The notes under the pieces: model-generated
Databases searched by the model: none
Seen by the model: only the letters and a program-made list of their open reading frames with translations
What the model was told of the DNA's origin: nothing
Source: Hippasteria phrygiana
Lineage: Eukaryota > Echinodermata > Asteroidea > Valvatida > Goniasteridae
Assembly: GCA_037893225.1 (NCBI GenBank)
Contig: JAZGUH010000207.1
Span: forward strand, 1,674,001 to 1,738,000
DNA length: 64,000 nt
Reading direction: 5' to 3'
Position numbers and translations under genes: made by a program
Shown: positions 1 to 64,000 of the stretch, piece after piece
Numbering within the stretch: the stretch's first letter is position 1
How the letters are laid out: the number at the start of each line of letters is the position of its first letter

Positions 1-1458
1 CCTTGTTTAGAAATTAACTGAGAGCTTGTGATTCTGCTTGAATATGTGCAGTCTGCTAGTCTGCAGAGATAACTGTGTATGACATCATCAGTTTGACAGT
101 TCGTTCCTTTATCTGCAGCCTTACAAGTTTCACTGAATGTTACAAGTTTGTGGAAAGGGGTAGCCAGGGGTATTGTGTACAAATAGCTCCTGCCTTGAAA
201 CGATAGCATTAAAATATGTTCAAAAGGTTAATATAAAAGATGTTGGACTTTGAGCATTGAAAAAGTGAAGCCTGTTGATGATTGGATCCCAAAATATAGG
301 GTAAAATTGTTCAGGATCATATTCTCAGTAAAGCCTTTGAATGTATCATCACTTGATTTGTTCATTAGCCTACATTTGTACATGTATGCAATTTCTTAAA
401 TTAAGTGTTATACCAAGTGTTATAGAATCAAGCAAAAAAATTTGTCTTTATCCCTAACTCCCTCCATCATTTTTCCTCCAAGTAACCTAAATCCTACAAC
501 ATCCTCTTATGGGTACCATTGCATGAATCCTCCAAAATCCTCGAGGGTTTTTTGTAAGTACCCTACTGTAGTAACCTCAATCCTTGTGAAGATGGAATTT
601 ATATTAGAACTGATATGTTTTCTCTTTTGCCCTGTCCCGACGTAATATATGAAGCACTGTATACTCGGTGCTTTCCGAGAGCCTGTGTGAAAAAAAATCA
701 CAGGCTTACTCGGGCGGGTTTCGAACCCTGCTTACTAGTGCAGACGTCTTAACCACTCGACCACCGAGCTTGCCGGGGTTGGCTGGCCGATTGGAATCCA
801 ATGTAACAGCAGGTACCGCGTAATCAGTCAGAAGATGGAATGTTTGCGCCGGGGATGATGTAAATTAGAAAAAATATGTTTTCTCTTGTGCCCTGTCCCT
901 ACGTAATATATAAAGAACTGTATACTCGGTGCTTTCCGAGAGTGTGTGAAACATTTTTGTCATCCCCTTGATAGCTGGACTGTACTTGGTCTAATTGTCA
1001 TCTTATGGAGCCAAACTTACACAGAGACAGAAATACCAAGAATTTTCTGTGAGAGACTAAAAATTCACAGCAACTGCTAAATTAACCCTCCCCCTCTCCT
1101 CGGTGCCAAAATGGAGCCAACTACCCCACCTATCAAAACCCATCGAGTTTCACACAAGCTGTTGGAGAGGAAGGGCCTAGGTTTTTTGATAGGTTATGAT
1201 AGTTATAACAGTAAGAAGGTTAATAGGGTTAACTTTTGGGATGTTCATAGTGATCAAAGGCGCTGTTCATTTAGGTTTTGTATGAATCCCTTATGCCCTA
1301 TTTAAATATAAGACATTTATGGACAGTAAAGGATAGAGACATTTACATCACTCAGCTTACTTTACAATTAGCTCCATAATTGGGAGAAAAAATAACAGCT
1401 GACCTTACTCTTGTAAACAAAACACTGACTGTGTATGAATTATTAACAAGAACTTTAC
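1..1458. other. Non-coding stretch downstream of visible RAG1-like exons
   Basis: I see no exon here. The only structure is a SINE-like unit on the minus strand, listed separately, and two related copies of a roughly 63-bp segment at 629-692 and 889-951 that share the core TATACTCGGTGCTTTCCGAG. The segment may be the last part of an intron of the minus-strand gene that continues beyond the window edge. Confidence 0.5.
707..770 (-). repeat. tRNA-derived (Ser/Leu-like) SINE head
   Basis: The minus strand reads as a degenerate tRNA. It has an A-box-like stretch TGGTCGAGTGGTTAAGAC and a B box GGTTCGAAACC, with a good 3-bp D stem (GTC/GAC). The acceptor pairing (AGCTCGG with CCGAGTA) is imperfect, the anticodon arm is distorted, and the long variable arm expected of tRNA-Ser or tRNA-Leu is absent. 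The unit lies between the duplicated segments at 629-692 and 889-951. It is better read as the promoter head of a SINE than as a functional tRNA. Confidence 0.5.
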
Positions 1459-1800
1459 CAGTTGTTGTTGCTGCTGCATGAGTCCAGTTGTTGCAGAGAT
1501 GTAATCTTCCATATCTGTACTTTCCTCTTCAGATGTCAAGACAGTGTCGGTCAATTGCTCTTCCATCAGTTTAAATTCGTCATCTAAGGCTCTAGCCTGC
1601 TGTTCTAGGTGCCTGGCTTGCTTCAACACAGAGATGAGCATCTGATATCCAGAGCCAAGTATATGTATGTCTTCATTTTCTTGATCTCTTTGGGCAAACA
1701 ATGCTGCTACTTCCATGTCAAGGTCATGACATGCCCCTTCAAAGCTACAGAAATGCTTGAGGTACAACCCAAGACTGATGTGAAGTCCAGGAGGACATAC
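1459..1800 (-). CDS. Exon 5: continuation VCPPGLHISLG, coiled coil and Gln run
   Basis: The exon encodes 114 residues in phase 0, opening VCPPGLHISLGLYLKHF, followed by a long predicted helical region rich in Leu, Gln and Glu that ends in MQQQQQL at donor CTG|GTAAAG. Coding sense ends here within the window. Later exons, expected to include the remaining acidic catalytic residue, must lie beyond position 1. Confidence 0.75.
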
Positions 1801-4800
1801 CTTTAACAAAATACACAAAATGTACCGTTGTTAATTTTTACAATTCAATGAATACGAAAATAAGGCTTGCAAATATATAATCCGGCACAAAACTTGCCTG
1901 TGTCAATGGAACGGCAAACATTGGCTCATCAATCACATTGTTGAAGCATTTGGCCTTGGAGAGATGGGAACCATCAGCTTTAAACCTGCCCAGGTCATGG
2001 TTTAGGGTTTGTAGAGATCTCTGCAGTGGTGGTGATCTTTCAGTAGGAGCTAGTTGCATGCAATCCCTGGTGATGGTGCAGTACAAACAGCAATGTCGGC
2101 CTATTAACAAGTTCACAAATAACTAGTTTTATATTACAAAAACTTGAGTAGACAAGTACATGTATGTATGTCATAGTCACCTTACCATGTGATACACAAA
2201 ACACAGTATGACGTATAGTAGTTCCTTAGTTTTCCTCAATTGCCGGTTGGGGCGACACATGATGCTCGAAAAGAGTGGGTTCGGGCGACGCGGTCGAATA
2301 GGACGACACATAACTGTCGCCCCATTGAGAAAGTCGCCCATTTGTAGTGTTTTTTAGTAGGGTGTGTGGGGAAAGTGCTCTAAATGGGTGACTCGCGCGT
2401 CGCCCTTTTGGGGTTATTTCGGGCAGAGTCGTCCGTTTGCCGCATGCACAGGAATTATAATTACTGTTGTTCACCAATAATGGAAACACATGGAAAAGTG
2501 CCAAGGGCAGTAAGCAAAATGTAATTAATATGGGTTAGATTGTTGTCTTGGCTACATCCCTACAAATATCTAGGGCAATGGGCCAAAGATACCAATGTAT
2601 GCCGAGGAGCAGATGATGCACAGGACGTGTGGTCCAATCAGCATCAGAATAAATAAGAAATCTAAGTATTAAGCATACTCGATTCAAGTTCTGTGTAACT
2701 GGTGTAAGACACCGTTTCTAAACATATTTGTGTAGTATTTCCTCCACTCATAAACTCAAGCCTACAATGTATGTTCTTTTTGCTATGATATCAAAAACAA
2801 AGTGCAACAAATGTTCTCCAATCAAATGGGTTTTTAGCCTTGTGTTAATCCTCAGTTTCCTTGGCATTAAAAAAAATCAAGAATATATCTTGATTGTCTC
2901 TACATGTACAAATGTACATACAATCCAGAGAGAAGAATTTTCATTTGTTTTTATTCGCAAGGAAGCTGAGGATTAACACTTGGCTAAAAACCTAGGCAAA
3001 TTTGAAGTTAACAATGGTGCCCAGCTCTTGCAAACATACTCTGAGGAAAAAGCAAATCGCCTGACAGAGAAACTCACACCTGCAGCTGGATTTGAACCTG
3101 TAACCTAATTAAGAGTCAAATATTAAGAACATACATGTATTATTACAAATCATACTATCTATTCAATTACCATTTGCTCCAGTAATCCCATACACTCTGC
3201 AAAGATACTCATAGTCACCAAACATGAAAAGCCTTATGCTACAGCTTTGCCACAAGCTTGACTGGAGTTCAGGAACTTCCAGGCGGAAGCGTTGTAATCC
3301 AGTTTTGAGGTTGTCTCTTGTGTCGTCTGCTGCAAACATACTGGTGACTATGGTATGCCGTAGGGAATTTGGATGCTGCACATTTGCGATTTGTATCATT
3401 TGCTTGAACGTCCCACCTCCCTTATCACCTCCAATTTTTACCCAAATCTCATCAGGTGGAATATTTCCCTCATGCCAGGTCAGTTGCTGATACCTGTAAA
3501 ACAAATAAATTATGCCAAATATTTTAAATAAAGTTTTATTCAATGATTCGTCAAACAATCCACAAGGGAAACTGACTAGGTAAATTTACCTAGTCAGTTT
3601 CCCTTGTGGATTGTTTGACGAATTATAAGTTAAAACGTCGTATCCTCATTTAGTGATCCCCACAATGTCGCTTTCCAGGTTGTATCGTAAAATTGGGTGT
3701 GATCCCTGGCTATACGGCATTCTGGGTTTATGACTTCTGACTAGCGCCCACCCGAACAAAGATACTGACAATTTAGGAGACCACCAACATAGGGCAAGAT
3801 AGCTCAGTAGACCGATCCAGATTCGACCATAAGCCCCGCCCACCTTAGCAACGGCATGGCGACGCCATTACCTCGGTCAAGCTTTTACTTTGAAGTACAC
3901 AAACATTACGTGTAACGCACGGCGACCCGGACAAATACATCGACGACGACGACGCGACTTGGTGTAGTCTGCCAAAGGCAGTGGATTTAAATTCTTTAGG
4001 CGGGGACAAAATTAGCAAGCGGGCGAAAGTTTATATTTTAAGGAGGGGTACGTACATGTACATAAAGTCATTTGTGAAGTCATTAAGGATGGTCAAGTTG
4101 CTGTTGTGGGGAAATGTTATCGAAGCATGAGGAAGAGAGACCCGCCACATTGTGTTTCGGAAAGGACGGGCTCGTTGCAGAAAGTAGATGTACATGTAGC
4201 TGTGTTGCTGGGTAAGTTAGTATTGGAATAAAATATATCGCGGATGTCACGACGCAATTGAATTATACCATAGTCTAACATTAAAGAAGACTCTTAACCA
4301 GTACTCTCGAGGCTCGACACAGAACAGGTCTAGCTACAACCAGCAAAAGGGCACCAGGTCAAAGTTATGATAAAGTTTTCTTATAAATAGTTCTTTTATT
4401 TCCTGTTCATATATTAAATCGATGACAATTACATGTAGGGGCCTATACACTTTCCATCTCCTATTCATGTACAGAAAATTAAACATGTTAACTGCGAATC
4501 CTACCTCAGAGCATACGTATTTGTCCTTCTTGACATTCAGATCGGAATGCGGCCGGCCACACACTTTAATCCATCTCAAACATTTTTCCAAATTTGTTTT
4601 CGGTTTTGGAAACGGGAAGAAAACGATGTCCTGATCCGAGTACCGGTTGTCTGATTTACACATATGCCATGACAGCATATTTTTACCATTTCTTAAACTA
4701 CCCCATTAAATGAAAAACACCTACACTGTAGGCTACAGTCGCACTTTTAAAAAATACGGTGCCCGGTAAACACATTTGTTTGTGTACACTTTTCACAGCG

Positions 4801-7800
4801 CATGTGACCAAAGTTTGACCGAGCTTGACCGAGCTAATGGCGGACCACGCCTGTAGCAACTGTTGCTAACCAAAAGTCGTAATCCTATTGGTCAATGCGA
4901 GCTGTTTGATTGACAGGCCGGATCGGTCCGTTGGTAGAGCGCCGGTACGGTAACCCGGAGGGCGCAGCTTCGAATCCCGCTCCTGCCAACTTTCAAAATT
5001 TATTCAAAGATGTTTTTGTGCCTTTTAAAAATACGTTGACCTTTTCTTACTTTTGATATTCATCCAGTTGTTGTTTGACCTTGCAGACAAGTGACTTCAC
5101 TCCCACATAGGGAGCCTGCTTAATGATAATTCCTCCATTGACTGCATCAGGAAATGAAAATAACAGACTGTCAGTGATAAGGTTGTCAGCGATGACATCT
5201 TTGCGCTGACTACGCAAGGCATGTTCACATTCTGTGAAGACATTGTAACCCTTTAACCATTTCTTCAGTAACCTGATGCGTGTCCAAGATATTCCAAGAT
5301 GTGTCTTGACGGCAAGGAGCTTCATGGCTGGAATCCTGACAGTGTTAAGCTTTAAGTCCTTCAAGATGTCCGTCAGCTCATTTCGCAAGCTGGAAAGCTT
5401 CAGCTCATCCTGTTGCTGCAGCTCTTTCTCGTCCATACTCAGAAGACCACGGATCTTATCAAGAAGTTTAGAGCGATTCCGAATTGAGTAGGCGGAAGCA
5501 ACCTCACTACTTTTCCGAGGTTGAGGAATGCATACTGTTATCAGAGGCTGTTTCATGAGAAAAAAAAAAGATTAATTTTATTAATGAAAAATACATTCAT
5601 TTCATATTCTTTAAAAAGGTGTGAAAATGTTTTCCCCATTTTGGGAAAAAAAATTCACATTTTGTGAAATGAAAATGAATTCCCTGGTAAGAGAAAAAGT
5701 GTGAAGAGAAATTCCCATTTTGAGGTTAACTTTCAATTGCAATGTACATGTACTGTAACTCCCCTAGTTCCTTTCCAACCATGCCAACACGACCAATCCC
5801 CTGGATAGATATTAATCCGACCCATCCTCTGATGTTAACACTACTACCAATGGCACTACAGCCTGCAATCACCCTCACTTGCATAATCCCCCAGATTGAC
5901 CGTCTCAAAGGCAGGCATGTACATGTGTACTACACACCAGAGTTGTAATCAAGTCAATCACAAGTCAGATCAAAAGGCAGATCACAAGTCAATCATAAGT
6001 CAGCTCACAAGCTACATGGGATGAACAAAGAAATGCTTTCGTTATATAGTTAGTTTGTTTGAATAGCTTGTTACGTGACGTGTGACGTGTGACGTGTGAC
6101 GTGTGACGTGTGACGTGTGACGTGCGACGTGTGACGTGTGACGTGTGACGTGACACGTGACGTGACACGTGACACGTGATGTGTGACGTGACGCGACGTG
6201 ACGCGTGACGTGCGACGTGCGACTTGACGCGTGACGTGACTTGTGAAGTGACTTGATTACAACTCTGCTACACACCAACCAACTCTGGGTATTTTATCTC
6301 CTGCCAATGATGCTGTCTCCACTACTTGGTAAAACAAAGAGTCGATTGGCCGAACACCTTTGAAATGTCCGACTTTCTCCCTAGACACCCTGTGGTGCAC
6401 CATTTCTCCAAGCCAGTGCTCAAATGCAATGACATATATATATGAGTGTGTCCTGACCATGAAAATGTCCAGCGTTCAACGTTTGGAGACAGAACAGCAC
6501 ATTATCTACGAACTCGGAACACTCATGCCAGGCAGTTTGAATGTGGAATTTTCTGCATTCAAACCACCAGTTGAACTATTTGCTGTACATTGTAATGAAG
6601 GCTGAATAGGGTTGAAAACTCAGCACCAAATTTTCCAGTAAACACTGCATTTACTTATTTTCATTGCTACCCGTAAAGTTTCAGGAAAATTCCACGACAC
6701 AATGACTCGATGACCCCAACAATTTGAAAAGCATAATTTGTTTGTACGTGCCGGGTTGTGTCTTTACGAGAGCTGCATGTCAACCCTTACATGTATAATA
6801 GGATTTCGGGTTCCACCAAAGTTCAGAAATTTTGGTTCAAGTACATGTACATGTACATGTACATGTATCTCATTCGGCAGCAAATTGAAACTTCAAAGGG
6901 ATTTGTCATGGGCATTTCCAGGATAGCAAGAAGTTTCTATTTTTTATTTTTACCTGTCTACTTTAAGCTAGCATTTGCAAAAGGTTCTTTGTTGGTGATT
7001 TGTTGACAGTTTCTAATTTAATAAAAAAAAATTTAAAAAGTCTGATCTTGATCTGTTTACTATTAAACGTTACATTTATGGGCCAATGTCATGTTAATTC
7101 CAATTGCTTCATTGTATAGCCTTTATCTAAGGTATGTACAGTTGATGAGCAGGACAAATGAACCACTGGCCAATCCCGCAATGAGCTACAATGTACATTG
7201 TATGCACATTGAAGAAAAAAGTGATTTTGATCTAAAGAATACAATTAGACTGCCTAGAAAAGATGTACAATGTAGTTTAATACAAACCCACCCGACCACC
7301 AGTCTTGTACCTGACCAATAAGCCATCTGCCGACTGGGCCAACTTGGTCTTCAAGATATGTGTGCCAAGTTCTTCCATCTGGGAGGTCACAGGAGCACAC
7401 AGCGGACGCTGTAAGATGCAAACTACATCACCTAGTGGTTTGGATGTTGATGCATATGCATGATCATGTACCGGTATATAGGCAGTAGACTGATCCACAT
7501 GTAAATCTGCAGGTGGGATGTTACTACAAACATGTGATTTTGTGTCCCCTAAAGTAACAAGTATATTGCATAAAGTGCACTGCATCGCTAATGTCAAAAA
7601 TGAAGAGGTAAAGTACTCCCTTGGAGAAGTGACACTCTTGTAGTTCACAGGAGCTTGGCAGGTAGGACAAGGAACAGCTGATACACCGACACTTTGGAAG
7701 TGTACAATCAAGCATGTACAGCAAAATAAATGCATACATGGCGTCTCAAGGGCATTGTCAAGAAACTGATTGCAGAGTCTGCATAGTACATGGGCTGTAC

Positions 7801-8221
7801 TTGACAATGGTGCAAACTGTTGAATCTTATCCTTGTCAATTGAAGGTGAAGGAGGAAGACTGTTGAAATGATCTGAATATGCTGGAGGTGCTCTGGGCCG
7901 GCCAGTCCGAGTCTGACACTTCTTTTTCCGACCAGGTTTTGACTGTTGGTTGAATTTTGTACAGACAAAGCAATTGCCTGTCCTATGGTGCTTCGGCCAA
8001 TCTGGAGCATTGTGGATTTTTGAATGAAACAGTTGACAGTAGCACAAGTGGCACATATGCGGGGGGTGAATGTTTACTTCATCTTCAAAGACATTCACCT
8101 GAAATGTCTTCGAAATTTTCAAGGCGTGATCACTACATTTCTTTGGACAACTGGCGGTTGTTGTGCATCTTCCACCACACAATCTACACAACCTTTCAAG
8201 AAATGTTGCATGCTGATCCAT
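1459..8221 (-). CDS. RAG1-N-domain / Chapaev-like transposase gene, 5 exons, 3' partial
   Basis: Five minus-strand exons (8221-7292, 5547-5051, 3493-3171, 2100-1898, 1800-1459) join with matching phases (0, 2/1, 1/2, 0, 0) into 765 codons without a stop. Residues 1-230 look like the zinc-binding region of RAG1: N-terminal Cys/His clusters, a basic patch, a C3HC4 RING and a following C2H2-like finger. Exons 2-5 resemble the large protein found in invertebrate N-RAG-TP/Chapaev-type elements, with motifs KIGGDKGGG and RLFMFGDYEYLC followed by GRHCCLYC. The first motif's Asp is a candidate catalytic residue by analogy with RAG1 and Chapaev DDE enzymes. The C-terminus lies beyond position 1. It could be an active transposon, a relic, or a domesticated gene. 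The absence of internal stops and the clean splice sites argue that it is recent or maintained. Confidence 0.8.
1898..2100 (-). CDS. Exon 4: Cys-rich segment with GC-AG intron donor
   Basis: Read after exon 3 it completes GITGANG|RHCCLYCTITRDC, a zinc-ligand-like cluster typical of this protein family. The exon ends ACACAG|GCAAGT, the consensus of a GC-AG intron. The next exon begins in the same frame after TTTTGTTAAAG, so a GC donor explains the junction better than any nearby GT. Confidence 0.78.
3171..3493 (-). CDS. Exon 3: transposase core start with GGDKGGG motif
   Basis: The exon runs from acceptor TTTTACAG|GTATCAG to donor AAATG|GTAATT. Its phase fits exon 2 (2+1) and exon 4 (1+2). 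It encodes EIWVKIGGDKGGGTFKQM, then a beta-rich stretch, then IRLFMFGDYEYLCRVYGITG. In RAG1/Chapaev-type DDE enzymes a comparable acidic residue in a strand-turn context is the first catalytic Asp. I infer D of GGDKGG is that residue. The GDY Asp is a candidate for another catalytic or structural role. Confidence 0.8.
3546..3623. repeat. 78-bp perfect palindrome in intron 2
   Basis: Two 39-bp arms meet without a spacer at 3584/3585 and match perfectly, with the centre reading GGTAAATTTACC. It begins 53 bases upstream (in the sense of the minus-strand gene) of exon 3. A miniature fold-back insertion is possible, as is an assembly artefact, because perfect spacerless palindromes are unstable in cloning. 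Confidence 0.9.
4505..4678 (-). CDS. THAP-domain exon, isolated
   Basis: From the start at 4678 (MLSWHMCKSDNRY) the exon reads through FFPFPKPKTNLEKCLRWIKV and ends YVCSE at a good donor GAG|GTAGGA, phase 0. The pattern Cys, FPF-P, C-RWI--CGR, VCSE is that of a THAP zinc finger, with the final His expected at the start of the next exon. THAP domains are DNA-binding modules of P-element-like and many other transposases and of host regulators. The exon lies inside intron 2 of the RAG1-like gene on the same strand. Its phase does not fit exon 3, and I found no His-Phe acceptor downstream. It is probably a fragment of another element or gene. Confidence 0.65.
4916..4988 (+). tRNA. tRNA-Thr(GGT)-like sequence, probably degenerate
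   Basis: A 73-nt sequence folds as a tRNA. The acceptor GGCCGGA/TCCTGCC pairs 6 of 7. The D loop is CGTTGGTA with 3' stem GAGC, the anticodon stem is CCGGT/CCCGG, and the loop is ACGGTAA, so the anticodon would be GGT. The T loop is TTCGAAT. Two mismatches in the T stem and C instead of U at position 33 argue for a pseudogene or SINE head. Low-copy functional use cannot be excluded from sequence alone. Confidence 0.55.
5051..5547 (-). CDS. Exon 2: linker region of RAG1-like/Chapaev-like protein
   Basis: It starts after acceptor TCTCATGAAACAG and ends at donor AAA|GTAAGA (phase 2), adding 165 codons plus two bases. Joined to exon 1 it reads KTGGR|PLITVCIPQPRKSS, which matches the way these transposase-like proteins continue as far as I recall them. 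The product is basic at first (KSSEVASAYSIRNRSK), then contains an acidic/Gln helical segment (residues about 28-50 of the exon) that could form a short coiled coil. No catalytic motif is visible in it. Confidence 0.75.
5938..6267. mobile_element. hAT-type MITE with 8-bp target duplication
   Basis: Terminal inverted repeats CAGAGTTGTAATCAAGTCA (left) and its complement (right) enclose 330 bp and are flanked by the direct repeat CTACACAC (5930-5937 and 6268-6275). An 8-bp duplication with ends starting CAG fits the hAT superfamily. The interior consists mostly of a GTGACGT minisatellite, so it encodes nothing. It sits in intron 1 of the RAG1-like gene. Confidence 0.82.
6070..6240. repeat. GTGACGT minisatellite inside the hAT MITE
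   Basis: About 170 bp made of repeats of the heptamer GTGACGT, with degenerate copies (GTGCGACGT, ACACGTGACGT) toward the right end. Each unit contains the TGACGT half-site of a CRE. Confidence 0.85.
7292..8221 (-). CDS. Exon 1: RAG1-like N-terminal zinc finger and RING region
   Basis: This exon encodes 310 residues from ATG 8221 to donor CGG|GTGGGT. Visible zinc ligands include C12/C15, C57/C60, C84/C87, a RING with C147/C150, C162, H164, C167/C170 and C185/C188, and C215/C218 with H230. The spacing follows the RAG1 order of N-terminal fingers, RING, then ZFA. A basic stretch KPGRKKK (residues 95-101) may direct nuclear import. A second in-frame donor at 7311 (CAG|GTACAAG) gives the wrong phase for exon 2. 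The frame stays open upstream to an acceptor-like TCATCAG at 8243, so a 5' untranslated or short coding exon may precede it. Confidence 0.82.
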
Positions 8222-8242
8222 TGGTGACTTACACAGGATAAC

Positions 8243-11200
8243 CTGATGAGGAGCAAAACAAAATTTACTGTCAAGTGTTATGTATGCAGGTGTCTAATTC
8301 AATATGTTTTTCATGAGCGTGTCAAACCTTGCCATTCCTTGCCATTCCTTATTGGAATTTGGTGATTTTTAAAACCTTAACAGCAACTGGAAAACACAAG
8401 TTTTGTTTTAAGAAATGCCATGGGTAATGGCATTTTTTATGCTCTGATAATGGAGAAATGTAAGGCAGTACATACATGTAAATGTAAGAAAACGTGATGA
8501 ATTGAAGGATTTACACAAAGAATGACGTAAAAATACAGCAAATATTGTGTTCCTGTGCACAATATAAGTATTTTTGTAACCCACATATTTATTACGAACT
8601 AATTAAAAGAATTATAATTAAGTTCGCTGTAATACAAGAAACTTTTAAGTTACAAATGTACATGTATCTTTCTAAAAAGCGTAATGAAAAAAGCAAAAAG
8701 TTGACGATTTAAACATTTTTTTCTATTTAAATTGCAATTTCAATTCATTGAATAACACAACATTGATATTCTGTCAACTGCAAGAGATGTGCAGTCCAAT
8801 CACCATGAGATATAGAAAGAGCGTGACTTACATTGTGTACAGGTACATGTGTACATATACACTGTTTCCATTAACCATGACTGCTCATATGCTTATTTAA
8901 CTTCTGCTCATCAGGCCTTAATCCTTCAGCTCCCAAAGTAAACAGCTTCACTGTTGCCAACTGTAAAGCCACACATGTGTGCCTGCTCATTTTCTCCTAC
9001 TGTACCACACATGTTCAGGTATACTTTACAATGCATACGTACATTTGTACATGTACATGCACAGGAAAGTATGGCAAAGGATCGATCCCATCCAAGACAC
9101 AGCACCCAATCCCCTGGCTGAGGCTGGGCACATCAGAATGAATTCAAACAGAAAGTTCAGAAATGTGCATGTGCCTTCAGTACACTACACTGTACATGTG
9201 TATGTATTATGCCCTGCTACACAATGTTCATTTCATACATAGGATGTGTACATATATACATACGTACGCGAGTACCCCAATTTCTGTTACATTGTACTCG
9301 TTGCTTTTTCAACTACATGTATTTGATTACTCATACCAGCCTGAGTACTAATAAGTACTCGCCAGTAGTGATTTGTTTGCGAGTACCGATTAAGTTACGG
9401 AACAATGAGTAATGACTTCTACTATAACGCTTTCAATGACACACCTGTTTTTCTTCCTTGGAACCAGGGTCCTGTAATCGACACTCGACAGTTACATGTA
9501 TGTCACTTAATCCTGTTCATTGCTCAACCACTGACCACCATGGTTCAACAAACTAAGGCCTTTGAGGGAGCCATACGATTGTAAATTATGCAGCCAGAAT
9601 CGCTAACTGCAAATCGAATGGCCAGCTGTGCGTGTCGGAGTTACCGCATGCAATGCGTCTTCTGTCCGATAAACCACTTGAGCATTTAGTCTGTGGGTTG
9701 GGTTGGGTTCGGCTGGGATCGTAAATTAATTCACTGTACATGCTGTACTTGTTAATTATAAAGAGTCTCATAAAAGTAGTTAAAACATCCAGTGCTTTTT
9801 CTTGCCATGATAATGTATGATTGCTTGTGTTTCCTAAGAATACCCATTACCCAAAGCCAAAAAATGTACGTAATGTTGATAATAAATTCGCAATGAGCGC
9901 TCAGAGTAAATTTTCCCACTTTGTAGATTTACGATCTATGTCCGGTTTCTAGTTCTTAGGATAATACATTTTTTAAACGTTAGCTCCTGTTAAGTTATGA
10001 ATATCTTCGGGAGTTTTCTAAATGACATCAGGGTCTGCCTTCCTTTATTGCAGATTTGTTCCCTATTGTTCTCAGCTGATCAGAGCACATGTTTGCCAAA
10101 CACATGTTCGCCGCCCCGCTGCTGTTTGCCAATCATAGATTATATTAGCAGTCTGCAAACTGCATCTGCTATAGCTACATGTATTTGCATAAAATTAAAT
10201 ATGCATTAGGCATTTCAAAAACCAATATTTCAATGATTAACCATTAACTTGTCATATACATGTAATCTGTTTTTGGAGAATGTGGTTGCTGAGAAAACGT
10301 TATTTGAAATGATTTAAAACGATTTTGAAATGATTTCTTCAAAGTTTGGTGGTAAAAGGAATTTGTATCTTGAATTTTTATCTTCAACACTGTGATTAGA
10401 AAGTCCACTGTTTTGAAGACATCAAGAAGCCTCGAGCAAATTTTAACTTTGATTCCTTTGCAAAGTTATTAGGGTCGGAGTCACCATTCATGGCTGACGC
10501 CACCCGTCGTGTTTAGGGTTCACGCCATATTTTAATACGTCCCCTGCAATCAAGGAATCACTCCCTGTGCCTTAATAATGTGCCATAAATCATTTTCCAA
10601 GTTTCCGATGAAAAAAAGAAACCTGACGAGCACCATCATTAAATTTAATAAAACGTATCAAACATACCTTACAGAACGTGTGGCCAGTAGAAGCAAAAAG
10701 TGCCTTTTGGTCCTAAAAACTACATGTAATGGCATTATTTGCAGCAATTTAAGTCTTGACATTCCAGTTGCATGCACATGTACAATGTAGTTTTAACTGC
10801 TTCATTGTTAGACTTCCAGCAGTGACAGTCTTGTTCACTTCAGAGTTTTACAAACAGAAAAAAGCTATAAATTTGATGGTGCCACAGGATTATTTATCAT
10901 TATCACTTGACATCACAGGTGTTTGTAGCAAATTGTATACAGTGCAATTTGTACATTCTGTAGGCATATCATTCTGATGAATATGTTGGCCTTTTTCACA
11001 ATCAAACTTGAATCACAGTATACACCTTTCAAAAAGTAAACTTCTGTGAGACAATCAGTGAGCCTCATCGATCAGTTTAGCTTAGCATACATGTACATGA
11101 GTACGACCAATGTTTTGGTTTGCTCAGTGAGTTATTGGCTGTTTTATTTGCCATGATAGACCATAGTAATCTTTTCTATTGGCTAAATCTACTGGCTGGA

Positions 11201-11279
11201 AAACAAAGTTGTCTTCTCTGGTTCTACCGCATTTACTATAATATGTGCACTATACCGCTTCAAAGAGCTTGCAGTTGCA
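8243..11279. other. Intergenic or intronic DNA, no gene seen
   Basis: Both strands were read for adenosine deaminase exons (expected to follow the exon at 13004) and nothing convincing was found. The stretch holds ACATGT-rich simple sequence (for example 9043-9062) and no recognisable element with clear ends. Confidence 0.5.
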
Positions 11280-12039
11280 TAGTCTTGGTTCCAAGACATC
11301 CTTAGCGGTGCGATGCAGTGCGCACAGGTTAATGGCCTGCACAGCGATGCGGGTGCCCTCTACACACGCACGCCAAGGCCATATCACCAAGGACGTCTTG
11401 GCCCTTTCGTATTTTTGCTCGCGAACTTGTGAGCAGAATTGTGTGTGCATTTGCATGCGCATGCCGTAGAGAGTATAATCGCATGACGTACATTGTAATA
11501 TATATTTGCCGACTCACTGGTCTGTATCTGTACTTTTATGTACTACATGTGTACATGCAATTTCCTAGCAAAATCCATGTGTACATACCAAGCCATGCAT
11601 GCCGTGTGCTATGCTATTATAACACCTCATCCACAGATTCTGTGTCTTGATTGGCCGAGAGCGAGTCACATGGCATTTTATATTTTGTCTATCTTACTGT
11701 GCACGGCCAAAAGGACTATGCCACCAAAGTACTATACCCGTAGCAACCAAAGTACTATACCATTAGCAACCAAAGTACTATACACATGGCGCGGTATTTG
11801 TGTGCAGGATGCATGCGGGTGTGCGCATTGAGCGTTGCGCGTAACGCGTATTGTTCCAAAGTGCCAGCGCTACAGAGCTGGGTTCAAACATTTCGTTAAG
11901 GGGTTGTTTTAAAAAGAGCAAATTACATTTTCCACTAATTTTGTATTAAAATAGAAGTCCATTTTAACTGTATTTAGATTTAAATAATGTTAACATTTTT
12001 AAATCAAGCAGAATCTGTGGGTGAGGTGCTATAAAACAA

Positions 12040-12199
12040 ATATTTACTGCTTTTATCTCGTGGTGTGGTAAAACTAGCCTGCCTCGGTGATCCATGGAGC
12101 ATTCTATTTTCCCTCGGCTTCGCCTCGGGAAAATAGAATGCTTAATGGATCACCTCGGGATAGGCTAGTTTTACTACACCACTCGAAGTAGTAAATTTG
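12040..12199. repeat. Long hairpin MITE nested in copy 1
   Basis: Arms of about 70 bp are nearly complementary. The left part is TGGTAAAACTAGCCTGCCTC and the right part is AGGCTAGTTTTACTACACCA. They are separated by a loop near 12113-12125 (TCGGCTTCGCCTC). Such a structure could fold as an RNA hairpin if transcribed. Confidence 0.8.
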
Positions 12200-12372
12200 T
12201 ATACTATGCTATGCTATGTACATATGTACACATACCTCCGACAGGTTAGAGGTTCTCATCCACAAATTATACGTCACCGTCTATTCGCGATCCTACTGTG
12301 ACTAGCCATACGGACATCAGCGCCCTGCTTCACCGAAGCCATCTAAATTTCCACCTATCCCCGCAATCCGCA

Positions 12373-12461
12373 TAGTCTGGTTCCCTGACCTGAAGATTCC
12401 CCGACGACTCTTGATAAATCTTAAGAAATCGTCAGAATATTTTGGTCTGGGAACCAGACTA
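12373..12461. mobile_element. 89-bp MITE with perfect 9-bp target duplication
   Basis: Ends TAGTCTGGTTCCC and GGGAACCAGACTA enclose 89 bp. The flanks are identical 9-bp direct repeats CAATCCGCA (12364-12372 and 12462-12470). The ends resemble the larger TAGTCTTGG family, and the 9-bp duplication supports a Mutator-like or similar superfamily for both. Confidence 0.85.
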
Positions 12462-13003
12462 CAATCCGCACCTTGTGCCATAGCGCTTGAGGAACGTACA
12501 TGTACGTTACCTGACTAGCCAGCAAATTACTACAACATGATTTTCTCCAGTGCGCAAGCGCCATTACTCTTTCGACCTGCCCGTTAAATTATGCATGCAG
12601 GTCGCGCGCTGCTCCACTGCGAAAAGGCCAAGATGTCCTGGGCGGTATAACCTTGGCATGCGAGTGTAGAGGGCGCCCACGTTGGTGAATTTCTGCACAG
12701 TCCATTAACCCATGTGCATTATATTGCACCGCTAAGGACATCTTGGAACCAAGCAATTGCACCAAGCTGTTGACTATTAGTGTCTCTTCTTTTTATTGTC
12801 GATTCAAGTAAAAAATGTGGTTCTAGTCTAAGGGCATTTTTAACAATCATGACTTTTTTTTTAAATCTAGTCATTTGTGTTTTATTCAAGGACTCTCACA
12901 TTGTCTTGGCTAATGGTAAAAATTACTGGCAAACAAATTGTGTGTACATACCAAGAAGAAAATTATCTGATTTCAAATGAAACATGTACTGTGAAATTCT
13001 GAC

Positions 13004-13241
13004 CTTTTGGAAGCTGACGGATCAGTTGAAACACCTCGCTCTTTTCAATCAATTTCTTGGATTTGAAGAAATGTTGAGCCGGAGGAAATGGAGTGCCATT
13101 AAAAGCTGCAGCAAATTCCTTGTTCTTTGCAGTCATAAGATACTCATTAACTCTCAACTCCTTGGCATTGAGTTTAAGACTGCCACCAGTTCTCTCAGTA
13201 GATTCTTTTTTAAGAACCTTTCGTCTTTCAGCAAGATAGTT
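13004..13241 (-). CDS. ADGF exon: N-terminal (dimerisation) domain
   Basis: The acceptor GCTTCTTTTTAG precedes AACTAT. 238 nt encode NYLAERRKVLKKESTE, then the conserved VNEYLMTAKNKE and FPPAQHFFKSKKLIEKSEVF blocks, ending LPKG. In ADA2/ADGF proteins this helical domain mediates dimerisation and separates growth-factor-type members from classical ADA. Confidence 0.85.
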
Positions 13242-15780
13242 CTAAAAAGAAGCATACAAATATTTGTTTACCGATTCTGCATTGAACCTACATCTAATAA
13301 AAGGTTGGGTTGTCAGTCTGGACCTGGGGATCCTTCTTCTTATACTTGTTTGATTAAAATCATGTACACCGTACATGTACATGTGCATTTTTTTCTATTA
13401 AATTACTGAATTAAATCTCTTTGCAAGTTATTTTTGTCTTCCCAGCAATTCCATCTATATATTCTGTTATTCTAGTAATTAAAACCCCCATGACATCAGT
13501 ATTTGTTCACGACTAATGTATGGATCACAGTCTTGATTTAAATCAATCGTAGTAACTTTTCCAACAATTTCAATCTTACACTGAATCACTCCTATTTCAA
13601 GTGAAATGTTTTAACATGGAACTGCCATGGAATTATCTTGTGTTTTAACCCTAACTTCCCAGGGTGGTGGAAAATCATTTTAAAAATGGAGGATCCAGGA
13701 CTGTTAGGGTTAATTAAAAGATATCCACTTCAATGCACCTCTAACATGTACATTGTATGTCAAAGGTTGCAGAAATCAAAAACTGCATGAAGTTAAACTT
13801 GTATACATGTACATGTGTACAATTGTACATGTACACATGTACATGTTGCATCAATTTGTGGATTACAGTGACTAGCAGAGCAGCTGGAAGAATAGTGTGA
13901 TTTCATTCACTTCAATAATTGTACATACATTTGTACATTGTACTGTATAAATTCATTTCCACAGGTTTTACATACATCTTCTGAGCAACATACATGTACA
14001 TGTACTTTTGCTGTTTTTGATTGCAATTTTTCAAAATGATACAAATTTGATCACTTTTTAAAAGTTTTTATGCCCGACAGTGACATACTGTTGGCTTAAC
14101 CCTACTGGTACCTTGTGGTACATGTACAGTGCAAGTTAAGGTAGACACTCCTTATACTATGAAAGTTAATGGGTTACAGCTGATGTGATTACTTTTAAAA
14201 AAGGGCACTGGTTATTTAGTACATGTGTACACGCACATAACAACTTGCTACGGGAACAAAATGCATTTTGAAAAAAATCAAGCTCAGGTCAGATAAAAAA
14301 AAAGATCTACAAATCACATAACACGGCTTTAAGATAGATTTTCATCTTAACCCTAAGAGTCCTCAATCCTCCAATTTCAATATTAATTTTTCACACACCC
14401 TAGGGAGTCAGGGGGTTAATCAAGTATTTTATTGTATGAATGAGCACATACATGTATGTACAATTTTGTAAAATTTTGATATATATTCCAAATAAAAAAT
14501 ATTAAAAACCCGATTTAAATTGTTTTAACCCTAACAGCCCAAGGCTTTTTTACTAGAATCCTTCCCTAACCACACAAACTCCAACACTGTGTAGTAAACC
14601 AATGGCACATTCTTTGTACTTAGACAAAATCAGGGCATCAAGTCTCATGCAAAGTGATGGTGCCAATGCTCTACAGTACCCAATCACACAAAATTCAACA
14701 CAAATGGGGTGTTTGATTTTGGCAGGTTAGGGATGGTTAGGGTTAATCTGAATTAAATTAAAACAATCCCATTGATCTAAATTTTGTTTCAAACAAAATA
14801 TTAAAAATCTACAACCCTGGTGTCCAACAAACCATTCATCAACTGGTGCTATGAAGCAATATAACATTTAGCATTTATTGACATAAAAAAGTGATATTTG
14901 TCAGGGGTCGAATTTCAGGTTAAAATCTACTAGACAGCTGGGCTAGTAGCACAAACATTTTACCAGACCGGAAGGTATTTTACAAGACCAATTGGTAAAA
15001 ATAAGAACAGTTTCTTATTTTGTGTATTTCCCCTTTGCCGACCTTGTTGGGTGAGGGGTTAGAAATGCTGTTTTGATTGGAACTCTGCCTCTTAACTAAA
15101 AAAAATGACCATTCCAGAAATTATGGGGCTTTCTCAGTTCAGCAGATTTAGAAAAAATAATTAACTTTCAGAATAGCAATTCACGCAGTTCATGAAAAAA
15201 ATCACTAGACCACCGGACTAGTTCGGTCAAGAGTTCACTAAACCAACGCTCAAATCACTGGACTCGGTCTAGTGGATATTTCGATCCTTCTTTGTGAATC
15301 ACATTCAGGACTGATTTGTAGTGAAGTGAACACCACTATAGGGCATCATATCACGCAGTTCTTCTAAACTAATCTGCCGTAACAGAGTATGAATGGGTTC
15401 AATCTTGGAGAAAAGTCAGGAAATTATAAGCAACCCACAAGGCATTAAACTCATTTGAATCATAAATCCGTTGCTATTGCCAATACAATAAAACCTTGAA
15501 AAACTACAGCTCTGTTCAATCTAGCTACATGTAGATAGATTTTTAGTATTTAAAAAAGAAGACCAAAACAAAAACACCTCTCCAAATTGCCTGGACTTAG
15601 ACTAAATTTAGAGACACTGGGAAGACTGAAACATTATAATTTAAATAGATGCAACAGGTCTGTTAAAACTGGCATGTACACGCACATCATACAATGTACC
15701 TTAGTAGACTCTTGTGAAGAAGTTGTGACTGCTACACCCAGACAGCAAATTAGCAGCATCCAACACACTGACTGCACCAT
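13004..15780 (-). CDS. ADGF/ADA2-type secreted adenosine deaminase, first two coding exons
   Basis: Two exons (15780-15700 and 13241-13004) join in phase 0 to give 106 residues. A signal peptide (MVQSVCWMLLICCLGVAVTT) is followed by the N-terminal domain of ADGF-type deaminases, with NEYLMTAKNKEF, FPPAQHFF, SEVFQLI and RQLPKG. In this family the conserved PKG-LH-H stretch follows directly and starts the catalytic barrel, which hydrolyses adenosine to inosine outside the cell. The second exon ends at G|GTCAGA, phase 1, exactly at that point. No barrel exon is found between 13004 and the RAG1-like gene, so the rest is either lost or lies beyond position 1. Confidence 0.8.
13645..13713. mobile_element. 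TTAA-flanked MITE, TTAACCCTAAC ends
   Basis: Inverted ends TTAACCCTAAC and GTTAGGGTTAA enclose 69 bp. The TTAA at both ends would be the target duplication, as in piggyBac- or Kolobok-type elements. Confidence 0.6.
13801..13848. repeat. ACATGT-rich simple repeat
   Basis: Alternating GTACATGTACAC and ACATGTACATG motifs form a self-complementary run. Shorter runs of the same type recur at 6841-6868, 20472-20492 and 52156-52171 and are the commonest simple sequence in the window. Confidence 0.85.
14347..14419. mobile_element. TTAA-flanked MITE, related
   Basis: TTAACCCTAAGAGTCCTC at the left is complementary in part to AGGGAGTCAGGGGGTTAA at the right. It shows the same end family as the element at 13645. 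Confidence 0.55.
14525..14746. mobile_element. TTAA-flanked MITE, longer copy
   Basis: TTAACCCTAACAGCCCAAGG at the left and GGGATGGTTAGGGTTAA at the right enclose 222 bp. Similar left ends without a clear partner occur near 17023 and 20271, and a similar right end near 19877. Confidence 0.6.
15700..15780 (-). CDS. ADGF exon with start codon and signal peptide
   Basis: ATG at 15780 opens 27 codons ending SSQESTK at donor AAG|GTACAT. A strong acceptor TTTTCTTTCCAG ends at 15792, so the exon carries 11 bases of 5' untranslated sequence and an upstream non-coding exon is expected. The hydrophobic core WMLLICCLGVAV followed by small residues fits a cleavable secretion signal. Confidence 0.75.
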
Positions 15781-16001
15781 ACTCAAAAGTCCTGGAAAGA
15801 AAATGCATCATATCAGTCAACGCATGTAAGGCTGCATGAGCCTTGCTGTAGTGCATAAACATACATGTACAATGTACAACCAAGAAACATAGCAGGAACA
15901 CATGTACATGTAATACATGTAAAGTCATTAACCCTACCCCCATACGGTGCATGCAAAATCATATTAAAATTGAAGAGTTTGGGACTGCTACATGTGTAGG
16001 T

Positions 16002-16232
16002 TTAACCCTTTGCGTACAGAAGATGCTGTATGACGTCCAAAAAAAAAGTGCCACCAGGCCGGATGACGCCATTTGCCGCTGTTTGTGCAGTTTCAATCCA
16101 TTGTTAGATTATTGTTTATGTTACGCTTGACTGCACAAACACATTGTAGCGGTTCGCTTGGCTACCAGAACCGCCGCCACACCGTACCCTGACGTCTCCC
16201 GTTACAAAACGTACATGTACTCAAGGGGTTAA
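16002..16232. mobile_element. TTAA-flanked MITE, TTAACCCTTTGCGTAC ends
   Basis: The left end TTAACCCTTTGCGTAC matches the complement of the right end GTACTCAAGGGGTTAA. The interior is GC-rich (GCGGTTCG, CCGCCGCC). Its left TTAA directly abuts another TTAACCC-type end at 15928, so two elements appear to be joined at a shared TTAA. Confidence 0.65.
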
Positions 16233-16336
16233 TGCACCTTGTACTCATTCAGATAACTGTTGTAACACAAAACTAGAGCTACATGTATCATGTCTGTTTG
16301 ATAAACAGAGCATAGGGCTTTTCCGGAGTACATTTA

Positions 16337-16737
16337 TGACGTCACTTTCGATTTTGCATTTGAGTGACAATATCTATCTGCCCATCAATTTTCTTGACGA
16401 TCGGACCTACATGTACCCTTATAAAAGCACTGATGACATCATCTTGACGTCACTAATTGTTCACATAATGACCTAACAAACCTATTTCAAAAAGAATTTC
16501 GAAATTAGCATGTTCCGTTGACGTGATATGGCTGAAAGGTTCAAAAACTTTAAAATTACTATAAAATCGTATGATAGTCATCATGACGTCACATCCATTT
16601 TCATCTGTAACACATGCTGGCCAACCAGTATACCAAAGTTAAACTCAATAGGACAAACGGTTCTCTAGATACACATACATGTAAGGCCTTAAATTGTGCA
16701 CCCTGAAGATGACGTCATGCGACCCATGATGACGTCA
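16337..16737. promoter_or_regulatory. Cluster of five TGACGTCA palindromes
   Basis: Perfect CRE palindromes TGACGTCA start at 16337, 16445, 16584, 16710 and 16730. CREB/ATF factors bind this octamer. There is no gene within reach to show regulation, and an old repeat whose consensus contains the octamer is equally likely. Confidence 0.3.
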
Positions 16738-17686
16738 TCAAGTCGGTGTATTCAAGGAGTTTTCAGGGTTAACTTTATGAAAATTACACCAGGGGTTTTA
16801 TTTTTGAAAACAACTTCTTTGCAATACAATCGGTATGACTTGGTCTAAATTTGGTGAAAATTATTATTTTCTAGCCACCTACATGTATCATGGATAGGAA
16901 ATACACCATTTTTGTAGACTCTCCGAACTACTTGTTTAACATGTTTAATGACATTTGGTGATTTTCACTGCAAAGTTAAGGGTGGAGTGCCGGCGTTGCC
17001 CACCATGTTTGGGGTTCACGGCTTAACCCTAACCCCCTTGGCATTTTTACTAGGAAACTTCCTCAACCTGTCAAAATCCAACACTATGCAATATACATTT
17101 GTACCTACATTTGTTGTGTACAATGTACAATGTACATGGGTAGATCTTTTAATATGGGGTCCAAATGTGTGACATAAGGGTCAAAATTTCAAAAAGGTCA
17201 AGAGTCAACCAAAATGTATTGACAGGTAATTGATAATGAACACATTCAATAAATCAAAGCATTTTTTCATTTGAGTGACTTCCTCCGCTGTGGCACCTCA
17301 TTGACTACAGTTATGTGGCAAAGTATTTCACGTGTAACGGAGAAACCACTTTTAAAACTATAGTGCATTTTACCAATTGTATGATGGTTTATTTTTTCAA
17401 CTGTTGTCATCTTTTGGTGGGTCAGTTACCACAATTTCTTAACATAACAAGTTCATTATAAATTTAGTTTCAGGTTAAAAAAAACTGAACCTTCAGTTTT
17501 CAATTCATTTATAAAATCAAGCAGTTGAGGTGTGCGCTACACAAAATTTGGATTTTTCAAGAACCAAGCGAGTGAAATAATAAATATGTGAAATATTTGA
17601 TGTATGAAAGTAGTTAAGATTGTGTATCTTTCACTAGGACATTTGGAAGTACTGAAATGTACTCAGAGGAGCCTGTATAGATGATT

Positions 17687-17732
17687 ATTTCACGTGTAAC
17701 AGAGACACCGGTTTCTCTGTTACACGTGAAAT
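17687..17732. repeat. Hairpin, 19-bp arms
   Basis: ATTTCACGTGTAACAGAGA and its perfect complement are separated by 8 bases. A related left arm, ATTTCACGTGTAACGGAGA, occurs at 17324, so both may be ends of a roughly 400-bp MITE. Confidence 0.8.
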
Positions 17733-18103
17733 CACGTCAGTGTTTACAACTCCTTCCTGTTGGTTGTAAAATACAGCACAATGGTTCCTCTGAGACAACT
17801 ACACTTGCATATACAGGTACAGTGAAAAGGACATGTACATTTGTGTACATGTACATGTATGCAGCTATTTGCACATTAGAGGCGGCTGTCACTGAACTGA
17901 ATGATTCTTTAAAAAAAATAAGTTAATACGTAGGCTATAAGAAAAAAAAATATGTGGAGAGGGACATGTACACACCCCCCCCCCCCCCCCCCCAAAAAAA
18001 AATAAGCCTTAATTAATTAATTAAAAATTCCACGTTCTCAAACAAAAAAATCCACAAAAAGCTTCCCTGGTTGATCCAGTCACACTGGTAAACGTAGATC
18101 AGC

Positions 18104-18312
18104 CTTGTGGAAAGAGTTCCATATCCGGCCATCAAGTCTAACTGTTATTAATGGCGGGCCATGACAGAAAAAGTTAAAGTATTTTTAAAGAATAAGTTGA
18201 AATTGTTTTCCCTCCTATATTCTTTTTTTTTTATCAGGTTTACCCTTTCTGGTAGTTATCAAGTTATTTTAAGGGAAAATAAGTGATGGCCGGATATGTA
18301 ACTCTTTCACAA
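18104..18312. mobile_element. MITE with TTGTGGAAAGAGTT ends
   Basis: About 30-bp inverted ends are visible: TTGTGGAAAGAGTTCCATAT and GTTACATAT-type partner, both followed inward by CCGGCCATCA. The element is about 209 bp long. No clear flanking duplication was found. Confidence 0.65.
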
Positions 18313-20145
18313 TTTTTTTAATTTGCATAGTTTGCATCATTCCAAAATTTATTCCGAAATTAATAAAATTGAAAATAGGGTTGCTCCAGTCACAAAAGTC
18401 ATTTTGGAATTGTACAAACTATTTAAGAACTTTAAAAAATGTAGGTGTTCTAGCTTCTAGAGGTGTCCAAAACTACACGATTACACAGTTGTGCAGCGAT
18501 CGCCACATCAACTGTGCGTGCATCGGTCGCGACCCCATAAAAACAACACGGGTTCACAACGTCACGAGAGACTAGTCTCTCCGTTACATTGTTATTTTGT
18601 AAATTGTATACGAAGTGCAATCAATTTGAGTTACAAATGGCACGTACAATGACTTGAAACAAAGTTGCAAGTACGTTGCAATTCTAAGTGCAAAATGTTA
18701 TGCATAATCAGTACGTTTTAGTGAGATATACAGGCAGCGAGAAAAAACACCTGTCCAAACACGATACATCGTATCGCGAGAGGCGAGACACACTCGACTC
18801 GTCTTGAACGATTTCCACACACATTTCATCCAGACAGATACCCCAAAGGTTCCTTTCGAAAGCCAACATTGTCTACAATATTCACTGGATTTTTTGGCTA
18901 TAATTGTTCGTGTATATAGTGGGATGATTTCGCAGTTTTACCTTGTACAACTTACAAATTAGCACACACAACGTAACAATGTTAACAGCGTAACATGGCA
19001 GAGTCGAAAACATTTGTCGTAAATTTAGAACGCGAAAAAATGGCTGCAACTCGCACGCTGCAATAATCACCTGATGAATCACGTGATCTTTCATCCGGGA
19101 CATTGAATCGTTGCGCTCGCTTCGCGTATACTTTTTATGTGGACTTCATTTCGCACAACGTAACTATTTCGTGAGAAACCAAAATACTCTACGGTGCATA
19201 TAAACTGCGATATCTTTGCAGATGTTTTGGATTTGAGATAAATAGGGGTCCCAGGTATTTGCTATTAGTTGTTTGGAGTTGAATTTTATGTACTTCGTTT
19301 TCTCTTAGAACGGTTTTTACTTTTTTTCTCGTCATGAAATGAACTTTCACAACGTAACAATCCGAGTAACGAAAAGTTACGATGTGCTACCGGGAATCAA
19401 CTTCACCTGCATCCTAAACCAGGACGCTCAAAGTTTGAAATTGCACTCACTATTGTGAGTTGGCTTACTTCTGATAATTTAAATAAAAAATAATCGATGT
19501 GTGTACTTTTATTCAACCGGGAAGGTATCTTAAAGGAGGCAAGTTTTAATGTCACACAGTGTACCTAAAAAATAAGGAGATTCCATAACATTTTTGGGTC
19601 AAAATGTACATTTTTATTCAACATTTCATTTTGCAACAAATATGAATATTTTCACTGTTTATTGATTAATGATAATAAATGAAATTTATGTTGGTAAATA
19701 TTATCACTCATGTTGAATCATGGTCATTTCATATTCATCACATCGAATTCCTCATTGGTACCCGCATAAAAAGAAACACCCACATGTATGGCACATTCTT
19801 TGGATTTGTGAACCCATCAAAACTTGACAAAACCTGCTGTTGGAGTTTGCAAGGCTTGGGGTAGTTAGGGTTAATACGTCCCCCGTAGTACACAGCACCT
19901 GGCCATCAATTGACGCTATTTAACTTTTTTACTCTAAGAAAAAAAAGCACATGCTGCTGCCAATAGTCATAAAAGTGAGAATCTGTTATGATGATAATGA
20001 GCAGTTTTGTGCGGTAATTAGACTGCCTCTGTTCATACTTTGTTTAACCCACAATCAGCCATCCGGACAACGAAATATTCGAATATTCGATCAAAAGGAA
20101 GGTAAAATATTCGAATATTTAATTATTCGATTTGACTCAGCCCTA

Positions 20146-20240
20146 GTAGGGCTGTCCCGAATATACCGAATATTGGAATATTCGATCATCAACCGAATAT
20201 TCCAATACCTTTTTACCGGTTCGAATATTCGAAAAAATGC
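20146..20240. mobile_element. hAT-like MITE end, AGGGCTGTCCCGAATAT
   Basis: TAGGGCTGTCCCGAATATAC starts a block of overlapping GAATATTCGAATATTCG motifs. An opposite end, ACTCAGCCCTA, abuts it directly at 20148, so two copies lie head to tail. This end sequence is common to hAT MITEs in many animals as I recall. Outer limits are uncertain. Confidence 0.5.
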
Positions 20241-23200
20241 ATGTACAGATACAACTCTGATGCTATATTAACCCTAACCCCCTAGGGTGCATGCAAAATC
20301 ATATTGAAATTGGAGGATTAATAGAAAAGTTATGGCGCTTAGCAGTGTCAAATGCCACTTTTTTGTCGATGGTAACTTTTTGTGGAGGAGGTTTAGTGTT
20401 CCCATCCGTAAAACCCTTGACGCTTATAAAATAATTACTGCAAAAAGGCAGGCTATAGTTTGGTTTCTTGTTACATGTACATGTACATGTACCCGTAAAG
20501 ATCTTGAGACAACAGGCATAGACAAAAGTCCATAACATCGATCGCCGCACACAAAAAACCACCGTGCTTTGCGTGCAACTTTTTACCAGCGCGGCATGTA
20601 GTTGCAGCTGACGCATGAAAAACTTGATCGGCGAGTATCGAATATTCGGTCAAACACAGTTTCGAATAATCAAATACTAAATTATTTGAAAATGAACACC
20701 CCTTGTACCTGGATTCCCATCCCCCTACTTTTGGCAGTTCCGTGTGAAGTATCATGTACAAAAGGTTTATCTTATTATTCATCTACTTAATTCACAAACT
20801 TGGAGGTGAGAAATACATGTAAGTTGCCATTGTTATTTATAAGATACTATAATTTTGGAAATATCAAAACATTTTTCACAATAAAATCTGAAACAAGGAA
20901 ACGCCTCAAAATGCATTCATGTGTAGACAGATTAGGTAGACCTTCGTTAACACAATGCTATCGATAATAATGTCAGCACGTTAGGCGCACATGGTTGCCA
21001 CTGTTGAACACACCAGCACCCAGAAATTACACCTTTAAAGTGCCATAACTCTGAAATGCAAGTACAGTACCTATCGAGCTACATTGTAATTTCCATACCA
21101 TTCAAAATGTCTTGCAATTCCCTTTCCATTGATCAATTGTGACGAATAGCTAAAAAAAAATGCGCGACATAAAACGTAAACAAGTGCATTGGTGAAAAGG
21201 GTTAACTCTTGAAAAAGGACGACCATGAGAGTTGCAAAACAAGTTTGTCCCGATTGTACTTCTATCACTTATTAATTGAAATGTCATGGTTATGACCGCC
21301 AAAGACACCATGTATTATGAAGTGTATGACTGGTGGAGTTAGACGTGGAATTATCGAATCAGTTTTGGTTTTGTTGTGTCTTTCAAAACTTTTATGTCAA
21401 TAATTTACCATGTTTCTCAGTCGTACCTATTTTGAGGTGCATGGGATAAGAAACTGCTTAATAAAAACTAATAAGAATCAAGTTAAAGGCACCCGCATCA
21501 TTGAACTGCATGGACAGCAGGAGGGGACTGCAGTAATGGTCGGGGAAAACGGATATTCTATCACAGGTAATTATAATATGTCATTTCTTAAAAATACAAA
21601 AATTCATCCTTCAAAGCAACATGATTTTTCAGGGCAATATCTGAAGATCGTGGCTTACTTTGCAAACTTCAAATGATCATCGGATCTTTGTAGGTTTTTT
21701 AATATGCTGATGAATGTATTACCGAGAATTAATTGAATTTCTTCTACTCAGATAAACCAGATCATCCAGCAAAAGGTCCGCTGCAAGTTACTACAAATAC
21801 TACACATCATATAGTCTGTGGCATTTGCGTAATCTTTAGATGCAAAGCAGTCGACCACTCTTGATATTTCTATTGAAAGCTGTAAGTGTACCATCTTCTC
21901 CGACCACAGATGACAAGTACATTGTATTCTTGCCCACTGCTCTGCCGTATAAAATTTGTCTCAGATGATCTCATTTTCAAGAATCCAAGTCAGGGATATT
22001 GGACGTCGTCAAGTTATTGACGATTCAGTCGTATCCATAATTGTACAGGCAAACGTGTCCGAATGTGAGTATAATTTTCCATCCTTTGCAATAGATACAT
22101 TTTTGTATCTCGCCCTCTTTATATAGAAACTAATAAACTATCCAGTTCGTATGGTTGTATCACGGTCCTTTCAGTTTGCATTTACCTATATTTATCAACT
22201 GCAATGTACGTGTGCATTCTTATTTGTTTTAGTTACTAGCAATTTTTTGTACTTTCTTCTTCATCTGGCCAATGTCCGGAGTGTTCTTTGACACAATGTC
22301 ACAATTTAAGCTTGTGGATCGTGGCCGTTTTTCCTCCGGTTTGCTGATAAGTTTTTTTCGCATTTTTGGTTTTACGGCGTCAAGTTGACACCGAGTTGTT
22401 CGCGTACATTTGTAGGCATACATTGTACATGGTAAAACCTGTGCATCTGGTCTCGTTGATGTTGATGAATGTTGTGGAGTACACGATACTGGTTCGATTG
22501 GCTGTGGGTGTTTGGAAGCTTACTGCACAACAGAGTCAGTTTATTGAAGCGTCACAAAAATGCGTAAAATGTGTCAATTCTTTGTTTCACTTGGTTTATG
22601 TACATAATATGTCACTGAAATTATAAATATAATGCTGCCACCCGATTCTTGGATTTACTAATAATGGGACTACTTTTCGTTTTGTTCATTTTCACAGATA
22701 CATGTAAGAGCGCGTCAAACAGGTTTATGACAATGGACACCTTGTGAATTGTGTGTAAGTCAAAATGTTGTATTCTCCCCATGGGTTTATGGTTTACCTC
22801 TCAGCATGAATAGAAAGCTGCCTGCATTCCATACAAATTACCAGTAATCACCATTTTGCAATGATTGGCATCAAATGCAAACATTTCAAGCTACAGTCCT
22901 AATTTTATTAAATCGTTGCCGATGTCATTAAACACTAAAGCTGATTAAAAGCTGCGCAAGTTCCACAGGTTGCAAAAATACAGTTTAAATGATTTTAATT
23001 TCATTACATTGTGCATGTACATATACATGTACTATCGTTAAAAAGAAGGCAGCCACACTTCAAGCTCTGTAGACCTTTATTAAAATGAATGAAAAGATTG
23101 GATGTTTGTTCTTTTGGTTGTTTTTTTTACAGGTATACAGTTATTACTGGGCTTGAGTTATAAAAAAAGAAAATAAGGAAATAAAAAAAGAAAATAAGGA

Positions 23201-23291
23201 AACAAAAAATTACGGACAAAATATAAATTGAAAGTGAGGATAATTCCACATAATATTTCAATAGGCAATAAAAAAGAACAAAAGGAAAAAA

Positions 23292-23362
23292 ATCACATCA
23301 TCCGTGTTCGAACCAGAAACCCTCTGCTTCCAGATTTAAAGTCTTAGCCACGAGGCTATCCA
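23292..23362 (-). repeat. tRNA-Leu(TAA)-like relic
   Basis: The minus strand shows an A-box-like TAGCCTCGTGGCTAAGAC, a Leu-like anticodon arm around TTTAAATC, a short variable arm and GGTTCGAAC. Acceptor stems do not pair. It is a SINE head or a dead tRNA. Confidence 0.4.
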
Positions 23363-24404
23363 AGAATAAGACATCGTAAAGGCATTTAAAGCATTTTTTT
23401 TTAAAAGATCATAGTAAATGTTGTAGCGCCCTCCTGTTTTCCGGTGGCGTCCGATAGTCTCGAGTAATTTAGATTAATTAATATATTCCTTGCCAACTGA
23501 TTGGCTGGTGGGGAGGGTGAGAAATGGTTGAGTCCAAAAAGGGGGGTTTCTGTGAAATTCTACATTATTAGTGCAAATGTTAAACCCAAGTTTAATATAA
23601 TTATGGAATTATAAAATTATATCGAATTTACACAGCTTTATGTCTAATGTGTTTTTTTGTTAATTTTACTAGTGTTTCTTATTCCTCATTTTTTTCCAAT
23701 ACAATGTAGGTGGTTTTTATGACAACAAAGTGAGCACAAAATGATAATTATGCAATGAATAAATTAATACTTACATAACCATTTATTCATCATCCAGACT
23801 TTGTCCAAATTTACACCATTGTAAAGTGCTACAAAAGAACTCCATTTTACATGTTTTATGCTTTGATGAGTTTTATTAAGGAATTTACAGAATGGTCAAG
23901 CTTGCGACAAAGAGGCCTAAATACATGTACGATAAGTTTTTCAACACGCTTCCATTCAAACATACGCCTACGGCGCAGAATCCTCATCGATTTCCGATAT
24001 TCAGATGACCATAACTCCAGTTATTTTCAACGTTACCAAAAAATCTTCACTTAATGCTCTTTAAGCTCTTCTTTTCTGGTACAAATAATTACTGTTTTTA
24101 TTAAAATTTATTTGTTGTCACATACCTAAATATAGGGGAAGAATGTTCATGTTTTCTGTGTTAGATAGGCTTGCGTGTTTACTGTGCATCGCGGTGATCG
24201 CCATCTTTATTTTTGGATTGCATTTTGTCGTCTTCATCATCGCTTTACCCCAAAAAATCCCTCAAAAACTAAAACCCTGCCCTTTTATCTACGGCATACC
24301 TGTTATTAGTTTGTAATGTCGCTAACTAGTTTAGCAATGCCAATAACCTAAATAAAAAGTGGATTTTTGTTCCCTTGACTAGGAACAGGGCCCCACACTA
24401 CAGG

Positions 24405-24500
24405 GTAACAGGTCAACTCGTACCTTGGCCAACTCGTACCTTCAACTCGACAACATCGTACCAACTCGTACCTTTGCCAACTCGTACCTTCGCCAACTGC
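24405..24500 (-). repeat. 19-bp minisatellite, reverse orientation, degenerate
   Basis: CCAACTCGTACCTTGG-type units, several interrupted, are the reverse complement of the arrays at 26073 and 27136. Together they form inverted minisatellite blocks around the MITE at 24639-25947. Confidence 0.75.
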
Positions 24501-24638
24501 GGTGCCGTAGATAAACTCAGGCTCTTAGCATTGAGCACGCGTTTGCCGTTTGAACTTGATTTGATACTGGTGATGCGCGCATTTATTGCCTAAGCTTAGC
24601 ATGGCGCACCATTGTTTTGTCAAAGTCGTGAATAGGAT

Positions 24639-25947
24639 TTAAAGGCCGTGTACATGATTAGTCACTGTTGCAATTTTCAAAAATGGGCAGATTTGGGGGT
24701 TAGTATGTTATAGGAAATATCGTTCCACTCACCTGTTCAAAGTTTTGCGTTGTTGGATGGCGAAAAAACCGAGAGAAACACGGCGCTCGTTTTCAACCGT
24801 CGGGCTGGAAATCATTGGAAGACGATATAAATTTCCACTTTTCTTGACAACGACAGCACACCTCGTGCCTAGCCCTACAAATAGGGCTGTAAATGGTTCC
24901 TTTTTTAACTTCTGGCTTTTTACTGTCACCATTACAGCCCTACTGCAACGGCACCCCTACACGCTGAGTTTTACAACTGGTCGACTTTGATTTCAAATAT
25001 CTCCCCAAATTCTTATCGCTGAACACTTATCATTGTATTCCTGAGATGTTGGCAATTTCTACCATATATAACAATGCTTACTAAATGCTGAATTGTCCGG
25101 CTGTGAGGTCTTCAAAAATGACAAATGCTCCAAAACCATCCAAAACGTCTTTACATGGAGGACGCCATCTTGTATTCATCGCTAGGATCGAGAGAAGTCG
25201 GGGCACCCGGCGGTTGTAGAAAATGGTCTGTCATGAATTATGCACGAGTACATGTAAGTACGACGCGCGGTTGTTTCGTGAGAAGTCAATTATGCAAAAA
25301 ACGTCCGCGGATTCGTGTGTGCATACATCTGCGCGACGCCTCATGCATAATTCATAACAAGACCAGTTTCTGCAGCCGCCGAGTATGGTGCCCCGACTTC
25401 TCACAAAACAACCGCGCGTCGTACATGACATGCTTTCATGCATCATTCATGACAGACCATTTTCTACAACCGCCGGGTGCCCCGACTTCTCTCGATCCTA
25501 GCGATGAATACAAGATGGCGTCCTCCATGTAAAGACGTTTTGGATGGTTTTGGAGCATTTGTCATTTTTGAAGACCTCACAGCCGGACAATTCAGCATTT
25601 AGTAAGCATTGTTATATATGGTAGAAATTGATGACATCTCAGGAATAGAATGATGTATTAAGTGTTCAGCGATAAGAATTTGGGGAGATATTTGAAATCA
25701 AAGTCGACCAGTTGTGAAACTCGGCGTGTAGGGGTGCCGTTGCAGTAGGGCTGTAATGGTGACAGTAAAAAGCCAGAAGTTAAAAAAGGAACCATTTACA
25801 GCCCTATTTGGTGTAGGGCTAACCTCGTGCCATAATTTCACAGGATGATTGAGACTACTAGTACTAACTTACAGTCTAGTAAGGTATTTCATAATAAGTC
25901 AGTAAAAAACAAATTGGAGAATTACCAATCGTGTACACTACCTTTAA
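24639..25947. mobile_element. MITE with TTAAAGG ends, copy A, interrupted
   Basis: The left end TTAAAGGCCGTGTACATGAT and the complement of the right end (AATCGTGTACACTACCTTTAA) are inverted repeats bounded by TTAA. The sequence is about 85-90% alike to copy B at 60634-61379 by eye, apart from different insertions in each. Copy A is split by the fold-back element 24870-25821. Confidence 0.75.
24870..25821. mobile_element. 952-bp fold-back element with 10-bp target duplication
   Basis: Two arms of about 400-450 bp are near-perfect inverted repeats starting TAGCCCTACAAATAGGGCTG. The flank ACCTCGTGCC occurs on both sides (24860-24869, 25822-25831). Copy B of the host MITE holds the unoccupied site (ACCTGGTGCCATAATTTCAC at 61256), which proves the insertion. 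Open frames seen on both strands are mirror images produced by the arms. Confidence 0.88.
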
Positions 25948-26072
25948 TTTACTATGATCTCGCCGTACTTCCAATCGAATATTATTATTTTTTTAAATGA
26001 GGTAATTTTGGCATGAATTTTAATGCACACGGCACCGCGCGAAACCTGTCGCGCGGTACGAGTTATTAGAGG

Positions 26073-26226
26073 TACGAGTTGGCCAAGGTACTACGACTTG
26101 GCCAAGGTACTACGAGTTGGCCAAGGTACTACGAGTTGGCCAAGGTACTACGAGTTGGCCAAGGTACTACGAGTTGGCCAAGGTACTACGAGTTGGCCAA
26201 GGTACTACGAGTTGGCCAAGGTATAG
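26073..26226 (+). repeat. 19-bp minisatellite, about 8 copies
   Basis: Unit TACGAGTTGGCCAAGGTAC repeats about eight times with almost no variation. The unit length is not divisible by three and contains no stop in any forward frame, so all three frames are open and give the same 19-residue repeat. This is not evidence for a protein. Confidence 0.92.
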
Positions 26227-27135
26227 TCGGACTCCCTATTATCGCGGCAACTCTTATCGCGGCATCGGAAATTCCTTTTTTTTCCAGTGCCAAAACTCTT
26301 TCGACTGGCAATTTGATATCCAATTCATCAAGCATTAAGGACTTTCTGCTGATTTGTGTAAAAAAATGACGATTAAAAAATGTTATGTCGGGACTTTTAA
26401 CGATTTTTAATAAATATTCACGTTTTCCAAAACTTGTACATTTTGCCTCACCGTGTCTGCTAAAAGGTACCGTCTATATTTTAACATGAATCTTTAATAG
26501 TGCTCTGTCCATAGAAGTTCCATTGTCTGGTTCCCCATTCTACAGCTGCAAATGCAAAATGACGCCGAAGGACGATATTTCCACCGCGAAATCGTAGAAA
26601 CATTTACGGGATCAAAATAAGGACAGTGCGGTAAAACAAATAAAACGACGCACCGTGTAAAGTGAATAGCGCCCCCAATCGTCAATCAGTAGACTTGTCT
26701 CAGTGAATTTTGTCGCCTTCGAGGGGGGACAGGGTGTTAAGAAATCATCTTGCAGGGCCTAATCGTCTTTAATCAACTTGAACTTTACACTTACAGGGAA
26801 AATATCAGACTTTATTCAGGGGATGTTTTGGTCAAACATTAACCATGAATAAAAAAGTTGAAATCATTGTAAAAAAACACTTCCCACATACCGCGATAAT
26901 ACAGAGTCTGTACTCCGCCGAGCAATGACGAGCAATGACGAGCATGTCTATTTTCACAGGCATCGCATGGGAATAAACCAAACCACCGTCGGACTTTTTA
27001 TGTCAGTTTAAAAAAAGCAAGAGTTAAATACAACACAAAAGACAGGACAATTCGGGAAGGTTAGTGAGCAATCTCTATTCCGATCGGGAAACGTGATGTC
27101 ACCCTGATAAGTACCGCGGTAATACAGCGTCCCAT

Positions 27136-27478
27136 CCTACTACGAGTTGGCCATCCTACTACGAGTTGGCCATCCTACTACGAGTTGGCCAAGGTACTAC
27201 GAGTTGGCCAAGGTACTACGAGTTGGCCAAGGTACTACGAGTTGGCCAAGGTACTACGACGAGTTGGCCAAGGTACTACGACGAGTTGGCCAAGGTACTA
27301 CGACGAGTTGGCCAAGGTACTACGACGAGTTGGCCAAGGTACTACGACGAGTTGGCCAAGGTACTACGACGAGTTGGCCAAGGTACTACGAGTTGGCCAA
27401 GGTACTACGAGTTGGCCACTACGAGTTGGCCAGGGTACGAGTTGTCCAAGGTACGAGTTGTCCAAGGTACGAGTTGAC
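27136..27478 (+). repeat. 19/22-bp minisatellite, about 16 copies
   Basis: The array starts with units ending GGCCATCC, continues with the 19-bp unit GAGTTGGCCAAGGTACTAC, then with 22-bp units that add GAC, and ends with degenerate GAGTTGTCCAAGGTAC units. The internal order suggests stepwise local amplification of variants. Confidence 0.92.
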
Positions 27479-27531
27479 TCGAAAGCCACTAACGTTACAG
27501 TAATCGCCAGGTTTAGTGCGTACGCCGACGC

Positions 27532-28404
27532 TACTCCTAGAACTATGAGTATGAGGTTCCGACATGAACCTCATAGGAAGACGCCGATTTTTCCCATAGG
27601 CTAGTACAGCAAGAATAAGAACGTCATTCCCATGCAACACGTTTCTACATTTTTCGCCGTGAATTACTTCATGGCTGCCCCCCAAAAAAATAATATGCCG
27701 CATTTACATCCTCACCTTGGTTGCGCCAAGTCAATTTTCGCCTGAAACGGGTCCAATTTGCGGGAAAAAAAGAAGAAAAAATGCAGTCGTTCCGAAGCGA
27801 TCACACACGCACACCATCGATTAAGCCGCACACACGAAGCTCCTGTTTTGCGGGGGGCCGTGGGTCGGTCAAGTCATGATTATTCATCGAAAATTCGAAG
27901 CGCGGTACGGCAGGCAACTGCCGCGTGTCCGTTATATACCGTCTGCATGCATGGCCTGTCGTCGCAGACGGTATATAACGGACACGCGGCAGTTGCCTGC
28001 CGTACGCGTACCGCGCTTCGAATTTTCGATGAATAATCATGACTTGACCGACCCACGGCCCCCCCGCACATTACCCGGCTGGATGCATGCTGGGATATCT
28101 TACAGGAGCTTCGTGTGTGCGGCTTAATCGATGGTGTGCGTGTGTGATCGCTTCGGAACGACTGCATTTTTTCTTCTTTTTGTCCCGCAAATTGGACCCG
28201 TTTCAGGCGAAAATTGACTTGGCGCAACCAAGGTGAGGATGTAAATGCGGCATATTATTTTTTTGGGGGGCAGCCATGAAGTAATTCACGGCGAAAAATG
28301 TAGAAACGTGTTGCATGGGAATGACGTTCTTATTTCTTGCTGTACTAGCCTATGGGAAAAATCGGCGTCTTCCTGTGAGGTTCATGTCGGAACCTCAGAG
28401 TTGA
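27532..28404. mobile_element. Fold-back element, arms about 400 bp
   Basis: The left arm (from GAGGTTCCGACATGAACCTC) and right arm are inverted and nearly identical down to a centre near 27955 (CCGTCTGCATG, GTCGCAGACGG). Direct repeats GTACGCCGACGC flank it at 27520-27531 and 28405-28416, a plausible target duplication. No coding capacity. Confidence 0.8.
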
Positions 28405-28463
28405 GTACGCCGACGCGACGTCGACGATTTATCTAAACGGTAGGCCTAAGTTAGTCCCCCCCT

Positions 28464-28471
28464 CTATTCTC
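28464..28471. repeat. Target-site duplication, left copy
   Basis: CTATTCTC here and at 42801-42808 flank the large element. If the terminal T of the right end is counted as host sequence the duplication is 9 bp (TCTATTCTC). Confidence 0.88.
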
Positions 28472-28858
28472 ACCTGGCGGAAGCTAGCCCGAGATTCAGC
28501 ACGCGATTCAGCCTGCGATTCAGCCCGCGATTCAGCCCGCGATTCGCAATAGGGCCCGCGATTCGCCCGATCAGAGCAGCCGCATATAGAAAACTAGAAT
28601 CCATCCGACAAAAGGAGTTTTTTTTTTTTATGAAATCACTGGATTCAGGCAACGAATTTTCGAAAAATATCAAGAAATTACAAACCAATTTTGCTTGAAT
28701 TTTCAGAATAGGTATAGGCAAAGCTGTACATATTATACTGAACGCTATTTTATGTGTATTTTTTATGAAATAATTTGTCAATTCGCGAGGGCCCATTTCA
28801 AAAGCTTCTCTACATCAATTCCTTTCGGCTCAGCACAATAGCTTCTGTTTAAAAGAAA
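28472..28858. repeat. Left unique terminal inverted repeat with subterminal 12-mers
   Basis: It pairs with 42415-42800. Just inside the tip the 12-mer GCCCGCGATTCA and variants (GAGATTCAGCAC, GCGATTCAGCCT) repeat about six times between 28487 and 28568. Clustered subterminal repeats are typical transposase-binding sites. The rest is AT-rich. Confidence 0.85.
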
Positions 28859-31800
28859 GTGTACCGCACATGTTTTGGAAAATTCACATTTTTCTTTCAT
28901 ATTCATAATTCCCACCTTCCTGGGCACACTTAATTTCAGCAAGGGCCTATTCCAAGAATGGCTTCTGCTCCAAATAGCCGCTTAAAGGCGGACCATTTTT
29001 CAGAACATTTGAAAATGCGTTATTAAGAGTTTCGGGTGGAATGCCGTCTTTGAGAAAAAGTGTACCGCACATGTTTTGGAAAATTCATATTTTTCTTTCA
29101 TATTCATAATTCCCACCTTCCTGGGCACACTTAATTTCAGCAAGGGCCTATTCCAAGAATGGCTTCTGCTTCAATTGGCCGCTTAAAGACGGACCATTTT
29201 CCAGAATATTTGAAAATGCGGTATTTGGAGTTCGGGTGAAATGCCGTCTTTGAAAGAAAGTGTACCGCACACGTTTTGGAAAATTCATATTTTTCTTTCA
29301 TATTCCTAATTCTCACCTTCCTGGGCACACTTAATTTCAGCAAGGGCCTATTCCAAGAATGGCTTCTGCTCCAATTAGCCGCTTAAAGACGGACCATTTT
29401 TAAGAACATTTGAAAATGCGTTATTAAGAGTTTCGGGTGGAATGCCGTCTTTGAGAGAAAGTGTACCGCACATGTTTTGGAAAATTCACATTTTTCTTTC
29501 ATATTCATAATTCCCACCTTCCTGGGCACACTTAATTTCAGCAAGGGCCTATTCCAAGAATGGCTTCTGCTCCAATTGGCCGCTTAAAGACGGACCATTT
29601 TCCAGAATATTTGAAAATGCGGTATTTGGAGTTCGGGTGGAATGCCGTCTTTGAAAGAAAGTGTACCGCACACGTTTTGGAAAATTCATATTTTTCTTTC
29701 ATATTCCTAATTCCCACCTTCCTGGGCACACTTAATTTCAGCAAGGGCCTATTCCAAGAATGGCTTCTGCTCCAATTAGCCGCTTGAAGACGGACCATTT
29801 TCCCAGAATATTTGAAAATGCGGTATTTGGAGTTCGGGTGAAATGCCGTCTTTGAAAGAAAGTGTACCGCACATGTTTTGGAATATTCATATTTTTCTTT
29901 CATATTCATAATTCCCACCTTCCTGGGCACACTTAATTTCAGCAAGGGCCTATTCCAAGAATGGCTTCTGCTCCAATTAGCCGCTTAAAGACGGACCATT
30001 TTTAAGAAAATTTGGAAATGCGGTATTGTAGTTCGGGTGGAATGCCGTCTTTGAGAGAAAGTGTACCGCACATGTTTTGGAAAATTCATATTTTTCTTTC
30101 ATATTCATAATTCCCACCTTCCTGGGCACACTTAATTTCAGCAAGGGCCTATTCCAAGAATGGCTTCTGCTCCAATTAGCCGCTTAAAGGCGGACCATTT
30201 TTCAGAACATTTGAAAATGCGTTATTAAGAGTTTCGGGTGGAATGCCGTCTTTGAGAGAAAGTGTACCGCACATGTTTTGGAATATTCATATTTTTCTTT
30301 CATATTCATAATTCCCACCTTCCTGGGCACACTTAATTTCAGCAAGGGCCTATTCCAAGAATGGCTTCTGCTCCAATTAGCCGCTTAAAGACGGACAATT
30401 TTTAAGAACATTTGGAAATGCGGTATTTGGAATACCGTCTTTGAGAGAAAGTGTACCGCACATGTTTTGGAATATTCATATTTTTCTTTCATATTCATAA
30501 TTCCCACCTTCCTGGGCACACTTAATTTCAGCAAGGGCCTATTCCAAGAATGGCTTCTGCTCCAAATAGCCGCTTAAAGGCGGACCATTTTTCAGAACAT
30601 TTGAAAATGCGTTATTAAGAGTTTCGGGTGGAATGCCGTCTTTGAGAAAAAGTGTACCGCACATGTTTTGGAAAATTCATATTTTTCTTTCATATTCATA
30701 ATTCCCACCTTCCTGGGCACACTTAATTTCAGCAAGGGCCTATTCCAAGAATGGCTTCTGCTCCAATTAGCCGCTTAAAGACGGACAATTTTTAAGAGAA
30801 TTTGGAAATGCGGTATTTGGAATACCGTCTTTGAGAGAAAGTGTACCGCACATGTTTTGGAATATTCATATTTTTCTTTCATATTCATAATTCCCACCTT
30901 CCTGGGCACACTTAATTTCAGCAAGGGCCTATTCCAAGAATGGCTTCTGCTCCAAATAGCCGCTTAAAGACGGACCATTTTAAAGAAAATTTGAAAATGC
31001 GGTATTTGGAGTTTCGGGTGGAATGCCGTCTTTGAGAGAAAGTGTACCGCACATGTTTTGGAAAATTCACATTTTTCTTTCATATTCATAATTCCCACCT
31101 TCCTGGGCACACTTAATTTCAGCAAGGGCCTATTCCAAGAATGGCTTCTGCTCCAATTGGCCGCTTAAAGACGGACCATTTTCCAGAATATTTGAAAATG
31201 CGGTATTTGGAGTTCGGGTGAAGTGCCGTCTTTGAAAGAAAGTGTACCGCACACGTTTTGGAAAATTCATATTTTTCTTTCATATTCATAATTCTCACCT
31301 TCCTGGGCACACTTAATTTCAGCAAGGGCCTATTCCAAGAATGGCTTCTGCTCCAATTAGCCGCTTAAAGACGGACCATTTTCCCAGAATATTTGAAAAT
31401 GCGGTATTTGGAGTTCGGGTGAAATGCCGTCTTTGAAAGAAAGTGTACCGCACATGTTTTGGAATATTCATATTTTTCTTTCATATTCATAATTCCCACC
31501 TTCCTGGGCACACTTAATTTCAGCAAGGGCCTATTCCAAGAATGGCTTCTGCTCCAATTAGCCGCTTAAAGACGGACCATTTTTAAGAACATTTGAAAAT
31601 GCGTTATTAAGAGTTTCGGGTGGAATGCCGTCTTTGAGAGAAAGTGTACCGCACATGTTTTGGAAAATTCACATTTTTCTTTCATATTCATAATTCCCAC
31701 CTTCCTGGGCACACTTAATTTCAGCAAGGGCCTATTCCAAGAATGGCTTCTGCTCCAATTGGCCGCTTAAAGACGGACCATTTTCCAGAATATTTGAAAA

Positions 31801-33376
31801 TGCGGTATTTGGAGTTCGGGTGGAATGCCGTCTTTGAAAGAAAGTGTACCGCACACGTTTTGGAAAATTCATATTTTTCTTTCATATTCCTAATTCCCAC
31901 CTTCCTGGGCACACTTAATTTCAGCAAGGGCCTATTCCAAGAATGGCTTCTGCTCCAATTAGCCGCTTGAAGACGGACCATTTTCCCAGAATATTTGAAA
32001 ATGCGGTATTTGGAGTTCGGGTGAAATGCCGTCTTTGAAAGAAAGTGTACCGCACATGTTTTGGAATATTCATATTTTTCTTTCATATTCATAATTCCCA
32101 CCTTCCTGGGCACACTTAATTTCAGCAAGGGCCTATTCCAAGAATGGCTTCTGCTCCAATTAGCCGCTTAAAGACGGACCATTTTTAAGAAAATTTGGAA
32201 ATGCGGTATTGTAGTTCGGGTGGAATGCCGTCTTTGAGAGAAAGTGTACCGCACATGTTTTGGAAAATTCATATTTTTCTTTCATATTCATAATTCCCAC
32301 CTTCCTGGGCACACTTAATTTCAGCAAGGGCCTATTCCAAGAATGGCTTCTGCTCCAATTAGCCGCTTAAAGACGGACAATTTTTAAGAACATTTGGAAA
32401 TGCGGTATTTGGAATACCGTCTTTGAGAGAAAGTGTACCGCACATGTTTTGGAATATTCATATTTTTCTTTCATATTCATAATTCCCACCTTCCTGGGCA
32501 CACTTAATTTCAGCAAGGGCCTATTCCAAGAATGGCTTCTGCTCCAAATAGCCGCTTAAAGGCGGACCATTTTTCAGAACATTTGAAAATGCGTTATTAA
32601 GAGTTTCGGGTGGAATGCCGTCTTTGAGAAAAAGTGTACCGCACATGTTTTGGAAAATTCACATTTTTCTTTCATATTCATAATTCCCACCTTCCTGGGC
32701 ACACTTAATTTCAGCAAGGGCCTATTCCAAGAATGGCTTCTGCTCCAATTAGCCGCTTAAAGACGGACAATTTTTAAGAGAATTTGGAAATGCGGTATTT
32801 GGAATACCGTCTTTGAGAGAAAGTGTACCGCACATGTTTTGGAATATTCATATTTTTCTTTCATATTCATAATTCCCACCTTCCTGGGCACACTTAATTT
32901 CAGCAAGGGCCTATTCCAAGAATGGCTTCTGCTCCAAATAGCCGCTTAAAGACGGACCATTTTAAAGAAAATTTGAAAATGCGGTATTTGGAGTTTCGGG
33001 TGGAATGCCGTCTTTGAGAGAAAGTGTACCGCACATGTTTTGGAAAATTCACATTTTTCTTTCATATTCATAATTCCCACCTTCCTGGGCACACTTAATT
33101 TCAGCAAGGGCCTATTCCAAGAATGGCTTCTGCTCCAATTGGCCGCTTAAAGACGGACCATTTTCCAGAATATTTGAAAATGCGGTATTTGGAGTTCGGG
33201 TGAAGTGCCGTCTTTGAAAGAAAGTGTACCGCACACGTTTTGGAAAATTCATATTTTTCTTTCATATTCATAATTCTCACCTTCCTGGGCACACTTAATT
33301 TCAGCAAGGGCCTATTCCAAGAATGGCTTCTGCTCCAATTGGCCGCTTAAAGACGGACCATTTTCCAGAATATTTG
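28859..33376 (-). repeat. Left array, about 23 copies of a ~200-bp unit
   Basis: Counting the marker GTGTACCGCAC gives 23 copies at a spacing of 199-201 bp, or 189-191 bp for a short variant that lacks the TTCGGGTGG segment. Two long blocks, from 29461 and from 31643, are near copies of each other (offset 2182 bp, then 1982 bp after one unit is missing), so a higher-order duplication is present. Each unit carries a 68-codon open frame on the minus strand. It is a by-product of repetition, starts with TTG and matches nothing I know. Confidence 0.93.
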
Positions 33377-33412
33377 AATCTGTGACTGAATACACTGAAA
33401 GGTGTTATAGAA

Positions 33413-35476
33413 TTGTTACTGGTATTAAAGGCAAGGGAGAACGATTTGAAAAAAACACACGTTCATTCCTGTGTCAGTCACTTCGTGAAAAACAGTGCCA
33501 AAATGTGCAGGAAGTATTATCATTCCAACTTTCGTGATGCAATGTATTGGATTGGTCTTCTCGTACAAGCAAGCACCCTTGACGAAATCGATGAAATCAT
33601 ACTGTCTATGACAATAATAACATGTTCGGAGTTTGCAACGGATCTTGTAAAATCAAACTTTGAGAAACTAAAATCTAAAATTGAACAGCAGAATTCCACC
33701 CAAAATGATTACTTGGAAGAGAATGTATCTGAACACGCCGATGGAGAGGGAGACCCTTCCACATCAGACTTCCACAACTTGGCTGAGAGCGAAACAAGCA
33801 GCCTTGATATTTCGGAGGACGAATATATTCAAAAAGGATACAACTCACCATTTAAGGCTCATTTTCAAGGGATTATCGAGCTAGGAAAAAGGGAAATTGA
33901 CAAATATGGCAAGGGTACAAACACTGCAGTACAGCATCTCAAAAATCCCTACTTAGGGAAAGAATTTCTGAATTATCTTTTGCAATTTCCACTCTCAAAC
34001 ATAGCTAGCTGGTCAGCACTTTTACTACATGATCATGGAAGGCACGGAACATCGCAGATTTATGAAAACTATTCAAAGATGTACAGGGTTCTAGAAAATT
34101 CAAAATTTCAGAATATATCAAGGGACAATCGGACACAAGGGATAGTTGAAAAATCCATGCAAGAGACGAAAAGAGCGAAATTGATGTACAATAGGGTTGG
34201 AAAATTGATTGATTTCGTTCTCATTTACGAAAGAGACATGCTCCCCCTACAAAGGGAATTCGTTGAAGCATTCTGCACCTCTAAACGGACCATCCGTAAA
34301 CGATCTTTGAAACTGTCTACTGAGAAATGGTCCAAACGTCCAAAAACAAGCACACCAACAAATAAAGGTGTCTACCTTACTCCCCCAACTCAGGAATTGC
34401 GGTTTAAAGACGGGTCAAACAAAAAAAGGGGAAAGCAAGAACAACCAAAACCGGAAAGCGCAAACGCCTTTCTTCACAAAGTGAAAAAGAACCACTCGTC
34501 TAAACACAAGAAAACCGCAGTCGTGGACACGACAAATCAGTCAACATCGTCTTTACTCAGGGGGATTTCAAACAATCAAGTATCTTGTTGGTGGATTTCA
34601 ACCATCCAAGCTGTTCGACCATTCATTGATGCAACAAAAATCAATGTTGCTAAGTTTCAAGGAAGCGAAGTATTTCTTTGGCGAAACCTATTGAAGCTTT
34701 TTGAATCATTAAACAATGGAAATACATCGGCTGTTCCATTCCACGAAGTGAAGCCATTGGTAGAAGAGAGTGCATTGCAAATGGGAATTAATTCCAAACA
34801 CCAGCAAGATGCTGCCGAATTTTATTCGCAACTGATTGTACCTTTTTGGGGGGAGTCTTGTCTCACCAACGAAATAGAAATTATAAAATCAGTGATGTGC
34901 CTACGTTGTGACGAAAGCGAACCAACAGAAAATTCAAGTTCGGGAGTGTTGCCGGTTCCTCTGAATAAATCGACTTTAGATAAATGCATTCAACAGGTTT
35001 TTGAAGATGAAATGATTTCGGACGTAAACTGTGATTTTTGCCGCGAGACATTGTGTAAAAAGATCATGACAACGCGCATCGTAAATTGTCCGTCTGTGTT
35101 AGTCGTGCAACTACTACGGACCCGTGTCGTTGAAAACAAACTTGAAAAAATTACTACAGAAGTTCTCCCCAGTGTAGAAATAGATTTACGCCGATTCTGT
35201 TTGAACAAAACACCCGCCGTTTACCGCCTGAGATCTGTAATAACGCACGAGGGTCAATCCCTACAAAGCGGACATTATAAAGCCTTTGTTAGGGAAAATT
35301 TGTACGGTACTGGTTCAGTCACGAAATTCGACGACTCACGGGTAGACCGCATAGGCACGTTTGCTTTTACCACCCAGATATCGGAATCTGGTTACATATA
35401 CTTTTTTGAAAGAACAGATGTTCACAGGAAAGACAAAGACTGCACGGGCTCATGCACTTCAGATGACAATTTCGTG
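33413..35476 (+). CDS. Exon A: transposase-like tail plus C19 (USP) domain
   Basis: An in-frame stop at 33383 precedes this exon, only 7 bases inside the array edge. The first in-frame ATG is at residue 31, inside what looks like a conserved helix, so 33413 (TTG) is only the limit of what can be assigned. Cys box GISNNQVSCWWISTIQAV, the QQDAAEF box and His box THEGQSLQSGHY follow USP order and spacing, but the fingers are short. The zinc ribbon is intact. USPs remove ubiquitin from proteins. Here the target could be the transposase itself or a host factor limiting it. Confidence 0.85.
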
Positions 35477-36300
35477 GTAAGCGATAAGGAGAGAGAATTT
35501 GTGAACATTCTATGGTGTTCGCTCAATGAAAAAACCTGCATAGCGTTGCAGTCGAAAACACAACGAACACCGAGTTCTTAACATTTTCCCAATTGGCAAC
35601 GATTAATTCTTCTCCCTCCCCTGCTATTGTGAAGCGCCTGAAACATGCATACACAAATTATCAACCAGGATGGTTGGGAGAAGGAGTGATAGATTTTTAC
35701 CTGAACCAGCTTTGCAAACTGTCACATAATGATCCCCACCAGAAAAGAAAGTTTGGGTCCGTGCAGTGCTTTGTGACCAAGAAGATATTGCATAATAAAA
35801 TAACTCCAGAAACGTATCGATCAGTGGCCAAACACTGCTTTGTAGGTATGCGTTTCTGCGAGGTGATGATATTTCCCCTATTAGAAAATATGCACTTCAC
35901 CCTGTACGCCATCGACACTAAAAGCAGCAGGATAGATTGTTTGGATTCCATGAGTGACAGGAAAGACACGAGGCAGAAGAGGTTAGCCCATGGTCATGCA
36001 TTCAGGGAGTTTTTTCAGAACGGTCTAATCAAGAGATACTGGAATAATACTCACGGTGTTCTTCAGTGTGAAAAAATGATTAACATAAGACAAGCACCCT
36101 GTCTGCAGCAAACAGATTCAGCAAGTTGTGGTGTTTATTGCTGCTTGTTTGCCGAGGAAATGTGTCTGGGAGAGAGAAAACTTCACATAGGCAATGATAG
36201 TGAAGAACTCCGAATGTATCTCACGATTCAGCTAATACAACGATCCAACATTGTTGACCCTCAGCTTCAACAATTATATTCAACTTATATGAATTTGTAA
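33413..36300 (+). CDS. Transposase C-terminus fused to USP and Ulp1 proteases (two exons)
   Basis: Two open segments (33413-35476 and 35635-36300) join through a predicted intron 35477-35634 with donor GTG|GTAAGC and a pyrimidine-rich acceptor ending GTGAAG, both phase 0. Numbering from 33413, residues 14-40 contain C-H clusters (HVHSCVSHFVKN) and residues 178-290 contain GRHGTS and RTQGIVEKSM, whose Glu is a candidate last DDE residue. A basic linker follows. Residues 380-670 form a C19 ubiquitin protease with Cys392, QQDA at 464-467, zinc pairs C496/C499 and C540/C543, His621 in SGHY and FDD at 639-641. The second exon is a C48 Ulp1 domain. No ATG occurs before residue 31, so upstream coding sequence is missing or lies in an unseen exon. 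Confidence 0.82.
35477..35634 (+). other. Predicted 158-nt intron joining USP and Ulp1 exons
   Basis: The donor GTAAGC, a branch-like GATTAAT and the tract TTCTTCTCCCTCCCCTGCT before GTGAAG are all present. Both reading frames are open beyond the splice sites, to 35580 and back to 35530, so they overlap by 51 bases in -1 relation. A -1 frameshift at the A6 run 35529-35534 is an alternative, but the run does not form a canonical slippery heptamer in the right phase. Confidence 0.65.
35635..36300 (+). CDS. Exon B: Ulp1/SENP-like (C48) cysteine protease domain
   Basis: The sequence WLGEGVIDFYLNQL matches the Ulp1 entry helix (WL-D--I--YL). The catalytic set is visible in order: His of ENMHFTLYAID, Asp of CLDS, Gln and Cys of LQQTDSASCGVYCC. 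C48 enzymes remove SUMO or related tags. The domain begins before any in-frame ATG, so it must be translated as part of the upstream polypeptide. The stop at 36298 overlaps an AATAAA. Confidence 0.87.
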   Translation, partial: RLKHAYTNYQPGWLGEGVIDFYLNQLCKLSHNDPHQKRKFGSVQCFVTKKILHNKITPETYRSVAKHCFVGMRFCEVMIFPLLENMHFTLYAIDTKSSRIDCLDSMSDRKDTRQKRLAHGHAFREFFQNGLIKRYWNNTHGVLQCEKMINIRQAPCLQQTDSASCGVYCCLFAEEMCLGERKLHIGNDSEELRMYLTIQLIQRSNIVDPQLQQLYSTYMNL

Positions 36301-36304
36301 TAAA
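36299..36304 (+). terminator. Poly(A) signal AATAAA overlapping the stop codon
   Basis: AATAAA starts at the second base of the TAA stop of the protease gene. Use would require cleavage about 15-25 bases downstream, giving a very short 3' untranslated region. Confidence 0.55.
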
Positions 36305-37978
36305 TAAGATGAACCCTAATGACAATTTGCGTCATTTTGGTATTTTACAATATTATCTAATCTCTGTTGGTGCAATGTATTGATTATGCTTGATCTTGCC
36401 TTTGACAAGTACAATCGCTTCATTTAAAACTTTATATCACATTGGAAAGGCTCTTATAATTTATATTCATATGCAATCGGGAAATCACCTTTTTAACGTA
36501 ACACTGAAATTTAGAAAGCTGCATGCTACACTGGGTAAAGTGAAACAATTTGCATCTGACTGGTCATACACCTATGACGTCACATTGTTTACGGAAGCTT
36601 GCCAAATATTGTCCTCGTGTAGCGTTCATTCTATTGCGTGGTTTGCTGTTGAGCTGTCAAGACGTCGTGCAGACAGCACCGCTTGTTATATTAATTTCAC
36701 TTTTGGAATTTGTTTTAATGCTTTCCTTTTAACCTTAATTGAATTTGTATAGATTTGTTTAAATAGCTTTTAGTAATACATTGTAGTTCAACTTATATTT
36801 TTCCAAATTCTTTGTGTGTTTTACGTGTCACTAACATTGGTAGCTTAGGGCCTATACATAAATGTTGATGATTTTTTAATTTACGATTTATTCTCTGCGC
36901 ATGAATTTAAGTATTTCTGTCACAGTCATATTTAAGCGCCTTCGTCATAACATTTTGCACTTTCTCAAATCATTTCAATTGTCTGACTTGCATTTAGTAT
37001 TAAGCAAGAACATTATTAGTTTTTCCGGTTTTGATCACACATTTTGTTTGTTAATTTCGAGTACGTGTAACAATTAATCTTTTTGAAATTTCAGATTTGA
37101 ACATTTTTTTATTCCTTTCTCATATTAACTTGCTGTTATTAAACTTTGATTGCGAAAGTTGTGATTTAAAGGTGATCATGGCCGATAAACGTAGCAAACC
37201 TAACCGTTCTTTGGAGGATGTTTTTCAGTTGTTTTCAGGGGGAGGCTGTCCTGTTGGAATGAGTCGTGACTAGCGGCGAACTGTTGGAAGATTTGCAAGC
37301 TGCTTCAGACTATATAGAAGGTATAATGCCAAAGATGTATACGTGTCCATATAACCATTCGAGTTTCTTTTAGGATTCATTGCAAGTTCAACTGATGAGT
37401 CATGAATTTGACGAAAGGGCAATTAGCAGCATTGAAAATGGAACTCTTCACAAACATTGGTTCTTTGGTTTACAAACATTGGCTCAATATTTTCAAGTAA
37501 AAATAAATCGCAATTCAAATTGTTTTTAACTTGACAATTGCCCTCAATTTGAAAAGGGCTAAGTAAGCTGCTGATTGGCCTCTTGAACACCGCATGATGT
37601 GTATAAAATTGAACAAACTTAAACATAATTCACCGGTGTCTGTCTTCATCAGGGTTCATGGGCGGCGATAACGAGGTGAGGGACGGAGGGACACGTCCCC
37701 CAATATTTTGGGAGGAGGGGTCGGCTATGGCAGTGTCCCCCCCTCCCCCCAATAATTTCGTGAATACGCAAAGATCGGCACACACTTTCAAATATTTCCC
37801 AGGATACAGAAGATGTACACCGAGTGGAAAATGCTTAACAATTATTCTTGGGTGTCTGCTTTTTTCCTCCGTCCCCCAACCTTGACGACAACTCGCCGCC
37901 GCTGTCGGGGTTCACAAAGCTGCATGCACATTCATTGTTGTGTGCAACCCGTTTATCAGTTATATTGGATGATTATTA
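36305..37978. other. Right half of the transposon core, mostly non-coding
   Basis: No domain was recognised. Open frames at 36390-36752 lack coding character. A short ATG frame at 37178 is listed separately. A GC-rich patch with GGGACACGTCCCCC-type symmetry lies at 37660-37760. Confidence 0.5.
37178..37273 (+). CDS. Short ATG frame MADKRSKPNRSLEDVFQLF, unassigned
   Basis: The frame has 31 codons with a charged, N-terminus-like composition. It ends at TAG, but the +1 frame continues with ELLEDLQAASDYIEG up to a donor-like GAAG|GTATAA at 37321. It may be a frameshifted first exon left from another protein of the element. It has no homologue that I recognise. Confidence 0.3.
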   Translation: MADKRSKPNRSLEDVFQLFSGGGCPVGMSRD

Positions 37979-38091
37979 GGCCGTGTCCGAAATGGGCGTC
38001 TAGAGCTACAGCTACGGCTACGTCACGCGTAGTTGTAATGGACGAACACCTATAGACAATATAGCCATAGACAAGCGATTCGGACGCAGCT
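37979..38091. mobile_element. Harbinger-type MITE, copy 1
   Basis: GGCCGTGTCCGAA at one end and TTCGGACGCAGC at the other, with a TTA duplication on both sides (37976-37978, 38092-38094). A 3-bp TWA duplication fits PIF/Harbinger. It is inserted in the core of the large element and is a reverse-orientation relative of 59827-59935. Confidence 0.7.
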
Positions 38092-38271
38092 TTAAGATAT
38101 ATTAATTGTACACTTTTAGGGTTTACATATTAATTTCAAAATAAAAATAATCGGTTCAAAAATTATCTTGCATGTTGGAGCGTCATAGTCAGGGAGGTAC
38201 TACATACTTTACATTGTATTGAACAGATTACCTAAATATACATGTGTATAAATATACATGTGTATACATTT

Positions 38272-41200
38272 TCTCTCAAAGACGGTATTCCACCCGAACT
38301 CCAAATACCGCATTTCCAAATTTTCTTAAAAATGGTCCGTCTTTAAGCGGCCAATTGGAGCAGAAGCCATTCTTGGAATAGGCCCTTGCTGAAATCAAGT
38401 GTGCCCAGGAAGGTGGGAATTATGAATATGAAAGAAAAATGTGAATTTTCCAAAACATGTGCGGTACACTTTCTCTCAAAGACGGCATTCCACCCGAAAC
38501 TCTTAATAACGCATTTTCAAATATTCTGGGAAAATGGTCCGTCTTTAAGCGGCTAATTGGAGCAGAAGCCATTCTTGGAATAGGCCCTTGCTGAAATTAA
38601 GTGTGCCCAGGAAGGTGAGAATTATGAATATGAAAGAAAAATATGAATTTTCCAAAACGTGTGCGGTACACTTTCTTTCAAAGACGGCATTTCACCCGAA
38701 CTCCAAATACCGCATTTTCAAATATTCTGGAAAATGGTCCGTCTTTAAGCGGCCAATTGGAGCAGAAGCCATTCTTGGAATAGGCCTTGCTGAAATTAAG
38801 TGTGCCCAGGAAGGTGGGAATTATGAATATGAAAGAAAAATGTGAATTTTCCAAAACATGTGCGGTACACTTTCTTTCAAAGACGGCATTTCACCCGAAC
38901 TCCAAATACCGCATTTTCAAATATTCTGGAAAATGGTCCGTCTTTAAGCGGCTAATTGGAGCAGAAGCCATTCTTGGAATAGGCCCTTGCTGAAATTAAG
39001 TGTGCCCAGGAAGGTGAGAATTATGAATATGAAAGAAAAATATGAATTTTCCAAAACGTGTGCGGTACACTTTCTTTCAAAGACGGCATTTCACCCGAAC
39101 TCCAAATACCGCATTTTCAAATATTCTTAAAAATGGTCCGTCTTTAAGCGGCCAATTGAAGCAGAAGCCATTCTTGGAATAGGCCCTTGCTGAAATTAAG
39201 TGTGCCCAGGAAGGTGGGAATTATGAATATGAAAGAAAAATATGAATTTTCCAAAACATGTGCGGTACACTTTTTCTCAAAGACGGCATTCCACCCGAAA
39301 CTCTTAATAACGCATTTTCAAATGTTCTGAAAAATGGTCCGCCTTTAAGCGGCTATTTGGAGCAGAAGCCGTTCTTGGAATAGGCCCTTGCTGAAATTAA
39401 GTGTGCCCAGGAAGGTGGGAATTATGAATATGAAAGAAAAATATGAATATTCCAAAACATGTGCGGTACACTTTCTCTCAAAGACGGTATTCCAAATACC
39501 GCATTTCCAAATTCTCTTAAAAATTTTCCGTCTTTAAGCGGCCAATTGGAGCAGAAGCCATTCTTGGAATAGGCCCTTGCTGAAATTAAGTTTGCCCAGG
39601 AAGGTGGAAATTATGAATATGAAAGAAAAATATGAATTTTCCAAAACGTGTGCGGTACACTTTCTTTCAAAGACGGCATTTCACCCGAACTCCAAATACC
39701 GCATTTTCAAATATTCTGGAAAATGGTCCGTCTTTAAGCGGCCAATTGGAGCAGAAGCCATTCTTGGAATAGGCCCTTGCTGAAATTAAGTGTGCCCAGG
39801 AAGGTGGGAATTATGAATATGAAAGAAAAATATGAATATTCCAAAACATGTGCGGTACGGTATTCCAAATACCGCATTTCCAAATGTTCTTAAAAATGGT
39901 CCGTCTTTAAGCGGCTAATTGGAGCAGAAGCCATTCTTGGAATAGGCCCTTGCTGAAATTAAGTGTGCCCAGGAAGGTGGGAATTATGAATATGAAAGAA
40001 AAATGTGAATTTTCCAAAACATGTGCGGTACACTTTCTCTCAAAGACGGCATTCCACCCGAAACTCTTAATAACGCATTTTCAAATGTTCTTAAAAATGG
40101 TCCGTCTTTAAGCGGCTAATTGGAGCAGAAGCCATTCTTGGAATAGGCCCTTGCTGAAATTAAGTTTGCCCAGGAAGGTGAGAATTATGAATATGAAAGA
40201 AAAAAATGAATTTTCCAAAACGTGTGCGGTACACTTTCTTTCAAAGACGGCATTCCACCCGAACTACAATACCGCATTTTCAAATATTCTGGAAAATGGT
40301 CCGTCTTTTAAGCGGCCAATTGAAGCAGAAGCCATTCTTGGAATAGGCCCTTGCTGAAATTAAGTGTGCCCAGGAAGGTGGGAATTATGAATATGAAAGA
40401 AAAATATGAATATTCCAAAACATGTGCGGTACACTTTCTCTCAAAGACGGTATTCCAAATACCGCATTTCCAAATTTTCTTAAAAATGGTCTGTCTTTAA
40501 GCGGCTAATTGGAGCAGAAGCCATTCTTGGAATAGGCCCTTGCTGAAATTAAGTTTGCCCAGGAAGGTGGGAATTATGAATATGAAAGAAAAATATGAAT
40601 ATTCCAAAACATGTGCGGTACACTTTCTCTCAAAGACGGCATTCCACCCGAAACTCTTAATAACGCATTTTCAAATGTTCTGAAAAATGGTCCGCCTTTA
40701 AGCGGCTAATTGGAGCAGAAGCCATTCTTGGAATAGGCCCTTGCTGAAATTAAGTGTGCCCAGGAAGGTGGGAATTATGAATATGAAAGAAAAATATTAA
40801 TTTTCCAAAACATGTGCGGTACACTTTCTCTCAAAGACGGCATTCCACCCGAACTACAATACCGCATTTCCAAATTTTCTTAAAAATGGTCCGTCTTTAA
40901 GCGGCTAATTGGAGCAGAAGCCATTCTTGAAATAGGCCCTTGCTGAAATTAAGTGTGCCCAGGAAGGTGGGAATTATGAATATGAAAGAAAAATGTGAAT
41001 TTTCCAAAACATGTGCGGTACACTTTCTTTCAAAGACGGCATTTCACCCGAACTCCAAATACCGCATTTTCAAATATTCTGGGAAAATGGTCCGTCTTTA
41101 AGCGGCTAATTGGAGCAGAAGCCATTCTTGGAATAGGCCCTTGCTGAAATTAAGTGTGCCCAGGAAGGTGAGAATTATGAATATGAAAGAAAAATATGAA

Positions 41201-42414
41201 TTTTCCAAAACGTGTGCGGTACACTTTCTTTCAAAGACGGCATTTCACCCGAACTCCAAATACCGCATTTTCAAATATTCTGGAAAATGGTCCGTCTTTA
41301 AGCGGCCAATTGGAGCAGAAGCCATTCTTGGAATAGGCCCTTGCTGAAATTAAGTGTGCCCAGGAAGGTGGGAATTATGAATATGAAAGAAAAATGTGAA
41401 TTTTCCAAAACATGTGCGGTACACTTTCTCTCAAAGACGGCATTCCACCCGAAACTCTTAATAACGCATTTTCAAATGTTCTTAAAAATGGTCCGTCTTT
41501 AAGCGGCTAATTGGAGCAGAAGCCATTCTTGGAATAGGCCCTTGCTGAAATTAAGTGTGCCCAGGAAGGTGAGAATTAGGAATATGAAAGAAAAATATGA
41601 ATTTTCCAAAACGTGTGCGGTACACTTTCTTTCAAAGACGGCATTCCACCCGAACTACAATACCGCATTTTCAAATATTCTGGAAAATGGTCCGTCTTTT
41701 AAGCGGCCAATTGAAGCAGAAGCCATTCTTGGAATAGGCCCTTGCTGAAATTAAGTGTGCCCAGGAAGGTGGGAATTATGAATATGAAAGAAAAATATGA
41801 ATATTCCAAAACATGTGCGGTACACTTTCTCTCAAAGACGGTATTCCAAATACCGCATTTTCAAATTTTCTTTAAAATGGTCCGTCTTTAAGCGGCTAAT
41901 TGGAGCAGAAGCCATTCTTGGAATAGGCCCTTGCTGAAATTAAGTGTGCCCAGGAAGGTGGGAATTATGAATATGAAAGAAAAATATGAATATTCCAAAA
42001 CATGTGCGGTACACTTTCTCTCAAAGACGGCATTCCACCCGAAACTCTTAATAACGCATTTTCAAATGTTCTGAAAAATGGTCCGCCTTTAAGCGGCTAA
42101 TTGGAGCAGAAGCCATTCTTGGAATAGGCCCTTGCTGAAATTAAGTGTGCCCAGGAAGGTGGGAATTATGAATATGAAAGAAAAATATGAATTTTCCAAA
42201 ACATGTGCGGTACACTTTCTCTCAAAGACGGCATTCCACCCGAACTACAATACCGCATTTCGAAATTTTCTTAAAAATGGTCCGTCTTTAAGCGGCTAAT
42301 TGGAGCAGAAGCCATTCTTGGAATAGGCCCTTGCTGAAATTAAGTGTGCCCAGGAAGGTGGGAATTATGAATATGAAAGAAAAATGTGAATTTTCCAAAA
42401 CATGTGCGGTACAC
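38272..42414 (+). repeat. Right array, about 21 inverted copies of the ~200-bp unit
   Basis: The marker GTGCGGTACAC recurs from 38459 to 42403. The orientation is opposite to the left array. One unit (marker at 39850) has lost part of its sequence (GTGCGGTACGG), and two T for G changes (AAGTTTGCC) mark local sub-families. The unit order does not mirror the left array, so the arms have evolved separately. Confidence 0.93.
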
Positions 42415-42800
42415 TTTCTTTTAAACAGAAGCTATTGTGCTGAGCCGAAAGGAATTGATGTAGAGAAGCTTTTGAAATGGGCCCTCGCGAATTGACAAAT
42501 TATTTCATAAAAAATACACATAAAATAGCGTTCAGTATAATATGTACAGCTTTGCCTATACCTATTCTGAAAATTCAAGCAAAATTGGTTTGTAATTTCT
42601 TGATATTTTTCGAAAATTCGTTGCCTGAATCCAGTGATTTCATAAAAAAAAAAACTCCTTTTGTCGGATGGATTCTAGTTTTCTATATGCGGCTGCTCTG
42701 ATCGGGCGAATCGCGGGCCCTATTGCGAATCGCGGGCTGAATCGCGGGCTGAATCGCAGGCTGAATCGCGTGCTGAATCTCGGGCTAGCTTCCGCCAGGT
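42415..42800. repeat. Right unique terminal inverted repeat
   Basis: It is the complement of 28472-28858 with only a few differences (for example A-run length near 42648). Near-identity of the two ends indicates recent gene conversion or recent insertion. Confidence 0.88.
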
Positions 42801-42808
42801 CTATTCTC
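42801..42808. repeat. Target-site duplication, right copy
   Basis: CTATTCTC, identical to 28464-28471. Confidence 0.88.
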
Positions 42809-43053
42809 TACACAACAAAAATTGGTAATAATAATGTTCGTTGGTTTGATCCGTTTCTTACTTACGTGTAGTGCGACCGCTATCCGTGTAAACAATGTCT
42901 GAATTTAGGATAAGTCTAGTGAGGAAAACAACTTTATAAACAAGCCAAAAACTGATGGATAGGTCACGGGACCTGGCTGATCTCTGCATGCAGCATGCAT
43001 ACTCAGCCTGTGCGAACCAACCTGCCAATGCCAGCCACACTATACGGCGAACG

Positions 43054-43193
43054 TAGTCTTGGTTCAAGACGACAGTGATCGATAATGGATCGTGCATCGG
43101 GTAAATTCACAGACATAAATATGTCTGTGGGTAAATTCGTTCCATGCAGTGCGCCCTCTAACGGTACGATTAGACCAACTCATGCGCTCGCAC
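43054..43193. repeat. TAGTCTTGGTTCAAGACGAC terminal sequence, copy 1
   Basis: It shares about 130 bp, including ACAGTGATCGATAATGGATC and a stretch reading GCAGTGCGCCCTCTAACGG, with 45841-45953 (same orientation) and 63093-63190 (opposite orientation). The first 16 bases resemble the TAGTCTTGGTTCC elements. A small insertion, ATTCACAGACATAAATATGT and onward, is unique to this copy. Confidence 0.7.
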
Positions 43194-43195
43194 AT

Positions 43196-43410
43196 TGATC
43201 TCCATTATAAACTCCTCAAAAATAGTTCGGAAACTCAAGTTTGACAGACGATTTCTCTCGTGTTTCTAACTCCTTTTCCTTGAATTTTGTATCATTGGAA
43301 AGCCCTGTTATTCTTCTTTACAATGATGTGTCATTTGTTATGATTAAGCAATTGGGGGATGTGCAGCACAGCTGAATATGGGGGTGGATGTAAAGTGAAA
43401 TGTTACGAAA
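43196..43410. repeat. Left arm of 200-bp inverted repeat with 46367-46560
   Basis: GGGGGATGTGCAGCACAGCTGA near its right end is complementary to TCAGCTGTGCTGCACATCCC at 46407. Similarity runs for about 200 bp. It may be the inner part of the element that begins at 43054. Confidence 0.65.
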
Positions 43411-43566
43411 TGCATTGCTATTGTCATACAGTGCATTCCCTTTTTGCTTGGAGGATGGGAATGTGCAACTTAAAGGGGCTGTGTCGTCACGATCATAGCA
43501 GGCTTGCGGCTGTACACTGAATCCCGAACTGATGAACGCAGATGAACCCAGTAACTGCAAATAATA

Positions 43567-43657
43567 CCCCACGACCGCGCGCTGACCTACAGGGTGCGCG
43601 CGCGCTGACCTATATACAGGGCTCGCGCGCGCTGACCCACAGGGCGCGCGCGCCAGA
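43567..43657. repeat. Three GC-rich tandem units
   Basis: CGCGCGCTGACC followed by YAYAGGG repeats three times at a spacing of roughly 32-37 bp. Possibly Z-DNA prone. Confidence 0.7.
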
Positions 43658-43659
43658 TC

Positions 43660-44970
43660 AGATCATGCAATGACTGCTGCATGCATGATCCTGTAGTTAT
43701 AATACATACTGCATGTACAAGTATTTTGTATGTGTTTGTGCCACCAAAAATTATACCCAGCACGATATGGGGCAGAGGGGAACCCCCTTTTTGTCCCTAT
43801 ACCCTATACACTCTCCAGACTATTGTTACCTAACACATCCCCCCTAGACTTCTGAAAAGAATTCCTGAGATTCCGGGAACACAATGACCAACACAAAAGA
43901 GGGGGGGGGGGGGTTCCCTCTGCCCCATATTGTGCATCATATGCCGAAAAATATACGATAGGCTACAGTCGAACATAGTCCGTGACACCCCACCCGCCGG
44001 CCAAACGCCAAAATGTACCATGACAGAACCAAACGAAAATAAGTAAATAAGTAAATCTGTATTTATAATTGTAAAATAAATAATGCACCAGCCCCTTCCT
44101 ACACAAAAATAAAGTTGTAGGCCTATGTATCGAAATATATTTCGACTAAAATCTGCTGTGCGTGCAATGATGAGCAAATCAAAGTAAAACAGCTATACTG
44201 ATGGCGATATTGAGTCCACGACCTTGTGTTACATTTGACGGCAGGACTTTATAGAAAGTTACACCATAAGAGTTATTTCAACACTATCAAATAATAAACA
44301 CAATAATAACAGTTATTACCAATATATAATATACGCCAATGAAATGAGATTTCACCAGTGGCGAGTAAATCCGTGTCGAAAAGTGGGGATGATTATTGAA
44401 TTTGTCAACGAAGTACCGGCATCTTGAACCTTTTCTCAACGGGGGATACCCCCGCCCCAAACACCGCTTGAAATTTGAAACATTACTTTGTGTACAATTT
44501 CCCCTTTTTAAATTTACGAAAGAAAAATGAATTACAAATCGGCGGGCCCCTGAACTCATTCCCCGTGTTTACGCCACTGGCGCACAGATCCCCACATCAC
44601 TATGATAAAGATGACTACCGAAGAAACAAAGAAATAAACACCCCGACAAATATTCAAACAACCCCAATTTTCACCTGTTTTGCACGAATTATTCGCTTAT
44701 TACTTTTTATGACATGAACAATTCACATACCGAGTACATGGATCGGATGTACTGTACATGTAATGTATGTACTGTACATGTTGACTATACATTACATATA
44801 GACTTGATGTGCGGAAATATTGTTTCACACAGTGAGTTGTCGACAAGTGCCATTGGAATAGCGACCAAGTGAAGTTGTTTCAGCTCCATCTATCAACTGT
44901 TTAAAAAAAGATGTACTTCTAAGTTCTAGATTATAATTTTGTTTTCGCTGCTAAAGAACTGTCTGCAGCC
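43660..44970. other. No gene recognised
   Basis: Contains a G run at 43901-43914 and AT-rich sequence. Two related phrases reading CCCCTTT and CCCCATAT around 43760-43930 suggest a decayed MITE with ends near 43755 and 43935. Open frames are short and lack recognisable motifs. Confidence 0.4.
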
Positions 44971-44971
44971 A

Positions 44972-45367
44972 CTACCCCTCTTTTAGTAGCATGATAATTT
45001 TGTTATTGAAGTGACGGGTCAAAATAAACCTGAAGCTTTTTATCGACCTAAGTTTACAAGCAAGATACGAACAAGATACATCCAAATGAATGTACACATA
45101 ATACATAGACCCTTTTACGGATACCCCGCCTGTGGGATTTTGTGTACAAAATTTAGCGCGAACTGTCCCACAGCGACAAGACACGTTACAGTTTTGCTGT
45201 GCACATTTACATGGACAAGCACCCCGTGTGTGTGCCGAGTCGTCCTCTCTGGCAAGAGTTTCGGCATGTACATGTCCGGGTTCTCCAGCGTAAGGTTTTA
45301 CTTCTATACCGCCAACCTCCAATTCTATGCAACTTTCAGACAAATATTCCATGGCACTTGTGTACAT
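44972..45367 (-). CDS. Cys-rich open frame, unassigned
   Basis: A minus-strand frame with GACPCKCAQQNCNVSCRCG, then KFC, preceded by an acidic/hydrophobic stretch (CIELEVGGIEVKPYAGEPGH). Closely spaced CxC and CxxxC pairs resemble Cys-rich zinc segments in several transposon-encoded proteins. I cannot assign a family. The last part (from about YVYIHLDV) looks non-coding, so an exon end near 45110 is possible. Confidence 0.35.
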   Translation of the reverse strand: MYTSAMEYLSESCIELEVGGIEVKPYAGEPGHVHAETLAREDDSAHTRGACPCKCAQQNCNVSCRCGTVRAKFCTQNPTGGVSVKGSMYYVYIHLDVSCSYLACKLRSIKSFRFILTRHFNNKIIMLLKEG

Positions 45368-45678
45368 GTGAATAAAATGTTATGAAATAAACAGATGAAA
45401 TTTGAACGTTTTGTCTAATAATCTTACTCTTAGAGAACTGAGTGCCACGATGTGTGCTACTTGTTTATAAGTATGTGTGTACACGTATGTGTATTTCAGT
45501 ACGCAGACGCTGGACATGCGTGCGTGTTCCAGGGGTGTAGTTTCCAAAAGCCAATTCTCAGAACAGCCATAACAAACGGATGGAGGTTAAAAATAGCACA
45601 TAACCGAAATGAAGCGCAAGGGGGCGCACTCCAATATTTGATTCGTTAACGCGAGATGGCGCGACGACAGCCTCTTTA

Positions 45679-45703
45679 ACCATGGAGGTATTACCTCCAT
45701 GGT
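45679..45703. repeat. Perfect short palindrome ACCATGGAGGTA-T-TACCTCCATGGT
   Basis: 12-bp perfect arms with one central base, directly before the Tc1-like fragment. It may be the tip of a MITE. Confidence 0.75.
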
Positions 45704-45712
45704 GCAACAGAT

Positions 45713-45838
45713 CTGCAACAGATCATGATTGATGAACGGGACGCCATCCCACAGCAACGTGTGACCAGGCTCGTGAACAGTATAAGGAGGAGGTGCCAGG
45801 CTGTTGTGGCTGCATTCGGATCGTCCACCCGCTACTGA
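45713..45838 (+). pseudogene. Tc1/mariner transposase C-terminal fragment
   Basis: 42 codons read LQQIMIDERDAIPQQRVTRL, then SIRRRCQAV and end STRY before TGA. This is the usual tail of Tc1-type transposases (W--IP at the start, RRCQAVI--GG-TRY at the end). Everything upstream, including the DDE residues, is gone. The stop codon is followed at once by the 45841 terminal repeat. Confidence 0.75.
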
Positions 45839-45840
45839 TG

Positions 45841-45953
45841 TAGTCTTGGTTCAAGACGACAGTGATCGATAATGGATCGTGCAGCGTCGCGTTTATTCCT
45901 TCCGTGCAGTGCGCCCTCTGACGGTACGATTAGACCAACTCACGGGCTCGCAC
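45841..45953. repeat. TAGTCTTGGTTCAAGACGAC terminal sequence, copy 2
   Basis: Same orientation as 43054-43193. Lacks the insertion seen there and reads GCAGCGTCGCGTTTATTCC after GGATCGT, closer to the copy at 63093. Confidence 0.7.
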
Positions 45954-46569
45954 TTTTATCTTGGGAATCCTGCATCAGCGGTTTAACTTTTTCTTTATTT
46001 CTCCCTAGGCTTTCCTAGGGAGCCAATCAGCGATTCCGAAACGAACATGCATATGAATTATGTGATGACCAGAATATATTAACGGGTCGGGATCTTCAGT
46101 TACTGATGGAGCATTACTGGGTGTTTGAGTGTAGAAAACTATGACAAATTATTTTACTCTGTTTGAAACGCAAGCACATTAACAACAGAGTTGCTATCCC
46201 GGAGGCAATTTATTGTGACAGGCCATGTGGATTTCTAAACTTTTCCCGCACATTTATGGCTTACAACCTTTAAATATTGGTTAGTAAGCAGAGAATCATT
46301 CAAGACACACCAATCCTCCAAACAACTCCTAACAGCAAGAGTCAATACACTTTTGTACAATAGCAATGTATTTTGTAACATTTCACTTTACACCCACCCC
46401 ATATTCAGCTGTGCTGCACATCCCCCAATTACTTAATCATAACAAATGACACATCATTGTAAAGAAGAATAACAGGGCTTTCCAATTATACCAAATTCAA
46501 GAAAACGGAGTTGGAAACAAGAGAGAAATCGTCTAACATGAGTTTCCGAACTTTTTTTGAGGAGTGTAT

Positions 46570-48540
46570 TTAGATAATTCCGAAGAGAAATGAGCCGTAG
46601 TGTGTTCCCCGTGCTGCAGTCAGATCGCCCCTTGGAAGACAAATGGTTTTACCCATCTTGGTTATTGCAAATTTCTTAAGCCCTCCGCTCGGTTAGCTGG
46701 ACACCCGTCACCATCCTTCGTCGTCTTTGTTTCTTGTGGCGCAGTCAGATAAGGTTGTATTTTTTCACCTTAATGTAACCGGGTGAATTATAGTCCTTTG
46801 TTTTATTAGTCTTTTTGTTTTCTTATATCCTGTTTGTAGTTTAGTTACTATTTTTGTGTGTATTTTTATATTTTATCCAAACATATAAACCTTAATGTTT
46901 TCGCGCTTTTAACTCATATTAACATTTAAGGGTCCCTTTAAAACAAAAACTCCCTGCCAGAGTCTCCAATATAACCCCATTTGTGTGCTGCTAAATCTCC
47001 AGGTCTCAACCCCCCTTAATTCCCATGGGTCCAAGCGAATTTGTGGTTTTTGCTTTTATGCACTGCCTCGATCGCTGGTCTAGTGACGTGGAATGGGAGG
47101 CCTTGGGTGATTGCCCTTCTTACAGAGGCTGGACAGTTGGTCCAGACTGGGTGTAGGCCATTTTACTTTCAGACAGGCTCTGTGCAAGTTGTGTCAGCTG
47201 CTAAGCAATCTCCTCCATCTTAAAGCTTGCGCTGGACTTTTCCAGGTTTTTCTTAGTGAACTTAGCAGGTAAATTAACCTTTCCTTTTGTACTTCTAATT
47301 CTATTAATCATTAGTTTAATACTTTTAGTTTTATTAAGCATTAGTTTGATTTGTAAATAGTGTGGTTTGTGAAGTGACAGTTCTCTAATTTTTGGGATGA
47401 ACAGAGGAGCTTATTCACATTGTTTAGACGCTTTATTGGGTTGATGCCATTGTTCCTTGAACCTTTGACGATGAAAGTCGAGAGTAAATCTCGTTCCGGT
47501 CTGATGAGAGTATTACAAGGAGGATGTGATGATCATATAAAGTAGAGTGCCAATTTTGTAAAATGAAACTTAAGATTATGTAGCGCCTACATACAACGCT
47601 TGTTTGGTTACAGAATCTCATTGTGGAGGAATTTGTTGTTTTGTTTTCTATTTTTTACATATAGTTGGTTTTTGTTTCTAGTAGCTAGAGAAAAAGCTGA
47701 TATTATTGTTGTTTGACCATGGTTTGACTAAGCATCATACAAATGTTTGGTACGCCTATTTAGGTCACGGCCATGTACATTTGTGTAAACAGTTTTGCCT
47801 AGAGATTTTAAGTGGATTGGCCAGATAAGGAAATCAACGTAAAGTTTTTCCATATTGCCAGTGACAGACCACTCAGAGCAAGATTTATTGTTCTTACTAT
47901 TATAAGGCCTCATGTTACCCTTTTGACCTTATAATAGGGTGAAACAACAGCTGGACACTACTTGGGGCTATAGCTGAGCCAAGCTGCCCTTGGCTTTGGC
48001 GACACTGGTCTGGAAGAGTCGCTTAAGTACCCTATAGAGGCTGAATGGGGTATGTGTAGTTCAGTGACTGGGTCAGTTTTGTTGTCTTATATACTTATAG
48101 TTTTAAATTATGCCAGAACTTTGGGCCGGTACACGATCTGTCCCAGTGAAATAGTTTAACTGTTTCTGAACTGTATTAATTAACCTTGAAGCAGTATCTG
48201 AAGATTTGGCCAGTTAAAATTGACTATTTGTTTACTTGGTTTTCTCAGATATCATCTGGTTTACTAAAGGTGTAATTTGTATTGATGTTATATTTTAACA
48301 CCGACTGGTCAGTAAACGACTAATTTTTAAAATGTAATTTAAAAGTTAATACAGTTTTGTCGATTGGCATGATTTTATTGTAATTATTTTGTATTTGTAT
48401 TTTGTTTACAGGGTTTTCGTTGGATAGTGTGTTCTATTAAAGTACATTTGCCACCGCATCCTGGTCTCTGTGTGCCTGATTATTGATGGTTAAAAATTTG
48501 GCTCACATTAACGTTAGCCCTTTTCCGCCCTTGTTTTTGC
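46570..48540. other. No gene recognised; possible 5' part of the DIRS element
   Basis: T-rich sequence with two near-repeats reading CTTTTAGTTTTATTA and ATTAGTTT around 47300-47350. No terminal repeat could be matched to sequence after 57110, so the left end of the DIRS element is undetermined. Confidence 0.4.
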
Positions 48541-48825
48541 ATCATGCCTATAAAGGATTCAGCATGGTCACGGCTTCGGTTTTCAACAGCACCAGCTACG
48601 GTTCCCAGGCCTCCTGACTCCGGTGAAGATAGCAACAGGACACGTGAGTTGTTAGACGACACTGGTTCAGCGGCCACGGCACACAGGTTGGCGGACAAAA
48701 AATGGAGAGCTCAGGGAATCATACCTCGTCATGGGTTGATCCCACCGTGACTATCGAGCGGGTTGATGGGTCGCCTTGCCCTGATCCCACACCAACAGAT
48801 CGGTCGAAGGGTCGCCATGCCCGAG

Positions 48826-49026
48826 CAGGGGCGGATCTAGGTTTTACCCAAGGGGGGGGGGGGGGGGGGGGGGGGGGTTTACCTGAGGTGATTGGCCTAC
48901 ACACCCCAGCGTGCCGATTTTTCGACACCCGACACTGGTTATTTTTTTTTTTTCTCAGCCCAAGGGGGGGGGGGGTTTAAACCCCCAAAACCCCCCCCCC
49001 CCCCCCCCCCCGTAGATCCGCCACTG
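48826..49026. mobile_element. MITE with CAGGGGCGGATCTAGG ends and poly-G/C core
   Basis: The ends CAGGGGCGGATCTAGG and CGTAGATCCGCCACTG are imperfect inverted repeats. CCGAG flanks both sides (48821-48825, 49027-49031). The interior is long G and C runs and a T run. It interrupts the gag-like region. Confidence 0.72.
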
Positions 49027-49864
49027 CCGAGACCACGGCGAAGCAATTCACCAGCCTCTGACGATACCGGATTCCAGCGGGAACATACCCAACATTCTTA
49101 TAGGGGCCAGTAATCAGCAAGGTACGCCTATTCAACCGAGCTTTGTACCTTACAATTCCGCATGCCGGGATAGGTACCAGGTGATTTCACAAAACCTCAA
49201 GCTACGCAGCAAGGGATGACCGCACCCGTGCCATACGCCATGCCAACAACGTATTTTATGAACCAATAGGGTATGCCAACCCCTTGGATGACGTGCCACC
49301 GACCAACAACCAACAATGCCAACCACATACGGATACAGACCATGCCTCCGCGGTGTCCCGAGAACACGACTCGGACATTCCAGACAACGTCAGTATCAAC
49401 AGATACACTTGATACGATATTTCGGGCCGCATCGAAAAGACACTGGACCGGCCATCTCATCTATAGTCATAGACTGGTGGGGTGAGTTAAGAACTAATAA
49501 ACTATCATCAAAAATGAACTTCAGAGTCATGCAGTGTCTCTGGAACAAGAATTCTTTTTCAACCATCAGACCTATCTTCGGCTGTTAAAAAAGTGTTCAA
49601 ACAAGCCAATGTTACCCTTGTGAATGCGGATGACAGGCTTCGTACGTCCCATGGACATATTTTGAAATCGGCCATGCCTCTACTCCATCTCGTCGATGCC
49701 TTAATTAGCAGACCCGGAAAGTCCAGATGTGGTAAACAAAGAACTGATATAATTTGTTTTCTGCTCTGATTTTGCTCGGATCGACCTAGCCTATCTATTT
49801 CATGACAGCAGTTGTTTAATGAGGTGCTTGATCGACGTTTTGATAACGACGCAATTCACCTTCT

Positions 49865-51067
49865 ATGAGTGAGTTATTTGGCTCCACCATGATTAAAGAC
49901 ATCGAAGAGACAGAAAAAGCTAACAAAGTTGCCTCCAAAATTACTAAGAGTAGTTTTGCATCTAGTAGGAATAGATATACCCCTTACAATCGTTTTGATA
50001 ACAAGACAAACCGACGAAGCTTCACCCGTTCATCTCGTGGCTCTTGCAACAGCAACTACAGAGGCTCATCAGATGCCTATAAACAGAAGTCACGCAGTTC
50101 TTTTCGTCAGTATAGGCCCTACAGACAAGAATTCAAAAAACTAAGTTGTTCTCCTACTTCAATCAACATCACGATCGCGGCAGGTCGGATTCAAATGTTT
50201 GTACACAATTGGGAACTGATAACGAAAGATCAGTGGATTTTAACTACTGTACAACAGGGTTACCAGTTGGAACTGACACACACGCCTTCCAAGGAGCGGA
50301 CACCGGTTACACGTGCCCAGAACAAGGTACAAGAACTCACATTCAGTGCAGAAATTCAGAACCTCATAGACAAGGGAGTAGTGACACAAGAAACATGGGT
50401 AGTATGTCAGTTCATTTCTTCAATGTTCTTGGTGCCCAAAAAGACGGGGGATTTGCGACCAGTCCTCAACGTCCGCGGCTTGAACAAATTCATGAAGTAC
50501 ATTCATTTAAAGATGGAAGGAATCAAAGTGGTAACAGATATATTAATCCGCAATGACTTCATGGCAGCAATAGATCTGAAAGACGCTTATTTTTCTATTC
50601 CAGTCGCTACACCAGACCGCCAATTCCTCCGATTCATTTGGAAGAACATTGTGTACCAATTTTCTTGTCTGCCGTTTGGACTACAAGCCATAATTTCTCA
50701 GTGTCGGGAGGTAAGAGATGCAAAACACTTGACAGTTCGAGACTTGGCCAGCCTCATCGGACGTATGTCTGCTTCAATTCAAGCAGTCCTCCCGGCGCCA
50801 CTGTTTTACCGTTATCTCCAACACGACAAGATCCTAGCACTTCGCAAAGAGAACTCGTACGAAACTCAAGTTTGTCTGTCGCAAGAATCGAGGGAAGAAC
50901 TGAACTGGTGGATAGAATCTCTCCAATCCTGGAACCGGCATTATCTATGTCACCAAACCCCGACGCTTTGCATAGACAGACGCATCCAAGATGGGCTGGG
51001 GTGCCTGCTTCGGACAAATGTCAACCGGCGGGCGATGGACACTGTTAGAACAGAAGGAACTATCTAG
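49865..51067 (+). pseudogene. DIRS gag tail and reverse transcriptase with catalytic deletion
   Basis: A 400-codon frame. Residues 1-95 are basic and Ser/Arg-rich (gag end). RT starts with AAGRIQMFVHNWELIT and continues through FLVPKKTGDLRPVLN, IDLKDAYFSIPV and CLPFGL at residues 268-273. It then jumps straight to REVRDAKHLTVRDLASLIG, which belongs after the palm. The segment carrying the YxDD box, roughly 100-150 residues, is missing. The frame stays open by chance. After residue 365 the RNase H frame is broken. Confidence 0.82.
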
Positions 51068-51350
51068 AACTCCTTGCGGTTTGGTACGGTGTCAAAACGC
51101 TACTGAACAATATCCACGACAAACAAATTCGTCTACAGACAGACAGCACAACAATAGTGGCAGACATATCCCACAAAGGAGGAACACACGCACATCAACT
51201 ATCTCGTCTGACTGAAAATCTGGGTTTGGTGTCTAAAAAGAAATCATATTCTCCACCCAGAACATCTACCGGGAGTAGAGAACCTGTCAGCAGAATGTTC
51301 AACGACCGTTCCGAATGGAAACTACATCACAACATTTTCAACCAGATCAT
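51061..51350 (+). pseudogene. DIRS RNase H remnant
   Basis: Reading YLELLAVWYGVKTLL, then RLQTDSTTIVADISHKGG and HQLSRLTENL, needs at least one shift from the RT frame. It includes the Asp of the LQTDS motif typical of this RNase H. It ends at FNQI where the TIR element is inserted. Confidence 0.7.
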
Positions 51351-53116
51351 TAGTCTTGGTTCCAAGACGTCCTTAGCGGTGCGACGTATAGCGCGCAACG
51401 GCCGGCCGACAGCACCCTCCAGCAACACACTTACTAGACTTGAAATCAAGTCATTGGAAACAGTCGTCTTTGTCCGCAGGCGCCACCGCAATCAACCGGC
51501 GCTGAGCCATTATGTTTATGATGCCATGCAAGGCGTTCAACGTTCCGCGATCCGACATGCCCAGCTCTAACGACTTGACCACTATGTCTCCGGGCTGATA
51601 TTCATACATGCAGCAAGCTCACTGCATATGCATAACGTTTCCATAGATAGAGAGGGTCCATGGTAGCTCATCTGGCATAATAGAAATCATCTATTATACA
51701 TATCGGGATATCTTTTTCTCGATCAGTGTGTCTTTCTAATACTGCATATTCCCTTTGTAATATTACACTAAAAAGTACTTTATTTATAGATAGTCTGAAT
51801 CAACTAGCTCAAACGGTTCTGGAGTCCTACCTTTAATGAAGTCAATACAGAAAGGGACTAACTGATAAATCAGGGATTTTCAGTACCCACGAACGTGTCG
51901 TTATATACCATCCCGAAAACTCGTGATTGCCTCCGTTTGTTTGGGTTTCACAGCACTCGAAATCCCCAGTTTTTGCAATCCATGGTCGACGGAACCTCCA
52001 TACCTTTCGGTGCTTCTTCCAACACCTCCATTGTTTCGTTCGAGCCACACGAAGTCCGAAGAAATGACGAAGAAATGTGGGACTTTCCTTCGCAGTTAAT
52101 ACACACGAATATGTATAATGTGCTTATCGTGTTGCAACGTTGTGTACGCGTGCATTGTACATGTACATGTATATATAGGCTTGCTGATTCGCATTCGAAA
52201 AGATGTGACATGAATATTCATATTCTCTTTATTCTTGACCAATCAAACTGCACCAAAAATAAATATTCATATTTTCTTGATTCTTAGCCAATAAGAGTGC
52301 TCCGTCCAAATTCGGTAGCAGGCATGGTGTCTTGTGTACACGAAAGTTGCAGATTGTTCAAGTCGGAAATTGGCAGTCAACGTACGCACACGCATCGTGG
52401 GACCGAGGTTGCACAGAACGTTCCCATATGTTATTATTCCGCGCTACACGTAACGTGGGAAATGCGGTGTATTATAATACGCGGCGGCGCAGGACTAAAG
52501 CTGACCAATTACCGACTTGATTTTAAGTCTACACACTTACTGACACGCCAAGGCCAAATCGCTAAGAACTTCTTGGCTATTTCGCAAGGGAGCGCGCGCG
52601 ACCTGCTTATGCATAATTTAACAGGCGGGTCAAACGAATAATTGCGCTTGCGCACTGGAGGAAACTCATGTTTAGTAATAACTTACCAGTCAGTTAACGT
52701 TCTGAGCAGAGTGATTTTGGACTGACTGGCAAACAGGATTGAAAAATCTTCGGATTGTTCTAAAATGTGATCTGGAATATCAGACGTTATCTCTGCCGAC
52801 ATCAGTCCCAGATGTTCAGCACGATTGATCAACCCCAGGGCTTTCAATGGCACGACGACAATAACCAGCGCTTTCCCCTGTTTGCATTCGGTTACTTCGT
52901 TTCGTTCAAGCATAGCTATGGTTCAGGAAATGGAGCTGCTTGAAAAATTACACTCTTGCCAAATCCCGTTGGTAAATTGACAAACAAATCATTGCCACGT
53001 ACAAATTGATGAATGACACTGATCTGATGACTTTTTAGCTTTCCAAAGCCCAGTTTTTTGCTGTAAAATCCATTGTTACTTGTTCACAGTGTAAGGACGT
53101 CTTGGAACCAAGACTA
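51351..53116. mobile_element. TIR element of the TAGTCTTGGTTCC family, copy 2, with helicase exon
   Basis: 1,766 bp with ends TAGTCTTGGTTCCAAGACGT and complement (about 28 bp), flanked by CCAGATCAT/CCAGATTAT, a 9-bp duplication with one change. Excision in thought restores the host frame FNQI-MSLFSFHPNVDVFA. The interior block 52593-52672 is shared, inverted, with copy 1. Near the right end a minus-strand exon encodes the start of a RecQ-like helicase. Helicase-bearing TIR elements exist (for example the AcademH lineage, as I recall). Assignment is open. Confidence 0.82.
52687..53060 (-). pseudogene. RecQ-like helicase N-terminal exon, frameshifted
   Basis: After acceptor TTTTACAG the reading KSHQISVIHQFVRGND, then LFVNLPTGFGKSVIFQ, matches the Q-motif and Walker A box of RecQ-family helicases. 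A frameshift near 52920 leads to KALVIVVVPLKAL (motif Ia region), ending at donor ACTG|GTAAGT (52687). DEAH and later motifs are absent, so no active helicase is made from this copy. Confidence 0.72.
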
Positions 53117-53125
53117 CCAGATTAT

Positions 53126-53987
53126 GAGTCTCTTCTCATTCCATCCCAATGTCGACGTATTCGCGACAAGACTGAACTCACAACTACCCATGTTCGTATC
53201 GTGGATACCGGATCCGAACGCATGGCGAGTAGATGCACTGGCAATAACATGGTCAGGTCTAACATGATCATGGCCTATGCCTTCCCTCCCTTTGCTCTGA
53301 TTACCAGATGTCTCAAGAAAATCAGCGAAGAGGTGAGCGAAATTATTCTTCTAGCACCAGTTTGGAAAACCCAACCGAGACTTTTAGAGCTAGCCATAAG
53401 TCACCCAGTACTTCTGCCCAAGAGACCAGACTTACTCCGTCTCCCGCACAATGCGCAGTCTCATCCCCTCGCAGATTCAATGCAGCTAGCCGCATGGAAG
53501 ACTATCAGGCGAAACCTCACGAGTAATTTCGCGCAAAGTGTCGGAGACTATCCTATTGTCATGGCAGGATAGCACACACAAGCAGTTTGACTCTTCTTGG
53601 CGACGATGGTATAGCTGGTGTGATAGACGACACATTAATCTAGTTCAAGCACATGTATAGCTACCATTCTTGCATTTTTACAAGAGCTTATATAGACAGC
53701 GGTTTACAGTATAGAACAATACACGTATACAGATCCGCAATCTCCTCGGCACACGATCTCATTGACGGTTTGCCAGTGGGTCAACGTCATCTTATTACAA
53801 GATATTTCAAGGGTGTTTTCAAGTTCGGCCACCACAACCAAGATATTAATTTACTTGGGATGTGAGAAGTGTTACTCTATTTCAAATCTCTACCTGATAA
53901 TAGACGTCTCAGTCTTAAACAATTGACTTTAAAACTAGCTTCGCTTATTGCTTTAGTCACAGCGGGACGTTGCTCATCTCTGATAGC
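53126..53987 (+). pseudogene. DIRS RNase H end and tyrosine recombinase, first part
   Basis: The frame starting MSLFSFHPNVDVFATRLN runs to YAFPPFALI, then shifts repeatedly (KISEEVSEIILLAPVW, PTETFRA). From 53653 a recombinase N-terminal helix region (YRSAISSAHDLIDG) leads to LPDNRRLSLKQLTLKLASLI and VTAGRCSSLIA, the usual start of the tyrosine recombinase core. The LINE interrupts it there. Confidence 0.75.
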
Positions 53988-56745
53988 TGGGGACTTTAGT
54001 TATGATGTTTCAGTTGACGATGATAGTATGAACTCAAACCCAATTATTTCTTGTTTTGGTTTATTCTAATTGGCGCAACTCATACATGACTCAACACGTC
54101 TCACTGAGTCCACTCAAATCGATCTCATTTTCAGCTCCCATCCAGGGCTAATAAAGGAATGTGGTGTATTACCAGTCCTAATCAGTGACCATTATCTTGT
54201 TTATGGTCAACATAGTTGGAAAACACAAAAAATTAGAGGTCGCTCAATAAATGTTCGATGTCTTACAAATATAGACAATGATGCATTTAAAGTCGACCTC
54301 CTTAATGCACCATGGCAAGATGTACTGGACTCTTATGATGTTGATGAAGCGTGGTGCAAATGGCACTCCATATTTATGAGTATTTTTAACTTTCATGCGC
54401 CAATCAAAACTAAACGTATTCGGGGTGCCTCTTTACCTTGGCTCGATTGCGAAATTCTTAAACTTATGAGACAGCGGGATCGTGCACACAAAATCGCAAA
54501 ACGCTCAGGCTCACAGATCGATTGGGACTCTTACAAAAAGCTGCGGAACATTGTAACTAATAGAATCCGCACTAAGAAGAGTGAATACTATACATCAGCC
54601 ATAGAAGAAAATAAAAGCAATTCATCTATGCTATGGAAAAAACTAAAAGAGGTACTTCCTAAGAAACAGAAAATTGCTCCAAATTCTATCACTTCCCCAA
54701 ATGGAGAAAATATTGACGATCCCACCGACATTGCTGATACATTAAATGAACACTTTTCTACAATAGGAAAACGTACAGCTAGAAATTGCCCATTAAGCGA
54801 ACTTGAAAACAATGATACCTACGCCTCTATCGTTGATTCTCTGGATGAACTTGAAGAATGCACTGTACCTAATATTACAGAAGAGTTCGTTCAAAAGCAA
54901 ATATCATCCATGTCGGTTGGGAAAGCAACAGGTCCGGATGGCATCAGTGTTAAAATGATTAAAATTGCTTCCCCTTATATTACTAAATCTTTAACGTATA
55001 TTTTTAACCTCTCCATAAGATGCGAGCAATACCCTAAAGATTGGAAACACGCCTTGGTAACACCAATTCACAAGGGAGGAGATAAATGTAGTACAAGTAA
55101 TTATCGGCCTATTTCTATACTGCCAATTATCTCTAAGATTCTAGAAAGATGGGTGCACTCGGCAGTATATAGCTACCTTGATGATAACAATTTGATACCT
55201 AGTTGCCAATCGGGATTTAGACCCTTGTACTCAACTGAAAGCACTCTACACGATTTAACAAACAAGTGTTTTGAGGCTATGGAGCAAGGTAAAGTTACAG
55301 ATAGCGTGTTCATAGATCTCAGTAAAGCTTTTGATTGTGTGGATCATGTAATCCTACTAGGCAAATTGAAGAAGCTGAATTTGTCATCTTCTGTAATTAA
55401 TTGGTTTAAGTCGTATATACCTAGGCGGTCGTAGTCAGCCTGTAAATATTAAGGGCACAGTATCGAAGGTCTTGCCCATAGACATAGGCGTTCCACAAGG
55501 GTCGATCTTAGGGCCACTTTTATTCATTGTTTATAGTAGTGATTTTCCATCTTGTATACCCCAAAATTGCAACTTATTTATGTATGCAGATGACTCCACG
55601 TTAACGTGTAGCTCCTCTAGTATTACGAAATAGAAAGGAACTTGAATGTAGCTCTTGCTAGTATTCACAACTGGTGCCTAAGAAACAAACTAGCATTAAA
55701 TGCCAACAAAACCAAATGTATGCTTATTGGTTCAAGGCAGAAAATATCCAACGTCGACCTGAACGTGTGCATTGCTGATAAGGTTATCGAAAAAGTGAAA
55801 TCTTGTAAATGCTTGGGTGTAGTTGTTGATGAAACATTAAGTTGGGGTACACATGTTGAATACGTAAGGAAGACTGTTTCGTCTAAATTGGGTGTGTTAA
55901 ACAGAATTCGTGATTACGTTCCCCAAAGCAGCCTGCACACACTCTTTGTAAGTTTAGTTATGCCATCTTTAGAGTATTGCTGTACGGTGTGGGGAGGAAG
56001 GTACATATCTATATCTCACGACAATACCCTCAACAAATGTCTAAAAAGAGCCGCACGGATAATCCTTAAATGTACCTCCCTCACCCCCTCAGCGGATATG
56101 TTTGCCAGACTAAATTGGATTCCTTTTAATGATAGAGTTCAGTCCAAAAATGTTATCCTTGTTTTCAAAAGCCTTAACAAAATGACTCCTTTGTACATGA
56201 CAAATCTGTTCACACCACTTACAGTGATTCGTGAAACACGACAATCGACCCAAATGGCACTGAAAGTTCCTTTCGCCAAAAAGGAATGCTACGTGACAAG
56301 TTTCGCTGTGAGTGGTACCAGTATATAGAATAATCTGCCTGAACAAATGAGAACCATAAACTCCTTTAGTACATTTAAATCGGAGCTACGTAAAGCCATC
56401 TATCAGTGATATTTCTGTCATTTACGCTGATCTGCGGAGTTATAAACTTGGTTGCCAAAATACTTTGGAGCCGGATGGGAATTTCCCCTTGTTTTTCACC
56501 CTATAAAATTTTTTTTTGCGGCTTTTTGCCCATCCCGTAAATCAGCAATAGGCTTCTGGAGAGTTGAAAAGTTAACCGAAAATTGATTTATTTGTGTAAA
56601 CATTATTGTATTTGTTTAAATATTTTGTATGAATGTGTAAATATTCAGTTTTAACTAATAATATGCAGGGCCCCAATGGAAACCAGTTTTAAACTGTTTG
56701 GGCATACTCTGGGTAAAGAAATGTAATAAATAAATAAATAAATAT
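53988..56745 (+). mobile_element. L2/CR1-type LINE, 5'-truncated, inserted in the recombinase domain
   Basis: It begins inside the endonuclease (LGDFSYDV, LISDH) and contains RT motifs ATGPDGIS, YRPISILPIISKILE, SGFRPLYSTESTLHDL, IDLSKAFDCVDH, GVPQGSILGPL and MYADDSTL. It ends in an ATAAATAAATAAATA tail. ATAGC lies on both sides (53983-53987, 56746-56750). In-frame stop at 54067, frameshifts near 55425 and 55630 and a nonsense codon at 56326 show that it is inactive. Confidence 0.88.
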
Positions 56746-57110
56746 ATAGCATTGGATTTTTCACATAAGATCAAACTGGCTAATGGTGATTCTACCCTTT
56801 TTTGTAAGCTCGCTACATGTGCATCCGTAACGCGTCCTAATCATGAAGTGTCTTTGTTTAAGTTTCCTGCGAACCGTAAACATTGTGTCGTCAGAGCTTT
56901 GGAGGAATACTTACAAATGTAGATAGAACCAGTTTGCATAGAGAAGCTAATAAGTCTATGCCCCAACTGTTTATCTCACATAGTAAACCTTTCCATCCAG
57001 TTGTATCCTCTACAATAGCAAAATGGTTAAAAACCGTTATGATGGAATCTAGCATTGACACTGTAGAGATATATGATGGCGATAGACGGAAGTGTTCGAG
57101 TGTATCATAG
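56746..57110 (+). pseudogene. DIRS tyrosine recombinase, second part
   Basis: Directly after the LINE the recombinase continues LDFSHKIKLANGDSTLF and RKHCVVRALEEYLQM, then a stop, then in another frame FISHSKPFHPVVSSTIAKWL. The region that should hold the His-x-x-Arg and nucleophile Tyr is not recognisable. Confidence 0.7.
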
Positions 57111-57376
57111 CTTGTAGTGGTAATGGTTTTTATTACTGCTGTATCCCTACTCACATGTACAATAGTTCCTAATACTACATCCCCCTTTCTAAAGATAAAA
57201 TTCGACAAGTTGTAAATGAGCATGGGAATGATATTACAAACAATTATCTCTCGTGTGTCTCCTTGGTGGTTTACCCCTTTTTTTACTTTTTACAAACGTA
57301 AACTCACTAACTCTTGTTTTAGAACACTTTTTGTTTTTAACTCTGGTTAAGGCTGTCAAACAGTTGAACAACTTGA

Positions 57377-58905
57377 TTATTTGTCACGATACCGAGCAGG
57401 CTTGCGGCTGATGCGGCCTGACCTTGTTCGCTGCCATCTGTTGCGTCGCAGTGTCCTCCCACTTGGTGTCATGACCTCATACGACCGGGGTTCCTGTCTG
57501 ACTTCGGTGATTTCACCAGGTATCCAGGTCTGGTCGGACTGGTCGCGGAGTCTGACCTTTTTCCCAACATATAATGGTGAAAGATCTGGTCCAGCGTGCT
57601 TGTCGTGCGCCTGCTTCATCTGGCTCCGCTTGTCCTGGAGCCGTGAGAAGTTCTCAGCTGGTTGCTGAAGTAGGCCGAAGGGGTTGTTGCTGGGCAGGGT
57701 GGTGCGTATGGGTCTGTCAAACATGATCTCAGCTGGCACTGGCAGGTACGCATCGACAGGGGAAGCTCGTAGGTTCAGCATTGCTTTGGCGACGTCGTGC
57801 CCTGATTTGTGGCACTTCGTAAGTACTGACTTGACAGTCCGCACCATACGTTCGGCTAACCCGTTAGAGCGGGGGTATCTGGAAGAAGACGTAGTGTGCC
57901 TAATGCCCCAGCTGGCACACATGTCAGTGTATGCTTTCCCTACAAACTGTGGTCCATTGTCCGACACTATCTCAACGGGTGCTCCGATGAGACCAAATGT
58001 CGCAGCTGTGACGTGTGCAACAGATGCACTGGTAGTGCTGGTAAGTTTGTGGACGTCTATATACTTGGAATGATAGTCCACTATGAGGAGGAAGTCTTCC
58101 CCATCTTGCTCAAAGAGGTCGGTTCCCAACTTCGTCCACGGTATGGTTGGAATCTCGTGGGGTTCTATCGCGGTTCCTTCTGTTGCCGTGCTTGGGTTTC
58201 TTGACACACAGTGCATGACGACACTAACTTGGCAATGTCGTCATTGATGTTCGGCCAGTAGACAGAGTTCCGCGCGAGTCGTCTGGTCTTCTTAATACCC
58301 AGGTGTCCTAGGTAGAGCTGGCCCAAAATGTTAGCGCGTAGGGGTTCTGGAATAACAACCTGTCTGCCCTTGAAGATTACGCCACAGGAGATACCAAGCT
58401 CGTCCCTATACGACCAGAATGGACGTAGGTCTCGAGGTAGATCCTTTATGTTGTCTGGCCACCCGTCGTAGATGTGCTGGCGGAGTGCCTGCAAGACTGG
58501 GTCACGGTGTGTTTCTTCCTGTAGAGCATCCTGTTTTGCACAAGCAAAGTGGACGGGGCCATCTGTGAAAGTGATGTCGTCAACCTGGAGGTCGTGGGGC
58601 ACACCATCCCGCTTGTCCGGGTTCGGCAGTCAGCTGAGTGCATCAGCAAGTGCCATCGAGGGTCCAGGCTTGTACTCGATTGAGAGTTATAACCTTGGAT
58701 CTTATTGAGGAGTCGCTGGAGACGCGGGGGTGCGCTCGTCAGGGGTTTGTTGTGGATCATGACCAGTGGTTTGTGGTCTGTGTGGACGGTGAAGTCGGTG
58801 CCGAACAGGTAGGTATGGAATCTGATGATTCCAAAAACAAGCGCAAGGGTTTCCCTCTCAATATTGGAGTAGTTGCCTTGATAGCACACTGATGTTGCAT
58901 CATTG
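57377..58905 (-). pseudogene. Ty3/Gypsy pol remnant: RNase H, integrase
   Basis: The minus strand reads from the RNase H C-terminal half (SNIERETLALVFG, FTVHTDHKPLV) through an H2C2 finger (HLGIKKTRRLA, SSCTVC) to an integrase core with Asp33 (GTDLF), Asp86 (IVSDNGPQF) and Glu122 (NGLAERMV), a DD35E spacing. The tail ends RKPARYRDK. Frameshifts separate RNase H, finger and core. A purine tract AGAAAGGGGGA followed by TGTAGTATTAGG at 57179 on the same strand is a likely polypurine tract and 3' LTR start. Protease and RT are missing upstream, where the satellite begins. Confidence 0.82.
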
Positions 58906-59780
58906 TCGGCGTTGGCATTTTATGTTCAGCCAACGTTGGGCCAACGTCATCAATTGATCGGCAATGTCGGCGTTGGATTAAAGTTGGTGGTTGACAATGG
59001 GCAAAAGTTGGCGGTCCTGACGTCGGCCGAATGTAGGAAACAAATGCTCGGCCAACATTGGTTATGGGTTGGATTCAACATTGGCGTCATGCTGGTTTTA
59101 GGAAGGTGGGAACAACGTTGGGAAAAAGTTGGCAAACATCATGTCGGTAATATGTAGGAAGACAATTCTGGCCCAACATTGGTTGTAGTTCATGATTAAT
59201 TATTGGCGTCATGTTGGTGAAGAAAAGAGGAACAACGTTAGGCAAAAGGTGGCAATCGTTTTGTTGGAAAAATGTAGGAAGAAAATGCTAGCCCAACGTT
59301 GGTTGCATGTCATAATTTAACATTGGCGTCATGTTGGTGAAGAAGATAGGAACAACGTTAGGCAAAAGGTGGCAATCGTTTTGTTGGGAAAATGTAGGAA
59401 GAAAATGCAAGGCCAACGTTTTTCTGTTTGTTCTTCTTTTTTTTTGGGGGGGGGCAACATTGGCTGTCAATGTTGGGCCAGTGTAATTTTGCTTATCGGC
59501 ATCTTATTGGCCAAATGTATAAAGTTGGCCTAACGTTGGCCAAACATTACAGTTGGCTCAACATTGGACCGTTGTTGTCCCACTCTATGGAAAACCTGGA
59601 GCCACCGTTGTACCATCAAAGTTCAAAGGTTTTTCTAATGTTGGGCCATCAAAACTGTATTGTTTAGCCAACATTGGCTGTCAAAGTTGGGCCAGTGTAA
59701 TTTTGCTCATCGGACTCTTATTGGCCCAATGTTAATGCTGGCCTAGCCTAACGTTGCCCAAACATTACAATGTGCACGCA
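58906..59780. repeat. CCAACGTTGG-rich satellite, 120-bp period
   Basis: The marker ATGTAGGAA recurs at 59031, 59151, 59271 and 59391, giving a 120-bp period for about four units. After 59440 a second type with a period near 214 bp appears twice (GGCTGTCAATGTTGGGCCAG, then GGCTGTCAAAGTTGGGCCAG). Both are full of self-complementary CCAACGTTGG or CCAACATTGG decamers. It truncates the Gypsy remnant. Confidence 0.85.
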
Positions 59781-59826
59781 CGGTTATTTAAAATAACCAA
59801 TCAACGTTGGAAATGGGGAGTGGTAA

Positions 59827-59935
59827 GGCTGCGTCCGAATCGCTTGTCTAGGGCTATTGTCTAGGTGTTCGTCCATTACAACTACGCGTGACGTAGCCGT
59901 AGCTGTAGCTATAGACGCCCATTTCGGACACGGCC
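59827..59935. mobile_element. Harbinger-type MITE, copy 2
   Basis: GGCTGCGTCCGAATCG and GGACACGGCC ends, with TAA on both sides (59824-59826, 59936-59938). The opposite strand corresponds to copy 1 at 37979-38091. Confidence 0.72.
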
Positions 59936-60318
59936 TAATATGGCGGCTGCTAGCGACATTTGTGCGTAAAGCGCACAACGGCCAATGCGCAATCCAGATT
60001 TGTATACATGGAGATCAGTGGATAGGACACCTCATCCGCGTTTGCACACGTTCGATGGACAACGCTGCGGAACGCCGCGTATCTCACTTTATTGGTTTAC
60101 CAGTGAAAACACGCATGCGCTTGTCATACAACTTACACCCGTACGTCTACGCAGTTCCCGATTCAGGATTTAATTAAATTGTTGGATTAAAAAAAAAGAA
60201 AAAATTTAACATGACTAAAAAAACAGGGCAAATCAAAACAAAACAACAAAATAAAACAAAACAAATCCGGCGCTAAGATAAGACACAATAATATTACGTC
60301 AGGCATGCAACAGCAAAT

Positions 60319-60491
60319 GCTGCGTTCCAATCACGTCGTGTTTTCCAATTTCGTGTTCACGAGTTCACAAGTCTGGTAACTCGTATTCACCAGTGGTGAA
60401 CTGGAGGCGGGATTTTCTTCTTGAGTTCACGACTTGCTTGACGACCTGTGCGCGTGCGCATTGGTGCAACCATCTCGTATTGGAACGCAGC
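60319..60491. mobile_element. MITE with GCTGCGTTCCAAT ends
   Basis: GCTGCGTTCCAATCACG and the complement of ATTGGAACGCAGC frame 173 bp. The interior includes repeats of TTCACGAGTTCAC-like phrases. Confidence 0.65.
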
Positions 60492-60808
60492 AAAAGGCTC
60501 AATATCTTTCTACAGACTAAACAACTGAATTACACGTGGAACGAAATCCCATTTTTCCAAGCATCTGCGGGTCTTGAGTTTTGACAGCCTACAGCTGCAC
60601 AACACTTAACAATTGTTGCATCGGAATCTAGTTTTAAAGGCAGTGTACATGATTGGTCATTGTTGCAATTTTAAAAAAATGGACGGATTTGGGGGGTTCT
60701 TATGTTATAGGAAATATCGTTCCACTGACCTGTTCACAGTTTTGCGTTGTTAGATGGCAGAAAAACCGAGAGAATAACGGCGCTCGTTTTCAACCGTCGG
60801 GCGGATGA

Positions 60809-61173
60809 TAGCCTTTAATCAAGGCGCGCGTGGCTACCTGGACACGTGACGCGCCCAGAATGCCAGCATGTCCAGGGCCCAATTTCATGGCTCTGCTGAC
60901 CACAGCATTCCGCGCTTACGATCACAATGTTGCGCTAACAGCGCTAGCGGAAAAATTCTGCGCTAACCCTGTAAGCACAGAATCCTTAGTTACGGGATGT
61001 ACGCATGCTCAGGAGCCAAAATTTCCCGCTAACGCGTGAAATACGCTTGCGTAAGCGCGGAATTTTCTGCTACAGTAAGCGGGGATTTTTCGCTAACGGT
61101 AAGCAGAGCCATGAAATTGGGCCCAGGGCGCGCCACTCGTCCGGGTAGCCACACGCGCCTTGACTAAAGGCTA
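60809..61173. mobile_element. Nested MITE, TAGCCTTTAATCAAGGCGCG ends
   Basis: Inverted repeats of about 50 bp (TAGCCTTTAATCAAGGCGCG, TGGCTACC) with partner CGCGCCTTGACTAAAGGCTA. It is itself split by 60875-61124. Confidence 0.72.
60875..61124. mobile_element. Innermost MITE, GGGCCCAATTTCATGGCTCT ends
   Basis: 27-bp inverted ends extend through CTGCT inward. The interior is built from GCGCTAAC and CGCTTACG-like phrases. Third level of nesting. Confidence 0.8.
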
Positions 61174-61745
61174 CAGGGCAGTTTTTCAACGATTTTCAGC
61201 TGGAAATCGTTGGAAGACGATATAAATTTCCATTTTTCTTGACAACGACAGCACACCTGGTGCCATAATTTCACAAGATGTTTTAGACTACTATATTAAC
61301 TTACAGTCTATAGTAAGGTATTTCGTAATAATTCATTAAAAAAAAAATGGAGAATTACCAATCGTGTACACTACCTTAAAAAGAAATGTTCACATTCTTT
61401 TTTGAAAATTGCGAACAATTAAAACAAGTTTAGTGAAGAAATAATTTGCCCCGACTCCCAATTTCATTTGTTTGCGTTGCGTCAGTCTAGTGTGACGACT
61501 CGACGTTCAAATTTTCAAACCACCTAAATCGAACGCACGCGTTCACGTCACACGCATGGCGGCGCAACGTAGCCTATCCAGTTAATAATAATGGAGATCA
61601 ATGCATCCTCGACTCCATGGGCGCGTGTGCGTTCCTTCACTAACCCCTGGCCGTGAGGAATACGTAAACGACGCTGACTGGCTACTCAAAATAAATATTT
61701 GTGTACTGAAAGTGTACCGCGCGCGTAATCCGAATGTTGAACGCC

Positions 61746-61815
61746 CTGTGTGCGCTCGCGCCCGCGTTGTGACGTGACTAACAGGATGTTAACGCGGGCG
61801 CGAGCGCACACACAG
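61746..61815. repeat. GC-rich hairpin
   Basis: CTGTGTGCGCTCGCGCCCGC and the complementary arm (one extra TG step) pair over 23 bp with a 22-base loop. Confidence 0.8.
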
Positions 61816-61847
61816 GTACGTACAGATCGAGATAGAAAAGGCACACA

Positions 61848-62458
61848 TTAAAGGGACACATTGCCTTCAAATGTTGTGAAATGTTGCTGTTTGGAAATGT
61901 TCCTTATCTTTTATAAGAGTTGTTCATGCAAAAATACACGTATAATGTGTTGTATTAGTGAGTAGTGATTACAAAACAAACAATTGGCCTCTGACCCCTG
62001 ACATCTGACCCGCGAAACATAGATTTATTTCTAGTAGTAAATACCACTGTCTGAATAATGCGCAAAATACGCTGTAAGAGTCTTTAGGCTGGCGCCGCAG
62101 CCAGTGGCCTTGTAAACCTATCAGATAATCACCAGGTACCATTCTCTACCTCGCGACACATATCGCCAGTGCTGCGCGCCGTGCCACAGTACATCAAAAT
62201 GGATCAACTGAACGTGCTTCAACAACCAGCTGCGACTGGAAATACGACTGGTGAACAAGGTCCGCCATTTTGTGGAGTCAAAAATTTGGTTCTACAAAAT
62301 GGCGGACCGTTATTTGTCACGAAATTAAACACAAACCACGCAATGTGAAGGGATAGTTATGTGAATCTCTATATTCTACTTTTTAAAAAGCTTCCAAACC
62401 ATATCCATTTCATTTTTATAGCCCAAATCGCAAAATCCAAAGCAATGTGTCCCTTTAA
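61848..62458. mobile_element. MITE with TTAAAGGGACACATTGC ends
   Basis: TTAAAGGGACACATTGCCTT and the complement of AAAGCAATGTGTCCCTTTAA bound 611 bp, with TTAA on both sides. It contains a 54-bp hairpin at 62257-62310 (GGTCCGCCATTTTGT arms). Confidence 0.78.
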
Positions 62459-63092
62459 ATTCGAGTCGAGGCCGGAAATCAAAATTGTTCCAATCACTAG
62501 TAAATTACTCATTTATCCAGTTCAAGAAAGCAGCTAATTCTCAATGACAGTGTTTGCCGCCGCTTCAGAAGATGCATCGAAAGGTTTGACAAATTTGCGA
62601 AAACAGCTGAGGAAAACATTCGGAAAATTACACAACTGACATCCAGCGATAATGGGCGGAAACGGTCATGACATTCGTCATACTTTTCCTAATTCCTCCC
62701 GATCCCACCAGGCCGGCTGTTACTACTCATCAGTGCATGCAGTGTTAGATTTAACGTCAGGCGGGAAAAACATTATATATAGGCATGTTATTAGGAGCTA
62801 ATCTCATCCTTCCAAAGGATTGATTCTACAAATGAAAACTTTCCTACTAAAAGGACAGCGTCGCGCGCGTTATAAACACATCGACTCCATCCAGTTATGT
62901 GGGATATGTAAATTACACAATTCCAGGGGTTAAGATCGCGCAAGGCATGGTGGGAAAAACATGGCGCAGCAAGATCGTACCCATGGTAACGAGGTTGAGA
63001 TCAATGGTGGCGCGAGCATTGATCCATTATACTTTTGAAATCCGAAGGACAATGTAGGGACCGGGAACTAGTCTAATTATACATGCATATGA
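62459..63092. other. Sequence between the MITE and the 63-kb terminal repeat
   Basis: It holds one weak candidate exon (62534-62671) and otherwise nothing I can assign. The region near 62940-63020 contains phrases such as GCAAGGCATGGTGGGAAAA. Confidence 0.4.
62534..62671 (+). CDS. Weak candidate terminal exon
   Basis: After acceptor-like AAGAAAGCAG a 46-codon frame reads LILNDSVCRRFRRCIERFDK, then FAKTAEENIRKITQL, and ends RKRS with TGA. The composition is coherent and helical. There is no upstream exon to join and no family that I recognise. Confidence 0.25.
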   Translation, partial: LILNDSVCRRFRRCIERFDKFAKTAEENIRKITQLTSSDNGRKRS

Positions 63093-63190
63093 TTGGTCTA
63101 ATCGTACCGTCAGAGGGCGCACTGCATGGAACGAATAAACGCGGACGCTACACGATCCATTATCGATCACTGTCGTCTTGAACCAAGACC
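63093..63190. repeat. TAGTCTTGGTTC-type terminal sequence, copy 3 (reverse)
   Basis: The complement of 45841-45953: ATCGATCACTGTCGTCTTGA and AACCAAGACC. It lies 206 bp upstream of the CECR2 start codon. Confidence 0.7.
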
Positions 63191-63395
63191 AGCTTATTGA
63201 ATGCACAAGCGTCAAATGAGGGCGCCACATTGCGTGCCGGACTAAGAAAAATGCAGCTTCCGAACTCTTTGTTCAGTACATACACTGCACTGATCAGATT
63301 GGGTCCATTAATTGTCCATCCACGGTATGAGAAACAGAGTAACGTAACCTGTGTCTTCGCTGATCTAAATAGCTGGAATCCAGTCGTTCTGAATC

Positions 63396-63539
63396 ATGGC
63401 AGAGGCAAGGAATTTGAAAGGGGAACTGTCATCAGATGTTTCTATAGAAGACATTCGCTCATGTTGGAAGGTGCCAGCTATCGCACATTTCTGCTCGTTA
63501 TTCCGAAGCACGTTTTTACTTCCGGATTTTGAGATCGAG
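63396..63539 (+). CDS. CECR2: CECR2 first coding exon
   Basis: 48 codons from ATG 63396 to donor GAG|GTAGGC, phase 0. After a variable start the sequence IRSCWKVPAIAHFCSLFRST, then LLPDFEIE, is the conserved N-terminal block of CECR2, ending where the vertebrate protein continues with an ELEAAL-like helix. CECR2 is a bromodomain protein that partners ISWI-type SNF2L/SMARCA1 in the CERF chromatin-remodelling complex. Later exons, including the bromodomain, lie past 64000. Confidence 0.88.
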
Positions 63540-64000
63540 GTAGGCCTGGGGTGCATAACATTTCTTCTAAAACCAAACACTTTAGAAATATTATTTAATA
63601 TGTAGGGCCTAGGCTAGTAATTACCCCGGCGATTGTGTAGTGTAGGGCCCATCTCTAATCAAAGAGTATTTTTTCTCATTCCAAAATGACCTTTTCAACA
63701 TACATTAGTCCGAGTAACTAGGACCCTCTATCGCCTTTTTAAACATTTGGACATGATCTGGCGATTAGTACTAGTACTACTCACTAGGCTACTAGTAGGG
63801 TCCAAGTAAGTCTGCAGTGGTCGTGCGGTGATTTCAAAAACATGTCTGAAATCCCAACAAAAACATCCGATTTCACCCTTAAAAATGACCACCAAAATAC
63901 TAGATACGCCACCTGCGGAACAAGTGGAGTTCCATGATTAAGATGGAGGTACTAATTAAGGTTCACTTTATACCATCCGGATAAAAAGTGAAATATGTCG
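63540..64000 (+). other. CECR2 intron 1, start
   Basis: No second exon is seen before the window ends. The short phrase ACTAGTACTAC occurs at 63769-63779, and no element ends are apparent. Confidence 0.6.

What the first reader, a model, noticed from the sequence alone, without database searches (positions are those of the whole stretch)
28472..42800. Complete 14.3-kb fold-back transposon whose arms are ~200-bp tandem arrays
Seen directly: identical 8-bp flanks, complementary tips, unique inverted ends, and two opposite arrays of about 23 and 21 units around a 4.9-kb core. Known fold-back elements (FB/NOF, TU) have tandem-repeat arms, but I know of none this large that carries a USP plus Ulp1 gene. 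This may be an undescribed element type or a new branch of Mutator-like elements.
Basis: partly seen in the sequence, partly recalled or inferred. Interest (0 to 1): 0.95.

Follow-up and report, generated by a model that had tools for sequence, protein, structure and literature searches.

The report
Deletion copy of satellite-armed jumping gene
This 14.3-kb stretch is a recently moved, crippled copy of a DNA transposon whose two ends are long satellite-like arrays, and a relative elsewhere in the same genome encodes one giant protein that joins a transposase to a histone-reading finger and to enzymes of the kind that strip ubiquitin and SUMO.

Summary
In detail: an element at 28472-42800, CTATTCTC on both sides, 381-382-bp outer inverted ends, two opposed arrays of ~200-bp units (~23 and ~21) and a 4,886-bp core. 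It is a mobile family: the host genome holds at least 40 near-identical ends, 15 facing pairs; 14 of 15 pairs have exact 8- or 9-bp duplications. The 'USP plus Ulp1 gene' is the 3' half of a single-frame PHD finger-transposase-USP-Ulp1 protein: copy C276 (31.6 kb, 9-bp TSD) has that frame open over 2,064 codons, its core 99.4% identical to the window's. The window copy lost the 5' half by an internal deletion at a 4-bp microhomology; at least 11 copies share this deleted core, so it was presumably moved in trans. Five copies with 0-1 core substitutions have 27 to 87 units in one arm. Closest known: Rehavkus (PHD, satellite-bearing inverted termini, 9-bp TSD); likely kin, but not tested against a reference transposase, and no Pfam MULE match was found. 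New variant of a known kind; the PHD-DDE-USP-Ulp1 fusion, array length and element size are the unusual parts.

The parts
28464..28471 (.). left 8-bp target site duplication CTATTCTC
28472..28853 (+). left outer unique inverted end (382 bp), tip ACCTGGCGG
   Evidence: at least 40 near-identical copies in the genome
28486..28545 (+). five subterminal 12-bp repeats AGCCCGCGATTC (left)
   Evidence: TRF
28854..33378 (+). left (5') array of ~200-bp units, 22.6 unit lengths
33375..33378 (+). deletion junction array/transposase; 4-bp TGAA shared by the array unit and the intact gene
   Evidence: alignment to C276 starts at 33375
33375..34561 (+). remnant of the transposase C-terminal part (from residue 860 of P0005, after both presumed catalytic Asp; keeps CxxH and the presumed Glu), with a small frame-changing insertion near 33424
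33386..35581 (+). ORF1, 731 codons stop to stop: transposase remnant plus USP domain
34562..35407 (+). USP (ubiquitin-specific protease) domain, PF00443 E=3.2e-27, profile positions 2-254 of 254
   Evidence: residues 393-674 of ORF1
35530..36300 (+). ORF2, 256 codons, Ulp1/C48 domain (PF02902 E=4.1e-13), in another frame than ORF1 because of a 1-base deletion near 35529
36301..38264 (+). 3' non-coding part of the core; 36310-38230 has 17 full-length matches in the genome, a lower bound
38265..42419 (-). right (3') array of ~200-bp units, 20.7 unit lengths, opposite orientation
42420..42800 (-). right outer unique inverted end (381 bp)
42727..42786 (-). five subterminal 12-bp repeats (right)
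   Evidence: TRF
42801..42808 (.). right 8-bp target site duplication CTATTCTC

Best explanation
The window holds a non-autonomous copy of a large terminal-inverted-repeat DNA transposon. A candidate autonomous relative (C276) encodes one ~2,000-residue protein: repeat-rich N-terminus, PHD finger, DDE-type transposase, USP-type deubiquitinase, Ulp1-type deSUMOylase. Shown: the window core is 99.4% identical to the 3' part of C276; the copy has lost the 5' half of the gene through a deletion that joins the left array to the transposase at a 4-bp microhomology; the family inserts with 8-9-bp target duplications and moved recently. Inferred: the transposase acts in trans on the shared ends (tip plus subterminal 12-bp repeats) and moves elements by cut and paste; interrupted gap repair made the deletion; unequal exchange or slipped gap repair between array units changes arm length at or near transposition; the PHD finger guides the complex to H3K4-methylated chromatin; the USP and Ulp1 domains strip ubiquitin and SUMO at donor or target, opposing SUMO-dependent silencing or steering break repair. 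Kinship is most likely with the Rehavkus branch of Mutator-like transposons.
For: Paired ends with TSD at 14 of 15 loci, 8 bp (9 loci) or 9 bp (5 loci). C276: open frame of 2,064 codons inside a facing pair of the same ends with 9-bp TSD GCTACGTGG; PHD 6e-7, UCH 1.1e-27, C48 2.2e-11 in one protein. Same order in one frame in the C82 and C463 lineages, and PHD-transposase-part of USP in C437 before its frame ends. Motifs with presumed D766, D845, CxxH and E1117 are in 7 of the 8 proteins scanned, the eighth (P0002) being Ulp1 only; D766, D845 and E1117 are invariant in the 7-row alignment A2. Window versus C276: 4,866 identities, 16 mismatches, 12 gap bases, homology starting at the shared TGAA. 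At least 11 copies carry the same deleted core (731-aa rows); the 7 of them read with both ends each have a TSD of their own, so the deleted form itself has moved. Five copies with 0-1 core substitutions have 27-87 units in the 3' arm. PHD best PDB matches include DIDO1, BPTF, PHF2, PHF8, TAF3; that these read H3K4 methylation is recalled. Passages on Rehavkus and on Ulp1, OTU, PHD and C19 domains in transposases.
Against: No Pfam transposase domain, MULE included, matched at E up to 10 (HMMER's filters drop most matches above about 0.1); no PDB transposase matched the transposase profile; the structure model was useless (pLDDT 34), so the DDE fold rests on motifs. The distant relative P0004, not in the motif scan, lacks the CxxH in register. 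No Rehavkus sequence was available. TSDs are 8 bp in 9 of 15 pairs, while Rehavkus is listed with 9 bp. Ulp1 does not occur in the Rehavkus paper searched. No empty site, expression or excision was seen. Only C276 of 6 same-lineage copies compared over the transposase-USP-Ulp1 region is unbroken. Satellite arms were shown for two lineages; the 2,000 bases read 3' of C82 have no TRF array. Array lengths could be distorted by assembly.
Confidence: 0.84

Rival explanations
1. It is not Rehavkus-like but a separate, undescribed DDE superfamily that converged on satellite arms and a PHD finger.
For: No match to any Pfam transposase; D845-E1117 spacing of 272 residues, which from memory is longer than in typical MULEs; TSDs of 8 as well as 9 bp; Ulp1 absent from the text of the Rehavkus paper searched.
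Against: PHD plus satellite-bearing inverted termini plus 8-9-bp TSD is close to the combination described for Rehavkus; the fish relative P0003 has transposase, weak Ulp1 and PHD; Ulp1 and PHD domains are recorded in Mutator transposases.
Confidence: 0.25
2. The satellite arrays are a pre-existing satellite into which a gene was inserted, or a chance pair of arrays, not a transposon.
For: Arrays of ~200-bp units resemble satellites.
Against: Near-identical outer ends, TSDs at 14 of 15 paired loci and the same order of parts at other sites.
Confidence: 0.01
3. The window copy is a domesticated or cargo-carrying element whose USP and Ulp1 genes serve the element or host apart from any transposase.
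For: At least 11 copies keep the 731-codon frame, and the 7 cores read differ by at most 10 substitutions; deletion derivatives of a second lineage on C696 and C639 keep a 1,235-codon open frame.
Against: In C276 both domains are fused to the transposase; in the window lineage ORF2 is cut off by a frame change and the start of the gene is missing; the derivatives are so recent that open frames need no selection.
Confidence: 0.07
4. Arm-length differences are mainly assembly collapse or expansion, not biology.
For: No reads were seen; one locus (C760) has palindromic flanks that look artefactual.
Against: Unit variants keep their order and are shared exactly between copies at different sites; length changes are internal block duplications or deletions.
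Confidence: 0.15

Closest known systems
Rehavkus (Mutator relative; Rehavkus-1_TC, Rehavkus-1_HR)
   Same: PHD finger with the transposase; 26-400-bp inverted ends; minisatellite; Rehavkus-1_TC has a 164-bp satellite unit in its inverted termini, 9.5 kb; TSD 9 bp (passages of PMC6446971 and PMC10218199)
   Different: here TSD 8 or 9 bp, USP and Ulp1 fused in the same frame, core-bearing copies with 9-87 units per arm instead of mostly five and eight, end-to-end sizes up to 33.7 kb; sequence kinship untested
Tetris (Drosophila virilis fold-back)
   Same: inverted ends = outer domain plus ~220-bp tandem units of varying number, 8-10-bp TSD, non-autonomous, assigned by its authors to Mutator (passages)
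   Different: no coding core and no autonomous partner found; far shorter ends (up to 1,735 bp)
FB/NOF of Drosophila and TU of sea urchin (names and details recalled; a passage of PMC4079207 mentions fold-backs of both hosts)
   Same: fold-back structure with repeats in the arms
   Different: short repeat units as recalled; no PHD-USP-Ulp1 protein known to me
Galileo (P superfamily)
   Same: internally repetitive long inverted ends whose tandem repeats expand and contract (passages)
   Different: 7-bp TSD, ends up to about 1.26 kb, P-type transposase
Ginger1, Mutator with Ulp1, and transposase_11-C19 proteins
   Same: DDE transposases fused to OTU, Ulp1, PHD or C19 (USP-type) domains (passages of PMC2836005)
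   Different: that paper says OTU or Ulp1 but not both in Ginger1; the passages describe none with USP and Ulp1 together

Membership tests
Fold-back transposon (structural class) | long inverted ends made largely of tandem repeats around a core or none | tested here: met
Fold-back transposon (structural class) | mobile: several copies with target duplications | tested here: met
   14 of 15 paired loci
Rehavkus | PHD finger in the transposase | tested here: met
   PF00628 in P0005-P0008, E 6e-7 to 2.4e-6, (the window copy itself has lost it)
Rehavkus | satellite or minisatellite in or beside the inverted termini | tested here: met
   trait; second lineage; no array seen in 2,000 bases 3' of C82
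Rehavkus | 9-bp target site duplication | tested here: inconclusive
   5 of 15 pairs 9 bp, 9 of 15 8 bp, 1 of 15 without
Rehavkus | transposase groups with Rehavkus transposases in a tree | not testable with these tools
   no Rehavkus reference sequence was held
Mutator-like elements in the strict sense | MULE transposase domain (PF10551) | tested here: not met
   no match at E up to 10 in P0001, P0002, P0005-P0010 or at E up to 1 in P0003, P0004; the genome-wide search for PF10551 did not complete
Mutator-like elements in the strict sense | 8-11-bp TSD | tested here: met
   range
P superfamily / Galileo | 7-bp TSD (Galileo) | tested here: not met
   8-9 bp; trait
Ginger1 | Gypsy-type integrase core | tested here: not met
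   no integrase match in Pfam at E up to 10
KDZ / Zisupton | KDZ transposase domain | tested here: not met
   no such Pfam match at E up to 10; family traits recalled

The most novel reading that the evidence does not exclude
A distinct clade of DDE transposons (a sister of Rehavkus or a new superfamily) uses one chromatin-editing transposase: a PHD finger that finds H3K4-methylated promoters, a USP that removes ubiquitin and an Ulp1 that removes SUMO. Its transposition is coupled to recombination that can lengthen a satellite arm from one copy to the next, so the family acts as a factory that seeds satellite DNA.
Probability: 0.25. Interest if true: 0.87.

Novelty: new variant of a known kind. 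Interest (0 to 1): 0.72.

Why it matters
A transposase that carries its own histone reader, deubiquitinase and deSUMOylase would make it directly testable whether a DNA transposon fights SUMO-based silencing or steers repair. Near-identical copies with 27 to 87 satellite units in one arm are a natural series of how transposons give birth to satellite DNA, a question raised for Tetris and for Rehavkus-1_TC. A candidate autonomous copy and many deletion derivatives in one genome make a two-component system that can be tested in the laboratory.

Tried and rejected
Structure prediction of the relative P0001 with four aligned sequences gave pLDDT 33.8 and was not used for any fold search. PDB search with the transposase profile A3 returned 3 unrelated weak rows. 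NCBIfam: nothing for P0005 or P0003 at E up to 1. Viral contigs (A1) and prokaryote genome contigs (P0001): no relative confirmed. The 3' flank of C82 showed no TRF array in the 2,000 bases read, only diverged direct and inverted repeats, so satellite arms are shown for two lineages only (the window's, and that of C696, C935, C639 and C208); either arms are not universal or the array lies further out. Considered and dropped: a programmed frameshift between USP and Ulp1 (C276 reads through in one frame, so a deletion is simpler); insertion of a gene into a satellite; the C760 copy as a normal insertion (its flanks are inverted, 299 of 300 bases, and its right flank is 95 of 100 identical to that of C363). 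Not achieved: the empty-site search and the PF10551 search of the genome; a tree against Repbase Rehavkus; the host's name.

Papers: passages only (find) from PMC6446971, PMC10218199, PMC13359780, PMC1634758, PMC4079207, PMC3573991, PMC2836005, PMC2528002; search listings with starts of abstracts only for all others, the SUMO/piRNA papers included; Yuan and Wessler 2011 was not held.
Full report
What is there. The element runs from 28472 to 42800 (14,329 bp) between two copies of CTATTCTC. Its outermost 381-382 bp at each end are unique sequence in inverted orientation; in a comparison of 388 bases of each end 387 of 387 aligned bases are identical apart from one T-run indel. Five 12-bp repeats lie near each tip. 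Inside are opposed arrays of ~200-bp units, 22.6 and 20.7 unit lengths, and between these a 4,886-bp core. The 148-residue frames seen twice in the left array reflect an internal duplication: units 4-6 recur exactly as 15-17, and units 8-12 as 18-22 with 3 of 5 exact.

It is a mobile family. A search of the 944-Mb host genome with the first 429 bases found 40 full-length matches at 98-100% identity on 25 contigs; only 40 of 1,075 candidates were scored, so this is a lower bound. Fifteen contigs hold two facing ends, ten hold one among the scored matches. The flanks of all 15 pairs were read: 9 have exact 8-bp and 5 exact 9-bp direct repeats; the 15th, C760, has inverted flanks. Combining left and right flanks of different loci gave 7 bp or more in 1 of 210 combinations, C363 with C760, whose right flanks agree in 95 of 100 bases and are probably one locus, C760 being a palindrome of doubtful reality.

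Core and autonomous partner. ORF1 (33386-35581) holds a complete USP domain and ORF2 (35530-36300) an Ulp1 domain. Two database relatives, P0001 and P0002 (51% and 48% identical), show that the region before the USP belongs to a longer protein and that the USP end and Ulp1 are continuous. Searching the host genome with P0001 gave 57 matches (46 of 161 candidates scored): among them 11 deleted cores like the window's and matches over nearly the whole of P0001 on C437, C463, C82, C101, C276, C423 and C400. C276 has an open frame of 2,064 codons inside a 31.6-kb facing pair of the same ends with the 9-bp TSD GCTACGTGG; all but 6,094 bp of that element were read. The frame reads: N-terminal QNESLENVITASP-type repeats, PHD finger, a ~750-residue transposase region, USP, Ulp1. 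C463 (1,758 codons) and C82 (2,023 codons,833 of them read) have the same four parts in one frame; C437 has PHD, transposase and part of the USP before its frame ends. Motifs around D766, D845, CxxH and E1117 are in 7 of 8 proteins scanned, P0002 being Ulp1 only; P0004 was not in that scan and lacks the CxxH in register. In the scanned proteins the USP and Ulp1 motifs are kept wherever the sequence reaches them, except in P0003, which has no USP and only a weak, divergent Ulp1. That these are catalytic residues is inferred by analogy.

How the window copy arose. Against C276 the window core matches from 33375 with 4,866 identities, 16 mismatches and 12 gap bases. At the junction TGAA is shared by the array unit and the gene; upstream the window has array where C276 has the rest of the transposase, the PHD finger and 9.3 kb of 5' sequence in which no array unit was found; its 5' array lies further out (rows near 1,376,000). 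So one internal deletion removed the 5' half, with both presumed catalytic aspartates. A 4-base insertion in the transposase remnant and a 1-base deletion between USP and Ulp1 break what is left. The 7 core-bearing copies read in full (of at least 11) show the same truncation and the same two-frame state. The other C276-lineage copies compared (C423, C400, C654, C770, C53) carry frame-changing indels or stops, so C276 is the only unbroken one of 6. A second lineage, by eye close to C463, made its own deletion derivatives: on C696, C935, C639 and C208 ~200-bp units 63-66% identical to ours by BLAST (C696 consensus: 117 of 205 aligned positions) run into the transposase at P0001 residue ~112, and C696 and C639 keep 1,235 open codons. 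Internal deletion from array into gene has therefore probably happened at least twice.

Arms change much faster than the core. Of the 10 elements read completely, 7 have the core and 3 (C760, C126, C313) are arrays only. The 7 cores form two groups: window and C117 (1 substitution in 4,886 bp) and C723, C268, C235, C168, C67 (0-1 substitutions); 8-10 between groups. In the second group the 5' arm has 22 counted units in the same order with a few unit variants, while the 3' arm has 87, 38, 27, 42 and 53; the outer ten and the innermost two unit types agree in 5 of 5, and the differences are internal, such as a 14-unit block present twice in C67. In the first group the 20 right-arm units are identical and the left arm has 22 or 9. 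Equal cores with such unequal arms mean that arm length changes at or close to transposition, or by frequent exchange afterwards; the data do not tell these apart, and assembly error cannot be excluded without reads.

Mechanism. Shown: 8-9-bp target duplications, shared ends between a candidate autonomous copy and deleted copies, spread of the deleted form itself, recency. Inferred: transposition in trans; interrupted gap repair for the deletions; unequal exchange or slipped repair for arm growth. The PHD finger is closest in the PDB to DIDO1, BPTF, PHF2, PHF8 and their like, readers of H3K4 methylation as far as I recall, which would direct the complex to active promoters. Ulp1 and OTU domains in other transposases have been proposed to act in transposition through repair pathways (PMC2836005 passages); SUMO takes part in silencing in animals (search listing only). 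Which role holds here is open.

Comparison with the known. Rehavkus is described with a PHD finger, 9-bp TSD and 26-400-bp ends, and Rehavkus-1_TC with a 164-bp satellite unit in its inverted termini, mostly five and eight in a row, in 9.5 kb. Not found in the passages read: the USP, the Ulp1, arrays of up to 87 units, sizes up to 33.7 kb (C400, by the distance of its ends). Not tested: sequence kinship with a Rehavkus transposase. Tested and not met: a Pfam MULE match. I therefore call it Rehavkus-like and do not file it as a strict Mutator. Searches for a transposon with both protease domains listed none, within an open-access library only.

Verdict. A real, recently active, satellite-armed DNA transposon family with a four-part transposase; the window copy is a crippled passenger. 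New variant of a known kind.

Noticed in passing
G000 C760:97234-102132 (L011) and C363: Array-only copy whose flanks are inverted copies of each other (299 of 300 bases) and match the right flank of the C363 insertion (95 of 100): a palindrome, either a template-switch product or an assembly artefact.
   Followed up: partly
G000 C220:1983590-1985293 and C363:584783-586486: Two further cores whose match to P0001 starts at residue 416 with a 950-codon open frame: perhaps a third kind of 5' deletion that keeps USP and Ulp1 in one frame.
   Followed up: no
window 7280-8293 (-): 338-codon frame with a RING finger (PF00097, 1.2e-5) and a very weak RAG1 importin-binding match (0.86); perhaps the N-terminal part of a RAG1-like protein.
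   Followed up: no
window 3166-3585 and 4337-4705 (-): Frames with DUF1280 (2.7e-15) and THAP (4.1e-5) domains, perhaps parts of one transposon-derived gene.
   Followed up: no
window 26073-27476: 19-22-bp minisatellites (TACGAGTTGGCCAAGG type) about 1 kb outside the left end of the element.
   Followed up: no
window 37968-38098: About 120 bp in the 3' part of the core match other places in 12 rows at 93-97% in a capped list: a short dispersed repeat nested in the transposon.
   Followed up: no
window 49847-51067, 54070-56328, 57377-58919: Pieces of retrotransposons: a weak RVT_1 match (1.4e-5, below its cut-off) in the first, reverse transcriptase and integrase by eye in the others.
   Followed up: no
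P0003 (Triplophysa rosa, LOC130559383): Fish protein with a related transposase (31% identical to P0001 over 70% of it), a weak Ulp1 match (0.018) and a C-terminal PHD finger: the kinship reaches vertebrates with another domain order.
   Followed up: partly
L057 and L059, 5' part of the C276 element: 126-codon frame that by eye resembles the end of an SGNH hydrolase; no frame longer than that among those listed in 9.3 kb, and no array unit there.
   Followed up: no
window 59030-59417: Tandem repeat of 120 bp, 3.2 copies.
   Followed up: no
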